Shown in pieces: positions 1-64,000 of a stretch of DNA of 64,000 nucleotides. Location: contig NZ_ATHI01000004.1 in the NCBI RefSeq assembly GCF_000422245.1, forward strand, positions 124,001 through 188,000, written 5' to 3'. Made by a program: the position numbers and the translations under genes. The DNA is from Alkalidesulfovibrio alkalitolerans DSM 16529 (GTDB taxonomy: Bacteria > Desulfobacterota > Desulfovibrionia > Desulfovibrionales > Desulfovibrionaceae). Numbering within the stretch: the stretch's first letter is position 1; each line of letters opens with the position of its first letter. The notes under the pieces are model-generated. The model saw only the letters and a program-made list of their open reading frames with translations, was not told where the DNA came from and did no database searches.

Positions 1-1730
1 TCGTAGGCCCCGGCCCAGTATTCGAAGGCCAGGGCGTGCAGCGTGTCGGCCTGGGGCAGGCTGTCCGCGTCGCGGCCCGATGCGGCCAGGCGTTCGCGCA
101 TCTCCTGGGCCGCGCGGCGGGTGAAGGTCAGGCACAGGATCTCGCGTGCGGGCACGCCCTTGGCGAGCAGCGCCTGGACCCGGCCCATGAGCGTCTGGGT
201 CTTGCCCGTGCCGGGTCCGGCCACCACCAGCACCGGTCCCGGTCCGGCCGCGATGGCCGCTTGCTGCTCGGCGTTGTAGGAAATCTCGCGCGGGCTGGGT
301 TTGTCGCGGCGCGGGGCGGCAGGCACGTCCGGGGCGGTTTTCCCGCCAAAAACGTCGGAATCGGGCGCAGGCGGTGTAAGGGAATCCGACGGCGCGGCCG
401 CCTTTTGTCCGCATTTGGCGGAGGGGGAGAAGCCCGGAGCCAGGAAGCGACCCTGGCGCATCTGGCTCTTTTCGGCCTTGGAGAAGACCGAGATGACGCC
501 GAACTGGCCGTCGAAGCCGGGCTCGCGGATGACCTTGCCCGCGCGCATGCGCGAGAGCGCCTCGCCGAGCAACGGGTGGACGCGGACCAGTTCCTCGGGC
601 GGCGCGTCGCACAGCACGGCCATTTCCGAGCCGATGCGCGAGACGGCCTTGGTGTAGAGCGCGCGGGCCTTCTTGGTGGCGGGCCCCACGCCCAGGACCT
701 CGCCGATGACCTCGGAAAGCGGGATGAGCGAGGTGAAACCAGGCTGCCCCGGCGGCGTCACGGGAGTCTCGCGGTCGGCCAGGTCCATGACGCGGTGCAG
801 GACGCCGAGCGTCAGCGGCTTGCCGCAGACCGGGCAGAGATCGCCGCGCGCCTTGGACTCGCGGGGTTCGAGCACCACGCCGCACTTGCGGTGGCCGTCG
901 AGGTGGTACTTGCCCTCCTCGGGGAAGAACTCCAGCGTGCCCAGGAACTCGTGGCCCAGCCCCTCGCCCTTGAGCGAGCGGTAGATGGTCTCGTAGGAGA
1001 CCTCGCCCGAAAAGATGTTGGCCTCGCGGCCGAGCTTCTCGCCCGAGTGGGCGTCGGAGTTGGAGATCAGGCGGAAACGGTCGAGCTTGGAGATGAGGCG
1101 GTTCATCTCGGGATCGGAGGACAGGCCCGTCTCCAGGGCGAAAACCTCGTGCGCGAGGTCGCCGAAGCATTCCTCCACGGAGTCGAAGCCGGAGTTGGAG
1201 CCGAAGAGCGAGAACCACGGCGTCCAGATGTGCGCGGGCACGAGAAAGGCCATGCCGCCCAGTTCCAGGACCATCTCCAGCAGGTGCCGCGCGTCCAGGC
1301 CCAGGATCGGGCGGCCGTCGGAGGTCAGGTTGCCTATGGCGGAGAGCTTTTCGTTGAGTTTTTTGGCTTGAGAGAAGCCGGGCACGTAGATCAGGTTGTG
1401 GATTTTGCGCACCCGGCCGCCGCGCTTGTAGATGGAGCTGATCTCGGCCTGGAGCATGAAGCGCACGCGCCCAGGCGGCAGAAATCCGTCGAGGCTTTCG
1501 ATCTCCGAGGCCAGGCCCTGTTGCGAGCGCAGGGAGAGAAGACCCCGGCCGTCCTCGACGCAGGCCTCCTCCAGTTCTTCGAGCCATTTGGGATGCGTGA
1601 AGTCGCCCGTGCCCACCACGTCCAGACCCTTGACCAGGGCCCAGGCGGCGAGGTTTCGCGGGGTCAGGGCCCTGGAGGTGGCCCGAGAGTGACGCGAGTG
1701 GATGTGCAGGTCGGCCCTGAAGAGTTCCAT
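1..1730 (-). CDS. EndoQ-like PHP endonuclease fused to UvrD/Rep-type helicase (C-terminus beyond window)
   Basis: Read on the minus strand from ATG at 1730, the frame stays open to base 1 and continues outside the window, so at least 576 residues are present. Residues 1 to about 400 match archaeal-type endonuclease Q: a PHP metal site ([13 protein letters not shown] at residues 6-18), the [10 protein letters not shown] block, [12 protein letters not shown], and a four-cysteine zinc motif (KCG then CPVCG, about residues 278-303). After a low-complexity linker comes a superfamily 1 helicase start: YNAEQQAAI (Q motif), Walker A GPGTGKT near residue 508, then motif Ia-like [12 protein letters not shown] and the TLHALAF block. 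EndoQ nicks DNA 5' of deaminated bases and UvrD unwinds from nicks, so the fusion suggests one repair enzyme. It runs in the same direction as the mogA group but 284 bp separate them. The missing C-terminus leaves helicase motifs III-VI unverified. Confidence 0.85.
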
Positions 1731-2014
1731 GGCTGCGGCTGGCGGTCCTTTTGCGTCGCGATCGGCGCGGGTTCGTGGATTGCTGTCGGGTCTTCGTCGG
1801 CCTTGTCAGGCGCGAAAAAAACATACTTCTTTTTGTCTGTGAACACCACTCCCCCGGAGACCGGCTGGCCGCCCCCAAAACATCACCTGCTGCGTTGCCG
1901 CGAAAAGTTCAAACCTTCGTGTATTGGTAATGCGCGTCGGACTTGAATTTTTCTTGCGTCTTGCATCTGACGCTTTTGAGCGGTCTGCGAGGCGGTGCCG
2001 CTCGCAACGACCTG

Positions 2015-2806
2015 CTATCCCCCGCAGTCGGCCGGGTCGCCGCGCAGCTTCTCCACGGCGTGGGGCAGGGCTGGCAAAATGGCCTGAAGCGTCTCGCGTA
2101 CGGCCTTGGGCGAGCCGGGCAGGTTGACCACGATGCTCTGCCCGATGGTCCCGGCCACGGCGCGCGAGATGGCCGCGTGCGGGGTCTTTTGCAGCGACAC
2201 GGCGGTCATGGCCCGTTCAAAGCCGGGCAGGCGCTTTTCGATGAGCGGCAAGGTGGCCTCCGGCGTGATGTCGCGCGGGCCAAGGCCCGTGCCGCCGGTG
2301 GTCAGGATGACGTCGAAGCCCTCGATGAGCGCGAGCGTCGCCAGGAGGCCTCGCAAAAGGCCGAGGTCGTCGGGGATGACCTGGCCGCGCGCAATGCTCA
2401 CGGGCATGTCGGCGCGGGCCATCTCCTCGATCAGGGGGCCGGAGGCGTCCACGCGTTCGCCCCGGCTGCCCTTGTCGGAAAGGGTGATCCAGGCCAGGGA
2501 GAAGCCGTCCGTGGCCACGCTGAACTCCGCCTGGCCCGGAAGGGCCGTGGGGCGAAGCGCGGTCAGCGCCGCGACCACGGGCGCGGGCCTGTCCATGGGC
2601 CAGACCATGCGGCCCGCGACCCTGAAGACGGGCTGGCCGTCGCGCGAGAGAGTCTGGCCCGCGCGAAGGCAGGGGCCGGACGGGTCGCAGATCAGCACGG
2701 GCACGGGCGCGTGGAACAGCGGCGCGCTGGCCAGGGCGCACATGTCGCCCGCGTCCAGGGCCAGGCCTTCGGGGGCCGTCAGGCCGATGGTCGCGCACTC
2801 GATCAT
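2015..2806 (-). CDS. MogA/MoaB-family molybdopterin adenylyltransferase-like protein with N-terminal extension
   Basis: The protein is 263 residues. The C-terminal ~160 residues carry the MoCF/MogA fold signature: ITLSDKGSRGER, an aspartate-rich turn (VIPDD), TTGGTGLGPRD and the NLPGSPKAV loop. MogA adenylylates molybdopterin before molybdate insertion, in the cytoplasm. The first ~95 residues are an extra domain that I do not recognise; ordinary MogA/MoaB proteins are 160-195 residues. A strong ribosome site (GGAGGA) lies six bases before the ATG at 2806. The ATG overlaps the stop of the upstream DUF523 gene (ATGA), so the two are translationally coupled. Sulfate reducers use molybdenum or tungsten pterin enzymes heavily, which fits. 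The family call is firm; the exact reaction (MogA or MoaB type) is inferred. Confidence 0.85.
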   Translation of the reverse strand: MIECATIGLTAPEGLALDAGDMCALASAPLFHAPVPVLICDPSGPCLRAGQTLSRDGQPVFRVAGRMVWPMDRPAPVVAALTALRPTALPGQAEFSVATDGFSLAWITLSDKGSRGERVDASGPLIEEMARADMPVSIARGQVIPDDLGLLRGLLATLALIEGFDVILTTGGTGLGPRDITPEATLPLIEKRLPGFERAMTAVSLQKTPHAAISRAVAGTIGQSIVVNLPGSPKAVRETLQAILPALPHAVEKLRGDPADCGG

Positions 2807-3345
2807 GAGTTCTCCTCCGGGGGCGCGGCCTCGGTATAGGCCTTGGCGCCGACCACGCGCGCAAAGCCGTCCAGGGCCGGTGAGAAGGACAGGATGCGTT
2901 CGTCCGCCACGGGCACGTCGGGAAAGCGGCGGCGGGCCAGCCGGGCGAATACGCCCAAAGCCTGGCCCGAGGGCCGAGCCATGGTGTCGTGCACCGGAAT
3001 CGGGGTCACGGCGGCGCAGGTCGGCGAGCGGCTTTTTAGTACCATGCCCGAGGGCGGGTCGTGCTCCAAATGATCCAGTATTTCCAGGCAGCGCTCGGTG
3101 ACGCGGAAGGTGTAGTCCGCGCCGGTCTGCACCCCGATCAGCGAGGGAGCGAGGGGAGAGCCGTGGAGGTTGATGGGCTCGCGCGGCACGGGCAGGCCCG
3201 CCTCCACCTCGGGGCAGACGGGGAAAAGCCGGAAGCGCTCGGTGAGGAAGTCGATCAGTCGCTGCGAATGGATCAGGGCCGCGTTGTAGCGGGTGCGCTG
3301 CCCGGCCAGACAGGCGCTTATGACCACCAGGGGTTTTTGGCGCAT
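2803..3345 (-). CDS. DUF523 family protein
   Basis: This 180-residue cytoplasmic protein opens with VISACLAGQRTRYNA and has the family blocks FPVCPEVEAGLPVPREP and LKSRSPTCA. These cysteines and prolines are typical of DUF523 (YbbK-like), a family of unknown function that often stands alone or is fused to DUF1722. Cysteines in ACLAG, VCPE and PTCA could bind a metal or cluster, but this is not shown. It lies four bases after the DUF1614 gene and overlaps mogA by four bases, so the three genes form one minus-strand operon. No ribosome site better than the intergenic GACGCC is visible, and translation may depend on coupling from the gene upstream. Confidence 0.8.
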   Translation of the reverse strand: MRQKPLVVISACLAGQRTRYNAALIHSQRLIDFLTERFRLFPVCPEVEAGLPVPREPINLHGSPLAPSLIGVQTGADYTFRVTERCLEILDHLEHDPPSGMVLKSRSPTCAAVTPIPVHDTMARPSGQALGVFARLARRRFPDVPVADERILSFSPALDGFARVVGAKAYTEAAPPEENS

Positions 3346-3349
3346 GGCG

Positions 3350-4057
3350 TCAGGCCAGGAGCACGGCCAGGATGCCGGTGATGAAGATGCCGTCGAAGGT
3401 GCCCGCGCCGCCGATGGACAGCGTGGGGGCCTCGAGCGCGCTCATGGTCCGTCTGTTCATGAGGTGCAGCACGTCCGCGCCGATGAGCGTGCCCATGGAC
3501 CCGGCCACGTAGGCCACGGCCGGGGCGTGGTCGGGCGGGGCCAGGGTGATGGCCGCCAGGGCCGTGATCAGGGGCGGCACCAGAATGGGAATGCCGATGC
3601 CCACGCCCTGCACGGGTCTGGCCAGCTTGTAGCACACCAGACTGACCAGGACCGTGGCCGCGATCAAGGGAACGGTCAGCCCCATGCGTGAGACGAGCCA
3701 GAACGAGAGCAGGCAGGGAATCAGGCAGCCGCCCATGTTCACCACAATGGTCTGATCCACGAGGCGGCCCTCCTCACAGCGCATCCAGGGGCCGCGCTGG
3801 TGGCGGAAAAGGGCCGAGAGGTCGGGGACACAGACGCGCACCTGGCGGCCGGTGCGGAGCAGCGGCAGATTAACGGCCGCCCCGATCAAGGTGGCCAGAA
3901 GCAGCATGAAGCCTTGTTGTGGCGTCAGGCCGAGCTTGGCGAAAGCGATGGTGATGGCTCCCACCTGGATGATGACGAACAGGAATATGAGTCCCACGAA
4001 GAAGAGGATCATGACCAGCCCGGCCAGGGGAAGATGGACAAAGGGTCCGCGCGCCAT
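3350..4057 (-). CDS. DUF1614 integral membrane protein
   Basis: This 235-residue protein has about six hydrophobic segments and a conserved inner region (QTIVVNMGGCLIPCLLS, then GIGIPILVPPL and AYVAGSMGTLIGADVLHL). These match DUF1614, a membrane family of unknown function found in archaea and deltaproteobacteria. The ending GGAGTFDGIFITG is also characteristic. The ATG at 4057 follows GGGAG at a good distance. It is the first gene of the DUF1614, DUF523, mogA operon and is divergent from rfbA. The invariant glycine and aspartate residues in membrane segments hint at a transporter or intramembrane enzyme, but no function can be claimed. Confidence 0.8.
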   Translation of the reverse strand: MARGPFVHLPLAGLVMILFFVGLIFLFVIIQVGAITIAFAKLGLTPQQGFMLLLATLIGAAVNLPLLRTGRQVRVCVPDLSALFRHQRGPWMRCEEGRLVDQTIVVNMGGCLIPCLLSFWLVSRMGLTVPLIAATVLVSLVCYKLARPVQGVGIGIPILVPPLITALAAITLAPPDHAPAVAYVAGSMGTLIGADVLHLMNRRTMSALEAPTLSIGGAGTFDGIFITGILAVLLA

Positions 4058-4194
4058 TGGTCTCCCGGGGTTGCGGTTCGCTGTTGCTTGCAGGTATTGC
4101 CGGGAGCACGAGGCTAAAGGCCTTTTGTTCCCGCGGCTTGGCCGCCGTGGTTTGCGAGAGGCGGGCCAGTCGTGACACTTCGGAGCAGAAAATA

Positions 4195-4224
4195 TTGCAT
4201 GTTTTCAGCTTCAGGTAATATAGA
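4195..4224 (+). promoter_or_regulatory. sigma70-type promoter for rfbA
   Basis: A -35 box TTGCAT (4195-4200) and a -10 box TATAGA (4219-4224) are separated by 18 bases, in an AT-rich island between the divergent DUF1614 gene and rfbA. It is 72 bases upstream of the rfbA start. Confidence 0.55.
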
Positions 4225-4296
4225 ACGCTCTCGCGCGCATGGCAAGGAACCCGGCCCCGCAAGGGCGCGGGAGCGTCGGAGGAGAAAGGAGAGAGC

Positions 4297-5184
4297 ATGA
4301 AGGGCATCATTCTGGCCGGTGGATCGGGCACACGGCTTTCCCCCATCACGCGGGGCGTGTGCAAACAGCTTTTGCCGCTGTACGACAAGCCCATGGTCTA
4401 TTATCCGCTCTCCGTGCTCATGCTTGCGGGCATTCGTGAGATCGCCCTGATTTCCACGCCCGAGGATCTGCCGCGCTTCGAGCGCATGTTCGGCACGGGC
4501 GAACAACTCGGCCTCTCGCTGACCTACATCGAGCAACCCCGGCCCGAGGGGCTGGCCCAGGCCTTCATCCTGGCCGAGGACTTCATCGGCCCAGACCCGG
4601 TCTGCCTCGTGCTCGGCGACAACGTCTTCCACGGCCACGGCTTGTCGCGGAAGCTGCAGGAGTGCGCGCGGCTGATTAAGGGCGGCATCGTCTTCGGCTA
4701 TAAGGTCAAGGACCCCGAACGCTACGGCGTGGTGGAGTTCGACGCGAGCGGGTGCGTGAAGAGCATCGAGGAGAAGCCAAGCAAGCCCAAGTCGCGCTAC
4801 GCGGTCACGGGGCTCTACTTCTACGACAACACGGTGGTTCAGATCGCCAAGGAGCTTTTGCCTTCGTCTCGGGGCGAGCTTGAAATCACGGACGTGAACA
4901 ACGCCTATCTGGCGCGCGGCGAACTACGCGTGGAATTCCTGGGACGCGGCCACGCCTGGCTCGACACGGGCACCTTCGAGTCGCTGCATCAGGCGGCCGG
5001 ATTCGTGCAGGTCATCCAGCAGCGCCAGGACGTGGTCGTGGCCTGCATCGAGGAGATCGCCTACCGCATGGGCTTCATCGGGCTGGACGCGCTGGAGGAA
5101 TTGGGCCGCGAGATGAGCAAGAACAGTTACGGCCAGTATATCCTGGACATTGTGCGCGAGGAGCGCGCCCGACAGTCCGATTGA
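4297..5184 (+). CDS. rfbA: glucose-1-phosphate thymidylyltransferase
   Basis: This 295-residue enzyme makes dTDP-glucose from glucose-1-phosphate and dTTP, the first step of dTDP-rhamnose and related deoxysugar synthesis for lipopolysaccharide or exopolysaccharide. The N-terminus [18 protein letters not shown] is the nucleotidyltransferase signature. [27 protein letters not shown] and [10 protein letters not shown] are diagnostic for RmlA/RfbA, and the length is normal. The ATG is preceded by a strong double ribosome site (GGAGGAGAAAGGAGAG). The gene stands alone: rfbB, rfbC and rfbD are not adjacent. The next gene starts 369 bases downstream. Confidence 0.96.
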
Positions 5185-5553
5185 GAGATTTTCCCGCGTC
5201 CGCGTGCCCCGCGCTCGGGCGTTCCCCAGGGGGGCCGTGCATGTTGTCGGTTCCGGTCGTTTTCGGTCTGGGTGGCCAAAGTCGGGGCAGATGAAAGCCG
5301 GTGAAAAAAATATTTTCGGCTCGCGTTCTTGTATTTTTCCCACATTTTCGATCCCCGCTTTCGCCCCCGCCCCGAGTGCCTTGCACCGCAGTCGTTTTCG
5401 TTCATCCACGGTTCATGGATCACGCCGCAGTTGCTCTCGTAAGGTTTGTTTCACGCTGTTTGCAGCCGATCGCACACTTGTCAGCATGACTGATTTCTGG
5501 TTTATTCTGGAAGTGCCCTGCCCCTTTGTTCCATGGCGCGGCGAGGAGGCCCG
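5185..5553 (+). promoter_or_regulatory. 369-base intergenic region with promoter for the receiver gene
   Basis: No gene is visible between rfbA and the receiver gene. A likely promoter consists of TTGTCA (5478-5483), a 17-base spacer and TTTATT (5501-5506). The ribosome site GAGGAGG follows at 5544-5550. AT-rich stretches around 5300-5350 could hold further sites, but no convincing inverted repeat or terminator was found there. Confidence 0.45.
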
Positions 5554-5970
5554 ATGCGCATGCTCATCGCAGATGACGACCGCATGGACAGGACGGTCCT
5601 GGAGAAGATCCTTGGCCGGTCGAGCACCGTGCACACGGCGAACGACGGCGAAGAGGCCCTGGACATGTTCGGGAAGGCCATCGATGAAGGTGCGCCTTAC
5701 GACGTGGTCATCCTTGACATCATCATGCCTGGAATCGATGGCGTCACGGCCTGCAAGCTTATGCGTCTGATCGAACGCGCCAGAGGGGTGGCGGGGCGGT
5801 CGAGATTCTTTTTCATCAGTGCGCACCACGATCTGCGCGGGATAGGGGAGGGCGTTTTCCCCGAAGGAAGGAACGTGTTTTTCAGCAAGCCGGTCCTGAA
5901 CTCCATCGGCGAGATCAGCCGGGTCGTCCAGACGGCCGGAAGGGGCAGGAGCGCGAGGGCCTTGGCTTGA
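5554..5970 (+). CDS. stand-alone response regulator receiver protein
   Basis: This 138-residue protein is a single REC domain without an output domain. The acidic pocket is D7-D9 (IADDDR), the phospho-acceptor is D55 (VVILDIIMPG), the conserved Ser is in FFISA and the lysine is K112 (FFSKPV). Single-domain receivers act as phosphorelay intermediates or bind partner proteins, as CheY does. The ATG at 5554 was chosen because GAGGAGG sits four bases upstream; an in-frame ATG at 5533 overlaps that site. No kinase is adjacent, so the partner is unknown. The HisKA_2 kinase at 11250 is a possible one within the window. Confidence 0.88.
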   Translation: MRMLIADDDRMDRTVLEKILGRSSTVHTANDGEEALDMFGKAIDEGAPYDVVILDIIMPGIDGVTACKLMRLIERARGVAGRSRFFFISAHHDLRGIGEGVFPEGRNVFFSKPVLNSIGEISRVVQTAGRGRSARALA

Positions 5971-6271
5971 TGCGCAACGGCCGGGGCTGTCTGCCGGAGT
6001 TTATTTTCGGGATGCGCATCGCGCGCTCAGGCCACTGAAACGGCGCCATGTGTGAGGTGCCGCGAAAATATCCAAATTCGTGCGTGTTTTCTGTTCCCGG
6101 CATCATGCCGCAGCCTTGAAGATTTTTTGCGCCTGGCTTCCGGAGCCCCTTGTGCGGCTTGGCAGGCGAAACGTGGTGGCAACTCGAAAGCGGCCCCATT
6201 TACGCGGGGCCGCTTTCGGTCATCTTTGTTCGGGCTGCTGGGAGTGGACAAGAAGAATGTGGAAAAAGCGG

Positions 6272-6505
6272 TCAGGATGCGCGGCCGGAAGAGCGGGACG
6301 TTGGCGATGTCCGCCGGACGGTGCGGGAGCGGCGGCGGCGACGGCGTAGCCACTGAGTCAGGTCGTCGGGCAGGGCCTTCCAGATGCCCCGGCCGCCGTC
6401 CTGCCAGGCGGGCAGCCCCTCCTTTTCCGCCAAGTGCGGGATGGTGTTGTAGCCGACGCCGATGGCTTGGGCGATGGCCTTGCGGCCGATGAGCACGATC
6501 GGCAT
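6272..6505 (-). CDS. small phage-like HTH DNA-binding protein
   Basis: This 77-residue protein has a predicted helix-turn-helix-like start (LIGRKAIAQAIGVGYNTIPHLAEKEGLPAW) that resembles small DNA-binding proteins found next to phage lysis or repressor genes. Its C-terminus is a run of arginines (WLRRRRRRSRT) followed by a basic, serine-rich tail. The start lies three bases after the stop of the M15 peptidase gene, so both are probably on one transcript. Function is unknown; it may bind DNA in control of the cassette. The arginine tail could partly result from reading GC-rich sequence past an ancestral stop. Confidence 0.6.
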   Translation of the reverse strand: MPIVLIGRKAIAQAIGVGYNTIPHLAEKEGLPAWQDGGRGIWKALPDDLTQWLRRRRRRSRTVRRTSPTSRSSGRAS

Positions 6506-6508
6506 GGT

Positions 6509-7048
6509 TTATCCCTCCACCCAGAGAATCCCGCGCGCGTCGCGCGGGTGGTTGCGAAATCCCAGGTGAAGCCAGGAGACGTTCGTCTCGACCACGCTGA
6601 TCCAGGCGAAGGCCGGGTTCTCTCCGCTGCGCCGCTCGGCGTCCCTGATGTCGGCCCGGATGGCCTCGGCCGTGGTCCGCACGGGCACGATATCCACCGC
6701 TCGCCCAAATTTGTGGTCGGAAAGGGCCGCGCCCACGGAGCAGTCGTGGGGCCGGAGCCCCCGGTAGCGGTGCTCGCCGCCCGCGGCCCAGGTGTTGCAG
6801 ACCATCGGGCCGTAGATGTCGCGCAGGGCGTCGATGCTCCACAGCATGCGCGCGTCGAGCAATCCCCACAGCCGCTCGGCGGACTGCGCACGGTGCATCT
6901 CCGGCGGCACGAGTTCGGCGAGATCGAAGTGTCTCGGCTGGTATCCGATTAGTGCGGCGGTGCCTGGAGTGGCGTTTTGCAGGGGCTCAAGCGGCGCATG
7001 CGGCATGCGTGTGTGAGCCTGCGGCGTTTGTGGTGTGGCCTTTTGCAT
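6509..7048 (-). CDS. peptidase M15-type D,D-carboxypeptidase or endolysin-like protein
   Basis: This 179-residue protein has the M15 zinc peptidase signature SDHKFGRAVDIVP (SxHxxGxAxD) and the downstream WLHLGF (WxH), so the metal ligands are present. Such enzymes cut peptidoglycan cross-links and are common phage endolysins. There is no clear signal peptide, which agrees with a phage-type enzyme needing a holin or another exit route; no holin is visible next to it. The ATG at 7048 is preceded by GAGGGGG eight bases away; a longer frame reaching 7168 lacks a good ribosome site. It is divergent from the CI-like repressor at 7265 and shares its control region, so repression by that protein is plausible. 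Confidence 0.75.
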   Translation of the reverse strand: MQKATPQTPQAHTRMPHAPLEPLQNATPGTAALIGYQPRHFDLAELVPPEMHRAQSAERLWGLLDARMLWSIDALRDIYGPMVCNTWAAGGEHRYRGLRPHDCSVGAALSDHKFGRAVDIVPVRTTAEAIRADIRDAERRSGENPAFAWISVVETNVSWLHLGFRNHPRDARGILWVEG

Positions 7049-7192
7049 CTGTGTAACCCCCTCGAATTCTTGGCGTAAGACCCTGTGTCCAACGAGGGCG
7101 AACGCCGGTTCACGAACGATACGGCCACATCCCGGGCAAAAAGCGGTGCGCCGGTGAGCCGCGTGCATGGTCGAGAAAGATTATTCTATTAA

Positions 7193-7245
7193 ATCGCAAA
7201 ATGCAAGCGATAGATTCTGAAATTTCGAATGGCCTTGTGCGAAAT
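7193..7245. promoter_or_regulatory. candidate operator pair in the phage-like divergent control region
   Basis: Two inverted repeats lie between the divergent M15 and repressor genes. The first is ATCGC (7193-7197) with GCGAT (7207-7211). The second is ATTTCG (7222-7227) with CGAAAT (7240-7245). Both are in an AT-rich stretch unlike the GC-rich genes around it and end 20 bases before the repressor start, as expected for operators of an autoregulated CI-type repressor. Binding is inferred. Confidence 0.4.
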
Positions 7246-7264
7246 AATCTGGTAAGATTTTATT

Positions 7265-7963
7265 ATGTACGACCTGAGCACCGGCAAAATATTCGGCGCC
7301 GCGCTCAAGCGGCTGCTTGGCGAGCGGCCGCGCGGCACGCAGGCGCGGCTGGCAAAGGCCTTGGGCAAGGAATCGTCCTACATCGCCGACATCAAGCACG
7401 GCCGGGGCGGCGGCACAGAGGAAACGCGGCGTTACATCGCCAGTTTCCTGGGCGTGCCCTACGAGGAGATGCTGGCCATGGGGCGGGCCATGTTCAAGGG
7501 CGCGAGCGAGGGCAAGGCCGCCTTTCCCTTGCCCGAGCCCTTGTCAGCCTACGGCGGGGAAGGCATAACCCCGGTGCCGTTCCTCGAGGCCGTGCCAAGC
7601 ATGGGTGGCGAGAGTCAGCGCACCTCTCGCAAGGTCAAGTCACACTTGGCGTTTCGCACCGACTGGCTGCGTACCAAAGGCAACCCCGAGCGCATGGTCG
7701 TGGTCCGGGCCGACGGCGACTCCATGCATCCCACGATCCCCGACGGCAGTATCGTGCTCTGCGACGAGTCGCGCACCGGTTTTGCCGAGGGCCGCGTCTT
7801 TCTCGTGGAGGTCGGCGACGGCATCTGCATCAAGCGGTTGCGCATGGGGTCTTCGGGGGTGATCCTTGTCTCGGACAATGGCGGCGTCGAGACCCCGGTG
7901 CCCAGGGGCGAGCACTTCCGCATCCGCGGCCGCTGCCTGTGGACCGCGCGCGAACTCGAGTAG
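7265..7963 (+). CDS. CI/LexA-like phage repressor with S24 peptidase domain
   Basis: This 232-residue protein pairs an N-terminal HTH (GTQARLAKALGKESSYIADIKHG, roughly residues 24-45) with a C-terminal S24/S26 self-cleavage domain. The nucleophile serine lies in ADGDSMHPTIPDGSIVL and the general-base lysine in GICIKRLR. This is the layout of lambda CI-type repressors, which are inactivated by RecA during DNA damage. It faces away from the M15 peptidase gene and probably represses it through the shared 216-base region. No integrase or structural phage gene is adjacent, so this may be a domesticated remnant. The ribosome site is weak. Confidence 0.88.
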   Translation: MYDLSTGKIFGAALKRLLGERPRGTQARLAKALGKESSYIADIKHGRGGGTEETRRYIASFLGVPYEEMLAMGRAMFKGASEGKAAFPLPEPLSAYGGEGITPVPFLEAVPSMGGESQRTSRKVKSHLAFRTDWLRTKGNPERMVVVRADGDSMHPTIPDGSIVLCDESRTGFAEGRVFLVEVGDGICIKRLRMGSSGVILVSDNGGVETPVPRGEHFRIRGRCLWTARELE

Positions 7964-8123
7964 CGCCGGGATTTGCCGAGCTGCCTGTAGCGTTTTCTGT
8001 ACGCGCCCGGCCGTCGCGCTGAGAATGAGCTTCCCGCCATTTCGGAATGATCGATCAAAATTGCTTGCTTTTGTTCGGTTTCGTAGAATATAAAGTGGCA
8101 CTTCGTATTTTGAAGGAGTGCCG

Positions 8124-8357
8124 ATGCCGCTTTACCTCGCCCGCGACAAGGACGGCGGACTCCGCCTGCATCCTGGCCTGCCGCGCCGCAACGCGGAGTT
8201 GGGCCTGTGGGAGACCGGCGACGAAGCCACGCTCTTGCCCGCGTCCTCGTTTCCAGGACTGACATGGGAGTCGCGGCCGTTGCCGGTTGGTCTTGTCCCC
8301 CACGTCCGAACCGTTCCCGCGCCGCCTCTTTCAAGCGCGTCCGTCTTCCACGCCTGA
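8124..8357 (+). CDS. small hypothetical protein
   Basis: This 77-residue protein opens MPLYLARDKDGGLRLHPG and has a central LPASSFPGLTWESRP. From general knowledge, short bacterial and phage proteins with a YL-x-RD start and an FP-x-[VL]TWE block near the C-terminus exist and have no known function. Here the frame runs about 25 residues past that block into a proline- and alanine-rich tail, which may be an altered end. The ATG at 8124 has AAGGAG five bases upstream; a GTG at 8118 overlaps that site. An AT-rich promoter-like stretch (TTGCTT then TATAAA, about 8065-8095) precedes it. It may belong to the phage-like cassette. Confidence 0.5.
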   Translation: MPLYLARDKDGGLRLHPGLPRRNAELGLWETGDEATLLPASSFPGLTWESRPLPVGLVPHVRTVPAPPLSSASVFHA

Positions 8358-8622
8358 CGCCCCTGCCCCTGAAGTCCCCCTGAAGCTCCGCCCTGAAACG
8401 ATAGGCCTCGGGCATCCCGAGCGGTCGAGATTTTTAGCGCAAGCGAGCGCCCCCCGCATTCGCTGTGCGGCCTATTTTTCACAAGCCTAATCTTATCATT
8501 GCATCGAATAAGCAGGTTGCTATTCCTCGCAATATATCGGTCAATATCCGCCCGCAAAAGTCTGAAAAGGGCGGCAACCGGCGAGCGCGCCCTGAAGGTG
8601 CGACGCGCTTTGGGGGAAGGTC

Positions 8623-11037
8623 ATGGGCATCAGGTTAAAGTTCATTCTGCCGCTCGTGGTCACAGTGCTCGTGCTCGGCGTCGTGAGTTTCGTGGTCGTC
8701 ACGCGTCAGCTCGACGAAATGACCGTCATGAACGTGCGCGAACAGGCCGAGGCCAAGGCCCGGGAGGTGCAAAACGGCATCGACCAAGCCGCGACCGCCG
8801 CCCTTGAACTCGCGTCCTCCTTCTCGCAGCTTCCCGACGTGCTCGAAGCGTACGAATTCGCGCACATGGGGAATCTCGACGATGAGAACGACCCCTTGGC
8901 CCAGACCGCGCGCGCCATGCTCAGGGCCAAGCTTTCCGGCGCGGCCGCCGGATACAAGGCCGTGTTCGGCAAGAACCTGGAGTTGCACTTCCATCTGCCC
9001 ACGGCGCGAAGCCTGGTGCGGTTGTGGCGTGAGAAAAACCACCGCGTGGGCGATCGCTGGGTGGACGTTTCCGACGACCTCAAGTCGTTTCGCCCCACAG
9101 TCATCGAAGTCAATCGCACCGGACGGCCGGTCAAGGGAATCGAGGTCGGCCGGGGCGGTTTCGCCATCCGGGGCCTCGCGCCCATCAAGGACACGTCCGG
9201 CAGACAGCTCGGCTCGGTCGAGGCCCTGGCCGATTTCGACGCCGTGCTGGCCAGCGCCGCCGCGGACGAAGGCAACCTCATCCTCTACATGAACGCGGAC
9301 CTGCTCTCCATCGCAACCAGCTTGCAGGACCCTGCGAAGAATCCCGTGCTCGACGGCCGCTTCGTGCAGGTCACGCAGATGCGCGACACGAGCCTCGGTG
9401 CTCTGGTGAGCGCCGCTTTCCTGGCCAAGGCTGCGTCCGCCCCGTCCATCGAGGATCACGGGAGCATTTCGCTGTCCGGCTTCCCGGTCCGCGATTACCG
9501 CGGCGAGCAGATCGGCGTCATCGTCCACGCGCTCGACACGGCGGCCGCGCAGGGCATCATCGGCGGAGTCAAAAACGTCGTCGTCGGCGTCATGGTCGCC
9601 TTGCTCGTGATCCCGGGTCTGCTCGTGGCCGTGCTCGTGACCCGCTACGTGCTTTCGCCGGTGCGCCGCATCGTGGGCGTCATCCAGGACATCGCCCAGG
9701 ACAAGGCGGACCTGAAACAGGAAATCGACGTGCGCCAGAGGGACGAGATCGGTGAACTGGCAACTTGGTTCAACCGGCTGATGCGCAAGATCGACGCCGT
9801 GATGTGCGAGTCCGAGGGGTACGTGAACATGCTCAACGCCGTGCCCGACCCGATCTTCGCCGTGGACGACGATTTCAAGATGCTTATGGCCAACAAAGCC
9901 ACAGAGAAATTGCTCGGCAAGTCGCTCGAAGAAATGAAGAAACACCGTTGCGCGGACCTCTTCAGGACCGAGTCCTGCGGCACGGACAACTGCCCAATTC
10001 ACCAGGCCAAGCAGATACAGGGCTTCTTCACGGCCGAGGTCATCAACATCGGCAGCAGCGAGAAGCCGCATTTCATCAAGCCCACGGGCGACGTGGTGCA
10101 CGACTGTCACGGCCGCAAGGTCGGCTATGTGGAGGTCGCGCGAGACGTGACCGAGATGGTTTTGCAGGAGCGTTTGCTGACGGAGAACATGGAGCGTCTG
10201 GAAAAGGTCAACGCCGAGATATCCGAGGCCGCCAGCCGCGTCTCCTCGACCGCCGGGCACCTCTCGCAGGCCTTCGAGCGGATCACGGCCGACGCCGCGC
10301 GCCAGCGCGATCACGTCATGGGTACGGCCGGAGCCATGAACGAGATGAACTCCACGGTCATGGAAGTTGCCCGCAACGCCTCGGAGACGGCCGAATTCGC
10401 CGGCGACGCGCGCAAGCGCGCCGAGGCCGGGGCCAAGGTCGTGGCCAACGTGGTCGCGGCCATCGGGCAGGTGCGGCAGCAGGCCTTGTCCATGAAGGAC
10501 GGCATGGGCGAACTCGGGCGCATGGCCGAGGGCATCGGCCAGATCATGAACGTCATCACGGACATCGCGGACCAGACCAACCTGCTGGCTCTGAACGCAG
10601 CCATCGAGGCGGCGCGAGCGGGCGAGGCCGGACGCGGTTTCGCCGTGGTCGCGGACGAGGTGCGCAAGCTCGCCGAGAAAACCATGAACGCCACCAAGGA
10701 AGTGGGCGAGGCCATCACCTCCATCCAGGAAGGGGCCAAGCGCAACGTGCGCGACGTGGATGGCGCGGCCAAGGCCGTGGAGGCCGCCACGGAACTGGCC
10801 GGCCACGCAGGCGAGTCGCTGGCCGAGATCGTCAGGCTCGTGGCCCAGACCACGGATCGCGTGCACTCCATCGCTTCGGCCGCCGAGCAGCAGTCCGCGA
10901 CCTCCGAGGAGATCAACCGCAGCATCGCGGACATCTCGCGCATCGCCGACGAGACCGCGCAGGCCGTGGACGAATCCTCACGCGACGTGCAGACCCTGGC
11001 CGAACTGGCGGGACGCCTTAAATCCATGGCCGGATAG
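8623..11037 (+). CDS. methyl-accepting chemotaxis protein (dCache-type, HAMP, PAS)
   Basis: This 804-residue membrane receptor has TM1 at about residues 7-28, a large periplasmic double-Cache-like sensor to ~310, TM2 at ~315-342 and a HAMP domain ([18 protein letters not shown]). A cytoplasmic PAS domain (~400-510) contains the cysteine-rich HRCADLF and [10 protein letters not shown] blocks seen in many Desulfovibrio receptors. The C-terminal signalling hairpin has the conserved tip ([20 protein letters not shown]). It passes ligand binding to CheA/CheW; none of these is in the window. The ATG follows GGGGGAAGG. A strong terminator lies 52 bases downstream, so it is probably a single-gene unit. 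The ligand cannot be deduced. Confidence 0.95.
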
Positions 11038-11089
11038 AGCAGGCCGCACCGGGCCGCGCCTTGCATCCGGAGGCGCGCGAAACTGTTCC

Positions 11090-11140
11090 CCCGCCTCCCG
11101 AACCCGCCGTGCGCCGGGTTCGGGAGGCGGGATTATTTTT
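11090..11140 (+). terminator. rho-independent terminator after the chemoreceptor gene
   Basis: A perfect 17-bp stem pairs 11090-11106 with 11115-11131, with an 8-base loop, followed by ATTATTTTTT. It ends the chemoreceptor transcript before the histidine kinase gene. Confidence 0.88.
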
Positions 11141-11249
11141 TCCAGGCAAACGTTTTTTCGGTCTATGCGAGCACAACCCGTAATGATATGGCGATATCTT
11201 GCGAGCGTCATGCAGGATCCGCGTGGCGCGACACCAAGACCCGGCACCC

Positions 11250-13007
11250 ATGCGACTGAGAAAACTCTACTCCATACGACGCGGCATCGCTCTGGTTGTG
11301 CTCTTGGCCGTTCTGCCAGCGCTGTTCATCATCTGGCGCACGGGTCTGCAACAACGCGAGGCGGCCGAGGCCGAGGCCCGAAGCCGCGCCTTGAATCTCG
11401 CCGTCAGTCTGGCCGAGCTACAGGAGCGCACCACGGAATCGACGCGCACGCTGCTCGCCACCCTGGCGCGCGTCCCCGAAGTGGAGGCCTTCGACCACGA
11501 GGCCATGAGCGCGCTCTTCGCCCGTCTCTTGAGCGAGAATCCTTTGTACGTGAACATCGTAGCCACCGACACCACGGGCGACATAGTGGCTGCGGGCACG
11601 CCCTTCGTGGGGATCAACCTCGCAGACCGTAAGCATTTTCAGGACGCGATCCGCAGCAAAGACTTCGCCGCAGGCGAATTCATCGTCAGCCGTACGGCCT
11701 CCGAGGCGGCCTTCCCCTTTTCGCTTCCGCTCATCGACGCCAATGGTGAGGCGAGAGGCGTGCTCATCGTCGCCTTGCGTCTGGCCTCCTTCGCCGAGAG
11801 TGTGCAGCGTTTGAATGTGGCCGACAACGTCGTTCTGGGCGTTCTCGACGGAAAGGGCATCAGGCTGTTTTATTGGCCGCCCACGGCTACAAATCCGCCC
11901 GGCCAACCCATCCGGGGAGAAGTCTGGCAGGCCATTTCCAGCGGCGGGGCGGAAGGACTCACGGTCCAGGAAGGCTCGGACGGCGTGCGCCGCATCTATG
12001 CCTGGAGAAAGCTGCGACTTTCGCCCCTGGACGAGCCCTACATGCACATCGTTGTCGGCGTGCCCGAGGCCGAAGCCTATGCGGAGGCCGCTGCGCTCAC
12101 GCGGCGAAACCTTTTGCTGGTCGGTCTTGCGGCGCTTTTGGCCCTCGCCTTGGCCTGGGTCGGAGGCGGCGCGATCGTCGCCAGACGCATCGAGCGCATC
12201 AGCGAGACGGCCCAGCGCATCGCACGCGGCGATTTCGACGCCCGCACCGGCCTGGGCGATCTGGGGGGCGAGTTGGAAGGACTGGCGCGGTCCTTCGACG
12301 CCATGGCCGAAAGCCTAGCCAGGCGGCACGACGAGCAGGCTGCGGCCGAGGAGACCATCCGCGCTTCCCTGGCCGAGAAGGAGATGCTGCTGCGCGAGAT
12401 CCATCACCGGGTCAAGAACAACATGCAGGTCGTCATGAGCCTCATCAGCCTGCAACAGGCTGAGGTAGGCGCTGAGGGGGCCGACGCCATGCGCCGCATG
12501 CACGCCCGTGTGCGGGCCATGGCCCTGGTCCACGAGCGGCTGTACATGTCGCGGAATCTGGGCGAGATTGAGATGCGCGACTACCTGCCGACCCTGGTGC
12601 AGCAGATCGCCGCCTCGTACAGGGCCGAGGCAGGCAACGTGGAGGTCGCGGCCGAAACGGAGTCCATGCGGTTCCCGTTGGACACGGCCATTCCCTTTGG
12701 GCTCCTTGTCAACGAATTGGTGACCAACGCCCTCAAGCACGCCTTCGTGGCGAGTGGCAAGGGCAGGGTCCGCATCCTTCTTGCCCGACGCGGCAAGGAG
12801 GCCGAACTGCTGGTGGAGGACGACGGAAAAGGCTTGCCCGAGGGGTTCGACGCGCGCGGAGCAACTTCGCTTGGCATGCAACTCGTGTTCGGGCTCGTCT
12901 CGCAGCTTGGCGGCAGGCTGGACATCGGGAACCGGGGAGCGCGCGGAGCGTCGTTCAAGGTTCTCTTCCCGCTCGATTCCGATTCGGAGGAGCATTCCGG
13001 GGCGTAA
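11250..13007 (+). CDS. sensor histidine kinase, HisKA_2 type, with extracellular Cache-like sensor
   Basis: The protein is 585 residues from ATG 11250. It has TM1 (~residues 10-30), a periplasmic Cache-like region with DTTGDIVAAG, INLADRKHFQDA and VLIVALRL, and TM2 (~285-305). A HAMP segment (RISETAQRIARGDFDAR) is followed by the HisKA_2 phosphorylation site EIHHRVKNNMQVVMSLISLQ and an HATPase domain with N box (LLVNELVTNALKHAF) and G1 box (EDDGKGLP). HisKA_2 kinases often signal to unusual receivers in stress or light responses. No response regulator follows; the lone receiver at 5554 is the nearest in the window. In-frame TTG or GTG codons upstream exist, but none of the starts has a clear ribosome site, so the start is provisional. 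Confidence 0.9.
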   Translation: MRLRKLYSIRRGIALVVLLAVLPALFIIWRTGLQQREAAEAEARSRALNLAVSLAELQERTTESTRTLLATLARVPEVEAFDHEAMSALFARLLSENPLYVNIVATDTTGDIVAAGTPFVGINLADRKHFQDAIRSKDFAAGEFIVSRTASEAAFPFSLPLIDANGEARGVLIVALRLASFAESVQRLNVADNVVLGVLDGKGIRLFYWPPTATNPPGQPIRGEVWQAISSGGAEGLTVQEGSDGVRRIYAWRKLRLSPLDEPYMHIVVGVPEAEAYAEAAALTRRNLLLVGLAALLALALAWVGGGAIVARRIERISETAQRIARGDFDARTGLGDLGGELEGLARSFDAMAESLARRHDEQAAAEETIRASLAEKEMLLREIHHRVKNNMQVVMSLISLQQAEVGAEGADAMRRMHARVRAMALVHERLYMSRNLGEIEMRDYLPTLVQQIAASYRAEAGNVEVAAETESMRFPLDTAIPFGLLVNELVTNALKHAFVASGKGRVRILLARRGKEAELLVEDDGKGLPEGFDARGATSLGMQLVFGLVSQLGGRLDIGNRGARGASFKVLFPLDSDSEEHSGA

Positions 13008-13069
13008 GCCCAACTCGTGCGACCTCTCTCCCCGATTTCGTTCCGTTCGGAACAAGACACCTCCTAACC

Positions 13070-13098
13070 TTGTCAGGTCGCGCCTGGGTGATTATGAG
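13070..13098 (+). promoter_or_regulatory. sigma70-type promoter for the DUF2318-FtsX-ABC operon
   Basis: TTGTCA (13070-13075), a 17-base spacer and TATGAG (13093-13098) lie 78 bases before the DUF2318 start. I looked for a Fur box here; the overlapping TGATTATGAGAAGAATTC is at best a weak half match. Confidence 0.4.
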
Positions 13099-13175
13099 AA
13101 GAATTCGGCGACATCAAAATTATGACCAAAAAAGTATGGAATAGCCGCCACGGCGGTTCAAGGAAGGGAGGCTCC

Positions 13176-13631
13176 ATGCCCCGCATTTTCACAATCAGCC
13201 TGATTCTTGCCGCGTTTCTGGCCGTATCGGCCGTCCCGGGACAGGCCTTTTTCGGCCTCTTCAGTTCCGGCAAAAGCCTGACCTTGGCCGACGGCAAGGC
13301 GCTCATCCCGCTCGACGGCCTGAAGACGGGCGAGGCGCGATTCTTCACCGTGCCGCTGGACGGCAAGACCATCAAGCTGTTCGCCCTGAAGACGCCCGAC
13401 GGACGGGTGCGCACGGCCTTCGACGCCTGCGACGTGTGCTGGCACGCGCACAAGGGCTATGCCCAGGACGGAGACTTCATGGTCTGCGTCTACTGCGGCA
13501 TGCGCTTTCATGTCATGCGCGTGGGCGACGTCTCGGGCGGCTGCAACCCCGCGCCGCTGCCTTCGACCGTGGAAGGCAAGAACGTCGTGATCACGGAAGC
13601 CGCCCTGCGCACGGGCGCGGGCTTCTTCTAG
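13176..13631 (+). CDS. DUF2318 cysteine-rich exported protein
   Basis: This 151-residue protein has an N-terminal signal peptide (hydrophobic IFTISLILAAFLAVSA, cleavage near GQA). The mature part carries the DUF2318 cysteine blocks CDVCWHAHKGY and VCVYCGMRFHV, suggesting metal or Fe-S binding outside the cytoplasm. The ATG at 13176 has GGAAGGGAGG just upstream; an in-frame ATG at 13122 would spoil the signal peptide. The order DUF2318, FtsX-like permease, LolD-like ATPase matches genes next to P19/Ftr1 iron uptake systems, such as the Campylobacter jejuni cj1658-cj1663 region. A role in iron handling is inferred from that context; Ftr1 and P19 themselves are absent here. Confidence 0.85.
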   Translation: MPRIFTISLILAAFLAVSAVPGQAFFGLFSSGKSLTLADGKALIPLDGLKTGEARFFTVPLDGKTIKLFALKTPDGRVRTAFDACDVCWHAHKGYAQDGDFMVCVYCGMRFHVMRVGDVSGGCNPAPLPSTVEGKNVVITEAALRTGAGFF

Positions 13632-13640
13632 GCGGGCGTC

Positions 13641-14804
13641 ATGGGCATTCTGCTCATTCCCTGGCGTAATCTGCGCCGCAAGCCCTTGCGCACGGCCCTG
13701 ATGATCCTCGTCTTCGCGGCGGGCGTGGCCGCGGTCTCGGCCTTGGCCACGCTCTCCACCCAGGTGGGGGACAATCTCGAAGCCAAGATGAGCGCCTACG
13801 GGGCCAATATTCTGGTCACGCCCAAGCGCGAGAGCCTGCATGTGAGCTACGGCGGCATGCAACTCGGCGACGTTTCCTACGACGTGGGCGCGCTGAACGC
13901 CGAGGCCACGGTGGCCGCCATCCGCTCCATCCACCATCGCGACCGTCTGGCCGCCGTGGCCCCCAAGCTGGCCCTGCTGGCCCAGGTGGACGGGCAGAGC
14001 GTGGGCGTCATCGGCGTGGATTTCGACCAGGAGCTGCGCATCAAGAGCTACTGGTGGCCAGAGGGCGAGATGCCCAAGGAGCCTTTCCACGTCCTCGCGG
14101 GCGCGCATGCGGCCCGCGCGCTCGGACTTTCGCCGGGTTCGGAAGTCGTCCTCATGGATCGCCCCTTCGTCGTGGCCGGGGTGCTGAACGTCACTGGCGG
14201 CGACGACGACAACGTCATCTTCGCGGACATCACGGCCTTGCAAGACGCGACGGGCAAGCCCGGCGCGGCCCACTTCGTGGAGATCGCGGCCCTGTGCGCG
14301 GGCTGTCCCATCGAGGACATCACGGATCAACTCGAAGCCGCCCTGCCCAATGCCGAGGTCATCACCATGCAGCAGGTGGTGCGCGAGCGCATGATGACCG
14401 TGGATTTCGTGCAGAGGCTCGCGGCCGGGATATCGGCCGTGATTCTGCTCACGGCCTGCGTGATGATCGGACTGTCCATCTTCACCTCGGTCAACGAGCG
14501 CATCCACGAAATAGGCCTGTTGCGCGCCCTGGGCTTCTCCAAGGGCAGCGTCTTCGCGGTCTTTTCGCTCGAAGCCGTGGGCATGGGGCTCGTGGCGGGC
14601 GTGCTCGGCCAGATCGGCGGGATGTTCGCCTCCGAGCGTCTGGCCGGGCTCGTCGGTCTTGGCGATGCGGCCATCGCGACCTTCGACCCGCTGCACTTCG
14701 TCCTGGCGCTTGTGGTGGTGCCGCTTCTCGCGGCCCTGGCCGCCCTGCCTCCGGCGCTCAAGGCCGCGCGGGTGGAGCCGTCGCAGGCCCTGGTCATGCT
14801 GTAG
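13641..14804 (+). CDS. FtsX/MacB-type ABC transporter permease
   Basis: This 387-residue protein has the MacB/FtsX topology: one N-terminal membrane segment (LRTALMILVFAAGVAAVSAL), an extracytoplasmic domain of about 220 residues, and three C-terminal segments with the family block EIGLLRALGFSKGSVF. The extracytoplasmic domain contains a cysteine pair (ALCAGCPIED). It lies nine bases after the DUF2318 gene and 54 bases before its ATPase, all in one direction. Such transporters move lipoproteins, peptides or drive conformational work rather than import ions. With DUF2318 it probably forms an envelope system related to iron supply, a suggestion from gene order alone. Confidence 0.9.
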   Translation: MGILLIPWRNLRRKPLRTALMILVFAAGVAAVSALATLSTQVGDNLEAKMSAYGANILVTPKRESLHVSYGGMQLGDVSYDVGALNAEATVAAIRSIHHRDRLAAVAPKLALLAQVDGQSVGVIGVDFDQELRIKSYWWPEGEMPKEPFHVLAGAHAARALGLSPGSEVVLMDRPFVVAGVLNVTGGDDDNVIFADITALQDATGKPGAAHFVEIAALCAGCPIEDITDQLEAALPNAEVITMQQVVRERMMTVDFVQRLAAGISAVILLTACVMIGLSIFTSVNERIHEIGLLRALGFSKGSVFAVFSLEAVGMGLVAGVLGQIGGMFASERLAGLVGLGDAAIATFDPLHFVLALVVVPLLAALAALPPALKAARVEPSQALVML

Positions 14805-14858
14805 CAGGCCGCCCAAAAGCACCATCTGTTCCTGGCAATATTCATGGGAGAATCCGTC

Positions 14859-15545
14859 ATGCAGACCCCGCTTCTCGAAGCCCGCGAGATCGTCAAGTCA
14901 TATCGGGGCGAGGCCGCCCAGGCCCCGGCCCTGCGCGGCGCGTCATTGTCCGTGGCCGAGGGCGAGTTCGTGTGCATCGTGGGCCGCTCGGGTTCGGGCA
15001 AGTCCACGCTTCTGAACGTCCTGTCCACGCTGCTCAAGGCGGATTCCGGCGAGCTCGTGTACCAGGGCCGGGACCTGACCCGCGCCACGGAGACGGAACT
15101 GAACCGCCTGCGGGGAAGCGACTTCGGCATGGTCTTTCAGATGCACCACCTGCTTCCCTACCTGACCACGCTCGAAAACGTGCTCCTGCCTTTCATGAAG
15201 GGGCTTTCCCCGATCCCGGAAAAGCGCCGCGAGCGCGCCCGCGAGGTGCTGTCCCTGGTGGGGCTCGCGAGCAAGCAGGACCGCCTGCCGGGCCAACTCT
15301 CCGGCGGCGAGCAGCAGCGCGTGGCCATCGCCAGGGCGCTGGCGGCAGGACCCTCGGTGCTCTTCGCCGACGAGCCCACGGGCAGCCTGGACAAGACCAC
15401 GGGCCGGGGGATCATGGAGCTTTTGAAGCGCATCAACGCCACGGGCGTCACCGTGGTCATGGTCAGCCACGACCCGGAATACGCCGCCCAGGCCAGCAGG
15501 CGCATCACCATCGACGACGGCTTGGTCGTTCCCGACGCGGCCTGA
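14859..15545 (+). CDS. LolD/MacB-type ABC transporter ATP-binding protein
   Basis: This 228-residue ATPase has Walker A (GRSGSGKST), Q-loop (VFQMHHLLPYLT), signature LSGGEQQR, Walker B (VLFADEPTG) and H-loop (VMVSHD), all intact. It is the partner of the FtsX-type permease just upstream. The ATG at 14859 follows GGGAG at eight bases; the in-frame ATG at 14844 lies before that site and has no ribosome site of its own. A terminator follows at 15570. As the family expects, hydrolysis would power the permease from the cytoplasmic side. Confidence 0.93.
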   Translation: MQTPLLEAREIVKSYRGEAAQAPALRGASLSVAEGEFVCIVGRSGSGKSTLLNVLSTLLKADSGELVYQGRDLTRATETELNRLRGSDFGMVFQMHHLLPYLTTLENVLLPFMKGLSPIPEKRRERAREVLSLVGLASKQDRLPGQLSGGEQQRVAIARALAAGPSVLFADEPTGSLDKTTGRGIMELLKRINATGVTVVMVSHDPEYAAQASRRITIDDGLVVPDAA

Positions 15546-15569
15546 GCCTTTCCCCGTCCTGCCCTCGCG

Positions 15570-15619
15570 CGGCGGCCCCGGTCCGGAACCTCCCGGCCCG
15601 GCCGCCGTGTTTTTGTTTT
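15570..15619 (+). terminator. terminator between the ABC operon and convergent mtgA
   Basis: The arms CGGCGGCC (15570-15577) and GGCCGCCG (15600-15607) are followed by TGTTTTTGTTTT on the plus strand. It ends the DUF2318-FtsX-ABC transcript just before the convergent mtgA stop codon. Confidence 0.7.
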
Positions 15620-15630
15620 GGAGATAGGCC

Positions 15631-16398
15631 CTACAGCCGTCGCTGCATGCGCGAGAGGTACAGGCGCGCACGCGCGGCCACGCCCGGCGAGGGCTTGGTC
15701 GGCGACCATTTGAGGGGGTTTGGCAGCACCGCCGCCAGGTGCGCGGCCTGGTTCGGCGTCAGGGCCGATGCCGAGACCTTGTAGTGGTGGCGCGCGGCCG
15801 CCTCGATACCGAAGACGCCGTCGCCCCATTCGGCCACGTTGAGGTACAACTCCAGTATCCGCTGCTTGTGCAGTGTTCGTTCCAGGCGGTAGGCCAGGAT
15901 GGCCTCCTTGGCCTTGCGCAAGGGGCTTTTGGACGGACTCAGGTAGAGGTTCTTGGCGAGCTGCTGGGTTATGGTGCTGCCGCCCGCGGCCACGCGTCCC
16001 GCTTCGATGTTGCGTCGCAACGCCTGTTCCATGGCCGGGAAATCGAAGCCGTCGTGGTGCCAGAACTTGTCGTCCTCGGCGATGGTCACGGCCAGGACAA
16101 CGTGCGTGGGGATGCGGGCAAGCGGCGTCCAGGTCCACTGGATAGTCTTGTCCCGGCTCGCCTCTTCCCACTGCGCCTCGCGCCAGCGCATGAAGGCGGT
16201 TTTGTCCGGCTTCTCCTCGCTCAGCGCGGCCACGTCCGGCCATACGACGTAGCGACCCACGTCCCCGGCCGCGAACAGCGCGAGCAGCCCGAGCGCGATC
16301 CAAAGTCCGCGCGCAAGGCGAGAAGGAAGCGATGCGCGCCGCGTCCGTCCGCGAGGCCGAGGTCTTGGGGGAGAGATGCGTTTTTGCACGCGCGCCAT
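15631..16398 (-). CDS. mtgA: monofunctional biosynthetic peptidoglycan transglycosylase
   Basis: This 255-residue protein is a family 51 glycosyltransferase that polymerises lipid II into glycan strands. A basic N-terminus is followed by one membrane anchor (LARGLWIALGLLALFAAG). The catalytic region has AEDDKFWHHDGFDF with the catalytic glutamate, GGSTITQQLAKNLYLS and RILELYLNVAEWGDGVFGIEAAARHHY, the standard motifs. There is no transpeptidase domain and the length is normal for MtgA. The ATG at 16398 (MARVQKR) was chosen from a longer open frame because the protein begins naturally there. It lies eight bases downstream of the TauE/SafE gene stop, so the two may be cotranscribed. Confidence 0.94.
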   Translation of the reverse strand: MARVQKRISPPRPRPRGRTRRASLPSRLARGLWIALGLLALFAAGDVGRYVVWPDVAALSEEKPDKTAFMRWREAQWEEASRDKTIQWTWTPLARIPTHVVLAVTIAEDDKFWHHDGFDFPAMEQALRRNIEAGRVAAGGSTITQQLAKNLYLSPSKSPLRKAKEAILAYRLERTLHKQRILELYLNVAEWGDGVFGIEAAARHHYKVSASALTPNQAAHLAAVLPNPLKWSPTKPSPGVAARARLYLSRMQRRL

Positions 16399-16406
16399 GT
16401 GGCCCT

Positions 16407-17138
16407 CTACTGCAGCAGCACGCGTCCGGCCATGAGCGTTCCCAGACCCAGCAGGAAAAGTGTGACCAAGCGGCGGTAGGCTGCCTCGCTCACCCGCGCG
16501 CAGTACCGGGTTCCCAGGAAAGCGCCCAGGGCCAGGCACGGAAGGGCAAAGGCAAAAAGTTCGAGCACCTGCGAGGTGACGAGTCCGAATACTACGTGCG
16601 TGCTGGTGATAATGCACCCTGTGAGCAGGAAATAGGCGGCCATGGCCGCGCGCACGCGGTCCTTGGGCAGCCCTTGCGAGGCGAGATAGGCGACCACGGG
16701 CGGGCCGTTGGCCCCGATGCTGCCTCCAAGCCCGCCGGACAGCACGCCCACGGCGAATCCGGCCCTGCCACCCCACGGCCGGGGCTTCGCCCTGCCCGGC
16801 AGCAGCGAGTACAGGGCGAAGCACAGGACGAGCGTGGCCAGGATGGCTTCGAGGACCACGGGTTCGGCCTGTCTGAGCACCATAACGCCAAGAGGGAAGC
16901 CTGGAACGAGGCCGACCAGGATCGGCGCGATATCGCGGCCACGCATCTCGCGGCGCAGGGCCGTGAGCAGCGTGATGTTCAGGCTCAGGGCCACGATGCC
17001 GGTCAGGGGGATGGCCACGGGCATGCCGAAGAGCAGTGCGGCCACGGGCATGACCAGGAGCACCGAGCCGAAGCCCGAGATGCCCTGGGTGAAGCCTGCC
17101 AGAAGGGTGACGGCGCACAGGGTGGCTGTGGTGATCAT
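16407..17138 (-). CDS. TauE/SafE-family membrane permease
   Basis: This 243-residue protein has about eight hydrophobic segments. It has the family's repeated pattern: GFTQGISGFGSVLLVMPV near the N-terminus and GVLSGGLGGSIGANGPPVV in the middle. Members export or import sulfite, sulfoacetate, taurine-derived anions or other organic sulfur compounds, so it may serve sulfur metabolism here, but the substrate cannot be read from sequence. The ATG at 17138 starts directly at the first membrane helix; the upstream in-frame part has no membrane character. It precedes mtgA by eight bases and is divergent from the HDOD gene. Confidence 0.88.
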   Translation of the reverse strand: MITTATLCAVTLLAGFTQGISGFGSVLLVMPVAALLFGMPVAIPLTGIVALSLNITLLTALRREMRGRDIAPILVGLVPGFPLGVMVLRQAEPVVLEAILATLVLCFALYSLLPGRAKPRPWGGRAGFAVGVLSGGLGGSIGANGPPVVAYLASQGLPKDRVRAAMAAYFLLTGCIITSTHVVFGLVTSQVLELFAFALPCLALGAFLGTRYCARVSEAAYRRLVTLFLLGLGTLMAGRVLLQ

Positions 17139-17353
17139 AAAAACAATTCTACTGTTTTGACCTTGCCCGGACAAGCCGGATTCGACGGCAAACCCAGGGG
17201 CGACCACGGACGATCCGGCAGGGTGAGAGCGAAGGCGTTGCGACGAAAAAAATAAGTCCAGTCCGTTTCGTTCCCGGTCCCGTTTAATCGGAGTCCGGCA
17301 ATCCCAGTGGCGGTAGGGCAAACCCCCATTGCCAGGAATCGCGTGTCGTGTTT

Positions 17354-18658
17354 ATGGATACGTTAATTTCCTTATCGAGGGGCAGCGTGGGCGTCATCAA
17401 CATCGAGGACGTGCAGCCGGGCATGGTCCTGGCCGCCGATCTGCGCACGACGCAGGGCAGGCTTTTGCTGCCCCTGGGGTCGCCGATCACCTCGGAGCAT
17501 CTGCGCATCGCGCGTATCTGGGGGATAACCGAGGCCGACGTGCAGGGCGTCTCCGAAGCCGACGCCGAGCGCGACGCCCTGTCGCGCCTGGACCCCGAGG
17601 TCAGAAAGCTCCTCGACGCCCTGTCCGGTTGGCGCTTTTCCTGCTGTGACCTGAGTCTCGCGCCCGTGCGCCAGCTCATGCGCCTGTTCATGCAGCGCGC
17701 AGCCAGGGGGGCCACGCGCGGCAAGGCCGCCGACCTCGTGGCCCGCTACCGGGGCCCCAGGATTCCTCCCGATGTCCTGAAAGCGCCGCTCCCGGCCGAG
17801 AAACCGACCTGCGCCGACATTCTCAAGAAGGAACTCGGGCTGGCCTCGCTGCCCACGATCTTCAACGAGATCGTTGAGGCCGTGAAGAGTCCCAAGAGTT
17901 CGGCCGCCCATATCGCCGAGGTCATCGGCAAGGATCCAAGTATTGCCTCGCGCCTGCTGCGCTTGGTCAACAGCGCCTTCTACGGCTTTCAGTCGCAGAT
18001 CGACACCTTGTCGCGCGCCGTGGCCATCGTGGGGACAATCCAGATCACCAACCTGGCCATGGGCATCGCCGTGACCACGAGTTTCAAGGGCATTCCCGAG
18101 GAGCATCTGGATCTGCGCGCTTTCTGGGAACACAGCATTGCCGTGGGAGTCATGGCCCGCCTCCTGGCCTCACACGCCCGCGTGCCCGGCGAGGAACGGC
18201 TTTTCGTGGCCGGGCTTTTGCACGACATCGGTCGCCTGGTGATGGTCCGCAATTTTCCCGATCTGGCCGCCGACGCGGTGCGCCGCGCCATGGCGAGCGG
18301 CAAGCCCATGGACGACGTGGAGCGGGTCGTGTGGGGTTTTTCCCACGCTCGGCTGGGCAGCCTCCTGATGCACGAATGGAAATTGCCCGAGGGGCTGCGC
18401 AAGGCCGTGGACATGCACCACGTTCCGTTCAAGGCTGACGCCGAGGTGGAGGCCGCCCTGATACACGTGGCCGACGTCACGGCGCATGCCCTGGGCTTCG
18501 GCCACAGCGGGTCCAGGCTCGTTCCGCCGCTTTTCGCCGAGGCCTGGAAGCGCATTGGCCTGCCCATCAGTATCCTGCCGACCCTCGCGGCTCAGACCGA
18601 AAACCAGATGCGCGACCTGATGCGGGTCTTTTTGGAGGATCATGCCGCCGTCGCCTGA
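17354..18658 (+). CDS. HDOD domain signalling protein
   Basis: This 434-residue cytoplasmic protein carries an HDOD domain at about residues 150-350: [41 protein letters not shown] and [10 protein letters not shown]. The N-terminal ~140 residues ([28 protein letters not shown]) resemble the segment that precedes HD or HDOD domains in DUF3391-like proteins. HDOD proteins lack phosphodiesterase chemistry and act as scaffolds in c-di-GMP, motility or stress pathways. Its stop overlaps the start of the GGDEF-EAL gene by 17 bases, strongly linking it to cyclic di-GMP signalling. An in-frame GTG at 17348 is an equal start candidate; neither has a good ribosome site. Confidence 0.9.
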
Positions 18659-20954
18659 GTGCGAGGAGAACCTCGCCGAACTGCGCGAGCGGATCGCGTA
18701 TCTCGAAACCGCGCGCCGGGACATTCTGGAGTCCCTGGATCTGGCCGCTAAGTCGGGAGATTTCCGCCTCTCTCCGGGCGCCTTCGATGGCCCCCCCACC
18801 ATGCTGCGTGAGGTGGCGGCGCGCGTGCGCAGGCTCTTGCCCGTGACTTCGCTGGCCTTTTGGCTGGTGGACGAGGACACGGCCAATTTCGACCTCGCGC
18901 TGTGCGATCCCGACGGCGAGGCGCGGTTCATGAACGGCGAGTTCGAGCGTCTGAGCGACGAGCGCATCGTCGCCTTGGCCCTGAACAGCGAACGGCCGGT
19001 CACGGCGGCGGGCAGCGGTGGCTGCCGCCACGTCGTCCATGCCCTGACGACCGCCTCTCGCGTGCGCGGGCTGATGATCGGCCGCTTGGCAGACGGTGCG
19101 GGCGGGTTGCCGGACGCTTCGCTGGCGCTCTTGACGATCCTTTTGCAGGGCGCGGCCTCCTCGCTCGAAGGCCATGAGCTTTACAAGCTCTTGCGGACCA
19201 AGAACGAGGCGTTGCGCGAGGGGTTGCGCCGCCTGGCTGTGCAGGAGGAGGCCCTCAGGGGCGAGGTTGCCGCGCGCAAGGCCGCGCAGGGCAAGCTCGA
19301 ACTTCTGGCCCAGGCCTTCGTCGGCTCGCTGGAAGGGATGATCGTCACCGACGCCTCGGGCCGCATTCTGGAGGTCAACCCGGCCTTCACGGTCATGACC
19401 GGACTTTCGGCCGAATCGGTCATCCGCAGGCGCATGCGCTCGTTTCTGGCCGCCGCCGAGGGGCGAGACCAATTTCGGCTGATGATCGCGGAGCTTTCCG
19501 CGCGCGGCCGTTTCGAGGGCGAGGTCACGGGCCGCAGGGCCGACGGACGGCTCTTTCCGGTCTGGCTTTCGGCCAGTGCGGTGCGCGGCGAGGATGGGCG
19601 GATCGTCAACTACGTTGCCGTGTTCCACGACATCACGGAACGCAAGGAAAAAGAGGAGCAGATCCGGCATCAAGCACAGCACGACGCGTTGACCGGGCTG
19701 CCAAACCGGACGCTGCTGCTCGACCGCCTGGGCGTGGCCATGATCCGGGCCATGCGGCGTGGCTGCAAGGTGGGCGTCTTTTTTCTGGATGTGGACGACT
19801 TCAAGCGCATCAACGACTCCATGGGCCACCCTGTGGGTGACGACCTGCTGCGCGCCGTGGGGCAACGGCTCGAGCAGGCCATGCGCGGCGGCGACACCGT
19901 GGCCCGGCTGGGTGGCGACGAATTCGTGATCATGGCCGACGACCTGCGCGATCAGGGCGATGTCGCGCGTCTGTGCGACCGCATCACCTCCCTCTTTGTC
20001 GAGCCGTTCATGGCGGGTGGCATCGAGCATCATCTGACCATCAGCATGGGCGTAACCGTGTACCCTGACGACGGTGACGAGCCCAACATGCTCATCCGCA
20101 ACGCCGACCTGGCCATGTACAAGGCCAAGGAAGGCGGCAAGGGACGCTGTCACATCTACACTCCGCAACTGACCCGGCACGCCAAGAAGCGGCTCAAGCT
20201 GGAGCGGCTTTTGCGCAGGGCGATCGAGAAGGACGAGATAGAGGTTTTCTACCAGCCGCAGGTGGATTTCGCCACGGGCCAAGTGGTGGGATTGGAGGCT
20301 CTGGCGCGCTGGCGACGGAAGGGAACACTCGTTCTGCCCTCGGAGTTCGTGCCCTTGGCCGAGGAATGCGGGCTGATAGGCGCGGTGGGGGCAGTGGTAC
20401 TCAGGCAGGCTTGCATCCAGGGAGCCCTGGTCAACGGCAACGGTCATCGCATTCGAGTTGCGGTCAACGTCTCCGCCCGGCAACTCGAACAGTCCGGGCT
20501 TGTGGAAACGGTGACCGAGAGCCTGGATCGTTCAGGCTTTTCTCCCGAGCTATTGGAGATCGAGATCACGGAGACGGCGCTCATGCGCAACGAGGACCGC
20601 GCGCGCGTGGTCCTCGAAAACCTGCGCACCATGGGCGTGCAGGTTTCTATCGACGATTTCGGCACGGGTTATTCCTCGCTTTCGCACCTGCGCCGCTTCC
20701 CCATCAAGGCTCTGAAAATAGACAGGGGATTCATCCAGGGACTGCCTGCGGACCAGAACAGCGCGAGCATCGTGGAGGCGATCCTCTCCATGGCCAAGAG
20801 CCTTGGCCTCTTCGTGGTGGCCGAGGGCATAGAGACGCCAGCCCACCATGATTTCCTGCGCAGCCGGGGTTGCGACAGCTACCAGGGCTTTCTCTTCAGC
20901 CGTCCCCTGCCCGCAGCCGAACTGGAAGGCTTTCTGAACAGCCGAAGCCGTTAA
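18642..20954 (+). CDS. PAS-GGDEF-EAL cyclic di-GMP signalling protein
   Basis: This 770-residue protein has an N-terminal GAF-like segment (~40-190), a coiled coil (~190-225), PAS/PAC (~225-345), GGDEF (~345-510) and EAL (~520-765). The GGDEF site is intact ([10 protein letters not shown]) with LTGLPNR and [13 protein letters not shown]. The EAL site is also intact ([44 protein letters not shown]), so either synthesis or hydrolysis of c-di-GMP is possible. There is no membrane segment, so it is cytoplasmic. It overlaps the HDOD gene by 17 bases and converges on the Lon-like gene with a 4-base overlap of stop codons. Confidence 0.95.
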
Positions 20955-23488
20955 TCGGCATTCTTCCCGCGAGCCGCCCCTTTCTTTTTTGGCTTCTCGC
21001 CGTTCTCTTCCCCCTTGGCGGCGAAATCGCGCAGCCCCTCCGCCAGGCGTGCGAGCGTTGCATCCGCCAGGCCGAAGACCGAATCCATGGAATAGCGGCC
21101 CTGCGCGTCGCGCTCTCCCGCCGGGCGTCCGGTCAACAACTCGATGCCTTCCTGAACCGTGGCAACGGCGAAAACGTGGAATTCGCCCTTGGCCACGGCC
21201 TCGACCACCTCGGGTGCGAGCACCAGATCCTTGACGTTGGCCTTGGGGATCATCACTCCTTGCGTGCCCGTGAGCCCCTTGCGCTTGCAGCACAGGTAGA
21301 AACCCTCGATCTTCTCGTTGACACCGCCGATGGGCTGGACCTCGCCCTTCTGGTTGACCGAGCCGGTCACGGCCACGTCCTGGCGCAGGGGCAGGCCGGA
21401 GAGAGCCGAGAGCAGGGCGTACAACTCTGTCGATGAGGCCGAGTCGCCGTCCACGCCGCCGTAGGACTGCTCGAAGGCGATGGAGGCCGCGAGCGAGAGC
21501 GGCTTGTCCTGCGAGAAGGTGCGGCGCAAGAAGCCCGAGAGGATGAACACGCCCTTGTTGTGCGTGGGGCCGGACATCTCGGCCTCGCGCTCGATGTTGA
21601 TGATGCCTTCCTTGCCCATGGAGACGGCGGCCGTGATGCGCGAAGGCTTGCCGAAGGCGTAGTCGCCCATGGAGTAGACGGCCAGCCCGTTGACCTGGGC
21701 CGTGACTGCGCCGCTCACGTCCACGAAAATCGAGCCTCGGTCGATCATCTCCTGGATGCGTTCCTCGATCTGGTTGTGACGATAGATCCGCGCTTCCACG
21801 GCCTCGTGCACGTGTTTCGCGTCCACGGCCGGGGCGTTCGCCCGCCGCGCGAAATGATCGGCTTCGAGCAAAAGGTCGGCTAGGCGCGAGAAGGCCGTGG
21901 ATATCTTTTCCTGGCGGCCAGCCATGCGCACGGCCTCTTCCACTACCCGGGCCACGGCCGCCGCCGTGAAGGGGAGCAGATTTTCCCTGTCGGCCTGGGC
22001 GCGCACGAACCGGGCCACCTTGGCAGTGGACTCGTCGCTACGGTCCATGCTCGTCTCCCAGTCGGCGCGGACCTTGAATATCTTGGCCGTATCGGGATCG
22101 TAGTAGCGCAACAGCCAATACAGGCGCGGCTCGCCCAGGACCACCACCTTGACTTTCATGGGGATGGGCTCGGGCTTGAGCCCCGTGGCCGTGAAGAAAT
22201 AGTAAGGGTCGTAGGTCTCGATCTCGATAAGCTCAGTCTTGAGCGAGCGCTTGAGCGTCTGCCACACGCCTGGTTCCATGATGGCGTCCATCAGGTTCAG
22301 AACCAGAAAGCCGCCGTTGGCCTTGACGAAAGCCCCGGCCTTGATCTTGGTGAAGTCCGTGCGCCATGTTCCGGTGCGGTCGGTGACGCGCTCGATGGAG
22401 CCGAAGAGGTTGCGGTAGGTGGGCCAGGATTCGATGATCACCGGTTGTCCCTTGACCTCGGCGTTGTCCACGATGAGATTCACCTGGTAGGGATGCAGCA
22501 CTGCCTCCGCCGGCGGCGTGAAGCTCATGCCGGGCATGGGTCCCTGCACCGGCCTGCCCAGGGTGCGCAACTCGTCCAGGTTTTCGACCATGTGGTCGAG
22601 CACCGCGTCCAGGTGGGCCTGGACCTTGGCGCCAGGATAAGCCTCGCGCACGGGCCGCAGCGCCTCCTGCGCCCAGGACATGAAAACCAGGCGGTCCACC
22701 TCCTCGTGCCGGGCGGTGACTTCCTTTTGCAGTGCCTTGACCTGCTGGATGACGTGGTCGATCTGCTCCTTGACTTCTTCCCGCTTCTTCTTCAAGCGCT
22801 CGAATTCCTCGCGCGGGAAGCGGCCATGCTCCACCATGTCTTCGAGCTCGATCATGCGTTTGGGCTGGCCGTCCACCACGGGCAGGACATCGGGTCGCGT
22901 GAAAGGGCCCATTTGCATGTTGACCACGACGAGCCCGGTGTCGCGGACCTTCTCCTCCATTTCCTTGTAGAAAGCCATGACGCGCTTCTCGTGCGCCTCG
23001 GCGATGTCATTCTTGCGCTGGATGTAATCCTCGCTCTCGAATATCTGCGGCACCTCGCGCTTGAGAAGCTCCAGGAATTCTTTGATGCTTTTTTGGAAGC
23101 CGGCTCCCTGTCCAGCCGGGAAGGTCAGCAGGATGGGCTGCTCGGGGTGCTTGAAGTTGTTGACGTAGGCCAAGTCTTCGGGCGCTTCCTGCTCGCTGGA
23201 AAGCTCGGTCAAAAGCCGCCTGACCGTGGCTAGGCGGCCGGTTCCGGCCGGGCCGGTGACGAAGATGTTGTAGCCCTTGCGAAAAAGGCCCATGCCGAAG
23301 CGGAAGGCCTCCACGCCACGCTGCTGGCCCAGGATCTCGTCCAGAGGCTCGACGTCGGCCGTGGTGGCGAAGCCAAGGCTTTCGGGAAGCACACGCGGTC
23401 TGAGGACTTCGGGCGTTAGGGCGTGGTGTGCGTCGGGGGAGGCGCTTTTCGCGGTCGTGCGTGAGGAGGAAGAACGTCTGGCAGGCAT
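20951..23488 (-). CDS. Lon-like (S16) protease with AAA-like domain
   Basis: This 845-residue protein belongs to the AAA_32/Lon C family. The P-loop region is degenerate ([10 protein letters not shown]: lysine replaced by arginine and the usual Ser/Thr by leucine), and the Walker B position reads [10 protein letters not shown] without a clear DE pair. The long middle region is rich in charged helix. The C-terminal S16 domain has the catalytic serine ([12 protein letters not shown], ~residue 677) and lysine ([10 protein letters not shown], ~720), both intact. Family members degrade unfolded or damaged proteins and may not need ATP hydrolysis. The Hsp20 gene lies 19 bases upstream on the same strand, pointing to a shared protein-quality role. 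Confidence 0.92.
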
Positions 23489-23507
23489 GGGATCGCGCTC
23501 CTGGCTT

Positions 23508-23927
23508 TTACAGGGTCTCGCGCCCGGTGCGGGCGTCTCGGGCCGTTTGGGGGCGCTTGGGCAGCGTCACGGTCAGGGTCTGGGGAGAAAAATCTATCCG
23601 CGCGGCAGTGGGGTCGACCGTCGCGGGCAGGGTGATCTCGCGGCGGAAGGCGCGGGCGTCGATGCCGTCCGGGGTCTTTACTCCGCGCTTGCCAGAGATC
23701 GTGAGGGTTCTGGGGCTGGCCACCACTTCGATGTCCTCGGGCGAGAATCCGGAGAGGCTGGTCGTGACGACCACGCATCCCGCGCGTTCCACGACCCGCA
23801 GACGCAAGCCCCCAGGCAGGAAGAGGGGAGGCAGCCCATAGTCGGCGCACAGGGCGTCGAAAAGGCCGTCCATGTCCTGGCGTAGGCGTTCGAGGGCGGA
23901 ATCGCCCCACAGCTTGAGATCGGCCAT
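23508..23927 (-). CDS. Hsp20/alpha-crystallin family small heat shock protein
   Basis: The protein is 139 residues. An alpha-crystallin domain follows a short N-terminal arm: VVTTSLSGFSPEDIEV, LTISGKRG, FRREITLPATVDP and the closing TLTVTLPKR. It is an ATP-independent holdase that binds unfolding proteins. The C-terminus lacks the usual I-x-I motif, having only a short basic tail. It is the first gene of a two-gene unit with the Lon-like protease. No CIRCE element or heat-shock promoter could be identified upstream. Confidence 0.93.
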   Translation of the reverse strand: MADLKLWGDSALERLRQDMDGLFDALCADYGLPPLFLPGGLRLRVVERAGCVVVTTSLSGFSPEDIEVVASPRTLTISGKRGVKTPDGIDARAFRREITLPATVDPTAARIDFSPQTLTVTLPKRPQTARDARTGRETL

Positions 23928-24101
23928 GGCGATGTCCTCCAGGGGAAAACACGTATCCCATGCCTAACACATTCGCGCTCCTGTGGACAACCCTGACGGC
24001 AGGAAAAGGTGAACACTCGGCAGGCGACCGGGGCAACGCGCGGAAAGGCGCTTCTTCGTCTTGCCCGGTGCGGGCAAAACTGATAGTGGGCCATGCCACG
24101 T

Positions 24102-24195
24102 GGAAGCGTATCGTCACCGGTGTGGCGCCCGGTCTTCAAAACCGGTGGAAGACAGAAATGTCTTCGGTAGGTTCGACTCCTATACGCTTCCGCCA
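24102..24195 (+). tRNA. selC: tRNA-Sec (anticodon TCA)
   Basis: The gene is 94 bases including an encoded CCA. The acceptor arm pairs GGAAGCGT with ACGCTTCC and is 8 bp long. The anticodon stem CCGGT/ACCGG encloses the loop CTTCAAA with anticodon TCA at 24136-24138. A long variable arm is built from AAGAC/GTCTT. The T arm is GGTAGGTTCGACTCCTA. The long acceptor stem and variable arm are characteristic of bacterial selenocysteine tRNA. It implies that the organism makes selenoproteins, as many Desulfovibrio species do; selA, selB and selD are not in the window. Confidence 0.95.
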
Positions 24196-24524
24196 TCTCT
24201 TCCTCCGGCCTCTGGCTTTACAGGCCTGGCCCACCTCCAAGACATGACCCGCCGCGCCGCCGTGAAAAGTCTCGATTCCAGGGATGGGGGCACGCGCTGC
24301 CGTGAGCCTGTTGCGCGGCCCGCATCTGGGCTTTTTGAACGGCCGTGGAGCGGGCTTCCTTGGCGCGCCTGTGCGAGCGTTACATGCTTGGCCGCGCGGC
24401 TGTCTGGCAGAGGAAAGGCATAGAGGATGAATGGTTAACAGAAAGGATCGGTGTAAGAAAAACGTCCGTCGGAAGCGGCGGACATAGAGCGGACACGGAG
24501 GGGAAAATCGCCCCTTCGGGCATG
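24196..24524. other. intergenic region between tRNA-Sec and the tRNA-Ala terminator
   Basis: About 330 bases with no convincing gene. I see no integrase, attachment-site duplication of the tRNA 3' ends or clear terminator for tRNA-Sec. Confidence 0.5.
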
Positions 24525-24558
24525 AAAAAAGGGTTTCGGTAACTCACCGAAACCCTTT
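24525..24558 (-). terminator. rho-independent terminator of tRNA-Ala
   Basis: The 13-bp perfect stem pairs 24528-24540 with 24546-24558 (AAAGGGTTTCGGT / ACCGAAACCCTTT) around a 5-base loop. Read on the minus strand it ends in a run of six T (24530-24525), directly after the tRNA-Ala gene. Confidence 0.85.
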
Positions 24559-24567
24559 GGATTAGCG

Positions 24568-24643
<76 letters not shown>

Positions 24644-24661
24644 ACGCTGCGAGGCGTCCTT

Positions 24662-24687
24662 TTTATAAATTGCGGGCAGATTGTCAA
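24662..24687 (-). promoter_or_regulatory. promoter of tRNA-Ala
   Basis: On the minus strand TTGACA (24687-24682) is followed by an AT-rich -10 region (TATAAAAG, around 24668-24661) about 20 bases before the tRNA-Ala gene. The spacing is 14 or 16 bases depending on which hexamer is used. Confidence 0.5.
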
Positions 24688-24879
24688 GGTCCAAATCGTC
24701 TTCGTGGAAAAAAATTCGTAGTCCTGCGTTGCAACCGGGGCCGAGGTCTTTCTCGGCAGGCGCGCGGGCGCGGGAGGGGCATGGAAGAAGACGGCCAGGT
24801 CCGGACGGCGCGGCGCCTGCCGCCTACCCGGCGCGCGGCAGGCGTTGATTCGCGCCGCGTTTGGCCGTACATTCCCCCC

Positions 24880-25878
24880 ATGCTCGCGCTCCTCGCACGT
24901 CTGGCCGCCAAGCTCGCCTGGGTCGCCGTGGTCTTCATCGGCATCACCGTCATCAGCTTCGCGGTCATCCATCTGGCTCCGGGCTCGCCCACGGACCTCG
25001 AAACCCAGATGAACCCCCAGGCCTCGGCCCTGGCCCGCGAGCGCCTGGACAAGCTCTACGGCCTGGACCGGCCGCTGCACGTGCAATACGCGGACTGGCT
25101 CTCGCGCCTGGCGCGCTTCGATTTCGGCCGCTCCATTTCCGGCGACAGGCGGCCCGTGTGGGACAAGATCAAGGAGCGCCTGCCCCTGACCTTCGGTATG
25201 AACGTGGCCTCGCTGATCCTCACGCTGGCCATCGCCGCGCCCATTGGCGTGCTCTCGGCGCGACGACGAGGCAGCGCCTTCGACAAGGGCATGACCGTCT
25301 TCGTCTTCATCGGCTTCGCCGTGCCCGGCTACTGGCTGGCGCTTCTGATGATGTATTGGCTTGGCATCGTCTGGCCGGTGCTGCCCATCTCGGGGCTGAC
25401 CTCGCTCGGCTTCGACGAGATGAGCCTGGGCGAGAAATTATGGGATCTCTCGCGGCATCTGGCCCTGCCCATCTTCATCTACACCTTCGGCTCCCTGGCC
25501 GGGCTCTCGCGCTTCATGCGCACGAGCATGCTCGAATCACTGCGCCAGGACTACATCCTCACCGCGCGGGCCAAGGGCCTGCCCGAGCGCCTGGTGGTCT
25601 GGCGGCACGCGCTCAGAAACGCGCTGTTGCCGGTCATCACCATCCTGGGCCTTTCCGTGCCGGGCCTCATCGGCGGCTCGGTGATCATCGAGTCCATCTT
25701 CGCGCTGCCGGGCCTTGGGCAATTGTTCTTCCAGGCGGTCATGGCCCGCGACTATCCGCTGATCATGGGCAACCTGGTGCTGGGCGCGCTGCTTACGCTG
25801 GCGGGCAACCTGTTGGCCGATCTTGGCTACGGGCTGGCCGACCCCCGCGTGCGCGCCGGGGCGGGGAGGGGGGCATGA
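24880..25878 (+). CDS. ABC transporter permease, DppB/OppB type
   Basis: This 332-residue inner-membrane protein has about six hydrophobic segments. It has the DppB family start ([21 protein letters not shown]), [13 protein letters not shown], and the cytoplasmic EAA loop ([25 protein letters not shown]) that docks on the ATPase. The substrate class is oligopeptide, dipeptide or nickel. The ATG at 24880 was chosen at the natural N-terminal helix; no ribosome site is strong. Its TGA overlaps the ATG of the second permease (ATGA). No binding protein or ATPase gene is next to the pair, so these must be encoded elsewhere. Confidence 0.93.
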
Positions 25879-26729
25879 GCCTTCGCGACCTCACGCCCTA
25901 CGGCATCCTGCGCCGTTTCGTCTCGCGCCACGGTCTGCTCGTGTTCGGCGCGGCCATCGTCATCGGCATGTCGCTGCTGGCGATCTCCGCGCCGATGATA
26001 GCGCCGCACAGCCCCACGGCCATCAACGCCGAGACCATCCTGCAGCCGCCTTCCCTGGCGCACCCACTGGGCACCGACGCGCTGGGCCGCGACGTGCTCT
26101 CGCGCATGCTGTACGGCGCGCGCGTCTCGCTGTGGGTGGGCTTCGTGGCCGTTGGCCTGTCGGTCTCCATCGGGCTCACGCTTGGGCTCGTGGCCGGATA
26201 CCGGGGCGGCCTCACGGACGAGATCGTCATGCGCGGGGTGGACGTGATGCTCTGCTTCCCGTCGTTCTTCCTGATCCTCGCGGTCATCGCGCTGCTCGAA
26301 CCCTCGCTCGTGAACATCATGATCGTCATCGGCCTGACCTCGTGGATGGGCGTGGCCCGGCTCGTGCGCGCCGAGACGCTCTCGCTGAAAGGCCGCGATT
26401 TCGTGCTCGCGGCCCGCGTGGCCGGAGCTGGGGCCCCGCGCATCCTGCTCGCGCACATCCTGCCCAACGCCATCGCCCCGGTGCTGGTGGCGGCCACCCT
26501 GGGCGTGGCCGGGGCCATCCTTGTGGAGTCCTCGCTCTCGTTCCTGGGCCTTGGCGTGCAGCCGCCCACGCCCTCGTGGGGCAACATGCTCATGGAGGGC
26601 AAGGACGTGCTGGAGATCGCACCCTGGATGTCGGTCTTTCCGGGGCTGGCCATCCTCGTTACGGTGCTCGGCTACAACCTTTTGGGCGAGAGCCTGCGCG
26701 ACCTGTGGGACCCGCGCCTGAAGCGATGA
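25875..26729 (+). CDS. ABC transporter permease, DppC/OppC type
   Basis: This 284-residue partner of the preceding permease has the DppC landmarks [32 protein letters not shown] and [15 protein letters not shown], plus the EAA loop region ([20 protein letters not shown]). It has about six membrane segments. Its ATG overlaps the stop of the first permease and its TGA overlaps the ATG of the glycosyltransferase (ATGAG), so the three genes are translationally coupled. The role is uptake of peptides, nickel or a similar solute across the inner membrane; the substrate is not predictable. Confidence 0.94.
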
Positions 26730-28381
26730 GAATCTGCCTCGTGACCTGCGGCTGGCCCGTAAGACCGCTGCGCGACATGGGCCACGAGGTGCTGCACCTG
26801 GACAGGCCAAGCGACGGTTCGGCCGTGCTCGACCTGCCGCGGGCCCTCGAAGCGGCCCGTTTCGCGCCCGATTTCGTGGTGCAGGAGGAATTGCTCGACC
26901 GCCGCATCCTCTGCGCCGGACTTGGCGACGTGACTTGCCCCAAGATTTTCCTTTCCCGCGACACCCACCTCAACGCATGGTGGACGGCGCATTACGGCCG
27001 CTGCTTCGACGGTGTTGCCACCACCCAGCCCGACTGGGTTTCGCGCCTGAAGTCCATGGGCCTTGCCCAGGTGGGCGTGGTCTCGTGGCACGGCCACGAC
27101 GTGCCCTTCACCCCGCACGGGGAGCGAAAAACGCCCGTGGCCTTCGTGGGCCGCCTGCATCCCTCGCGGCAGGCGCGCGGCTGGCTGGTGGAGCTTTTGG
27201 CGCGGCGCTTTGGCGCTCGCGTCGAGTCCACGCTGCCGCCGGGCAAGGTGCTGCCGCTGTATGCCGACACGTTGCTCGCGCCCAACGAATGCATCCTGGG
27301 CGAGATCAACATGCGGCTTTTCGAGGCGGCCTCGGCCGGGGCCTGCGTGCTCACGCCCGACCTGGGCGAGGCCCAGGCGCGGTTTTTCGAGCCGGGGCGG
27401 GAGATCCTCGTCTATCGCGACGCGCTGGAACTGTGCGCACTCATCGAGCGGCTGCGCACGCGCCCCGCCGAGACCGAGCGCATCGGCCGCGCGGCCCGAG
27501 AGCGGGTGCGCGCCACGCACCTGCCCGCGCACCGGGCGGCCGAACTGCTCGACTTCGCGCGCGGCCTTTCGCCAGCCGCGCTCACGGGCGATGCGGCGCG
27601 GGGCGAGTGGGCTATGGCCGCGCGGCTTCTGTCACTTTCGCAGCGGCTCAGCGTCGCGTCCGAGGCGCTCGAACCCGAGCTTTCGCGTCTCGCGCTCGGC
27701 GGACGACAGGGGCGCGCGGGTAGGGCCGACGCGGCCGTGCTCCTGCTGCGCGTGCTGTGGGAGCGCGGCGCGAAAGAGGAGGCTGCCTCGCTTCTGCGCA
27801 CGGTCCTGTCCTCGGGGCTTCATGGCGGCAACGCCGCATTCGCCGCGGCCGCATATGCGGCCGCCCTGCGCCTGGGCCAGCCGGAGATGGCCCGGCTGCT
27901 GGCCCAGCGGCCCTTCGGGAAGGCGCGCCTCGTTCCCCGCGAGCCGGGCGAGGCCTTCATCTTTCTGGCCAAGGAGCTTCGCGCTAGGGGAGCGCTGGTC
28001 AACCCAGGCTTTCCCTTCGATCCTGCCCGCGATCTGCCCGCCACGGCGGTCGAGTGCCTGTTGTGCGCGCAGCTCGTCGCGCCCGCTTCGCTTCAGTCCT
28101 GCAAGCTGCTCGATCTGTGGCTCGCGGACCAGCCGGGCCTTGAGGGCCTGCGCCTGGGCTGGCTCTCGCACCTCTCCCTGCACGAGCCGCGCGAGTGGCG
28201 GCACGCCCTGCGTCTGGGCGCGACCAACTTGCGCTGCTATCGCCCGGACCAGGGCATGGAGGAGTTGCGCCTGGGCCTTTCCCTGGCGCGCGAGCAGGGC
28301 CGCGAAGCCCTCTTCGCGCGCGCCCTGTCCGCCGCGCACCTCTCGCCTCTGCCTGCGAGCGCGCTCGGCCTCTCGACCTGA
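26726..28381 (+). CDS. CgeB-like glycosyltransferase with C-terminal helical repeats
   Basis: This 551-residue protein has a GT-B-like N-terminal half. It starts [13 protein letters not shown] and contains a sugar-nucleotide region ECILGEINMRLFEAASAGACVLTPDLGEA, typical of CgeB/DUF3880-type enzymes that modify spores, flagella or surface glycans. The C-terminal ~230 residues (after residue ~300) are alanine- and leucine-rich helices resembling a TPR array. No membrane segment is present. It overlaps the upstream permease gene by four bases, an odd pairing that may only reflect compact layout. The glycosyltransferase at 48857 also joins helical repeats to a catalytic domain, in the reverse order. 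Confidence 0.75.
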   Translation: MRICLVTCGWPVRPLRDMGHEVLHLDRPSDGSAVLDLPRALEAARFAPDFVVQEELLDRRILCAGLGDVTCPKIFLSRDTHLNAWWTAHYGRCFDGVATTQPDWVSRLKSMGLAQVGVVSWHGHDVPFTPHGERKTPVAFVGRLHPSRQARGWLVELLARRFGARVESTLPPGKVLPLYADTLLAPNECILGEINMRLFEAASAGACVLTPDLGEAQARFFEPGREILVYRDALELCALIERLRTRPAETERIGRAARERVRATHLPAHRAAELLDFARGLSPAALTGDAARGEWAMAARLLSLSQRLSVASEALEPELSRLALGGRQGRAGRADAAVLLLRVLWERGAKEEAASLLRTVLSSGLHGGNAAFAAAAYAAALRLGQPEMARLLAQRPFGKARLVPREPGEAFIFLAKELRARGALVNPGFPFDPARDLPATAVECLLCAQLVAPASLQSCKLLDLWLADQPGLEGLRLGWLSHLSLHEPREWRHALRLGATNLRCYRPDQGMEELRLGLSLAREQGREALFARALSAAHLSPLPASALGLST

Positions 28382-28522
28382 CGGGCCGCTGAAAAGACGC
28401 CATCTGCACTTTTTGCGTGCCCCAAGGGGGGCGGCTGCCTGCCGAACGGTCCTCCAGGTGTTTGTAATACCTTTTGTATGACGACATAACTTGTCGCCAT
28501 TGTTCAATTTTGTCGCAAAAGC

Positions 28523-28554
28523 TTGCTCCCGAAGCGATTCTTCATATATATACT
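28523..28554 (+). promoter_or_regulatory. promoter for the PaaK-like gene
   Basis: TTGCTC (28523-28528) and the run TATATATACT (28545-28554) are separated by 16-18 bases in an AT-rich stretch, 50 bases before the PaaK-like start codon. Confidence 0.5.
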
Positions 28555-28602
28555 GTCTGCCCGCCGCCATGCGCCGGGCAGACACGTTTCGGAGGAACGC
28601 AC

Positions 28603-29868
28603 ATGACCCGCAAGGACCGCACCGAAGGCATCTTCTCGCGACGCGAGGTGCTCGACGAATCCGAGCGCAAGCAATTCTATCTCTTGCAGCTCAAGGATCT
28701 TCTCTCCTACGCCTACCGCTATTCGGAGGACGTGAAGAAGCGCTTCGACCGCGCCCAGTTCAACGTGGACAAGTTCAAGTCGCTCAACGACCTTAAGCAC
28801 ATCCCCATCCTGAAGAAGAAGGAACTCATCTTCCTGCAGTCCATGGGGCCGCGCCTGGGCGGGCTTTTGACGAAGGATCTTGGCGAGTTGCGCCGTGTGT
28901 TCCTGTCGCCCGGCCCCATCTTCGATCCCGAGGACAGGCACGACGACTACTGGGGCTGGACCGAGGGCTTCTACGCCACGGGATTTCGCACCGGCGACGT
29001 GGTGCAGGTCACGCTGCCCTACCACCTGACCCCGGCGGGCCTGATGTTCGAGGAGCCGCTCAAAAACCTGGGCTGCGCCGTGGTTCCGGCCGGTCCGGGC
29101 CAGACCACCACGCAGCTTGAAATCATGCAGAAGCTGCGCGTGACCGGCTACGTGGGTTCGCCCTCGTACCTGCTGCACTTGGCCCAGAAGGCCGAGGAGT
29201 CGGGCCTCAATCTGCGCAAGGATTTCTTCGTTGAGGTGGCCTTCGTCACCGGCGAGAAGTTCTCCGAAAAGATGCGCAACCAGATCGAAAAGAAGTTCGA
29301 CTGCATCATGCGCCAGGGCTACGGCACGGCCGACGTGGGCAGCATCGGCTACGAGTGCTTCCATAAGACCGGCCTGCACATCGCCAACCGCTGCTTCGTC
29401 GAGATCTGCCACCCCGATACCGGCATCCCGCTCAAGGACGGCGAGGTGGGCGAGATCGTGGTCACGGCCTTCAACAAGACCTATCCGCTGATCCGCCTGG
29501 CCACGGGCGACCTCTCCTACATCGACCGCGCGCCGTGTCCCTGCGGCCGCACCACCCCGCGCCTGGGCAACATCGTGGGCCGCGTGGACACCACCGCGCG
29601 CATCATGGGCATGTTCGTCTATCCGCACCAGGTGGAGCAGGTCATGGCGGGCTTCGAGGACGTCAAGCGCTGGCAGATCGAGGTCACCAACCCCGAGGGC
29701 ATCGACGAGATGACCCTGTTCATCGAGGCCACGGCCTTCAAGCGCGAGGAGGAGCTTCTGCACACCTTCCGCGAGCGCATCAAGCTTCGGCCTAAATTGA
29801 CCGTGCTCGAACCCGGCACCCTGCCGCCGCAAATCCGTCCCATCGAGGACAAGAGGAAGTGGGACTAG
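28603..29868 (+). CDS. phenylacetate-CoA ligase-like (PaaK family) protein with altered P-loop
   Basis: This 421-residue protein belongs to the AMP-forming PaaK family. It shows FKSLNDLKHIPILKKKEL, GYVGSPSYLL, a motif GYGTADVGSIGYEC, the acidic loop LATGDLSYID and CPCGRTTPRLGNIVGRVD. The usual nucleotide P-loop (SSGTTGKP in PaaK) is replaced by LSPGPIFDPEDRH, so ATP-dependent activation may be changed or lost, although such variants are seen in Desulfovibrio. Phenylacetate or another aryl acid would be the family substrate. The ATG follows GGAGG by five bases. The ChaN-like gene begins eight bases after its stop, making a probable operon. Confidence 0.85.
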   Translation: MTRKDRTEGIFSRREVLDESERKQFYLLQLKDLLSYAYRYSEDVKKRFDRAQFNVDKFKSLNDLKHIPILKKKELIFLQSMGPRLGGLLTKDLGELRRVFLSPGPIFDPEDRHDDYWGWTEGFYATGFRTGDVVQVTLPYHLTPAGLMFEEPLKNLGCAVVPAGPGQTTTQLEIMQKLRVTGYVGSPSYLLHLAQKAEESGLNLRKDFFVEVAFVTGEKFSEKMRNQIEKKFDCIMRQGYGTADVGSIGYECFHKTGLHIANRCFVEICHPDTGIPLKDGEVGEIVVTAFNKTYPLIRLATGDLSYIDRAPCPCGRTTPRLGNIVGRVDTTARIMGMFVYPHQVEQVMAGFEDVKRWQIEVTNPEGIDEMTLFIEATAFKREEELLHTFRERIKLRPKLTVLEPGTLPPQIRPIEDKRKWD

Positions 29869-29876
29869 GCGGGCGC

Positions 29877-31103
29877 ATGCGGCCGCGCGTCCGGTTCGCC
29901 TCGGCCCTGGCCTTGGGCCTTTGCCTCGCCTTCTCCGCCGCCTGCGCCGGGCGCGCTCCCCTTGACGGGACCGCGCCCGACCAAGCTGCCGGGAGCGGGC
30001 TGCCACCCGATTATTCGGCCGCGCATCCGGCCGCACATCCGGGCACGCTTCTCGACGGCCACGGCGAGGTTCTGAGTGAGGCCGCGTTCATGGAGGCGGC
30101 TGCACGCGCCGATCTGGTGCTGCTCGGTGAGAGCCACGCATCGCCCTGCGACCACGTGCAGCAGGCGCGGTTGATCCGGCTCATGGCCGAGGCGGGCAAC
30201 CCACCCGCCGTGGGGCTTGAGATGATCCCCGTCACGCTGCAGCCACAACTCGACCGCATCAACGCGGGCGAAGTCGCCCTGGACGAGATCGAGGAATTCC
30301 TCGGCTGGTCGGACGTGTGGGGCTATCCCTTCGCCGCCTACCGGCCGGTCTTCGAGGCCGCCCGCGACCTCGACTTGCCGCTTTTCGGGCTGAACGTGCC
30401 CTTCGACGTCATCCGTTCCATCTCGCGCGAGGGGCTTTTCGGCCTCACGCCCGAGGAGAGGGCGCTCGTGCCGCTGCCGGTCATCGAGCCAGCGCCCGCG
30501 CAGATGGAGAAACTGCGCGAGGTCTTCGCCATGCACGGCAGGCCCGAGGCCGACCCGGAGCGCTTTTCACGCTTCGTGCTGGCCCAGTCCCTGTGGGACA
30601 CGGCCATGGCCGTGAACGCCCTGGTCGCGCACAAGGCCACCGGCCGCCCCGTGGCCGTGGTCACGGGCGGCGGACACGTGGAGTTCGGCCACGGCATCGC
30701 CCGCAGGGCCGCCTATTTCGCCCCGGCCGCGCGCGTTCTCACGGTCATGCCCTGGCGCGGCCGCACGGGCCAGGGCGTGCCCGAGGGCTTTGCCGACGTC
30801 TTGTACGTCTGCCCGTCCTCGCAGCGCACCCGCCTGGGGCTGCTCCTGGTCCAGGAGGAGGGCGGGCCGGTGGTCGTGGAGGAGGTCGTGCCCGGCTCCG
30901 TGGCCGAGCGCGCCGGGCTCTTGCCCGGCGACGTGGTGGTCGAGGCGGCTAAAGAGCCGGTGACGGCCCTTGGCGACCTGCACACGGCGGGCATGCGCGC
31001 CGCGCGCGAGAACGCGCCTCTCTCGCTGGTCGTGGAGCGCACGGACGAGGCGGGCGTGTCGCGCATCGCGGTCGAGTTGACCCGGCCGCGCGCGGACGAG
31101 TAG
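29877..31103 (+). CDS. ChaN family lipoprotein with C-terminal PDZ domain
   Basis: This 408-residue protein starts with a lipoprotein signal (ALGLCLAFSAAC; lipobox SAAC). Residues ~80-310 match the ChaN/EreA-like haem-binding fold: VLLGESHASPCDHVQQARLIRLM, VGLEMIPVTLQPQLD and VVTGGGHVEFGHGIA. A PDZ-like domain (GLLPGDVVVEAAKEPVTALGDL) closes it. ChaN of Campylobacter is an iron-regulated haem-binding lipoprotein, so a role in haem or iron uptake at the outer membrane is possible. It follows the PaaK-like gene by eight bases and precedes mutM by 20. The ATG is not preceded by a strong ribosome site. Confidence 0.85.
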   Translation: MRPRVRFASALALGLCLAFSAACAGRAPLDGTAPDQAAGSGLPPDYSAAHPAAHPGTLLDGHGEVLSEAAFMEAAARADLVLLGESHASPCDHVQQARLIRLMAEAGNPPAVGLEMIPVTLQPQLDRINAGEVALDEIEEFLGWSDVWGYPFAAYRPVFEAARDLDLPLFGLNVPFDVIRSISREGLFGLTPEERALVPLPVIEPAPAQMEKLREVFAMHGRPEADPERFSRFVLAQSLWDTAMAVNALVAHKATGRPVAVVTGGGHVEFGHGIARRAAYFAPAARVLTVMPWRGRTGQGVPEGFADVLYVCPSSQRTRLGLLLVQEEGGPVVVEEVVPGSVAERAGLLPGDVVVEAAKEPVTALGDLHTAGMRAARENAPLSLVVERTDEAGVSRIAVELTRPRADE

Positions 31104-31123
31104 CAAGATCGTCCAGGAAATCC

Positions 31124-31981
31124 ATGCCTGAACTGCCGGAAGTCGAAACCATCGCCCGGGGCCTTGCCCCGGAGATCGTCGGGCAGGCCGTGCGCGACGT
31201 CTCGGTGCGCTACGCCGGGGCCGTGGGCGGCGACGCCGAGACCTTTTCGCGCCGGGTGACGGGCAAAACCATCGCGGCCGTGCGGCGGCGCGGCAAGATG
31301 CTCCTGCTCGATCTTCTGGAGGCTGAGGGCGCGGCGCGGCCCGCCGGTCAGAATCCACTCCCTTTTATGCACGTGGCCGTGCACCTGAAGATGACCGGCC
31401 GTCTGTGGACGCCGCCCGAGGGTCATGACCCCGACTGCCACACCCACGTGATCATGCGCCTGTCGAACGGGCGCGAGCTTCATTTCCGCGACGTGCGCAA
31501 GTTCGGCTGGTGCCGGGCGCTGACGCCTGGGGAACTCGACGCCATGCCTTTCTACGCGGGGCTTGGCCCCGAACCCCTGGAGTTGGCCGAGGCCGACTTT
31601 ATGGCCCGGTTTTCGGGCCGCCGGGGCAGGATCAAGGGACTCTTGCTCGATCAGCGGGTGCTCGCGGGCGTGGGCAACATCTACGCCGACGAATCCCTGT
31701 TCCGGGCCAGGATCAGGCCCGACGCGAGCGCGGCCGGGCTCGGCGAGAAGCGGTTGCGCCGCCTGTTCGCGACCCTGTGCGAGGTGCTTTTGCTCGGCAT
31801 CGCCCAGAACGGGGCGAGCATCAGCGACTACCGCGACGCGCGCGGCGACGCCGGGGCCTTCCAGAACAGCTTTCTGGTCTACGGACGCGCGGGCAAGCCA
31901 TGCACGGTCTGCGGCGCGACCCTGAAATCGACGACAGTGGCGGGGCGCACGACCGTATGGTGCCCCAGATGCCAGAGGTGA
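31124..31981 (+). CDS. mutM: formamidopyrimidine-DNA glycosylase
   Basis: This 285-residue repair enzyme removes 8-oxoguanine and formamidopyrimidines. The N-terminus MPELPEVETIARGL supplies catalytic P2 and E3. The β-hairpin lysine lies in RRRGKMLLLDL. The helix-two-turn-helix is DQRVLAGVGNIYADESLFRA, and the C-terminal zinc finger is CTVCG with WCPRCQR. The length is slightly above the usual 270. The preceding 20-base gap contains no strong ribosome site. It sits between a lipoprotein and an exported TPR gene, with no functional link evident. Confidence 0.96.
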   Translation: MPELPEVETIARGLAPEIVGQAVRDVSVRYAGAVGGDAETFSRRVTGKTIAAVRRRGKMLLLDLLEAEGAARPAGQNPLPFMHVAVHLKMTGRLWTPPEGHDPDCHTHVIMRLSNGRELHFRDVRKFGWCRALTPGELDAMPFYAGLGPEPLELAEADFMARFSGRRGRIKGLLLDQRVLAGVGNIYADESLFRARIRPDASAAGLGEKRLRRLFATLCEVLLLGIAQNGASISDYRDARGDAGAFQNSFLVYGRAGKPCTVCGATLKSTTVAGRTTVWCPRCQR

Positions 31982-31985
31982 GATC

Positions 31986-33134
31986 ATGCGCATGGCGCTG
32001 ACGATCATGCTTTTCGCGGCCGCGTTGCTGGTCTTCTCCACCAACGCGACCGCCGGGGACGCCGAGCCCTGCGGCGACGTAAACGCGCTGCTTGCGCGGC
32101 TTGAGCCGGACGTGGACGTGGGCAGGCGCATCTTCGAGCGCGGCTACCGCGAGCGCGCTCAGGTGGCGCGCGACGTTTACGACGCGCTTTCCAGACTCGC
32201 GCCGAACGATCCCGTCTGGGAGTCTGTAAGAACGGATTTATGTGAAGGCAGGCTCATGGACGTGCGCACGGCCCTGTCCTTCGCCGCCAAGGACGACCAT
32301 ATTGGCGAAAAGCTCTTCGCCCTGGCCGGGGTGGACTACCTGGCCAGGGAATACGGCTCGGCGGCCGGGAACTACATCGAGGCCGTGCAGCGAAAGCCCG
32401 ATGATCCCGGCTTCTTGGCCGCCCTTGGCCGCATGCACTATCTGGCCGGTGAATATGCCCAGGCCGCGCCGCTTTTCGCCCGGGCCTGGAGGATCGAGGA
32501 GGACAAAAACGGGCAGACCGTGCGGGCGGCCGAGTTGGCTGAGTGGGTCGGCGACGCGCATCTGGCCCTTGGCGACGCGTCCTTCGCCGCCAAGGTCTAC
32601 GAGGAAGCCGCAGTGCTCTATGCCGAAACCCTCGGAGAGGAAGCCACGTCGGTCGGCATCGCGCTTGGCAAGCAGGGCACGGCCCTTCTTGAGATGCAGC
32701 GCCTTGATCAGGCCGAGGAGACCTTGAGGCAGGCGCTTGCGGTGCTGCATGCATCCCACGGCCCGGACAACCCGCTGGTGGCCGAGACCCTGCGCTCCCT
32801 GGCCCTGGCTCGCGAGCAGCGCCGGGAGTACGGCGCGGCCGGGGAACTCTATCTCTCGGCCCTGGTCTCGGCCTCCAACTGGTACGGCATCGAGGCCCCG
32901 GAGCTTGCGCCCTACCTCTTCGGCCTGGGCGTGGCCCGCTTCCACCTGGGCGAGTACGAGACCGCGCTTGCGGCCCTGCGCGAGGCCAGGGGAGCGGCCA
33001 TCGAGCTGTACGGTCCGCAGGCCAGGGATCTGATGGAGATCGGCGGGTACATCGCCCTGGTCGAGGACGCTCTCGCGCGGCGTGATCGCGAGAACGCGGC
33101 GCCCGGCCAGGGCGATGCCCCTGTGTCGCGATAG
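31986..33134 (+). CDS. exported TPR repeat protein
   Basis: This 382-residue protein starts with a signal peptide (MALTIMLFAAALLVFSTNATA, cleavage after NATA). At least six tetratricopeptide-like helical pairs follow, for example FALAGVDYLAREYGSAAGNY, LGRMHYLAGEYAQAAPLF and LALAREQRREYGAAGELYLSA. TPR arrays scaffold protein partners, and the signal suggests it works in the periplasm. It starts four bases after mutM, so the two may be one transcript. It converges on the HdrB-like gene with 19 bases between the stops and no evident terminator. Its function is unknown. Confidence 0.82.
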   Translation: MRMALTIMLFAAALLVFSTNATAGDAEPCGDVNALLARLEPDVDVGRRIFERGYRERAQVARDVYDALSRLAPNDPVWESVRTDLCEGRLMDVRTALSFAAKDDHIGEKLFALAGVDYLAREYGSAAGNYIEAVQRKPDDPGFLAALGRMHYLAGEYAQAAPLFARAWRIEEDKNGQTVRAAELAEWVGDAHLALGDASFAAKVYEEAAVLYAETLGEEATSVGIALGKQGTALLEMQRLDQAEETLRQALAVLHASHGPDNPLVAETLRSLALAREQRREYGAAGELYLSALVSASNWYGIEAPELAPYLFGLGVARFHLGEYETALAALREARGAAIELYGPQARDLMEIGGYIALVEDALARRDRENAAPGQGDAPVSR

Positions 33135-33153
33135 CCCCGCTTGGGCCATCGCT

Positions 33154-33975
33154 TCAGGGAATCAGTTTTTCCGCGTCGCCGCGCAGGTCGAAGCCCAGGC
33201 TGCGTGCCAGAAGCTGCGGGTAGGAGACGACCGGCAGCCCCTGCCCGTCCTCCCCGGCTTGGCCCAGGCGTATCTGGCAGAAAGGGCAGACCACGCACAG
33301 AGCGTCCGCTCCAGCTTTGCGGGCGTCGTCGAGCTTGCTTTTGGCGATGACCGCCGAAGTGTCTTTGTCCGTGGCCATGATCGGCGCGCCGCAACAGTCG
33401 GCCTTGCGCCCCCAGTCGGCGGAGCGGGCGTCCACGGCCTGCACGAGCCGGTCGAGCACGGTGGGCTGGAAGGGATTGTCCAGACCCAGGACGTTGCTCG
33501 GCCTGAGGATGCGGCAGCCATAATGCAGCGCCAGATTCAGGCCCTTGGCGGGCTTTTGCACGGCCCTGCGCAGGGCATCCAGCCCCACGTCCTGCTCCAG
33601 CATCTCGAAGAAGTGCCGAACCTTGGCCGTGCCCGAGAACCTGAGGCCCTCCTTGCGCAGTGAATCGTTGATTCTCTCGGCCAGCGCGGCGTCGCGCGAG
33701 AGCATCCAGGCACAGTGCTTGAGCGTGCCGTAGCAGCAGTTGCACACGGTGACGATGGCCGCGTCGTGAGCCTCGGCCAGGGCCAGATTGCGGCCCGAGG
33801 CCAGGAGCCAGGCGTCCTGGTCCACGTTGCGCAGCGGGTAGCCGCAGCAGCCGAACTCCGTGATCTGCACGGTCGAAAGGCCAAGACCGGACATGACCGC
33901 GTCCGTGGCCAGCTCGTATTCGGGAAGGTTCAGGGCCGTGACGCAGCAGCGGAAAAGGGCGTATCGGGTGTTCAT
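33154..33975 (-). CDS. HdrB-like CCG-domain iron-sulfur protein
   Basis: This 273-residue protein holds two CCG domains, the noncubane 4Fe-4S cluster fold of HdrB. In the first, cysteines C10/C11, C43/C44 (FGCCGYP), C78 and C80/C81 (TVCNCCYG) fit the CX31-39CCX33-36CXXC pattern. The second has HYGCRILRP, ADCCGAP and CVVCPFC. Homologues bind or transfer electrons through the noncubane clusters in heterodisulfide reductase, QmoABC-like and DsrK proteins. Its start overlaps the stop of the membrane cytochrome/ferredoxin gene by four bases, so the two are coupled. It is divergent from the AprBA-like genes and probably part of the same electron pathway. Confidence 0.87.
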   Translation of the reverse strand: MNTRYALFRCCVTALNLPEYELATDAVMSGLGLSTVQITEFGCCGYPLRNVDQDAWLLASGRNLALAEAHDAAIVTVCNCCYGTLKHCAWMLSRDAALAERINDSLRKEGLRFSGTAKVRHFFEMLEQDVGLDALRRAVQKPAKGLNLALHYGCRILRPSNVLGLDNPFQPTVLDRLVQAVDARSADWGRKADCCGAPIMATDKDTSAVIAKSKLDDARKAGADALCVVCPFCQIRLGQAGEDGQGLPVVSYPQLLARSLGFDLRGDAEKLIP

Positions 33976-35708
33976 GCGTTTTCTCCGGTCTTGAGGCGGG
34001 CGAGGGCTGCGTGCTTGTGCGCATAGAGCACGTCGGCCACGGGCACGCCCTGCGGGCATTGTTCCTGGCACTGGTAGCAGCCCACGCAGGCCCAGAGCAT
34101 ACGGGACGAGGCCGCGATCTCGGGCACGCCCAGGATCGTGGCGTGGATGATCTGGTGGGGCAAAATTCCCAGTTCCTGCCGGGGGTTCTCGAAACAGTCC
34201 ATGATCGGGCACGACGAGGTGCACGTCCGGCAACTGAAGCAGGCGTTGAAGCCCGCCTGGTCGGGGAAGAACCTCTTCGCCGCTTCGGGCCGGGCGAGCA
34301 CGACCTCGGCCGTGGCCGCCTCGGCGAAATGTTCGAGCACGAGGGCTCGGGCGGCGTCGCCCGGCGCATTCGCGGCGTCGGCTCCACCGTCGCGGGCGCG
34401 CAACAGGTCGTGCAGGCGCAGTTGCGAGAGCACGTAGGGCTCGGCCGGTCCCAGGCGCAGCAGATCTTCGCGCGTGGCCGTCCAGATGTCCTGCAGGTCG
34501 ATGCCCACGGGGCAAACATCCGTGCAGCGGTGACAGTTGGTGCAGACCACCAAGCCCTCCAGCAGGGCCTTTCGTCTTTCGGGCGCGAGGTCTTGTCCGG
34601 CGGCCACGGCGCGCAAGGCCGAAAGCTTTTCCGAGGGCAGGATCAGGCTGTTGTGCAGTGCGTCGTCGGCGATGCCCACGGAGCAGCGCTCGCTGCACGC
34701 GCCGCAGCGTGTGCAGGCGTCCAACTCCATGACCCTGCGCGCGGCTGTGGCGGCCGGGGACGAGCCGCGCCCGGAAACCGAGGCCGCGACGAGGCTCACG
34801 GGGCTTGTCAGGGCGTGGAACATCTTGCCGAAAGGCAGCCAGGCCAGACCCGCGAAGGTGGCCAGGATGTGGATGTACCACAGGAAGGAGACCAGGGCCT
34901 TGCCGTCGGAATTCGCGGTGACGGGATAGGTCAACCAGGACGTGGCGTAACTGACGAAGGCCGACTGGCTCGGACTGTGGCACGAGACGCAGAACATGTC
35001 GTTCAGCTCGCGCCCTTCCTCGATCACCGCCGCGTCGAAGGGCTTTTTCAGCCTGGGCGAGATCAGGCCGTATTCGAGCACCCACAGGCTTTCCAGGCTC
35101 TCGATTTCCTTTTCGTCGGTCAGGATCGAGTAGTCCTCGACCATGCGCGTGAACTCTGACTGCGAGGCGATCTTCGCGCCCTTGAGCAAAAAGCCTGAGA
35201 CGAGGATGAGCGCCACGAGCGCGATGGTGGCCGTGTCCATGGACCGGGTCTTCAACCGGGGTTTTGGCATCACGAAGCGGCGGTACATGGCCATGCCCAC
35301 GCCCGCGAGGACCATGATTCCGGCGATCTCACGCAGATAGAGATAGGGATTGAGCGTGGACATGTAGCCGGGGAAGAGCGCCTGGCTGACCACGCTTTCC
35401 ATGGCGTGCACGACCACGAGGAACATGAAACCCCAGAAAATGAGCATGTGCATGGCCCAGCGGTAGCGGTCCCGGATGAAGGAGCGCCGCAGCAGCAGGG
35501 CGTCGAGGACCAGGGCCTTAAGGACGGCGACGATCCCGGCGGGTGAGAGCGAGCCGCCCGCGGCGCGCATAACGCCCGCGATACGCGGCCCAGGCCCGAT
35601 GGCCCGGTCGGCCTCGGTCAGCCCCTGCCGGAACCAGCCGCTCGCCTTGAACAGCACGCCTAGGGCGAAGATCGCCAGGGAAACGTAGAGTGTGACGCTA
35701 AAGAACAT
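33972..35708 (-). CDS. QmoC/HdrC-like membrane cytochrome b-ferredoxin subunit with c-type heme motif
   Basis: This 578-residue protein starts at ATG 35708; the GGAG upstream fits it better than the nearby ATG at 35714. The N-terminal ~300 residues have about six membrane segments with histidines placed for cytochrome b (RWAMHMLIFWG, VVHAMES, WYIHILATF, MFHALTS), like HdrE/NarI. Between segments, at residues 240-244, is CVSCH, a c-type heme attachment motif, likely periplasmic. Two ferredoxin modules follow: CTRCGACSERC with CTNCHRCTDVCPVG (~332-400), then CFSCRTCTSSCPIMDC and CVGCYQCQEQCPQG. It may exchange electrons between the quinone pool, a periplasmic heme and the cytoplasmic Fe-S proteins HdrB-like and QmoB-like. 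QmoC has cytochrome b and one HdrC module; the extra ferredoxin module and heme are unusual. Confidence 0.85.
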   Translation of the reverse strand: MFFSVTLYVSLAIFALGVLFKASGWFRQGLTEADRAIGPGPRIAGVMRAAGGSLSPAGIVAVLKALVLDALLLRRSFIRDRYRWAMHMLIFWGFMFLVVVHAMESVVSQALFPGYMSTLNPYLYLREIAGIMVLAGVGMAMYRRFVMPKPRLKTRSMDTATIALVALILVSGFLLKGAKIASQSEFTRMVEDYSILTDEKEIESLESLWVLEYGLISPRLKKPFDAAVIEEGRELNDMFCVSCHSPSQSAFVSYATSWLTYPVTANSDGKALVSFLWYIHILATFAGLAWLPFGKMFHALTSPVSLVAASVSGRGSSPAATAARRVMELDACTRCGACSERCSVGIADDALHNSLILPSEKLSALRAVAAGQDLAPERRKALLEGLVVCTNCHRCTDVCPVGIDLQDIWTATREDLLRLGPAEPYVLSQLRLHDLLRARDGGADAANAPGDAARALVLEHFAEAATAEVVLARPEAAKRFFPDQAGFNACFSCRTCTSSCPIMDCFENPRQELGILPHQIIHATILGVPEIAASSRMLWACVGCYQCQEQCPQGVPVADVLYAHKHAALARLKTGENA

Positions 35709-36072
35709 GGGCATTCTCCGGGTCGGCTCCGTCCGACGGTTTTCCGTTCATGGGGCCTGGGGCGTTTCGTCCCTGGCCGTTGAACGGCTTTCCGCGTCGG
35801 GGCGGAGCGGTTTCATCGTTGCCCATGTCTTAGGTGAAAAAAATTTCGCTGTTTATCGCCACCGCGATAGTACGAAAAGTTGGGGGAAAATATACCAGTG
35901 TCACCCTCGCTCAGGAAATCCAGCGCTAGGTCGCGCCGCAAGAGACATTCACGGCGGCGCGTGCGGGGGAGACGGTTCTTTCATGCCGCGCCTGACCGGA
36001 GATGAGGGTGAGTCAGGCTGCGTAACCCCCCTTGAGCGAAAGCAATCAAACGGCAAACCCAGGAGGTTGGTC
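35709..36072. promoter_or_regulatory. 364-base divergent control region with an inverted repeat
   Basis: This region separates the HdrB/QmoC-like operon (minus) from the AprBA/QmoB-like operon (plus). A perfect inverted repeat TATCGC (35854-35859) CACC GCGATA (35864-35869) lies in an AT-rich part and is flanked by TTTCG (35844-35848) and CGAAA (35873-35877). This is a likely operator for coordinated control, perhaps by the Crp/Fnr regulator downstream, although it lacks the Fnr or Crp consensus. The AGGAGG ribosome site for the AprA-like gene is at 36061-36066. Confidence 0.45.
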
Positions 36073-37812
36073 ATGGCCGAGGCGATTCCCAAAGACTTGA
36101 ATGAGGTCGTAACCGAAACCGTGGAGTGCGATCTTCTGATTATCGGCGGCGGCAACGCCGGCTGCTTCTCCGCCTACGAGGCCAGGAAGCTCAATCCCGA
36201 CATCAAGATCGTGATCATGGAAAAGGCCAACATCAAGCGTTCCGGCGCCTGCGCGGCGGGCATGGACGCCATCAACACCTACATCCCGACGTGGGACGGC
36301 AAGACTCCCGAGGATCTCGTGCGCTGGTCGCGCTCCCAGGTTGGCGGAGGCCCCCTGCGTGAGGATCTGGCGTTGTCCAACGCCCAGGAACTCAACCAGT
36401 GCGTCGAGGAACTCGGCGAGTGGGGCCTGCCCATCCTGCGCGAGGACGACGGCAAGCCCCAGTATCGCGGCGCGTGGGACATCTCGATCCACGGCGAGCA
36501 ACTGAAGCCCATCATGGCCGAGAAGGCCATGGAGGCCGCCATCGTCTACAACAGGGTCGCGGCCACCTCGCTGCTCATGGACGGCGAGCGCTGCGCGGGC
36601 GCGACCGGCTTCGGCATTCGCGACGGCAAATTCTACGTCTTCAAGGCCAAGGCCACCATCGTCTCCACCGGCGGCGCGTGCGGCCTGTACAAGTCCTACA
36701 CCTCGGACGTCACGGCCTCGCACCATCAGACGTGGATGTGCCCCTTCAACGTGGGCACCGGCTACGCCATCGGCCTGCGCGTGGGCGCCGAGTTTACCTC
36801 CATGGAACAGCGCTGGGTGGCCGCCCGCACCAAGGACTACTGTGGTCCCGTGGACACGGTCTCCGTGGGTTTTCAGGCCAAGATGATGAACGCCAAGGGC
36901 GAGTACTTCCTGAACACGCACTACGCGGACCAGGGCGGCGACAAGGCCCCCCGCTACATCCGGGCCAACGCTCCCATGGAGGAGTGGCGCGCCGGTCGCG
37001 GGCCGACCTTCATCGACACCACGCACATGGACGAGGAGACCTGTCACAGCATGCTGACGGACTACCTCAACGAGCGCCCGTCCTTCGTGCTCTACTTGGC
37101 GGCCAACGGCATCGATCCCACCAAGCAGCCCGTCGAGGTCTACGGCTCCGACCCCTACATCGTCGGCGGCCACACCGGCAGCGGCTTCTGGGTGGATATC
37201 GAGCGCATGACGACCGTTCCCGGCCTCTTCGCGGCGGGCGAGACGGCCGGCGGCAACCCCAACAAGTTCGTGGGCGGCTGCGCCGCCGAGGGCAAGCTGG
37301 CCGCGCGCGGCGCGCTCAAGGTCATCGCCGAGAAGGGCGATGTGAAGCTCGACGACGCCCAGGTGCAGGCCGAGAAGGCGCGCGTTTTCTCCCCCTTGTT
37401 CAAGGGCGAGGACTTCGACGGGCTGACCCCCGAGGAAGTCAAGGAGCGCCTGCAGCGCCTCATGGACGAGTACGCGGGCGGCACTTCGCAGTTCTACCGC
37501 GTCAACGAGGAGCAGCTCGACTACGCCCTTCGCCACATCCAGATCCTCAAGCAGCAGGTGGAGTTCATCCAGGTCAACACGCTGCACGACCTGATGCACG
37601 CCCACGAGGTGATGGAGCGCATCGAGGTGGCCGAGATCGTCTGTCACCATCTCAAGGGCCGCAAGGAGACCCGTTGGGCTGGCTGGCAGACCCGCACGGA
37701 CTACCCCGAGCGCGACGACGAAAACTTCAATTGCTTCGTCGAGTCCCGCAAGAATTTGGAGACCGGCGAGATCGAGGTTTTCACCAGGCCCTACGAACGG
37801 ATCGTTGACTAG
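36073..37812 (+). CDS. AprA-like FAD-dependent oxidoreductase (adenylylsulfate reductase alpha paralogue)
   Basis: This 579-residue flavoprotein starts at ATG 36073 after AGGAGG (six bases). The FAD site is CDLLIIGGGNAGCFSAYEAR. Downstream blocks RSGACAAGMDAINTYI, LREDLALSNAQELNQCVEELGEWGLPI, IVSTGGACGLYKS and GLFAAGETAGGNPNKFVGGCAAEG show the AprA/fumarate reductase fold and are closer to AprA than to SdhA. It is shorter than AprA (about 640-665 residues), so loops of the true enzyme are missing, and there is no sat gene beside it. The substrate is therefore probably not APS. It is followed by an AprB-like ferredoxin (65-base gap) and a QmoB-like protein, as in aprBA-qmoABC. It may reduce or oxidise an imported organic acid or sulfur compound. 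Confidence 0.85.
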   Translation: MAEAIPKDLNEVVTETVECDLLIIGGGNAGCFSAYEARKLNPDIKIVIMEKANIKRSGACAAGMDAINTYIPTWDGKTPEDLVRWSRSQVGGGPLREDLALSNAQELNQCVEELGEWGLPILREDDGKPQYRGAWDISIHGEQLKPIMAEKAMEAAIVYNRVAATSLLMDGERCAGATGFGIRDGKFYVFKAKATIVSTGGACGLYKSYTSDVTASHHQTWMCPFNVGTGYAIGLRVGAEFTSMEQRWVAARTKDYCGPVDTVSVGFQAKMMNAKGEYFLNTHYADQGGDKAPRYIRANAPMEEWRAGRGPTFIDTTHMDEETCHSMLTDYLNERPSFVLYLAANGIDPTKQPVEVYGSDPYIVGGHTGSGFWVDIERMTTVPGLFAAGETAGGNPNKFVGGCAAEGKLAARGALKVIAEKGDVKLDDAQVQAEKARVFSPLFKGEDFDGLTPEEVKERLQRLMDEYAGGTSQFYRVNEEQLDYALRHIQILKQQVEFIQVNTLHDLMHAHEVMERIEVAEIVCHHLKGRKETRWAGWQTRTDYPERDDENFNCFVESRKNLETGEIEVFTRPYERIVD

Positions 37813-37877
37813 AATTCCGGGGTGAACAGGTCGGGACATTCATCCCGATTCCCCGTATAATTAGGAGGTTAATCAAT

Positions 37878-38201
37878 ATGCCGCCGAAGGTAGATTGGCA
37901 AAAATGCGACGGCTGCAAGGCTCTGGACGAGCCCCTGTGCGAACAGGTCTGTCCGGGGAACCTGATGACGCTCAACAAGGACAAGAAGGCCTACTGCCGC
38001 CCCTTGCGGCACTGCTGGGATTGCATGTCCTGCACCAAGGTCTGTCCGGTGGGCGCCATCGAGACGCGCATCCCCTTCCAGATCGGCTACCACGGGGCGA
38101 AGCTGATTCCCATGATGGGAACGAACAGCATCACCTGGACCTGTCAGGACATCAACGGAAAGGTCACCCGTTACCGCTTCAAAAACCGGATTGAGGACTA
38201 A
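37878..38201 (+). CDS. AprB-like two-cluster ferredoxin
   Basis: This 107-residue protein has two 4Fe-4S motifs. The first is KCDGCKALDEPLCEQVCPGNL; the second is CWDCMSCTKVCPVGAIE. They are arranged as in AprB, and the following GTNSITWTCQDINGKVTRYRF matches AprB's C-terminal β-segment. AprB is about 150 residues; the long C-terminal tail that wraps around AprA is missing here. It would carry electrons between the AprA-like FAD and the QmoB-like protein. The ATG follows AGGAGG at nine bases, and its TAA overlaps the ATG of the QmoB-like gene (TAATG), so translation is coupled. Confidence 0.88.
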   Translation: MPPKVDWQKCDGCKALDEPLCEQVCPGNLMTLNKDKKAYCRPLRHCWDCMSCTKVCPVGAIETRIPFQIGYHGAKLIPMMGTNSITWTCQDINGKVTRYRFKNRIED

Positions 38202-40681
38202 TGGCAGCTCAACCAATGAAGATCGCCGTTTTCTTCAATGACCAGGGCGGGCGCCTGAGCGCCGCCCTGGACATGGAGAAACTCATGTCGGTCGCGGCCA
38301 AGGCCAAGGGCGTGGCCAAGACCGACATTGTCGGGGACTCCTTCCTGGACGCCTTCCCGGCCCTGGCCGGGGAGGTGGTTCCGGGGGAAGGAATCGACCG
38401 GGTCCTTTTCGTGGGCGGATTCACCGACGCCCAGAAGAAGGCCTGCGCCCGGACCCTGGTCGATGCGGGGATCAACCCCTACATGGTGGAATGGTTCGAT
38501 CCGACGGATCAGGGGCTGCTCAACACGGCCCTGGACCAGACCGTGCGGGACAAGAAGGCGGCGGTGATGCTCAAGATGGTCCTGGCCAGGGCCAGGAGCC
38601 TTGAGCCGCTTGCGCCCGAAACCCTGCCCGCCAACGAGAGGGTTTTGATCGTCGGCGGAGGCGTCTCCGGCATCCATGCGGCGGCTTCATTGACCAGGCT
38701 GGGCAAGCCAGTGACATTGGTGGAGAAGAACTCGGGCCTGGGCGGCAAGGTCGCCCAACTGGCCCGGTTCTATCCCCGCATGTGCGATCCCAGGTGCGGG
38801 CTCGAACACGTCCTTTTCGGACTCGCCGACTCGGATCTGCTCGACCTGCGCACCCTGGCCAAGGTCGAAAAGCTTGGCGGCGGCCCAGGCCGCTTCGAGG
38901 CCTCGATCCGCCAGGCTCCCCGTTACGTGGACGAGCGCTGCGACGGTTGTGGCGTCTGCCAGACCGTGTGTCCGATTGAGCTTGGCGATGCCGTGGCACC
39001 AGTCGAGTGCGAGCTGCCCGTCGAGGCGTTTTCGCCAGTCCAGATGCCCATCGAGGCCGAGGAGACCGTAGCGCCGTCCGAGATTTCGGAGCAGGTCGCG
39101 GCCGAGGCGACGACGCCTGTCGAGCGCCCCTCTCGTTTCATGCGCAAGGCGATCCACCCGGCCCTGCCCATGGCGTATCCGATCCAGTTCGTGGTGGAGC
39201 GCCGCCACTGTCCGCCCGATTGCCGCGAGTGCGAAAAGATTTGCCCGCGCCAGGCCGTGCGTCTGGAGCAGGAGGAGAAGGTCGAGAGCGTGGAGGCGGG
39301 CGCGGTGCTCGTGACCACGGGCTTCGACCTCTATCCCATGGAGCGGCTTGAGGAATACGGCTACGGCAGGCATCCGGGCGTCATCGACAACCTGGAGATG
39401 GAGCGCGTCCTTGCCCTGGACGACGCGCACATCGCGCGCCTGGACAAGAGCTTTGCCGCCGGTCTTACGTCGGTCGGCTTCATCCAGTGCGCGGGCAGCC
39501 GTGACGAACGGCATCTGCCGTACTGTTCCTCGGTCTGCTGCTCCGCGACCATGAAGCAGATACTGGAACTCAAGCGCATCAATCCCGAGGTCGCCTGCTA
39601 CGTCTATTTCATGCACATCCGCACGCCGGGCTTCGACGAAGGCATGTACCGCAAGGCGCGCGAGGCCGGGACCGTGTTCATCCGCGAGCGCCCCGCCAAG
39701 GTGGACGTCGATCCGGATTCCGGAAAGATCGTCGTCGAGAGCCTGGACGTGGCCCTGGGCCGCAAGGTGCGCGCCGAACTCGACCTGCTCGTGCTGGCCG
39801 GGGGCATGTGCCCCTCGCAGGGTACGACGGAGGCGGGCAAGGTGTTGGGCCTGCCGACCAACGAGCACGGTTTCTTCGAGACCCACAGGCAGTGCTACCC
39901 CGCCGAGTCCCAGCGGCCCGGCATCTACGTGGGCGGTTGCGCGCGCGAGCCCATGGACGTTGCGCAATCCATCGAATCCGGAGCCAAGGCGGCCCTGGAG
40001 GCCCTGGGCTTCCTTGGCGCGGGCATCCGGGTGGAGCCCACCTATCCGACCTTCAACGACAAGAAATGCGATCAGTGCGGGCGCTGCGTGGAGGAGTGTC
40101 CCTTCGCCGTCCTGACGTACAACGAAAAGAACATCCCGGTGCCTGACCTGGCCAAGTGCCGCCAGTGCGGCAACTGTATGGGCATCTGTCCCAAGACCGC
40201 CGTGGATCTGAAGCACCGGACCATCAAGCAGTATGCGGGACAGGTCGAGGTCGTGGGCGAGAACACGTCCTTCCTGCCCAAGAGCGAGCCCATCGTTCTG
40301 GCCTTCCTGTGCGAGAACGACGCTTGGCTCGCGGCCCGCGAGGCCCAGGCCCAGGGGCGCGTGCCCGCAAACGTCGTGGCTCTCAAGGTGCCCTGCGCGG
40401 GAGCCTTGAACAACGCCCTGATCGCCGACGCGCTCTCCTTGGGCGTGGACGCGGTCTTCATCGGTGCCTGTCCGGACGAGACTTGCCACTACGTGAAGGG
40501 CAACCAGCTCATCCGCAAGCGCCACGACGATCTCACGGACAAGTTGAAGAAGATGTCCATGGACGTGGAGCGAGTCGTCTTCGCGGGGCTTGGTCCCAGG
40601 GACGTCGATGCGTACGTCCGCGCGATCGACGATTGCATCGCCCTTCTCAAGGAGAAGGGCCCCAACCCCTTCAAGATGTAA
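38201..40681 (+). CDS. QmoB-like HdrA/MvhD iron-sulfur flavoprotein
   Basis: This 826-residue protein follows the HdrA plan. An N-terminal ~140-residue domain is followed by FAD binding (VLIVGGGVSGIHAAASL, ~149-165), the HdrA block MCDPRCGLEHV (~194-204), ferredoxin-like CDGCGVCQTVCP (~247-258), a second cluster region with C337, C341, C344 and C348, a two-cluster ferredoxin (CDQCGRCVEECPF, CRQCGNCMGICPK, ~622-672), and an MvhD-type domain (~695-815; VPCAGALNNALI, GACPDETCHYVKG). This resembles QmoB, which accepts electrons at the membrane-side complex. The N-terminal domain (KIAVFFNDQGG) lacks the cysteines of canonical HdrA. A variable acidic, proline-rich linker occupies ~262-318. It is the third gene of the AprBA-like operon. 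Confidence 0.86.
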   Translation: MAAQPMKIAVFFNDQGGRLSAALDMEKLMSVAAKAKGVAKTDIVGDSFLDAFPALAGEVVPGEGIDRVLFVGGFTDAQKKACARTLVDAGINPYMVEWFDPTDQGLLNTALDQTVRDKKAAVMLKMVLARARSLEPLAPETLPANERVLIVGGGVSGIHAAASLTRLGKPVTLVEKNSGLGGKVAQLARFYPRMCDPRCGLEHVLFGLADSDLLDLRTLAKVEKLGGGPGRFEASIRQAPRYVDERCDGCGVCQTVCPIELGDAVAPVECELPVEAFSPVQMPIEAEETVAPSEISEQVAAEATTPVERPSRFMRKAIHPALPMAYPIQFVVERRHCPPDCRECEKICPRQAVRLEQEEKVESVEAGAVLVTTGFDLYPMERLEEYGYGRHPGVIDNLEMERVLALDDAHIARLDKSFAAGLTSVGFIQCAGSRDERHLPYCSSVCCSATMKQILELKRINPEVACYVYFMHIRTPGFDEGMYRKAREAGTVFIRERPAKVDVDPDSGKIVVESLDVALGRKVRAELDLLVLAGGMCPSQGTTEAGKVLGLPTNEHGFFETHRQCYPAESQRPGIYVGGCAREPMDVAQSIESGAKAALEALGFLGAGIRVEPTYPTFNDKKCDQCGRCVEECPFAVLTYNEKNIPVPDLAKCRQCGNCMGICPKTAVDLKHRTIKQYAGQVEVVGENTSFLPKSEPIVLAFLCENDAWLAAREAQAQGRVPANVVALKVPCAGALNNALIADALSLGVDAVFIGACPDETCHYVKGNQLIRKRHDDLTDKLKKMSMDVERVVFAGLGPRDVDAYVRAIDDCIALLKEKGPNPFKM

Positions 40682-40728
40682 GGGGTGAAGAGAGAACCGG
40701 GAACAGGCGACGGCGCGAGGCGATTCGG

Positions 40729-40742
40729 CATGATCGGTCATG
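40729..40742. repeat. small inverted repeat upstream of tctC
   Basis: CATGA (40729-40733) TCGG TCATG (40738-40742) forms a 14-base palindrome in the 161-base space between the QmoB-like and TctC-like genes. It may be an operator or a small hairpin. The evidence is only the symmetry. Confidence 0.25.
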
Positions 40743-40842
40743 TGGAAGCCGCCTCGGCGCGCCGCCTTTACGGAAAACGACCAGAAAAGAAACTGTCGGC
40801 GTGGTATCGTGAATCGCAATGTCTAACCGAAGGAGAGGGAGT

Positions 40843-41802
40843 ATGCGTTCTGCCATCGTAACCCTGTTTCTCTGTGTCTTCCTGGCCGGGATGTGCCTTG
40901 CGCAGCCCGTCCAGGCGTCCAATTATCCCGAGCGCCCGATCAAGATGCTGACCATGACCGGGCCGGGAGCCCAGATCGACCTTCTGACCCGCGCCCTGTC
41001 CGACGCCCTGAGCGCCGAACTGGGCAAGCCCGTCCTGGTGACCAACATGCCCGGCGGCTCCCACGGCAGCGTGATGGCCGCGGAGCTCAAGGCTTCCGAC
41101 CCCGACGGCTATACCCTGGCCGTTTCGGCCACGGCGGCCTTCACCTACTCGCCCCACTACGTCCAGACCCGCTACACGTTCGACGACTTCGAGTATCTCT
41201 CCATGCTCGGCCTGAACCAGAGCGGCATCGTCTGCGCGCCCAACCGTCCCTGGACCAACTTGAAGGAAGCCTTCGAGTGGGCGCGCAATGAAAAGCGCGG
41301 TCTGACCTACATGTTTCAGGGCTCCGACGACCGCGACGTGATGCAGCGCATCGCCGCCAAGGAAGGCGTCAGCCTGTCCCTCATGCCGAGCACCGGCGGC
41401 CCGTCCATCATCTCCGCCGTCATGGGCGGCCACGTGGACCTTGGGCATCTGGGCGCGATCCTGTTCGAGTACGTCAAGGCCAACCGACTGAAGCTCCTGG
41501 CCGCCACCACCCCGCAGCGCCTCACCCAGCTTCAGGACGTGCCCACCCTGCGCGAACAGGGCTGGGACGAGTCCGTCGAAATGTTCGTGGTGCTGGTCGC
41601 GCCCAAGGGGCTGCCCGCGCCGGTTCTCGATCGTCTGAACCAGGCCATCGACAAGGTCGCCGCGAACGAGAAGTTCCGCACCTTCATCACCGACGAACTG
41701 ATCATGGCACCCGTGACCTTCGGCCGCGAGGCCGCCCTGTCTTATATGAAGGAAGCCAACGACCGCTTCGGCAAGCAGGCGGCGGAAGCGAAGAAGCAGT
41801 AG
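40843..41802 (+). CDS. TctC-like periplasmic solute-binding protein
   Basis: This 319-residue protein starts at ATG 40843 after GGAGAGGGAG, with a signal peptide (VTLFLCVFLAGMCLAQPVQA). The mature protein has the TctC/Bug signature NYPERPIKMLTMTGPGAQIDLLTRAL and NMPGGSHGSVMAAELKASDPDGYTL, and the mid-domain GHVDLGHLGA. TctC captures tricarboxylates, dicarboxylates or aromatic acids in the periplasm for the TctAB membrane pair encoded next. It is 161 bases from the QmoB-like gene, suggesting that the redox genes and transporter serve one substrate. A stable hairpin follows its stop. Confidence 0.9.
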   Translation: MRSAIVTLFLCVFLAGMCLAQPVQASNYPERPIKMLTMTGPGAQIDLLTRALSDALSAELGKPVLVTNMPGGSHGSVMAAELKASDPDGYTLAVSATAAFTYSPHYVQTRYTFDDFEYLSMLGLNQSGIVCAPNRPWTNLKEAFEWARNEKRGLTYMFQGSDDRDVMQRIAAKEGVSLSLMPSTGGPSIISAVMGGHVDLGHLGAILFEYVKANRLKLLAATTPQRLTQLQDVPTLREQGWDESVEMFVVLVAPKGLPAPVLDRLNQAIDKVAANEKFRTFITDELIMAPVTFGREAALSYMKEANDRFGKQAAEAKKQ

Positions 41803-41855
41803 TCCATCCGCGAGGGGGACGTCGGGGATCGCGAAAGGCGAACGTCCGACGAGGA

Positions 41856-41903
41856 TTGCGGTCTGCCGGGTGCGCTTGGAATGGTGTGCCCGGCAGACTG
41901 CAA
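41856..41903 (+). terminator. stem-loop after tctC (partial terminator or mRNA stabiliser)
   Basis: A 15-bp stem with one G-T wobble pairs 41856-41870 with 41889-41903 around an 18-base loop. No T run follows (ATAATAC), so it is more likely a 3' stabiliser or leaky terminator. Such hairpins often raise binding-protein expression relative to the membrane subunits. Confidence 0.5.
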
Positions 41904-42048
41904 ATAATACGCAAGCGATTGTTCGTGAATGAATTGATACGACATTGACAATGTTGAAAGAATGATTTTGACATGCAGTGTCCCGTTCGTTCAATGCAGG
42001 TTGTTGTGTGTATGCGCAAATTGAAAAAATGTTTTTTCATAAATTTGA

Positions 42049-42073
42049 CATATCAATACGGCCTTTTGATATG
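42049..42073. promoter_or_regulatory. 25-base perfect palindromic operator upstream of tctBA
   Basis: CATATCAA (42049-42056) and TTGATATG (42066-42073) are exact inverted repeats with a 9-base spacer. They begin within a TTGACA -35 element (42045-42050) and cover the -10 position, so a bound protein would block transcription. The source could be the Crp/Fnr-type protein encoded downstream or an unlinked regulator. Confidence 0.55.
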
Positions 42074-42112
42074 TTTTCGCATGGCAAATGACGGGATTCA
42101 ATGGAGATGGGG

Positions 42113-42610
42113 ATGACAAGCAGAACAAGAGACAACCTGATTTACGGTGGGATCGCACTGGGAAGCGTGGCCTTCCTGACGTGGATCATCCCGGCGTACA
42201 CCCCCGAGTATCCGGGGTACGGCGTTTCCGCGGCGCTTTTGCCCAACGTCGCCGTAAGCATCATTCTGGTGCTTTCGCTCCTGGCGCTGGCACAAAATTT
42301 TCTCGCCTATCTCGTGCTCAAGAAGAAGAACCTCCTCGAACCGGAAAAGCCGACGGAAGAGCCCCAGGAAAACGGCTACCAGGCGAAAAAGGTGCACTTG
42401 GTGCATCTCGCCAGGTTTATGATCCCCTGTCTTCTTGTCATGCCCGCCATGCATTGGCTTGGTTACGTTCCGGCCGGAATCCTGTTTCTGCTGGCGATCC
42501 AGTATATCGGCCTGCGGCCCAAGCCGCTGACGGGGTTGCTCGTGGCGACCATCCCCGTGGGCGTCATGTACGTGTTGATGGTCTACGGGCTTGGTGTGCC
42601 CCTGCCGTAA
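42113..42610 (+). CDS. TctB-like small membrane subunit of TTT transporter
   Basis: This 165-residue protein has about four hydrophobic segments: IYGGIALGSVAFLTWIIPAY, LLPNVAVSIILVLSLLAL, FMIPCLLVMPAMHWLGYVPA and GLLVATIPVGVMYVLMVYG. A charged loop lies in the middle. This is the TctB (DUF1468) topology of tripartite tricarboxylate transporters. The ATG at 42113 has GGAG six bases upstream; an earlier ATG at 42101 overlaps that site. It is followed 28 bases later by tctA. The sequence of small TctB proteins is weakly conserved, so the call leans on topology and gene order. Confidence 0.82.
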   Translation: MTSRTRDNLIYGGIALGSVAFLTWIIPAYTPEYPGYGVSAALLPNVAVSIILVLSLLALAQNFLAYLVLKKKNLLEPEKPTEEPQENGYQAKKVHLVHLARFMIPCLLVMPAMHWLGYVPAGILFLLAIQYIGLRPKPLTGLLVATIPVGVMYVLMVYGLGVPLP

Positions 42611-42638
42611 AACCCGAACGTTTCCGACCGGAGCGCAT

Positions 42639-44141
42639 ATGATCGAGTTCATCATCGCAGGGGCCCTGGACGCCATACAGCCCGTGAACCTGCTTTTCGT
42701 CTTCATCGGGGTCGCATTCGGCGTGCTGGCCGGGGCCATTCCCGGCGTCAACGGCCCCATGGCCATCGCCTTGTGCATCCCGCTTTCCTATTACATGTCG
42801 CCGGTGGCGGCCATCGGCTTCCTCGTCGGCCTGAACAAGGGCGCGTTCTACGGCGGGGCCATCTCCGGCATCCTGCTGAACACGCCGGGCACGCCGGAGG
42901 CGGCGGCGACTTCATGGGACGGCAACCCGCTGGCGCGACAAGGCAAAGGCGAAAAAGCCCTGCGCATGGCCCTGTATTCGTCGGTCTCGGGCGACGCCTT
43001 CGCGACGCTGGTGCTCATCCTCGTGGCGGCTCCCCTCGCGGCCGTGGCCCTGTACATGGGGCCGCCGGAAATCTTCGCCCTGATCTGCCTGGCCATGACC
43101 ATCATCGCGGGCCTGGGCACCAAATCCCTCACGCGCGGGCTCATCGCCGCCGCGTTGGGCATCCTCGTCGGCACCGTGGGCATGGAGCCCGTGTCCGCCC
43201 TGCCCAGGTTGACCTTCGGTCTGTACCAACTCGAACGCGGCATCTCGCTGATTCCCGTGGGCATCGGCATGCTGGCCTTCTCCGAAATCATCATCCAGAT
43301 GGAGCGCTTCATCAAAATCGGTGGCCATGAGTGCACCCTGGCCTTCTCCGACAAGCCTGAGGATCGCTTCATCTCCTGGGCCGAATACCGCAAGAGTCTG
43401 AAGACGATCCTGATGTCGTCGTGCTACGGCACGGCCGTGGGCGCGTTGCCCGGTCTGGGCGCTCCCGTGGCCTCGTTCTTCGCCTATGACCAGGCGAAGA
43501 AGCGCTCCAAGAACCCCGAGGAGTTCGGCACCGGCAAGCTCGACGGCATCGCGGCCGCGGAGTCGGCCAACAGCGCGGTCGTGGCGTCGAGTCTCATCCC
43601 GCTGTTCACCCTGGGCATCCCCGGCAACGTGGCCGCGGCCCTGCTCATCGGTGCGTTCGTCATCCACGGCATGATTCCCGGCCCGCTCATGTTCGAGCAG
43701 AACGCCCAGTTCATCTATTCCATCTTCGGCAGCCTCATCATCGCCAACATCTTCCTGCTCGGCGTGGGCCGCGTCGGCCTCAGGGCGTCGTGCCGGGTCG
43801 TGCAGACACCGGCCTCCATCCTGTACCCGGTCATCATCTTCACCTGCATCATGGGTTCCTATCTGGCCGCGTACTCGACCTTCGACGTCAAGCTGATGCT
43901 TTTCTTCGCCTTCCTGGCCTACTTCATGCGCAAGTTCGACTTCTCGTTCATCTCGTTCATAATCGGCTTCATCCTGGCCCCGATCTGGGAGACCGCGCTG
44001 CAACAGGTGGTCATCTCCTCGCAGTTCAATCCGTACATGTTCTTCTCCAGGCCGGTGGCCATGATCCTGATGGCCCTCACGTTCTACATCGTCTTCAAGA
44101 CGACGTGGGGTTCCTTCAAGAAGAAGGCGGCCGTGGGATGA
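42639..44141 (+). CDS. TctA-like large membrane subunit of TTT transporter
   Basis: This 500-residue protein has about ten to twelve membrane segments. It shows TctA signatures: FGVLAGAIPGVNGPMAIALCIPLSY, YGGAISGILLNTPGTPEAAATSWDG and the second-half repeat GAPVASFFAYDQAKK with AAAESANSAVVASSLIPLFTLGIPGN. It carries the translocation path for the organic acid delivered by TctC, driven by a proton or sodium gradient. The ATG follows CCGGAG. Its stop overlaps the next gene's ATG (ATGA), so the binding-protein-like gene is translated with it. Confidence 0.95.
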   Translation: MIEFIIAGALDAIQPVNLLFVFIGVAFGVLAGAIPGVNGPMAIALCIPLSYYMSPVAAIGFLVGLNKGAFYGGAISGILLNTPGTPEAAATSWDGNPLARQGKGEKALRMALYSSVSGDAFATLVLILVAAPLAAVALYMGPPEIFALICLAMTIIAGLGTKSLTRGLIAAALGILVGTVGMEPVSALPRLTFGLYQLERGISLIPVGIGMLAFSEIIIQMERFIKIGGHECTLAFSDKPEDRFISWAEYRKSLKTILMSSCYGTAVGALPGLGAPVASFFAYDQAKKRSKNPEEFGTGKLDGIAAAESANSAVVASSLIPLFTLGIPGNVAAALLIGAFVIHGMIPGPLMFEQNAQFIYSIFGSLIIANIFLLGVGRVGLRASCRVVQTPASILYPVIIFTCIMGSYLAAYSTFDVKLMLFFAFLAYFMRKFDFSFISFIIGFILAPIWETALQQVVISSQFNPYMFFSRPVAMILMALTFYIVFKTTWGSFKKKAAVG

Positions 44142-45064
44142 CGCCGAGCGCAGACCCGACCCTCCGCCGAGGATTTCGTCTCGACTGGCCCGAGGAGCGG
44201 GCGGGCCGGTCGGGCGACGGGGTGCGTTGGCTGCAGCCGGAATCGAACATCTGTCTGGACTTCCACGGCGACCCCGCGCGGGCCCGGCTCGCGGTCTTTT
44301 CCGACGGCAACCATCACATGGCGCTTTTGCAGTGCCTGGACTGGTTCGCGCGCGATAACGGCGACCTGCCCGTCTTCTACGCCACCACGCCGCCGGGCGT
44401 GGTGGCCGCCATGCTCCGAAGCGGCGGACTGCACCTCGGCAACCTGACCATAAGCGCCACGCCCCATGTCTTCATCTCGCCGCCTGAGATCCTGGACGGT
44501 CTCGTGGCGGACGGGTTCATGCGCGGTCATATCCCGTTCGTTCGCAACCAGGGCAGCGTCATTTTGACGCAAAAGGGCAACCCCAAGGGTATCGTCGGGA
44601 TCGCGGACCTCGCGCGCGAGGACGTCCGCCTCTTCCTCTCCAACCCAAAGACGGAGAAGGCCAGCTTTGCGGCCTATCACGCGACCCTTCGGGCCATGGC
44701 CCCGGAGGCCCTGGCAGCAAGCGGTTTTCCCGACGACAAGATCGCGCGCGGCGAGGTTCTTTTCGGCGAAAGCATCCATCATCGCGAAGCGCCCCAGGCG
44801 GTGGCCGACGGGAAGGCCGACGCGGCCATGGTCTTTTATCATCTCGCCCTGCGCTACCTGCGCATCTTCCCGGACGTCTTCGACGCGGTTCCCCTCGGCG
44901 GAAGCGTGGAGCGGCCCGACCCGGCGTCGGGCAACGTCGTCTCCCTAACCCACGCGGGGCTCGTGGGGGACGGCGGAAAGTGGGGCGCGAGGCTTCTTTC
45001 CTTTCTGTCGTCGGCAACGGCGCACGACATTTACAGACGCCACGGGTTGCTGCCCATGGATTGA
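44138..45064 (+). CDS. periplasmic-binding-like protein lacking a signal peptide
   Basis: This 308-residue protein overlaps tctA by four bases. It has no N-terminal hydrophobic segment: it begins MTPSADPTLRRGFRLDWPEE, then VRWLQPESNICLDFHGDPARARLAVFSDGNHHMALLQ. The fold pattern (FYATTPPGVV, LILDGL-like helix regions, NPKTEKASFAAYH, GKADAAMVFYHLALRY) resembles type 2 solute-binding proteins such as ModA-like molybdate or anion binders. Without a signal it probably acts in the cytoplasm, for example sensing the imported substrate, or the signal is non-classical. I do not recognise a characterised homologue. Tight coupling to tctA suggests it belongs to the transporter or redox system. Confidence 0.6.
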   Translation: MTPSADPTLRRGFRLDWPEERAGRSGDGVRWLQPESNICLDFHGDPARARLAVFSDGNHHMALLQCLDWFARDNGDLPVFYATTPPGVVAAMLRSGGLHLGNLTISATPHVFISPPEILDGLVADGFMRGHIPFVRNQGSVILTQKGNPKGIVGIADLAREDVRLFLSNPKTEKASFAAYHATLRAMAPEALAASGFPDDKIARGEVLFGESIHHREAPQAVADGKADAAMVFYHLALRYLRIFPDVFDAVPLGGSVERPDPASGNVVSLTHAGLVGDGGKWGARLLSFLSSATAHDIYRRHGLLPMD

Positions 45065-45282
45065 AGCGCTTGCGTGAATTCGGTCAGTCCGGGGTCGTGC
45101 TGGGCGTGGCCAGGCGCGCGCGGCGGGCGAAAGAAACGAAGACGCGGCCGCAAGGCCGCGCGAGCATGAAGTGAACGCGAGGGGCGCGACGCTCTGGGCC
45201 GTCACGACGGCCTGGGGCGTCGCTTTGCCTTTGTCAGACATCTGGGGTAGATTATATGTATTCGATCACAAGGAGCGACCCG

Positions 45283-45975
45283 GTGGCCACGCACGACTGG
45301 CATCTGGGCGAGGACGATTTTTTCGCGGACCTTGCAGCCGAACGGGAGGCTTTCCTGCGCCTTTCGCGGCGGCGGGAACTGGCCAAGGGTGACATGATCT
45401 TTTTCGAGGACGATGCGGGGGAGTCGTGCTTCTATCTGGAGCACGGACTCATCAAGATTTTCCGCATCGCCGCCTCGGGCAAGGAGCCTATTTTCTTTCT
45501 GCGCCATGGCGGGGAGATGTTCGGCTTGGCCGAGGTCATGGAGTCCGAGACGCGCAAGGCCAACGCCCAGGCGCTGTCCCCGTGCGTGCTGCACGAGATC
45601 GACAAGCGCGAATTCGAGAAGTTCCTGGCCGAGAACTTCCGCGCCACGCGAAAGGTCATCCGCATCCTGGGCCGCCGTTTGCGCTACCTGGGCGAGCAAC
45701 TCGGCAATCTCATGTCCTGCGATGTGGGAACTCGGCTTGCCAAGCTCCTGGTCTACATCGCCCACGACGAACTTTCCGCCGAGGATTCCTGGCGCAGGCC
45801 CGTGATCTTGCCCGTGGCCCTGACCCAGGAACAGATGGCTGCCATGACGGGATCGTGCCAGCAGACCGTGAGCGAATTCCTCAAGCGATTCCAGGAAGAG
45901 GGTTTGGTGCGCGTGGGCCGCAAGAAGATCACCATTCTCGACCCGCTGAAGCTTTTGGAGAAGGCCGAAAAATAA
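45283..45975 (+). CDS. Crp/Fnr-family transcriptional regulator
   Basis: This 230-residue protein has an N-terminal cyclic-nucleotide-type β-barrel (FFEDDAGESCFYLEHGLIKIFR, FLRHGGEMFGLAEVM), a dimerisation helix and a C-terminal winged HTH (LTQEQMAAMTGSCQQTVSEFLKRFQEEGLV). The Fnr four-cysteine cluster motif is absent from the N-terminus, so it is not a classical oxygen-sensing Fnr. The GTG at 45283 follows AGGAG at seven bases; an ATG at 45256 has no clear ribosome site. It sits 218 bases after the binding-protein-like gene and is a good candidate regulator of the redox and transport locus. Effector unknown. Confidence 0.88.
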   Translation: MATHDWHLGEDDFFADLAAEREAFLRLSRRRELAKGDMIFFEDDAGESCFYLEHGLIKIFRIAASGKEPIFFLRHGGEMFGLAEVMESETRKANAQALSPCVLHEIDKREFEKFLAENFRATRKVIRILGRRLRYLGEQLGNLMSCDVGTRLAKLLVYIAHDELSAEDSWRRPVILPVALTQEQMAAMTGSCQQTVSEFLKRFQEEGLVRVGRKKITILDPLKLLEKAEK

Positions 45976-46013
45976 CTCCCGCAAAGATTCTCCGCCGCCG
46001 AGTCGGTGCAAGA

Positions 46014-46055
46014 AGCCCAGGCCCGAGCGCGCTGACCGTGCGCTCGTCCTGGGCT
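46014..46055 (+). terminator. weak terminator after the Crp/Fnr gene
   Basis: AGCCCAGG (46014-46021) pairs with CCTGGGCT (46048-46055), with an inner GAGCGC/GCGCTC arm, followed by only a short TT. It may end the regulator transcript. Confidence 0.45.
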
Positions 46056-46229
46056 TTCGCGCGTTCCTGGCCCCGCGATTTCCTGGGGCGCGCGGGTCGG
46101 GCCAATTCCAGCAATCGAGGCGCGAGGCCGCGAAGTATCGCCCAGGCGATGGAACACCAACGTCCTCCGGGCGTAAGCATGTGCCACGATCGAAAGCTTT
46201 TTTCTTTCGGAGCAAACCCGGAGGCCATC

Positions 46230-46415
46230 ATGCTCTACAGTCTGCGAAGCCTGCAAAAGAGCGGCGGATGCCTGCGCGTGCGCTGTCCCGGATGCGCCGA
46301 GAAGCGTGACGTGCGCCTTGAGGACGACGAACGGCGCAAGGCTTTTTACTGCCAAGTCTGCCGCACGCCATACATCGTCGAGGTGTACGAGGACGGCCTG
46401 GTGCAGGTGGCCTGA
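46230..46415 (+). CDS. small zinc-ribbon-like protein
   Basis: This 61-residue protein (MLYSLRSLQKSGG...) has two CxxC pairs, RCPGCAEKR and FYCQVCRTPY, spaced about 22 residues apart, which fits a zinc ribbon. The ATG at 46230 has GGAGG six bases upstream, and codon use is GC-rich as in neighbouring genes. Because of its size it could be missed by length-limited callers. No function is known; small zinc ribbons often act as regulators or assembly factors. It is 71 bases upstream of murJ in the same direction. Confidence 0.65.
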   Translation: MLYSLRSLQKSGGCLRVRCPGCAEKRDVRLEDDERRKAFYCQVCRTPYIVEVYEDGLVQVA

Positions 46416-46486
46416 CGGGCCGCGCGCGAAGCTGCACCGGCCAGGGCTTTGGGGGTGCGTCTTGCCGCACGCGGCGCGCTGTGGCA

Positions 46487-48058
46487 ATGTCGCGGCCCAA
46501 GGAGAGCCCCGCCCCCGTGACCACCCACTCCCGCGCCATCGCCAGGAACGCCGCCGTGGTCGGCCTGGCCACGCTGGCCTCGCGCATCCTCGGCTTCGTG
46601 CGCGATCTCGTCACGGCCTTCGCCCTGGGCGCGGGGCTTGTGGCCGACGCCTTCTTCGTCGCCTTCCGCCTGCCAAATCTCCTGCGCTCGCTGTTCGCCG
46701 AAGGCTCCCTGACCATGGCCTTCATCCCCGTGTACTCGCGCATCCGCGAGGAGCAGGGCGAGGCCGCGGCCCACGCCCTGGCCCGCTCCATCCAGATGTG
46801 GCTGCTGGTGGTCGTGGGCGGCGTCTGCATCCTGGCGGTCATTTTCGCCGCGCCTCTCACGGGCCTCATCGCGCCGGGCTTTCGCGACAATCCCGAGCAG
46901 TTTGCGCTGACCGTGCACCTGGTGCGCATCTGCTTCCCCTACATCCTCTTCGTCTCGGCCATGGCGCTGTGCATGGGCATCCTCAACTCAATGGGCCATT
47001 TCCTCATGCCTGCGCTTGGCCCCTGCGCGCTCAACGTCTGCCTCATCGCGGCCGCGCTCGTGGGGCACTACGCCCTTGGCGACGTGGCCACGGCCATGGC
47101 CTTCGGCGTGCTCGTGGCGGGCCTCACGCAATGGGCCATGCAGCAGCCCGCCCTGTGGCGGCGCGGCTTTTCCTGGCGCGGCGAATGGTCGTGGCGGCAC
47201 CCCGGCGTCTTTCGCGTGGGCAAGCTCATGCTGCCCACGGTCATCGGCGCGGCCGTCTATCAGATCAACATCCTGCTCTCCACTCTCCTTGCCTCGCTTC
47301 TGCCCACGGGCAGCGTCTCCTACCTCTACTACGCGGACCGGCTGGTGCAGTTTCCCCTGGGCGTCTTCGGGGTGGCCGTGGCCACGGCCGCGCTGCCGAG
47401 CCTGGCCAAACTCGCCGCCTCGGACAGCAAGGAGGAGTTCGCCGAGACGCTCGAATCCTCGCTTGGGCTCATCACCTTCATCAGCCTGCCCTCGGCCGTG
47501 GGGCTCATCGCCCTGAGCGGCCCCATCGTGGAACTGCTTTTCATGCGCGGGGCCTTTACCCAGACGGACGCCACGGCCACCATGGCCGCCCTGGCCGCCT
47601 ACGGCGTGGGCCTGCCCGCCGTGGCCCTGGTCAGGCCCTACGTCTCGGCCTTCTACGCGCGCGAGAACACGCGCACCCCCGTGATCGTGGCCTTTGTCAG
47701 CGTCCTCACCAACGTCACCTTGGGCTACGCGCTCATGCAGCACTATGCGCACGTGGGGCTGGCCGTGGCCGTGAGCGTCGCGGGGTTCGTGAACGTGGCC
47801 ATCCTGGCCGCGATCATGCGCCGCGAGGTCGGCCGCGTCCCGCGCATCGGCCGCACGGCCCTCATCTCCGGACTGCTTTCGGCGGGCGTGGGGCTTGGCT
47901 GTCTGGCCGTGATCCCCCTGGGCAAGGCCGTGGCCATCGGCTCCATTCCGGTCTTCGGCGCGCTCTATGTGGCGGCTGCCTGGGCCTTGCGCGTGCCCGA
48001 GGCCAGGCTCTTCACCTCCATGCTCGCCCGGCGCTTCACGCGCAACAAGGCCGCATGA
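46487..48058 (+). CDS. murJ: lipid II flippase MurJ
   Basis: This 523-residue membrane protein (14 predicted helices) flips lipid II for peptidoglycan synthesis. The N-terminus has ARNAAVVGLATLASRILGFVRDLVTAFALG, the MurJ signature, then DAFFVAFRLPNLLRSLFAEGS with the conserved arginines. LYYADRLVQFPLGVFGVAVATAALP is also diagnostic. Starts at 46487 (ATG) and 46517 (GTG, with AAGGAG 12 bases upstream) are both possible. Its TGA overlaps the ATG of the methyltransferase gene. mtgA at 15631 is the only other peptidoglycan synthesis gene in the window. Confidence 0.96.
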   Translation: MSRPKESPAPVTTHSRAIARNAAVVGLATLASRILGFVRDLVTAFALGAGLVADAFFVAFRLPNLLRSLFAEGSLTMAFIPVYSRIREEQGEAAAHALARSIQMWLLVVVGGVCILAVIFAAPLTGLIAPGFRDNPEQFALTVHLVRICFPYILFVSAMALCMGILNSMGHFLMPALGPCALNVCLIAAALVGHYALGDVATAMAFGVLVAGLTQWAMQQPALWRRGFSWRGEWSWRHPGVFRVGKLMLPTVIGAAVYQINILLSTLLASLLPTGSVSYLYYADRLVQFPLGVFGVAVATAALPSLAKLAASDSKEEFAETLESSLGLITFISLPSAVGLIALSGPIVELLFMRGAFTQTDATATMAALAAYGVGLPAVALVRPYVSAFYARENTRTPVIVAFVSVLTNVTLGYALMQHYAHVGLAVAVSVAGFVNVAILAAIMRREVGRVPRIGRTALISGLLSAGVGLGCLAVIPLGKAVAIGSIPVFGALYVAAAWALRVPEARLFTSMLARRFTRNKAA

Positions 48059-48807
48059 GCCAGACCGCGCGCGAGCGCTTTCCGCGCGGCTTGGCGCAGC
48101 CCGCGCATGGGCACCGCTTCGGCGCCGACGCCCTGCTTCTGGCCGCTTTCGCCCATCCAGGGCGCGGCCCGGTGCTCGATCTGGGCGCGGGCAGCGGGGC
48201 CGTGGGGCTCGGGCTTGCGTTGCGCGGGGAAAAGCTTGTCGTGCACGCCCTGGAGATCGAGGAGGAGGCCCTGGTTTGCGCGCGCGAGAACGCCCGCCGC
48301 CTGGGGCTTTCGGAGCGCTGGCGGGCGGTGCCCGGCGACGTGCGGACCATCCGTGAGCTCGTGCCCGCCGAAAGCTGCGGCCAGGTGGTCTGCAATCCGC
48401 CCTGGTTCAGGCCGGGGCGCGGCCGAATGAGTCCGCACGCGGCCCGCGAGCGGGCACGGGCCGAGACCGGGGCCTTGCTTGCCGACTTCGCGGCCGCCGC
48501 GTCCTTTGTACTGCCTGAGCGCGGCCGGGCCGCCTTCATCGTGGCGGCCGGGCGTCTGGCCGACATGCTCGCCGCCTTTGCGGCCCACGGCCTCGCGGCC
48601 AAGCGCCTGGTGTGCGTCCACCCCAAGGTCGACGCCCCGGCCCGCTTCGCGCTTTTGGAGGCGCGAAAGGGCGGTCGGCCCGGCCTTGCGGTAGAAGCCC
48701 CGCTCGTGCTGCACGATGCGTCCGGCGCGCTTTCTGCGCAGGCCCTGGCCATGTGCCCCTGGCTGGCCAGCGGGCGCGGGCCGGGCGGGCGAGCGGGTGT
48801 GGATTGA
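48055..48807 (+). CDS. TrmN6-like class I SAM-dependent methyltransferase
   Basis: This 250-residue protein has a SAM site VLDLGAGSGAVGLGLA and motif IV CNPPWFRPG (NPPW/F, typical of N6-adenine methyltransferases). The N-terminal GHRFGADALLLAAF matches the YfiC/TrmN6 group, which methylates A37 of tRNA1(Val). Neighbouring motifs are intact. It overlaps murJ by four bases, so the two are cotranslated. The specific tRNA target is inferred from family resemblance only. Length fits the group. Confidence 0.85.
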   Translation: MSQTARERFPRGLAQPAHGHRFGADALLLAAFAHPGRGPVLDLGAGSGAVGLGLALRGEKLVVHALEIEEEALVCARENARRLGLSERWRAVPGDVRTIRELVPAESCGQVVCNPPWFRPGRGRMSPHAARERARAETGALLADFAAAASFVLPERGRAAFIVAAGRLADMLAAFAAHGLAAKRLVCVHPKVDAPARFALLEARKGGRPGLAVEAPLVLHDASGALSAQALAMCPWLASGRGPGGRAGVD

Positions 48808-48856
48808 TCTTTTGCCGCGCCTTGGACACACTGGCTGCAAAGACGGGCACACGGAC

Positions 48857-50558
48857 ATGAACATGCGCCATCCCATCGACCATCCGCTGCGCGACGCGCG
48901 CGCCATGCTCCTTTTCGGGGCTGCTGGCGAGCGCGACCTGCTGCGCGCGGCCGACCTCGCCAGCGCCCAGGGGCTGCCTGGGCTCGCCCGCGCCCTGCGC
49001 CTCGACGCCCTGGAGAGCGCGCCGTTTTCCGGCGAGGCGGCGGCAGCGGTCGTTGCGGCCGAACGCGAAGGGGCGTCGCGCGGCCCACGCGCGCGCCCTC
49101 CTGACCGCCGTGCAGGATGCGGACCCCGACGTGCAGGGCGTGGGGTATTTCCAGCGTCTCGTGGAGCGGCGCGAGGGCGAAAAGCTGCTCGATTTCCTGG
49201 AGGGGCGTCTGGCGCGCAACGCCGCGCCCTTCTGGCTGCACCAAGCCTGGCATTTCGGCCGGTTCGCGGCCCGCGAGGGCTGGCTCGCCGCGCATGTGGC
49301 GACGCATGCGGCAGCCGGACCCGTGCGGGATTTTGTGCGCGCGGAGTGCGCCTTTGGCAGCGGCGATCACGAGGCCGCGCTGTCGGCCCTGGCCGCGTTC
49401 CTCCAAGAGGGCGAGATGGCGGGCTGGCAGCGGCCGCGCCTGCTCGCGGCCGAGTCCCTGCGCCGCCTGGGCAGGCGCGAGGAGGCCGTGCGCCTTTTTG
49501 CGGCCGTGCTCGGCCAGCGTCCGTGGGACGCTGGGCTTTGGCGCACACTGCACGACCTGGCCCTGGACGTGGACCGCGCGCGGGCCGCCTTGCCCGGCTC
49601 GCTGGCCGTGTGCCTGTATTCCTGGAACAAGGCCGAGCCGCTGGCCGGGACGCTCGAGGCGCTGTTGCCCGCCGTGTCTGGCGCGCATGGGTCTGGCGCG
49701 CATGGGTCTGGCGTGCACGGGGCTGGCGACGTTCTGGTGGTCCTTCTGGACAACGGCTCCACGGACGAAACGCCCGAGGTGGCGCGGGCCTTTGCCGATC
49801 GCATGGGCGAGCGTTTCGCGTCCGTGCGGCTGCCCGTGAACGTGGGCGCGGCCGGGGCGCGCAACTGGCTTTCGGCGCTGCCCCAGGTCATGGCGCGCGA
49901 TTTCGTCTGTTTCCTGGACGACGACGCGCTCCTGCCGCCCGACGCCTTCGGCCTTTTGGGCGCGGCCGTGGCCACCCATCCCGAGGCCTTCGTCTGGGGG
50001 GCCAAGGTGGTGGACGCGGCCGCGCCGCAGATCGTCCAGCACGCGGGGCAGCATCTGCTGCTGGACGAGGAGGGCTTTCGCGTGGACAATCCGCAGGCGC
50101 GCGAGCCGGACCGGGGCCGTCTCGACATGCTCGCGCCGTGCACCACGGTCACGGGCTGCTGCCACCTCTTCCGGGCCGCGGAATTGCGCGCGGGCGGCGG
50201 CTTCGACATCCGCCTCTCGCCCTCGCAGTACGACGACCTGGAACGCGACGTGCGGCGCGGGATTCAGGGCGGTTTCGCGGTCTGCCAGGGGCATCTGGCC
50301 GTGCGTCACCTGAAGTCCTCGGGCGCGGCCTCGCGCGTGGAGCGGGCCGCCGCGGCCAACGCGGCGGGCAACCGCCTGAAGCTTCAGGCCCTGCACCCGG
50401 CCGCCGAGGTGGCGCGCTTGATCGCGGCGGACCTTAGGCGCCAGGAAGACGACCTCGCGGCCAAGGCGACGCGGCTGGCCGCGACGCTGCCCGAACTCAC
50501 GCCCGCGCTGAAGACCTTGGAGGCTCTGACCGCATTGGAGGAACCATGGACGAGATGA
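48857..50558 (+). pseudogene. glycosyltransferase (family 2-like) with a +1 frameshift near 49070
   Basis: The coding sequence begins at ATG 48857 (MNMRHPIDHPLRDARAMLLF) in one frame and continues in another to 50558. The switch falls at a GGGG run (49070-49073). Removing one G gives VVAAEREGRRAAHARALLTA, a continuous helical region. The downstream product has helical repeats (to ~residue 250 of the joined protein) and then a family 2 glycosyltransferase: VVLLDNGSTDETPEVARAFADR, NVGAAGARNWLSALP and FVCFLDDDALLPPD with the metal-binding aspartates. Surface polysaccharide or flagellar glycan decoration is likely. It could be a sequencing error, a recent mutation or slippage expression. The DUF3795 gene starts inside its last codons. 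Confidence 0.78.
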
Positions 50559-50992
50559 GCGAGGCCAGACGCGATCTGGCCCCCTGCGGCCTGTCGTGCG
50601 CCCGCTGCCTGTCCTTTCACGAGGGACCGGTCAGGACGCACGCGGCCGCGCTTTTGGAGGCGCTGACCAACTTCGAGCGCCATGCGCCGCGCTTCGCGGC
50701 TTTCGATCCGGTCTTCGCCAACTACGGCCAGTTCCGGGAGATGGCCGCCTGGTTCGCCCAGGGCCGCTGCACGGGCTGCCGCACCGGCCAGTGCCTGCAC
50801 GGCGGCTGCCGCGTGGGTGGGTGCGCCAGGAGCAGGAAGGTGGACTTCTGTTTCGAGTGCCCGGATTTTCCGTGCGCCGAATCCGGGCTCGAAGAGCCGT
50901 TGCGCTCGCGCTGGATCGACATGAACCGGCGCATGGCCGAGATCGGCGTGGCTGCCTTCCACGCCGAATCCAAGGGCAGGCCGCGCTACTGA
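50546..50992 (+). CDS. DUF3795-like cysteine-rich protein
   Basis: This 148-residue protein starts at ATG 50546, six bases after GGAGG and inside the end of the glycosyltransferase gene. It carries about a dozen cysteines: LAPCGLSCARCLSF near the start, then CTGCRTGQCLHGGCRVGGCARS and FCFECPDFPCAE. These match the zinc- or Fe-S-binding pattern of DUF3795, whose function is unknown. There is no signal peptide. Its TGA shares one base with the ATG of the Rad50-like N half, so it lies at the head of the split-Rad50 gene chain. Confidence 0.78.
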   Translation: MDEMSEARRDLAPCGLSCARCLSFHEGPVRTHAAALLEALTNFERHAPRFAAFDPVFANYGQFREMAAWFAQGRCTGCRTGQCLHGGCRVGGCARSRKVDFCFECPDFPCAESGLEEPLRSRWIDMNRRMAEIGVAAFHAESKGRPRY

Positions 50993-52347
50993 TGCTCTCC
51001 CGCCTGGTTCTCGAAAACTTCATGGCCCACGGCCGCACCGAAATCGAGTTCGGGCCCGGCCTGACCGTGCTCACCGGCCCCAACAACGCGGGCAAATCCG
51101 CCGTGGTCGAGGCGCTGCGCTGCCTGGTCACGAACCCTACGCCCAAGCACTTCATCCGCCACGGGGCCAAGGAGGCGCGCGTCACGGCGCTGCTCGACGA
51201 CGGCACGGCCGTGACCTGGGTGCGGCGGCCCAAGCACGCCATCTATGAGGTCCTGCGGCCGGGCGCGGCCGAGCCCGAGGTCTTCGCCAAGCTCGGCAAG
51301 GGCAACGTGCCGCCCGAGGTGGCGGGGATTCTCAGGCTTTCACCCGTGGAGGTGGAGAGCCTGGACGGCGGGGTGGACGTGCACCTGGGCAACCAGCGCG
51401 AGCCGATCTTCCTGCTCAACAAGCCGCCCTCGGTCATGGCCGCGTTCTTCGCCGCCTCCTCCGAGGCGGCCCACCTGCTGGCCATGCAAAAGGCCCTGGC
51501 CGAGCGCGGCAAGCAGGCCCGGCGCGCCGAGCGCGATCTTTGCGCGCGCATCGCGGCCCAGGACCAGGGGCTCTTGGCCCTGGCCGCGCTGCCCGAGGCG
51601 GTTTTGGGCGTGGAGCGGGTGGAGCGGCTGCACGACGAGGCGCGCGAGCGCCTTGCGGCCGAGCCGTTGCTTGAGCGCTCTATCCAGGCGCTGCAGGGCC
51701 TTGCGGCCAGGCGCGACGCGGCTTCGCGGCGCACCGAAAAACTTTCGCGCGTGATCGAGCCTCCCGCGCTTTCGCCCGTACGGCCCCTGGCTGAATGGCT
51801 GGCCGCGCACCATGGCGCGGGCGAGCGCCTTTGCGCGGCCACGGCGCGGCAAAAGGCCCTGGCCGGGCTCTTCGGCCCGCCCGCGCTGGCCGACGCCGCC
51901 ACGCTCGCGAACGCCGCGTCGGGTATTGCGCGGCTCAGGGCGCGGCAAGGGGAGAGCAGGGCCAGGCAGGCCGCGCTCTCGCCCCTTTCCCCGCCGCCAA
52001 CACCAGGCGAGACCGCCGGACTTGCGCAGACAATCCAGGCTCTGCGCGCCGTCACAGGCGGGCGGGAGAGGCTTTCGGCGCGCGTCGCGGGCCTTGCGGG
52101 GCTCGCTCAGCCGCCCGATCTGGCCTCGGCCATGGAGGGGGCCGCGCGGCTGCGCACGCTTCTTGGCGACGTCTCGCGCCGTCGCGCCGAAGTTTCGGCC
52201 GCGCGAAACGCCCTGGACGGGACCAAGGCCGCCCTGCACGCCACGGCCAAGCGCGTGCGCGAGGCGCTGGCCCGCGCGGACCGCTGCCCCACCTGCGGCC
52301 AGACCTTCGACCCGGCCGCCTTCCTGGGCGAGGAGGAGGGCGCGTGA
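50992..52347 (+). CDS. N-terminal half of a split Rad50/SbcC-like ATPase (Walker A, coiled coil, zinc hook)
   Basis: This 451-residue protein begins MLSRLVLENFMAHGRTEIEFGPGLTVLTG, like Rad50/SbcC, with Walker A GPNNAGKS at residues 29-36. A conserved globular region runs to ~165. Helical, alanine-rich coiled-coil segments follow to ~430, and the protein ends just after CPTCGQTFDP (~436), the CxxC of a Rad50 zinc hook. Signature, Walker B and H-loop are missing here. They occur in a separate gene at 54446. This suggests a Rad50 split at the hook, the apex of the coil. The stop overlaps the Mre11-like GTG (GTGA), and the next genes are all coupled. No annotated split Rad50 of this form is known to me. 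Confidence 0.85.
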   Translation: MLSRLVLENFMAHGRTEIEFGPGLTVLTGPNNAGKSAVVEALRCLVTNPTPKHFIRHGAKEARVTALLDDGTAVTWVRRPKHAIYEVLRPGAAEPEVFAKLGKGNVPPEVAGILRLSPVEVESLDGGVDVHLGNQREPIFLLNKPPSVMAAFFAASSEAAHLLAMQKALAERGKQARRAERDLCARIAAQDQGLLALAALPEAVLGVERVERLHDEARERLAAEPLLERSIQALQGLAARRDAASRRTEKLSRVIEPPALSPVRPLAEWLAAHHGAGERLCAATARQKALAGLFGPPALADAATLANAASGIARLRARQGESRARQAALSPLSPPPTPGETAGLAQTIQALRAVTGGRERLSARVAGLAGLAQPPDLASAMEGAARLRTLLGDVSRRRAEVSAARNALDGTKAALHATAKRVREALARADRCPTCGQTFDPAAFLGEEEGA

Positions 52348-53294
52348 CGAAGACCATCGAGGCCGAGGGGCTGCTCCTGATCCCCGATCCGCACGTGGCC
52401 GCGACCCCGCCGGGCCAGCGTCTGGACGGCTTCATGGAGCAGGTGTTGGCGAAACTCGCCTTCTGCCTGGAGAGGGCCGCGCGCGACAACCTCGTGCCCG
52501 TGATTTTGGGCGACCTGTTCCACTGGCCGCGCGACAACCCGAACTCCCTGCTTGTGGCCCTGATCGGGCTTTTCGGGCCGCACCGGCCCTTCACCCTCGT
52601 GGGCAACCACGACAAGTACCAGACGCGGCTCACGGACGACTGCTCCGTGGCCGTGCTGCGGGCGGCCGGGGTGGTGCGCCTCATCGACGAGGCCGGGCCG
52701 GTCTTCCGGCTTCAGACGCCGGGCGGCGCGGCCCTTATCTGCGCCTCGCCCGACGGCTTTCCCCTGCCGCGCGTCTTCGAGAAGTCCGAGGACGAGGAAG
52801 TGGTCTGGCTTTGCCACCACAACATCGGGTTCCCGGATTTTCCCGACCGTCAGGTCGCGCCGCGCGAGATCGAGGGCGTGGATTGGGTCGTCAACGGCCA
52901 CATCCACCGGCCGCAGCCCACGCTTGTCCGTGGCGGCACGCGCTGGGCCAACCCCGGCAACGTCACGCGCCTGACCTTCAGCCGCCGCACGCGCGAGCGC
53001 GTCCCGGCCGCCTCCATCTGGCGGCCCGGCTGCGAGGACCTGACGCACGTGCCCGTGCCGCACCTGCCCTTCGAGCGGGTCTTTCCCGACCAGCCGCTGC
53101 CCGAGGAAGCGCCGGGCGGGGCCAGGGAGCCCTCGGCTTTCCTGGCCGGGCTGGAGCGGCTGGCCTGGAGGCGCACGGCCGAAGGCGCGGGGCTGCGCGA
53201 ATTTCTGTCCGCCAACCTGAACCCGGAGCTGCCCGAGGCGAAGCTCGTCTGGGAACTGTACGAGGAGGTCACCGGCAATGGCCGCGAAACATGA
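52344..53294 (+). CDS. Mre11/SbcD-like metallophosphoesterase
   Basis: This 316-residue protein starts with GTG 52344 after GAGGAGGAGGG. Calcineurin-type nuclease motifs are present in order: LLLIPDPHVAA (DxH), VILGDLFHWP (GDxxxH), LVGNHDKY (GNHD), LCHHN, and VVNGHIHRP (GHxH). The C-terminal ~80 residues would form the capping region. Mre11 proteins use manganese to cut DNA ends and work with Rad50. It lies between the two Rad50-like halves and overlaps both neighbours, so it very likely forms a complex with them. The second motif has H in place of the usual D, seen in other family branches. Confidence 0.88.
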   Translation: MTKTIEAEGLLLIPDPHVAATPPGQRLDGFMEQVLAKLAFCLERAARDNLVPVILGDLFHWPRDNPNSLLVALIGLFGPHRPFTLVGNHDKYQTRLTDDCSVAVLRAAGVVRLIDEAGPVFRLQTPGGAALICASPDGFPLPRVFEKSEDEEVVWLCHHNIGFPDFPDRQVAPREIEGVDWVVNGHIHRPQPTLVRGGTRWANPGNVTRLTFSRRTRERVPAASIWRPGCEDLTHVPVPHLPFERVFPDQPLPEEAPGGAREPSAFLAGLERLAWRRTAEGAGLREFLSANLNPELPEAKLVWELYEEVTGNGRET

Positions 53295-53595
53295 GCATGG
53301 ACCCGACGACAAGGCCCTGGAGCGCGAACTCGACGCGCTCAGGAAGGAGTACGAGCGGCTGCGCGAGGAGCGCGTGCGCAACGAGCAGAACCTGGAGAAC
53401 CTGACGCGCCAGCTTGCCGAACTGGAGGCCAGGGCGCAGGCGGAGTACGGCACGTCCGACCCCGAGGCGCTGGAGAAGCTCCTGGCCGAGCGCAGGGCCG
53501 AGAACGCGCGGCTGGTGGAGGAGTACAAGCGGCACGTGCAGGATATCCAGGCCGGACTCGCGGCCCTGGAGAAGGCGGCCGAGGGACAGGCGTGA
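53278..53595 (+). CDS. small coiled-coil protein in the split-Rad50 operon
   Basis: This 105-residue protein is highly charged. A long helix with heptad character spans most of it (ERELDALRKEYERLREER, LENLTRQLAELEARAQAEY, LAERRAENARLVEEYKRHV). There is no globular domain. It overlaps the Mre11-like gene by 17 bases and the CPBP gene by four (GTGA). One attractive idea, an inference only, is that it supplies the return strand of the Rad50 coil missing between the two halves. It could also be a separate regulator. Its small size, composition and position inside the operon are the evidence. Confidence 0.7.
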   Translation: MAAKHEHGPDDKALERELDALRKEYERLREERVRNEQNLENLTRQLAELEARAQAEYGTSDPEALEKLLAERRAENARLVEEYKRHVQDIQAGLAALEKAAEGQA

Positions 53596-54449
53596 TCCGG
53601 GGCGTCGCGGTTTTCCTGGCCGTCGCGTTCGGCTTTTCCTGGCTGGTCTGGGAGCTGCTTTCGCGCGCGGGGCACGCCCCCGGCTCCACGGACATGGCCG
53701 CGCTCTATCTGCTGGCCTCCTTCGGCCCGGCCCTGGGCGCTACGGCCGCGCGGCTCGCCACGCGCCAGGGCTTCGCCGACGCGGGCCTTGCCCCGCGCCT
53801 TAAGGCCGCGCTGCCGTGGTATCTCTTCGCCTGGCTGTGGCCGCTCGCGGCCGGGGCCGTGATCCTGCTCCTCGCGCAGGTCCTGTCGCTCGCGCACGTG
53901 GACTGGTCGCTCGGCTCGGGCCTGGCCGCCCTGGCCGACGCGCGCCCGGACGCCGGACATCTGCGCGACCTGGCCGGATCGGGCGTGCTGGTCAACGCCA
54001 TGCTCATGGCCGTGCCAAGCGCCCTGATCCTCTTCGGCGAGGAGTTCGGCTGGCGCGGCTGGCTGCAGCGCCGCCTGTGCGCGGGCAGGCCCGGCGCGGC
54101 CGCCGTGGCCGTGGGCGTCATCTGGTCGCTGTGGCACCTGCCGCTCAACCTGCGCGGCTACAACTTCCCGCACGACCCGCTGCTCGGCCAGATCGTCTTC
54201 ACGGCCAACCTGATCTTCCTTTCGGTCATCTTCGGCTGGCTGCGCGAGCGTTCGGGCACCATCTGGACCGTGTGCCTGGCCCACGCCTCGACCAACACCG
54301 TGGGCGCGACCCTGGTGACGCTCGCGATCGGAGGCGGGCAGGACCTGTTCGTGGCCTATCTCGGCGCGCTCGGGGTCGTGCCGCTGGGCGGGCTTGCGCT
54401 GTGGCTCGCGGCCACGGGCCGTTTGCGCCGCGCGGGAGGGGGCGCATGA
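53592..54449 (+). CDS. CPBP family intramembrane metalloprotease
   Basis: This 285-residue protein starts at GTG 53592 and has about seven membrane segments. It shows the CPBP/Abi (Rce1-like) signature: FGEEFGWRGWLQRRL (EExxxR), VIWSLWHLPLNLRG with a metal-binding His, and CLAHASTNT. Family members process CAAX proteins, confer bacteriocin self-immunity or act on membrane proteins. Its placement between DNA-processing genes, overlapped on both sides, is unusual and suggests membrane anchoring or processing of the complex, or a defence-like role. No partner substrate is visible. Confidence 0.87.
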   Translation: MIRGVAVFLAVAFGFSWLVWELLSRAGHAPGSTDMAALYLLASFGPALGATAARLATRQGFADAGLAPRLKAALPWYLFAWLWPLAAGAVILLLAQVLSLAHVDWSLGSGLAALADARPDAGHLRDLAGSGVLVNAMLMAVPSALILFGEEFGWRGWLQRRLCAGRPGAAAVAVGVIWSLWHLPLNLRGYNFPHDPLLGQIVFTANLIFLSVIFGWLRERSGTIWTVCLAHASTNTVGATLVTLAIGGGQDLFVAYLGALGVVPLGGLALWLAATGRLRRAGGGA

Positions 54450-55174
54450 ACGAACACCTGCCCGGCCTGCCCGATTTGCCCGATTTGCCCGACCCGCGCG
54501 GGTTGTCGCGCCGCCTGGACAGCCTTCGGGCCCTGGCCCGGACGCGGCACGACGAGCGGCTGCGCACCGGAAAGGAGCTTGTGGAGACGCGCGCCTTCCT
54601 GGAGCTTTTGCCGCGCGCCGAGGCGCTGCTCGAAAACCTCTCCAACGCGCTGTTCGGCGAGCTTCTTTCCGAGATCGAGCAGAGCCTGACCCAGGCCATC
54701 CGCGAGATCCTGGGCCAGGAGCGGACCGTGCGGGCGGTGCGCGGCAGCTACGGCGGGCGGCTGCACGTGCACTTCGAGATCGAGCAGGACGGCTGCACCG
54801 AGGACGTGCTCACCGGCCAGGGCGGCTCGGTGTGCAACATCCTCTCCGTGGGGCTTCGCCTGATCGCGCTCTCGCAGCTCGATCCCGCGCGCCACAGGCC
54901 GTTTCTGGTGCTCGACGAGCAGGACTGCTGGCTCAAGCCGGAGCTGGTGCCCCGCCTGATCGGCGTGGTCAAGGCCGTGGCAAAGCGGCTGGGCATTCAG
55001 GTGCTCATCATCAGCCACCACAGCCTGGACCACTTCAGCCTCAAGGCCGAGCGCATCTACGGGCTTTCCGCCTCGCGCGAGCACGGGGTGGAGGTCCGGC
55101 TGCTGGCCGTGCGCACGCCCGGCCCTGCCGAAGAGCCCGACACGTCCGGGGCCTTGGACAGCGTGGAAGAATAG
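54446..55174 (+). CDS. C-terminal half of a split Rad50/SbcC-like ATPase (signature, Walker B, H-loop)
   Basis: This 242-residue protein starts at ATG 54446, overlapping the CPBP gene (ATGA). After a short helical part (~20-90) it has HVHFEIEQDG, the ABC-type signature TGQGGSVCNILSVGLRLIAL (~122-141), Walker B FLVLDEQD (~153-160) and H-loop LIISHHSL (H191). These are exactly the C-terminal ATPase elements missing from the 451-residue protein at 50992. An LPDLPDLPD repeat opens the chain. Its long coil arm is missing, so the 105-residue coiled-coil protein or another partner may replace it. It would pair with the N half to form the ATPase head beside the Mre11-like nuclease. Confidence 0.85.
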   Translation: MNEHLPGLPDLPDLPDPRGLSRRLDSLRALARTRHDERLRTGKELVETRAFLELLPRAEALLENLSNALFGELLSEIEQSLTQAIREILGQERTVRAVRGSYGGRLHVHFEIEQDGCTEDVLTGQGGSVCNILSVGLRLIALSQLDPARHRPFLVLDEQDCWLKPELVPRLIGVVKAVAKRLGIQVLIISHHSLDHFSLKAERIYGLSASREHGVEVRLLAVRTPGPAEEPDTSGALDSVEE

Positions 55175-55226
55175 CCCGAAAAATCGCCCGGCAATGCCGT
55201 TCGCACGGCCTTTTGCGGGCGGCGCG

Positions 55227-55895
55227 TCAGGCGGCGGAGGCCACCAGCCGCTTGAGTTCCGCGAAGACCTGATCCACGTCGAGCTTCGTGGTGTCCACGA
55301 TGATGGCGTCCTCGGCGGGCTTGAGCGGGGCCACGGCGCGGTTCCTGTCCTGGGCGTCGCGGACTTTGATCTGCACCAGGATGGCGTCGTAGTCCGCCTC
55401 CTGGCCCATTTGGCGCAACTGCAGCACGCGCCGCGTGGCGCGCTCTTCGGGCGTGGCGTCGAGGAAGAATTTCACCCGCGCCTCGGGAAAGACCACCGTG
55501 CCCATGTCGCGCCCCTCGGCCACCAGCGAGCATTCGCGGCCGATCTCGCGCTGGGCGCGTTTGAGCGCCTCGCGCACCGGGGGCAGTGTGCCCACGGCCG
55601 AGGCCAAAAGCCCCACCTTTTCGGACCTGATCTCGTCGCCCATCTCGTGACCGTTGACCAGAAGCCTTGTGTCCGCGCCCGCGCCCTCGATGGCAAAGCG
55701 CATCGTGGCAAGTTCGGCCGAAAGCTTCTCCTCGGGCCAGTCGCGCGCGCCCTCGCCCAGGCTGAAGCCGATGGCCCTGAACATGGCCCCGGTGTCCAGG
55801 TAGGCCACGCCGAGTTCCTCGGCCAGGCGTCTGGCCAGCGTGGTCTTGCCCACGCCAGCCGGGCCGTCCAGGGTCACGATGAGTCGCTCAGCCAT
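55227..55895 (-). CDS. cmk: cytidylate kinase
   Basis: This 222-residue protein phosphorylates CMP and dCMP to the diphosphates. The P-loop is DGPAGVGKTTLARRLAEEL, followed by YLDTGAMFRAIG, VAEGRDMGTVVFPEARVKFFLDAT and VKVRDAQDRNRAVAPL, all matching Cmk. The length is normal. It overlaps hisC by eight bases on the minus strand, so both are coupled. It converges with the split-Rad50 operon with 52 bases between the stops. Confidence 0.95.
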   Translation of the reverse strand: MAERLIVTLDGPAGVGKTTLARRLAEELGVAYLDTGAMFRAIGFSLGEGARDWPEEKLSAELATMRFAIEGAGADTRLLVNGHEMGDEIRSEKVGLLASAVGTLPPVREALKRAQREIGRECSLVAEGRDMGTVVFPEARVKFFLDATPEERATRRVLQLRQMGQEADYDAILVQIKVRDAQDRNRAVAPLKPAEDAIIVDTTKLDVDQVFAELKRLVASAA

Positions 55896-57003
55896 GCAGC
55901 ACCTCGGCCAGGGCCGCGATGAAGGTCTCGTTCTCGCGCCGCGTGCCCACGGTCACGCGCAAACGGTCGGCAAGGCCGAAGCCGCCCAGGTGGCGGACGA
56001 TGATCCCGCGCGTCAGAAGGGCCTCGAACACGCCGCGCGCGTCGAGCCCCGGCCGCGCGGGCGGGCGGAACATGATGAAGGACGACTGCGAGGGCGCGGG
56101 TTCGCAGGACAGCCGCGTCAGCTCGCGGGTCAGCCATTCGCGGCCCTCGCGCGTTATGCGCAGGGTCTCCTGCAGGAAGACCGTGTCGTCGAGCGCGGCC
56201 ATGCCCGCGTAGGTGGCCAGAAGGTTGACCGAGAAGGGCATCTGGCAGGGCCGGGCGATCTCGGCCAGCCAGGCGGGCAGCACGCCGTAGCCCAGGCGCA
56301 GCCCGGCCAGGCCGAAGGCCTTGGAGAAGGTCCGCGTCAGGGCCACGTTGGGGAATTCGTCCAGGCGCGAAAGCAGCGAGCGCTTCGCGGGGTCGTCCGC
56401 GAATTCGACGTAGGCCTCGTCGATGACCAGCAGCGCGCGCTCGGGCAGCCGTCGGGCCAGATCCGCAAGCTCCTCGGCCGTGGCCGCGTAGCCCGAGGGG
56501 TTGTCGGGGCTGGTCACGAAGACCAGGGCCGTGTTCTCGTCGCAGGTGTCGATGAGGTCGTCGAAGGGGAAGGTGAAGTCGGCGCGAAGCGGCGCCTGAC
56601 GGAACTCCACCCCGAGCATGCGGCTGCACATGCCGTACATGCTGAAGCAGGGCGTGAAGGCCACGACGTTGTCCTGGCCCGGCCGCGCCTTGATCCGGAC
56701 GAGCAGGTCGATGAGTTCGTCCGAGCCGTTGCCCGCGATGATCCGCTCCGGCCCGACGCCCAGATGCGCGGCGATGCGCGCGTTCAGTTCGGGGTTGCCC
56801 AGGCGTGGGTAGCGGAAGGCCTCGGCCGCGCGCTCACGCAGCACCTTCTGGACCAGGGGCGGTACGCCAAGCGGATTCTCGTTGCTGGCCAGCTTGATGA
56901 TCCGGCTCAGGCCGTACTTTTGGCGGATCTCGTCGATGGACAGGCCGGCCACGTAGGCCGTGAAGTCCCTGACCCCGGGCCGGACGTCGTACAGTGCGCT
57001 CAT
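55888..57003 (-). CDS. hisC: histidinol-phosphate aminotransferase
   Basis: This 371-residue PLP enzyme converts histidinol phosphate and 2-oxoglutarate in histidine synthesis. The N-terminus has KLASNENPLGVPP, the mid region VFVTSPDNPSGYAA and VIDEAYVEF, and the PLP lysine sits in RTFSKAFGLAGLRLGY. The C-terminal VTVGTRRENETFIAAL supplies the phosphate-binding arginine. The length is normal. It overlaps cmk by eight bases. No other his gene is in the window, so hisC stands apart from the rest of the pathway here. Confidence 0.95.
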   Translation of the reverse strand: MSALYDVRPGVRDFTAYVAGLSIDEIRQKYGLSRIIKLASNENPLGVPPLVQKVLRERAAEAFRYPRLGNPELNARIAAHLGVGPERIIAGNGSDELIDLLVRIKARPGQDNVVAFTPCFSMYGMCSRMLGVEFRQAPLRADFTFPFDDLIDTCDENTALVFVTSPDNPSGYAATAEELADLARRLPERALLVIDEAYVEFADDPAKRSLLSRLDEFPNVALTRTFSKAFGLAGLRLGYGVLPAWLAEIARPCQMPFSVNLLATYAGMAALDDTVFLQETLRITREGREWLTRELTRLSCEPAPSQSSFIMFRPPARPGLDARGVFEALLTRGIIVRHLGGFGLADRLRVTVGTRRENETFIAALAEVLHG

Positions 57004-57098
57004 GTCGGTCTCCTTGAAAGGCGGCCCATTTCAGCCGCAAACGGCCGCGCGGTCAAGTGGAAGAAGACAACGTTGCCGCAGGTGGCTTTCAATGGTTT

Positions 57099-57121
57099 GG
57101 GGCGGCGCACCGCGCCGCCCC
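57099..57121. repeat. GC-rich hairpin between mazG and hisC
   Basis: GGGGCGGCGC (57099-57108) ACC GCGCCGCCCC (57112-57121) is a perfect 10-bp stem with a 3-base loop. Neither strand has a T run after it, so it is not a classic terminator. It may stabilise or process an RNA. Confidence 0.4.
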
Positions 57122-57283
57122 GGGGGAGGAGGGAATGGTTGATGAAGGAGGCGGGACAGGGTGTCAGCCTCGGCCATGGCCGCGTAGGCCCTTAGTGGAC
57201 ATGGCCTAACAACCTTCCATTTCAGGGGGAATTATTTTTTTCGCCAATGGGGGCAAGAGGTTGCCGAAATGGGGCCGACGTGC

Positions 57284-58105
57284 TCAGGACGCGTCGCGAC
57301 CGGTTTTAAGGCCGCGCTGTTCTTCGGCCTTGGCTTCGTCCCACAGCGCGTCCAGAGCGGCCATATCGAGTTCGGCCACGTCCTTGCCCCGCTCCCGCGC
57401 CAGGGATTCCATGCGGGCAAAGCGCGTCAGGAAGCGGGCGTTGGTCTTGTCCAGGGCGGCGTTGGCCTTCACTCCCAGGCGGCGGCCAAGCTCCACGAAG
57501 GTGAACAGCGCGTCGCCGTACTCCGCCTCGATGCGTTCGGCATCGTCCGAGGCCACGGCCTCGTCGAGTTCGCGCATCTCGGCCGCGAACTGCGCCCGCG
57601 CGGCCTCGTCCGAGGCCCAGGTGAAGCCCGCCCGAGCGGCCTTGGAGTGGATGCGGTATGCCTTGAGCAGCGGCGGCAGCCCCCTCGGCAGCGAGTCGAA
57701 GACCCCGGCGGGCCGTCCTTCTTCGTCGGACTTCTCGGCCCGCTTGATGCGCTCCCAGGTGCGCAACAGGTCGTCCTGGCAGGAGATCGTGCCGTTCGCG
57801 AAGACGTGGGGGTGGCGGCGGATCATCTTGGCCGCGCTCTCCTCAAGCGAGTCCTTGAGGCTGAAGGCCCCAGCCCGCTCGTAGAGCTCGGCCACGAAGA
57901 GCAGCAGAAACATCACGTCGCCTATTTCCTCGCGCGCCCCGGCCACGTCGCCCGAGCGGATGGCCTCGACGAGCTCGAAGGCCTCTTCGACCACGTAGTC
58001 GCACAGGCTTTCGGGCGTCTGCTTGCGATCCCAGGGGCAGCCCGTGGGGGAGAGCAGGGCGGTGATGACGTCTGACAGGGCCGTGAACGCTTCTTCGGTC
58101 TTCAT
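57284..58105 (-). CDS. mazG: nucleoside triphosphate pyrophosphohydrolase
   Basis: This 273-residue protein has two MazG-type all-alpha domains. The first has CPWDRKQTPESLCDYVVEEAFELVEAI and EEIGDVMFLLLFVAELYE with the EExxE/ExxD metal ligands. The second has AQFAAEMRELDEAV and EYGDALFTFVELGRRLG with a weaker set. MazG hydrolyses NTPs to NMP and pyrophosphate, limiting damaged nucleotides and modulating ppGpp. The ATG at 58105 is the first methionine consistent with the family start. cvpA is 35 bases upstream on the same strand, suggesting a shared transcript. Confidence 0.95.
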   Translation of the reverse strand: MKTEEAFTALSDVITALLSPTGCPWDRKQTPESLCDYVVEEAFELVEAIRSGDVAGAREEIGDVMFLLLFVAELYERAGAFSLKDSLEESAAKMIRRHPHVFANGTISCQDDLLRTWERIKRAEKSDEEGRPAGVFDSLPRGLPPLLKAYRIHSKAARAGFTWASDEAARAQFAAEMRELDEAVASDDAERIEAEYGDALFTFVELGRRLGVKANAALDKTNARFLTRFARMESLARERGKDVAELDMAALDALWDEAKAEEQRGLKTGRDAS

Positions 58106-58140
58106 GGAGCCTCGCGGTTGGGGAGTGGTCGGAGCGCGGT

Positions 58141-58683
58141 TCAGAAGGACAGGATTTTGTCGGGCATGCGGAAATGGATGTCCGAAAGCTTCTTCTGACT
58201 GTCTTCCAGGGTCTGGCGCATCTCGTCCGGCAGATAGCCAGCCATGTGCGCGGCCACCTTGGCGATGTGCGGGGAGAGTCGCGACTCGACGAGGTATTCC
58301 GAGTCGGGGATGAAGGTGGCCATGGCCAGCACGGTCACCGCGCAGATCAACCCGCCCTTGAGAAAGCCGAGCAGCCCGCCCATGGCGTGGTCCGCCGTGG
58401 CCAGAAGCTGAAGCCTGAGAAGCCCCGAGAGCATCCTGAGCGCGATCCAGGACGCGAACATGGTCCCGACGAAGACGAGCAGGTAGGAGGCCGTGTCCGC
58501 GTGTCCGCCGTTGCCCATGAAGTCCGCGAGTTGGGGAACGAGGACGTCGCCATAATGGTTGGCGGCGTAGAAGCCGACCACGAGCCCCACGATGGAGGCC
58601 GCCTCCCGCACCAGGCCGTTGATAAAGCCGCGCAGCAGGAAATATCCAAGGATGACGCAGAATATGATGTCGAGAATGTTCAT
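58141..58683 (-). CDS. CvpA family membrane protein
   Basis: This 180-residue protein has four membrane segments: FCVILGYFLLRGFINGLVRE, ASIVGLVVGFYAANHYG, YLLVFVGTMFASWIALRML and MGGLLGFLKGGLICAVTVL. RGFINGLVREAASIVGLVVG is the CvpA hallmark. In Escherichia coli CvpA is needed for colicin V export, and elsewhere for purine biosynthesis gene expression or envelope stress. The start is at ATG 58683. It is followed by mazG 35 bases downstream and divergent from the symporter operon. Confidence 0.88.
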   Translation of the reverse strand: MNILDIIFCVILGYFLLRGFINGLVREAASIVGLVVGFYAANHYGDVLVPQLADFMGNGGHADTASYLLVFVGTMFASWIALRMLSGLLRLQLLATADHAMGGLLGFLKGGLICAVTVLAMATFIPDSEYLVESRLSPHIAKVAAHMAGYLPDEMRQTLEDSQKKLSDIHFRMPDKILSF

Positions 58684-59059
58684 GCCCAGTGCCTGTCCGC
58701 CTGTTTGACGACCCCCCTATCAGATGCGGGTTGAAAAGAGAAGGCGGACGGCGAATGGCCTCGTTCGGGGGTGAACGGCGAATGACCTGGGCCAAGCGGC
58801 GGCGACGGGTCCGCCCGGCTGGCTCGAGGGAACCGTTCAGCCGTTCACCGAAAAAGCGTCGCCCGGATGATCCGCGTCATCTAGGAAGGGGGTCAAGAGC
58901 CGCTATGGCAATCGGGCCGGGGCGGAAAATCGAGGGAGGTTGGTATGACCCTGGGAGCGTATCGCATTGCGCCGAGCCTAGCGGCCGAAGGTATCGTCGG
59001 CGCGTGAGGCGAGGCGAGGCAAGGCGGCGTAAGACTTCAAACATGCGAGCGAGGCGGTC
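58684..59059. promoter_or_regulatory. 376-base divergent region between cvpA and the DUF4212-symporter operon
   Basis: No gene is visible. It contains two imperfect copies of a GACGGCGAATGGCC-like sequence (about 58747-58760 and 58774-58787), a GGCGAGGCGAGGC run before the DUF4212 start, and no clear sigma70 or sigma54 box. Both flanking operons must start here. Confidence 0.4.
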
Positions 59060-59314
59060 ATGAATCAACCTGATCTCAAGGAATATTGGAAGAAGAACGT
59101 TTCCCTTATGATCGTTCTGCTTTCCATCTGGGCGCTTGTTTCCTACGTCTTCGGCATTTTGCTGGTCAACCAGTTGAACGCCATCGTCATCGGCGGATTC
59201 CCCCTGGGATTCTGGTTTGCCCAGCAGGGCTCCATCTACGTCTTTGTCGCGCTGATCTACGTCTACATCTGGCGGATGCGGAAGCTCGACAAGGAATATG
59301 ACGTGGAGGAGTAG
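59060..59314 (+). CDS. DUF4212 small subunit of sodium:solute symporter
   Basis: This 84-residue protein has two membrane segments (MIVLLSIWALVSYVFGILL and QQGSIYVFVALIYVYIW) and the DUF4212 blocks LKEYWKKNVSL and GGFPLGFWFAQQGS, ending RKLDKEYDVEE. DUF4212 is the usual small partner encoded immediately before VC2705-type symporters. The symporter starts two bases after its stop codon. In many Proteobacteria the pair imports acetate or similar short-chain acids, which a sulfate reducer could use. Confidence 0.88.
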   Translation: MNQPDLKEYWKKNVSLMIVLLSIWALVSYVFGILLVNQLNAIVIGGFPLGFWFAQQGSIYVFVALIYVYIWRMRKLDKEYDVEE

Positions 59315-59316
59315 TC

Positions 59317-61092
59317 ATGAGCATACTCACCTGGACCTACATCATCGTCGGCCTGACGTTCGGGCTGTATATGTACATCGCCTGGGCGTCCCGCGTGAAG
59401 GACACCAAGGGTTTCTATGTGGCGGGCGGCGGCGTGCCTCCCCTGGCCAACGGCATGGCCACGGGCGCGGACTGGATGAGCGCGGCCTCGTTCATTTCCA
59501 TGGCCGGCATCATCTCCTTTTCCGGCTTCGAGGGTAGCGTGTATCTCATGGGCTGGACCGGCGGGTACGTGCTCCTGGCTCTCCTGCTCGCGCCCTATCT
59601 GCGCAAGTTCGGCAAGTTCACGGTGCCCGACTTCGTGGGCGACCGCTACTACTCCACCACGGCCCGCGTCGTGGCCCTGGTCTGCGCCATCTTCGTCTCC
59701 CTGACTTACGTGGCCGGGCAGATGCGCGGCGTGGGCATCGTCTTCTCGCGCTTCCTGGAAGTGGACGTGACCACGGGCGTGGTCATCGGCATGTGCATCG
59801 TGTTCCTCTACGCGGGCCTGGGCGGTATGAAAGGCATCACCTGGACCCAGGTGGCCCAGTACGTGGTGCTCATCATCGCCTTCACCATCCCGGCCGTGGC
59901 CATCTCCATGAAGATCACGGGCAACCCCATCCCGCAACTCGGCTTCGGTGGCACCATCACCGAGGGGACGCACGCGGGCCGCTTCCTGCTGGAGACGCTC
60001 GACGCGATCAACAAGGATCTGGGATTCGCGGCCTACACCTCGGCCTACGGTCCCGGCCAGAAATCCATGATCGACGTGTTGTGCATCACCCTGGCGCTGA
60101 TGGTCGGCACAGCGGGTCTGCCGCACGTCATCGTGCGCTTCTACACCGTGCCCACGGTGCGCGCGGCCAGGCTCTCCGCGGGCTATGCGCTGCTCTTCAT
60201 CGCCATCCTCTACACCACTGCCCCGGCCGTGGCGGGATTCGCGCGCTACAACATGGTGGACACCCTGAACGACAAACCCTACGCCGAGGCTCCGCAGTGG
60301 TTCAAGGACTGGGAGAAGACCGGTCTCGTGGCCTGGGTGGATAAGAACGGCGACGGCATCATCCAATACCGCGCGGGCGATCCTTTCAAGGGCAGGCTGA
60401 GCTTCACGGGCGAGACCGGCCCGCACGGCCAGCCGTTGGTGGCCAACGCGCCCACGGACAACGAGAACGAACTCTACGTGGACCGCGACATCATGGTGCT
60501 CGCCAACCCGCAGATCGCCAATCTGCCCGCCTGGGTCGTGGCGCTCGTGGCCGCTGGCGGCCTGGCCGCCGCGCTCTCGACCGCCTCGGGGCTCCTGCTC
60601 GTGGTGGCCAGTTCCATCTCGCACGACCTCTACTACCGGGTCATCAACCGCAAGGCGACCGAGAAGCAGCGGCTGCGCATCGGCCGGATCATGATCGGCC
60701 TGGCCGTGCTCGTGGCCGGCTACTTCGGCATCAATCCACCGGGCTTCGTGGCTCAGGTGGTGGCCCTGGCCTTCGGCCTGGCCGCGTCGAGTTTCTTCCC
60801 GATCCTGGTGCTGGGCATCTTCTCCAACAGGGTCAACCGGGAAGGCGCCATCGCGGGCATGATCGCGGGCATCGGTTTCACCATGCTCTACATCGTCCAG
60901 ACCAAGTTCATGGGTGTGTCCCCGTGGTTCTTCGGCATCTCGCCGGAGGGAATCGGCGCGGTCGGCATGTGCCTGAACTTCGTCGTCACCTGGGCGGTTT
61001 CGGCCATGACGCCGCCGCCGCCGCAAGAGATCCGGGATCTGGTCGAATCCGTGCGCATCCCCAAGGGCGCGGGCGCGGCCGTGGATCACTAA
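59317..61092 (+). CDS. sodium:solute symporter, VC2705/ActP-like
   Basis: This 591-residue membrane protein has about 13 hydrophobic segments and solute:sodium symporter signatures: FYVAGGGVPPLANGMATGADWMSAASFISMAG, DFVGDRYYSTTARVVALVCAI and GLGGMKGITWTQVAQYVVL. A long extracytoplasmic loop follows (about residues 300-390). It belongs to the acetate/pyruvate-type branch (TIGR03648-like). Gene order DUF4212, symporter, CBS/DUF294 protein, DnaQ-like exonuclease is a recurring set in Proteobacteria, often tied to acetate metabolism. The substrate is inferred. Confidence 0.93.
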   Translation: MSILTWTYIIVGLTFGLYMYIAWASRVKDTKGFYVAGGGVPPLANGMATGADWMSAASFISMAGIISFSGFEGSVYLMGWTGGYVLLALLLAPYLRKFGKFTVPDFVGDRYYSTTARVVALVCAIFVSLTYVAGQMRGVGIVFSRFLEVDVTTGVVIGMCIVFLYAGLGGMKGITWTQVAQYVVLIIAFTIPAVAISMKITGNPIPQLGFGGTITEGTHAGRFLLETLDAINKDLGFAAYTSAYGPGQKSMIDVLCITLALMVGTAGLPHVIVRFYTVPTVRAARLSAGYALLFIAILYTTAPAVAGFARYNMVDTLNDKPYAEAPQWFKDWEKTGLVAWVDKNGDGIIQYRAGDPFKGRLSFTGETGPHGQPLVANAPTDNENELYVDRDIMVLANPQIANLPAWVVALVAAGGLAAALSTASGLLLVVASSISHDLYYRVINRKATEKQRLRIGRIMIGLAVLVAGYFGINPPGFVAQVVALAFGLAASSFFPILVLGIFSNRVNREGAIAGMIAGIGFTMLYIVQTKFMGVSPWFFGISPEGIGAVGMCLNFVVTWAVSAMTPPPPQEIRDLVESVRIPKGAGAAVDH

Positions 61093-61120
61093 TCGCCGGA
61101 GGTGGGGAGACTTCCGGCCC

Positions 61121-61166
61121 GGGGCCGGGCGGCTTAGGAACCAGGGACAGGGGGCCGCCCGGCCCC
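61121..61166 (+). repeat. stem-loop between the symporter and DUF294 genes
   Basis: A perfect 13-bp stem pairs 61121-61133 with 61154-61166 (GGGGCCGGGCGGC / GCCGCCCGGCCCC) with a 20-base loop. It is not followed by T residues. It may lower or stabilise expression of the downstream genes. Confidence 0.5.
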
Positions 61167-61197
61167 CCTTGGGGGAAAGGAACGCGAAGGAGAAGTC

Positions 61198-63105
61198 GTG
61201 AATGCCGACGTCAATGTAGTGGTCGAGTTCCTGGGCAAAACGCTGCCCTTCTCCGAGCTGGCGCCCGAGACCCTGGCCAAGGTGGCCAAGGTCTGCGCCA
61301 TCGACTTCTTTCCGGCGGGCACGAGGCTCATGACCCGGGGAGAGACCGTGCTCAAGGACGTTTACGTCATCCAGTCGGGCGCAGTCAGGCTTTTCCTCGA
61401 CGACGAAGAGGGCGGCGAGACCCTGGCCGATTTCCGGGGCGAGGGCGCGGTGGTGGGCGTGCTCTCCGCCGTGCGCGGCGGCACGGCCAATCTCTCGGCT
61501 GCCACCGTGGAGGACACCTTCGTCTTCCGCATGCCCGTCGCGGTCTTCAAGGGGCTCATCGACAGCGAACCCGCCATGGCCCAGTATTTTCTGAAGAGCT
61601 TTTCCGAGACCTACGTCTCCAAGGCCTTCGGTGAGCTTCGCCGTCGCAGGGTACCCCCGCGCTCCGAATCGAGCCTGCCGCTCTTCGCCACCCGCGTGGG
61701 TGACGTGGTGCGCCGCGCGCCTGTGACCGTGGACGAGGGCACCGACATCCGCCGCGCCGCCGAGGTCATGGCCGAGGAGGGCGTGGGCTCGCTCCTCGTC
61801 ACGGACCGGGCGGGCGAGGTGACGGGCATCGTCACGGACAAGGACCTGCGCTACAAGGTCGTGGCCCAGGGGCTGAACTACAACTGGCCCGTGGCCGAGA
61901 TCATGTCCGGCCCGGTGCGCTCCGTGACCGCAGGCGAGAATTGCTTCGACGCCCTGCTGACCATGATGAAGCACCAGATCCACCACCTCGGCGTGACCAG
62001 GGACGCGCACATCGCGGGCGTCATAACCTCGCACGACCTGATGGTCCTGCAAGGCCGCTCGCCCTTCGGCCTGTTCAGCGAGATCGAGCGCGAACGAACC
62101 TTCGAAGGGCTGTACCAGCTATCGGGAAAAGTGCCGCTCGTGGTCCGGCCGCTCATCGAGGAGGGGGCCAAGGCGGGCAGCGTGGGCCGCATGATCGCGG
62201 TCCTGAACGAGGCTCTTTTGGACCGCATCCTGACGCTTTTGCAGGAGGAGCTTGGTCCGCCGCCCGCGCCGTTCTGCTGGCTGCTCCTGGGCAGCGAGGG
62301 GCGCCGCGAGCAGACCTTCCGCACCGACCAGGACAACGCCCTGGCCTTCAGACTGCCCGAAAAGCCCGGGGAAGCGGCCAAGGCGCGAGAATACTTCATC
62401 AATTTCGGACGTGCGGCCATCACCCATCTGGTGCGCTGCGGATTCCCGCCCTGTCCGGCCGAGATGATGGCCTCCAACCAGCGCTGGAACATGCCCGACG
62501 AGGACTGGCTGAACTTCTTCCGCGACATCATCCGCCGTCCCGAGCCCGAGCGGGTGCTGCATGCCACGATATTTTTCGACATGCGGCCCGGCTTCGGCTT
62601 TTTTGAACTGGGCAGCCGGATCAAGGAGGAGGTCTGCCGCGAGGCCGCAAAGAACGAGGTCTTCCTGGGCTTTTTGGCCCGTGACTGCCTGCGCGCCAAG
62701 CCGCCCTTGTCGTTCTTCAAGAATTTCGTGGTCGAGAAGAGCGGCGAGCACAAGAACCGCCTGGACCTCAAGGCCAGGGGCATCATGCCTTTCGTGGACG
62801 TGGCCAGGCTGCTGGCATTGCGGCTTGGCTTGGTGGAGTGCAACACGCTGGCGCGGCTCGCCCTGGCCCGCGACGCCGGCCTGCTCTCGGGCGAGTTGCA
62901 CGCCGAGGCGGCCGAAGCCTTCGAGTTCGTCTCCCAGATCCGCCTCGTGCATCAGCTCCGGCTCATGGAGCAGGGGCTTGCGCCCGACAACCACCTCGAT
63001 CTCGACAACCTGACCGAGCTTGAGAAGCGCACCTTGAAGGAGGCTTTCGGCGTCATCGGCGAGTTGCAATCCTTCGTGCGCCAGGAATTTCACATCCAAG
63101 GCTGA
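61198..63105 (+). CDS. cNMP-binding/CBS/DUF294 nucleotidyltransferase-like signalling protein
   Basis: This 635-residue protein starts at GTG 61198 after AAGGAGA. Domains in order: cyclic-nucleotide-binding barrel (~1-130; FFPAGTRLMTRGETVLKDVYVIQSGAVRLFLDDE), two CBS repeats (~160-280; DIRRAAEVMAEEGVGSLLVTDRAGEVTGIVTDKDLRYK), then a DUF294 nucleotidyltransferase (~290-450; LLGSEGRREQTFRTDQDNALAF with the D-x-D metal pair) and a helical DUF294 C-terminal part. Such proteins stand next to DUF4212 symporters and are thought to link energy state to transport, possibly by nucleotidylating a partner. No membrane segment is present. Confidence 0.93.
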   Translation: MNADVNVVVEFLGKTLPFSELAPETLAKVAKVCAIDFFPAGTRLMTRGETVLKDVYVIQSGAVRLFLDDEEGGETLADFRGEGAVVGVLSAVRGGTANLSAATVEDTFVFRMPVAVFKGLIDSEPAMAQYFLKSFSETYVSKAFGELRRRRVPPRSESSLPLFATRVGDVVRRAPVTVDEGTDIRRAAEVMAEEGVGSLLVTDRAGEVTGIVTDKDLRYKVVAQGLNYNWPVAEIMSGPVRSVTAGENCFDALLTMMKHQIHHLGVTRDAHIAGVITSHDLMVLQGRSPFGLFSEIERERTFEGLYQLSGKVPLVVRPLIEEGAKAGSVGRMIAVLNEALLDRILTLLQEELGPPPAPFCWLLLGSEGRREQTFRTDQDNALAFRLPEKPGEAAKAREYFINFGRAAITHLVRCGFPPCPAEMMASNQRWNMPDEDWLNFFRDIIRRPEPERVLHATIFFDMRPGFGFFELGSRIKEEVCREAAKNEVFLGFLARDCLRAKPPLSFFKNFVVEKSGEHKNRLDLKARGIMPFVDVARLLALRLGLVECNTLARLALARDAGLLSGELHAEAAEAFEFVSQIRLVHQLRLMEQGLAPDNHLDLDNLTELEKRTLKEAFGVIGELQSFVRQEFHIQG

Positions 63106-63119
63106 GGGAGGAAAGACGG

Positions 63120-63851
63120 ATGCTCTCGATCATGGACACCGCCGCCTGCGTGCTGCCGTTTCTGCGCAGGACGCCGAAGCATCCGCTCATGGCGGCCAAC
63201 CGCGCCGCCTTCCAGAAGGTGGACCACGACCAGCGGCTGGACGAATGCGCCTTCACGGTCCTCGACGCCGAGATGACCGGACTCGATCCGTGCAGCGACG
63301 AGATCGTCTCGCTCGGCGCGGTCAGGCTCGAAGGACTGTCCATCGTCCCGGACAAGACGTTCTCGCGTCTGGTCAAGCCCGACGGCGACGTCTCCAAGAC
63401 CTCGACCCTGATCCACCGCATCACCCCGTCGCAGGCCGCCAGAGCCGAGCCGCTCGACAAGGTGTTGCCCGAGTTCGTGGAGTTTCTGAACGGCACATTG
63501 ATCGTGGGCCACAACGTGGGCCTGGACATGAGCTTTTTGAACCGGGCCTGCAGGCGGCTGTTCGGCGCGGAGCTTGCCAATCCCTGCCTGGATACAATGC
63601 GCATGGCCAAGATCCATCGCGAGGAGATGTGGGAGAACTATTATGACCGCTTCGATTTGAATGTCTCCTACAACCTTTCAGATCTGGCCAAGGAACACAG
63701 CCTGCCTCGCTTTCCAGCCCACGACGCCTTGGCCGACGCCATGCAAACAGCCTATCTCTTCATCTTTCTCGTGCGCAAACTGAAGGACGGAGGCATTGTG
63801 ACCTTGCGCGATCTCTTCGACGCGGGACGATCCTGGCGCTGGTATTTCTGA
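63120..63851 (+). CDS. DnaQ-like 3'-5' exonuclease (DEDDh-type)
   Basis: This 243-residue protein has exonuclease motifs Exo I (FTVLDAEMTGLDP, D and E), Exo II (GHNVGLDMSFLN) and Exo III (FPAHDALADAMQTAYLF). It resembles the DNA polymerase III epsilon-type domain, with an N-terminal extension of ~35 residues. It follows the CBS/DUF294 gene by 14 bases and completes the symporter module. The role there is unclear; it could be a nuclease for RNA or for nucleotide second messengers. Confidence 0.92.
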   Translation: MLSIMDTAACVLPFLRRTPKHPLMAANRAAFQKVDHDQRLDECAFTVLDAEMTGLDPCSDEIVSLGAVRLEGLSIVPDKTFSRLVKPDGDVSKTSTLIHRITPSQAARAEPLDKVLPEFVEFLNGTLIVGHNVGLDMSFLNRACRRLFGAELANPCLDTMRMAKIHREEMWENYYDRFDLNVSYNLSDLAKEHSLPRFPAHDALADAMQTAYLFIFLVRKLKDGGIVTLRDLFDAGRSWRWYF

Positions 63852-64000
63852 AAGATCATCAGGGCGTCTCAACTTCCCCGCCTGGACCGGTTTTACGCGC
63901 TCGGAAGGGCCACAGGGCTTTTGACAGCGCATCGGGCAGGCGGTAGTTTCGAGCGTCTGGAAGTTTTCCGGGCGGCGATCGGGGGGCGATGAGGGGGAAA
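63852..64000. other. sequence after the DnaQ-like gene to the window end
   Basis: I see no complete gene. A GGGGGGCGATGAGGGGG stretch at the extreme right could hold a ribosome site or start codon of a gene beyond the window, but this cannot be decided. Confidence 0.3.

Follow-up and report, generated by a model that had tools for sequence, protein, structure and literature searches.

A signal-less, binding-protein-like protein genetically tied to anion importers in Alkalidesulfovibrio alkalitolerans DSM 16529

Binding proteins are normally defined by their place outside the membrane. In a 64,000-nt stretch of the A. alkalitolerans genome (contig NZ_ATHI01000004.1, positions 124,001 to 188,000; hereafter the window), the genes of a tripartite TTT importer are followed by one whose product resembles a binding protein and has no apparent export signal (Table 1), which raises the question of what such a protein may do inside the cell. 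The gene order is tctC, tctB, tctA, the SBP-like gene and crp. The accessible text of PMC5812351 describes TTT as a three-subunit system, and the neighbours of the SBP-like gene make up a full TctABC set with its own TctC (PF03401), from which the SBP-like protein is distinct.

Table 1. Features of the window around the SBP-like gene
Feature	Position	Strand	Basis and remarks
AprA-like flavoprotein (APS/PAPS-reductase alpha-like)	36073..37812	+	PF00890/PF02910; closest solved relative 8a8o; methionine of MAEAIP chosen as start
AprB-like ferredoxin (APS-reductase beta-like), 107 aa	37878..38201	+	Fer4; weak APS-reductase_C match below cut-off
HdrA/QmoB-like flavin/iron-sulfur protein	38201..40681	+	FlpD, Fer4, Pyr_redox_2; name inferred from domains
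tctC, periplasmic TTT binding protein, hydrophobic N terminus	40819..41802	+	PF03401 E 1.2e-34; hydropathy
Possible operator, a perfect inverted repeat (9 nt) lying before tctB	42048..42074	.	Not conserved in L090
tctB, small TTT membrane subunit	42101..42610	+	PF07331 E 1.4e-10
tctA, large TTT membrane subunit	42639..44141	+	PF01970 E 4.7e-136
SBP-like protein gene (subject of study), 308 aa	44138..45064	+	ORF (ATG at 44138, stop ends 45064, exact coordinates); SBP_bac_11; homologues; predicted model; fold matches
Terminator-like hairpin between SBP-like gene and crp	45186..45223	+	17-pair stem, T-rich tail; consensus match only
Crp/Fnr-type regulator	45256..45975	+	PF00027, PF13545; relatives near 40/80 homologous loci

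Coding, predicted fold and localisation

The SBP-like ORF is a real gene. Locus L090, from a genome belonging to the same family, holds an orthologue with 69.5% identity at the protein level, and among 306 codons the two genes differ at 79 first, 63 second and 152 third positions; third-position changes are thus about twice as frequent as those at the first or second, which indicates constraint at the protein level. Residues 77-304 match the Pfam family SBP_bac_11 (PF13531) above the cut-off, with an E value of 4.9e-19. The AlphaFold2 model, built from a 78-sequence alignment, has a pLDDT of 92.9 and a pTM of 0.89; its best Foldseek matches are PEB3 and the molybdate-binding ModA, and VIA gave a best Z of 22.2 (SubI), with ModA and Sbp at 20-22, over residues 47-308. 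FbpA and MctA were also found among the fold matches, and the titles of those listed name, for the most part, binding proteins or constructs derived from these. The protein is predicted with confidence to adopt a ModA/Sbp-like type 2 fold. No match to the TctA, TctB or TctC models was obtained at E<=1.

The two-domain fold and the conserved loops are shared with the periplasmic proteins of the ModA/Sbp type (ModA, sulfate-binding protein, PEB3). Unlike these, the SBP-like protein carries no signal, has charged and histidine-rich loops, and begins with an extra N-terminal segment (residues 1-46) in which LxWPxE and DFHGDP are conserved; the listed structural alignments give 10-18% identity to these proteins.

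Localisation was assessed from hydropathy rather than with SignalP. The best 11-residue mean within the first 35 residues is -0.51 for the window protein, and the same measure has a median of 0.26 and a maximum of 1.5 among 77 homologues (from the 80 loci described below; L010, L079 and L081 were dropped as short). For the first 45 residues of the TctC cluster the median is 2.59 and the minimum 1.42, with the window TctC at 3.05. As the starts of the homologues had been set beside the LxWP motif, the in-frame region upstream was also checked. In 47 of the 77, the reading frame upstream of the motif reaches a stop (or the contig end) in fewer than 20 codons; among the other 30, only L059 (2.32), whose N terminus may be regarded as ambiguous, and L031 (1.85), which appears borderline, offer a start further upstream whose best stretch exceeds 1.8. 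For the window protein, a signal peptide hidden behind an upstream start was rejected, and so was a Tat signal: although the N-terminal RRGFRL is reminiscent of a Tat motif, the residues after it form no hydrophobic stretch.

Six distant paralogues with about 26-33% identity (L137, L138, L140-L143) have, by eye, signal-like N termini, and two others (L094 and L095) do not; all eight retain the GN, TxPP, PxxE and HR motifs of the loops. The SBP-like family is thus a signal-less branch of a larger group. As the signal-bearing L137, L138 and L143 are placed within the tree, at the end of a long branch, the tree fits either loss or gain of the signal. From these comparisons, the SBP-like protein is probably related to binding proteins but located in the cytoplasm.

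An earlier note on this DNA had described the gene as overlapping tctA and its product as resembling a type 2 solute-binding fold without an export signal. The overlap is real, the stop of tctA and the start of the SBP-like gene sharing 4 nt (ATGA); the fold is borne out by SBP_bac_11, Foldseek and VIA as well as by AlphaFold2, the structure prediction that the note had proposed as a check giving a confident ModA/Sbp-like fold; and the lack of a signal holds by hydropathy for the window protein and the 77 homologues, L059 being ambiguous. A cleaved signal in orthologues, which the note had named as evidence to the contrary, has its only counterpart in the signal-like N termini of distant paralogues, apart from the ambiguous L059. 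The picture of a binding-protein-like, signal-less and presumably cytoplasmic protein genetically tied to an importer is therefore supported. The fold, the Pfam family and the existence of cytosolic proteins with binding-protein profiles are already known: the accessible passages of PMC9602780 report cytosolic single-domain proteins that match binding-protein models and have alternative functions, about 1% of the retrieved sequences being predicted as cytosolic, and these passages do not name the SBP-like family.

Importers and partner genes of the homologous loci

A scan of genome contigs for homologues yielded 86 relatives, the best 80 of which were kept as loci; Thiobacillus thioparus and Desulfospira joergensenii appear among the records. 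Neighbours were counted by tblastn within 10 kb because the ORF picker misses genes lying opposite a longer ORF; many of the 80 loci are cut by contig ends, and 34 of them are well flanked (6 kb or more to either side). ORF clustering revealed three recurrent companions: a 795-aa DUF3604-like protein, a Crp/Fnr regulator and an anion importer, the last being TctABC, DASS (Na_sulph_symp) or a NitT/TauT-type ABC system. An importer was found near 29 of the 34 well-flanked loci (12 TTT only, 13 DASS only, 3 ABC, 1 TTT together with DASS), and none was detected by tblastn within 10 kb in the other five (L014, L015, L018, L029 and L035). The DUF3604-like gene is present at 47 and a Crp gene at 40 of all 80 loci (best of 86), the corresponding numbers for the well-flanked loci being 27 and 25. 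Near 5 of the 80 loci there are NitT/TauT-type ABC genes accompanied by a TauA-like binding protein, the neighbours in the window being TTT. Importer labels could be assigned to 52 loci (26 TTT, 21 DASS, 5 ABC), and on a quick tree of the SBP-like protein the importer type changes at least eight times among these labelled rows, two labels with no row in the tree having been dropped beforehand. The simplest reading is that one ligand is served by different importers.

Co-occurrence was counted in 369 genomes drawn from the class of a genome labelled Thiobacillus denitrificans (G150, itself included), a sample that is not random over bacteria. Carriers were accepted at E below 1e-85, weaker matches (1e-30 to 1e-60) being left out as paralogues. 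The SBP-like protein was found in 16 genomes, the DUF3604-like protein in 18 (E 0) and both in 15 (Fisher p 7e-23), so that three of the 18 genomes with the DUF3604-like protein are without the SBP-like one. Many carriers are incomplete metagenome assemblies. Among 55 carrier genomes, 34 have a DUF3604-like match at E<=1e-60 (that of G133 only distant, at 4.9e-82) and 21 have none at this threshold, among them G000, G012, G120 and G121; the latter are mostly relatives of the window or genomes with Desulfo- names, and the genome of the window itself gave no match to the DUF3604-like protein.

The DUF3604-like partner gives a short and weak Pfam DUF3604 match, which together with motifs recognised by eye provides a lead towards a possible PHP-type hydrolase. 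Its AlphaFold2 model has a pLDDT of 76 and is weak in the presumed metal loops. Foldseek was uninformative, with macroglobulins, complement C3 and beta-glucuronidases at the top of the 50 matches listed and TM of 0.12-0.15 for the model, and a search of the sequence against the PDB returned nothing at E<=10.

Carriers also tend to possess enzymes of sulfur metabolism. AprB is encoded in 107 of the 369 genomes, comprising 11 of the 16 SBP-like carriers and 96 of the 353 others (p 0.0009). When 50 of the carrier genomes were tested, 40 gave a homologue of the window's AprA-like protein (E<=1e-40), with at least 36% identity for 37 of the best matches; the remaining three, at 32-33%, are perhaps other flavoproteins, and most of these homologues are presumably ordinary AprA. 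Sulfur dissimilators are thus over-represented among the carriers, without making up all of them.

The AprA-like cluster and the conserved pocket

The best match of the window AprA-like protein among solved structures is 8a8o (E 6.5e-142), the PAPS reductase of Methanothermococcus thermolithotrophicus, followed by AprA 1jnr. These PAPS and APS reductases are its closest relatives, but the window cluster differs from them in the short beta subunit, the HdrA/QmoB-like partner and the presence of an importer; the HdrA/QmoB-like gene is retained in L090 and L004. According to the accessible part of PMC10322725, glutamine alpha145 of the Archaeoglobus fulgidus APS reductase would clash with PAPS. 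This position is occupied by Ser in the PAPS reductase and by Asp in the window protein, suggesting that its nucleotide site may differ from those of both enzymes. An ordinary AprB is encoded elsewhere in the window's genome.

The AprA-like gene (E<=1e-130) was found in 16 of 119 related genomes, only two of which, that of the window and G012, also carry the SBP-like protein; the AprA-like operons of the other 14 therefore work without it. For eight of these 14 the surroundings were fetched, and tblastn placed AprB-like and Crp genes beside the AprA-like gene in all eight. Six of the operons include an importer: a DASS protein 65-71% identical to those of SBP-like loci in L164, L165, L168, L169 and L171, and a TTT system in L170, whose TctA and TctC are 73% and 60% identical to family members. 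No importer was seen within the fetched stretch in L166 and L167 (tblastn). The importer and the AprAB-like enzyme thus seem to form a unit able to dispense with the SBP-like protein, which argues against the latter being a transporter subunit. In genome G168, adjoining stretches of one contig carry both sets of genes: SBP-like, DUF3604-like, two Crp, Cache-domain-like and DASS genes together with AprA-like, AprB-like, HdrA/QmoB-like and two Hdr-like genes.

Within the SBP-like family, 32 columns are invariant across the 78-sequence alignment, the homologues concerned being 33-59% identical to the window protein. Of the 27 invariant residues within positions 47-308, 21 sit in five ligand loops (SDGNHHM, TTPP, SNPxTEKAS, IHHREAP and YHLALR); as the loops were drawn after the conservation had been seen, the test of this clustering and its p value are descriptive only. 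The invariant residues include D41, H43, D56, H59, H60, E173, H215, R216, E217, H235 and R242. In a profile alignment to the sulfate-binding protein 1sbp, E173 falls at Ser130 and H215 at Ala173, the two 1sbp residues being taken as sulfate contacts. Acidic residues and histidines (Glu, Asp, His) in place of neutral contacts would argue against a bare tetrahedral oxyanion; judged from its residues, the pocket might better suit a metal, alone or in complex with an anion, some larger anion, or catalysis, and D56, H59, H60, E173, H215, E217 and H235 may constitute a putative metal or metal-anion site.

Possible roles of the SBP-like protein

The predicted fold, the N terminus without signal-like character, the conserved loops, and the partners seen in the neighbourhood and by co-occurrence lead us to favour, tentatively, an intracellular receptor or carrier of ModA/Sbp-like fold that takes over after an anion importer. 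The latter (TTT in the window, DASS or ABC elsewhere) would bring the anion into the cytoplasm, where the SBP-like protein could bind it or its first product, possibly with a metal, in its interdomain cleft. It might then hand the anion to a catabolic enzyme, perhaps the DUF3604-like protein in other genomes and perhaps the APS-reductase-like complex in the window, or report the anion level. Against this role stand the loci with no importer detected nearby (five of the 34 well-flanked), the 21 of 55 carriers with no DUF3604-like match, the three of 18 genomes with the DUF3604-like protein alone, and the 14 of 16 relatives whose AprA-like operons, six of the eight fetched having importers of these types, manage without the SBP-like protein.

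A sulfur-containing anion is suggested as the ligand by the metabolism of the carriers, the SsuA-like binding protein found where the importer is ABC and the AprA-like enzyme, as well as by slcHFG, a sulfolactate TTT mentioned in the accessible text of PMC5812351, and by the sulfur genes beside two plasmid paralogues. Distant paralogues occur on 23 plasmid records; the two examined adjoin DsrE and cytochrome c genes, and one of them also lies beside TauE, DsbC and TlpA. Comparison of TctC, the SsuA-like protein and DASS with the PDB recovered their classes and indicated no ligand.

A more elaborate version, to which we assign a distinctly lower probability, would place the SBP-like protein, as a receptor or an enzyme of the cytosol, in a so far undescribed module for anion catabolism in sulfur-metabolising bacteria. 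Unrelated importers (TTT, DASS, SsuA-like ABC) would be swapped around a core inside the cell consisting of the histidine-rich SBP-like protein and the DUF3604-like presumed hydrolase, joined in some sulfate reducers by the AprA-like flavoenzyme and HdrA/QmoB-like partners, which would serve a sulfo compound other than a nucleotide. No description of the SBP-like family, the DUF3604-like partner or such a module was found in the open-licence literature searched. The interest of the family lies in its being broad and apparently kept inside the cell, with a near-unchanging pocket and three unrelated importer types. It offers a handle on an anion used by many sulfur-metabolising bacteria, and its ligand could also open the way to the APS/PAPS-reductase-like enzyme and to the DUF3604-like partner, itself a member of an uncharacterised protein family, DUF3604 being mentioned by one paper in the open-licence literature searched.

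In another explanation, which we consider rather unlikely, the SBP-like protein could be an enzyme with the type 2 fold, its invariant histidines and acids forming a metal or acid-base site that acts on the compound brought in by the importer. MqnA/MqnD and THI5 are examples of cytoplasmic enzymes with this fold. MqnA and THI5 belong to Pfam families other than SBP_bac_11, and no MqnA/MqnD or THI5 family was listed for the SBP-like protein at E<=1 in Pfam and NCBIfam. Catalysis would agree with the N terminus lacking signal character and with carriers that have no DUF3604-like match or loci with no importer detected, and the very high conservation, with 32 residues unchanged at 33-59% identity, would fit an enzyme as well as a receptor. 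On the other hand, the titles of the fold matches listed point mostly to binding proteins, and the loop motifs kept by the eight distant paralogues are equally consistent with binding.

The earlier note had considered a cytoplasmic substrate sensor, which is possible, and a co-regulator of the Crp protein. As a ligand-sensing regulator, the protein would signal the imported anion to Crp/Fnr, a histidine kinase or the importer, and this we regard as improbable. Crp does occur near 25 of the 34 well-flanked loci, a histidine-kinase-like cluster (named by eye) is present at seven loci, and in L094 the signal-less distant paralogue lies between kinase-like and response-regulator-like genes (by eye). 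In the window, however, crp begins 191 nt downstream of the SBP-like gene and beyond the terminator-like hairpin (eight such sites were found in the region against 4.2 expected from shuffles), so that the link to Crp is weak here; moreover, Crp is kept in all eight fetched AprA-like operons, whose genomes are without the SBP-like protein, and a Pfam search found no fused regulatory domain. A conserved Crp operator was also sought and rejected, the pattern of the repeat upstream of tctB being absent from the L090 stretch and from six other operon gaps searched.

That the protein is a new part of TTT systems, as the earlier note had proposed, is not supported, and a fourth, TTT-specific subunit at the inner side of TctA is rejected as very improbable in spite of the 4-nt overlap with tctA, because the same family stands at DASS and ABC loci: among the 52 labelled loci it is not restricted to TTT, DASS neighbours being about as frequent. 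The note had also held that absence beside other tctA genes would speak against it, and such a case exists in L170, which has TctA, TctC and AprA-like genes and no SBP-like gene, its genome (G041) yielding no SBP-like protein at E<=1e-30. The proposed search for tctA-linked homologues did recover the linkage in part of the family: the gene lies directly after tctA and on the same strand in L003, L004, L005, L010, L060 and L072, as in the window and L090. The arrangement was confirmed by tblastn for five of these six loci, and tctA was detected in 23 of the 80.

The AprA-like cluster and its neighbours

The nearest solved relative of the AprA-like cluster is an archaeal PAPS reductase, and the ordinary AprB of the same genome (G000 C30:108297) is separate from this cluster. 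A Crp gene adjoins the AprA-like gene in all eight relatives examined, and DASS or TTT importers adjoin it in six of the eight. The larger of the divergent Hdr-like genes of the window is present, with 46.5% identity, in L090, a related genome's locus, and the AprA-like, AprB-like and HdrA/QmoB-like trio is likewise accompanied by Hdr-like genes in two fetched loci, L173 and L175. The gap between tctC and tctB is AT-rich on the side near tctB; tctB, tctA and the gene of the probably cytoplasmic solute-binding-protein-like (SBP_bac_11) protein may have their own promoter.

Features of the window and fetched loci
Feature	Locus	Position	Strand
Divergent Hdr-like genes (by eye), adjoining AprA-like gene	window	33154-35714	-
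AprA-like/AprB-like/HdrA-QmoB-like cluster	window	36073-40681	
tctC-tctB intergenic gap, 300-nt	window	41803-42100	
15-nt hairpin in gap	window	41856-41903	
Perfect 9-nt inverted repeat in gap	window	42048-42074	
DUF3604-like protein, 795 aa	L031 and 40 more clustered loci	8948-11335 (L031)	
Copy of SBP_bac_11-like protein, related genome	L091	8933-9868	
Distant signal-less relative, 30% identity	L094	9865-10704	
Distant signal-less relative, 26% identity	L095	9859-10686	

Partners and relatives of the SBP_bac_11-like protein

The SBP_bac_11-like protein is often partnered by the DUF3604-like protein, the start of which is not signal-like (by eye). In an alignment of 35 sequences, the copies of this partner share 63-82% identity with that of L031, and 233 gap-free columns are invariant. 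No importer was seen within the fetched stretch around the L091 copy; nitrogenase-like genes (by eye) adjoin it.

The relative in L094 has, judged by eye, a kinase-like gene on one side and a response-regulator-like gene on the other, an arrangement which suggests that the fold can serve in sensing. Plasmid paralogues (L144, L145) were found in Paraburkholderia fungorum and Acetobacter ascendens, both adjoined by DsrE and cytochrome c genes, and L144 is additionally near TauE, DsbC and TlpA.
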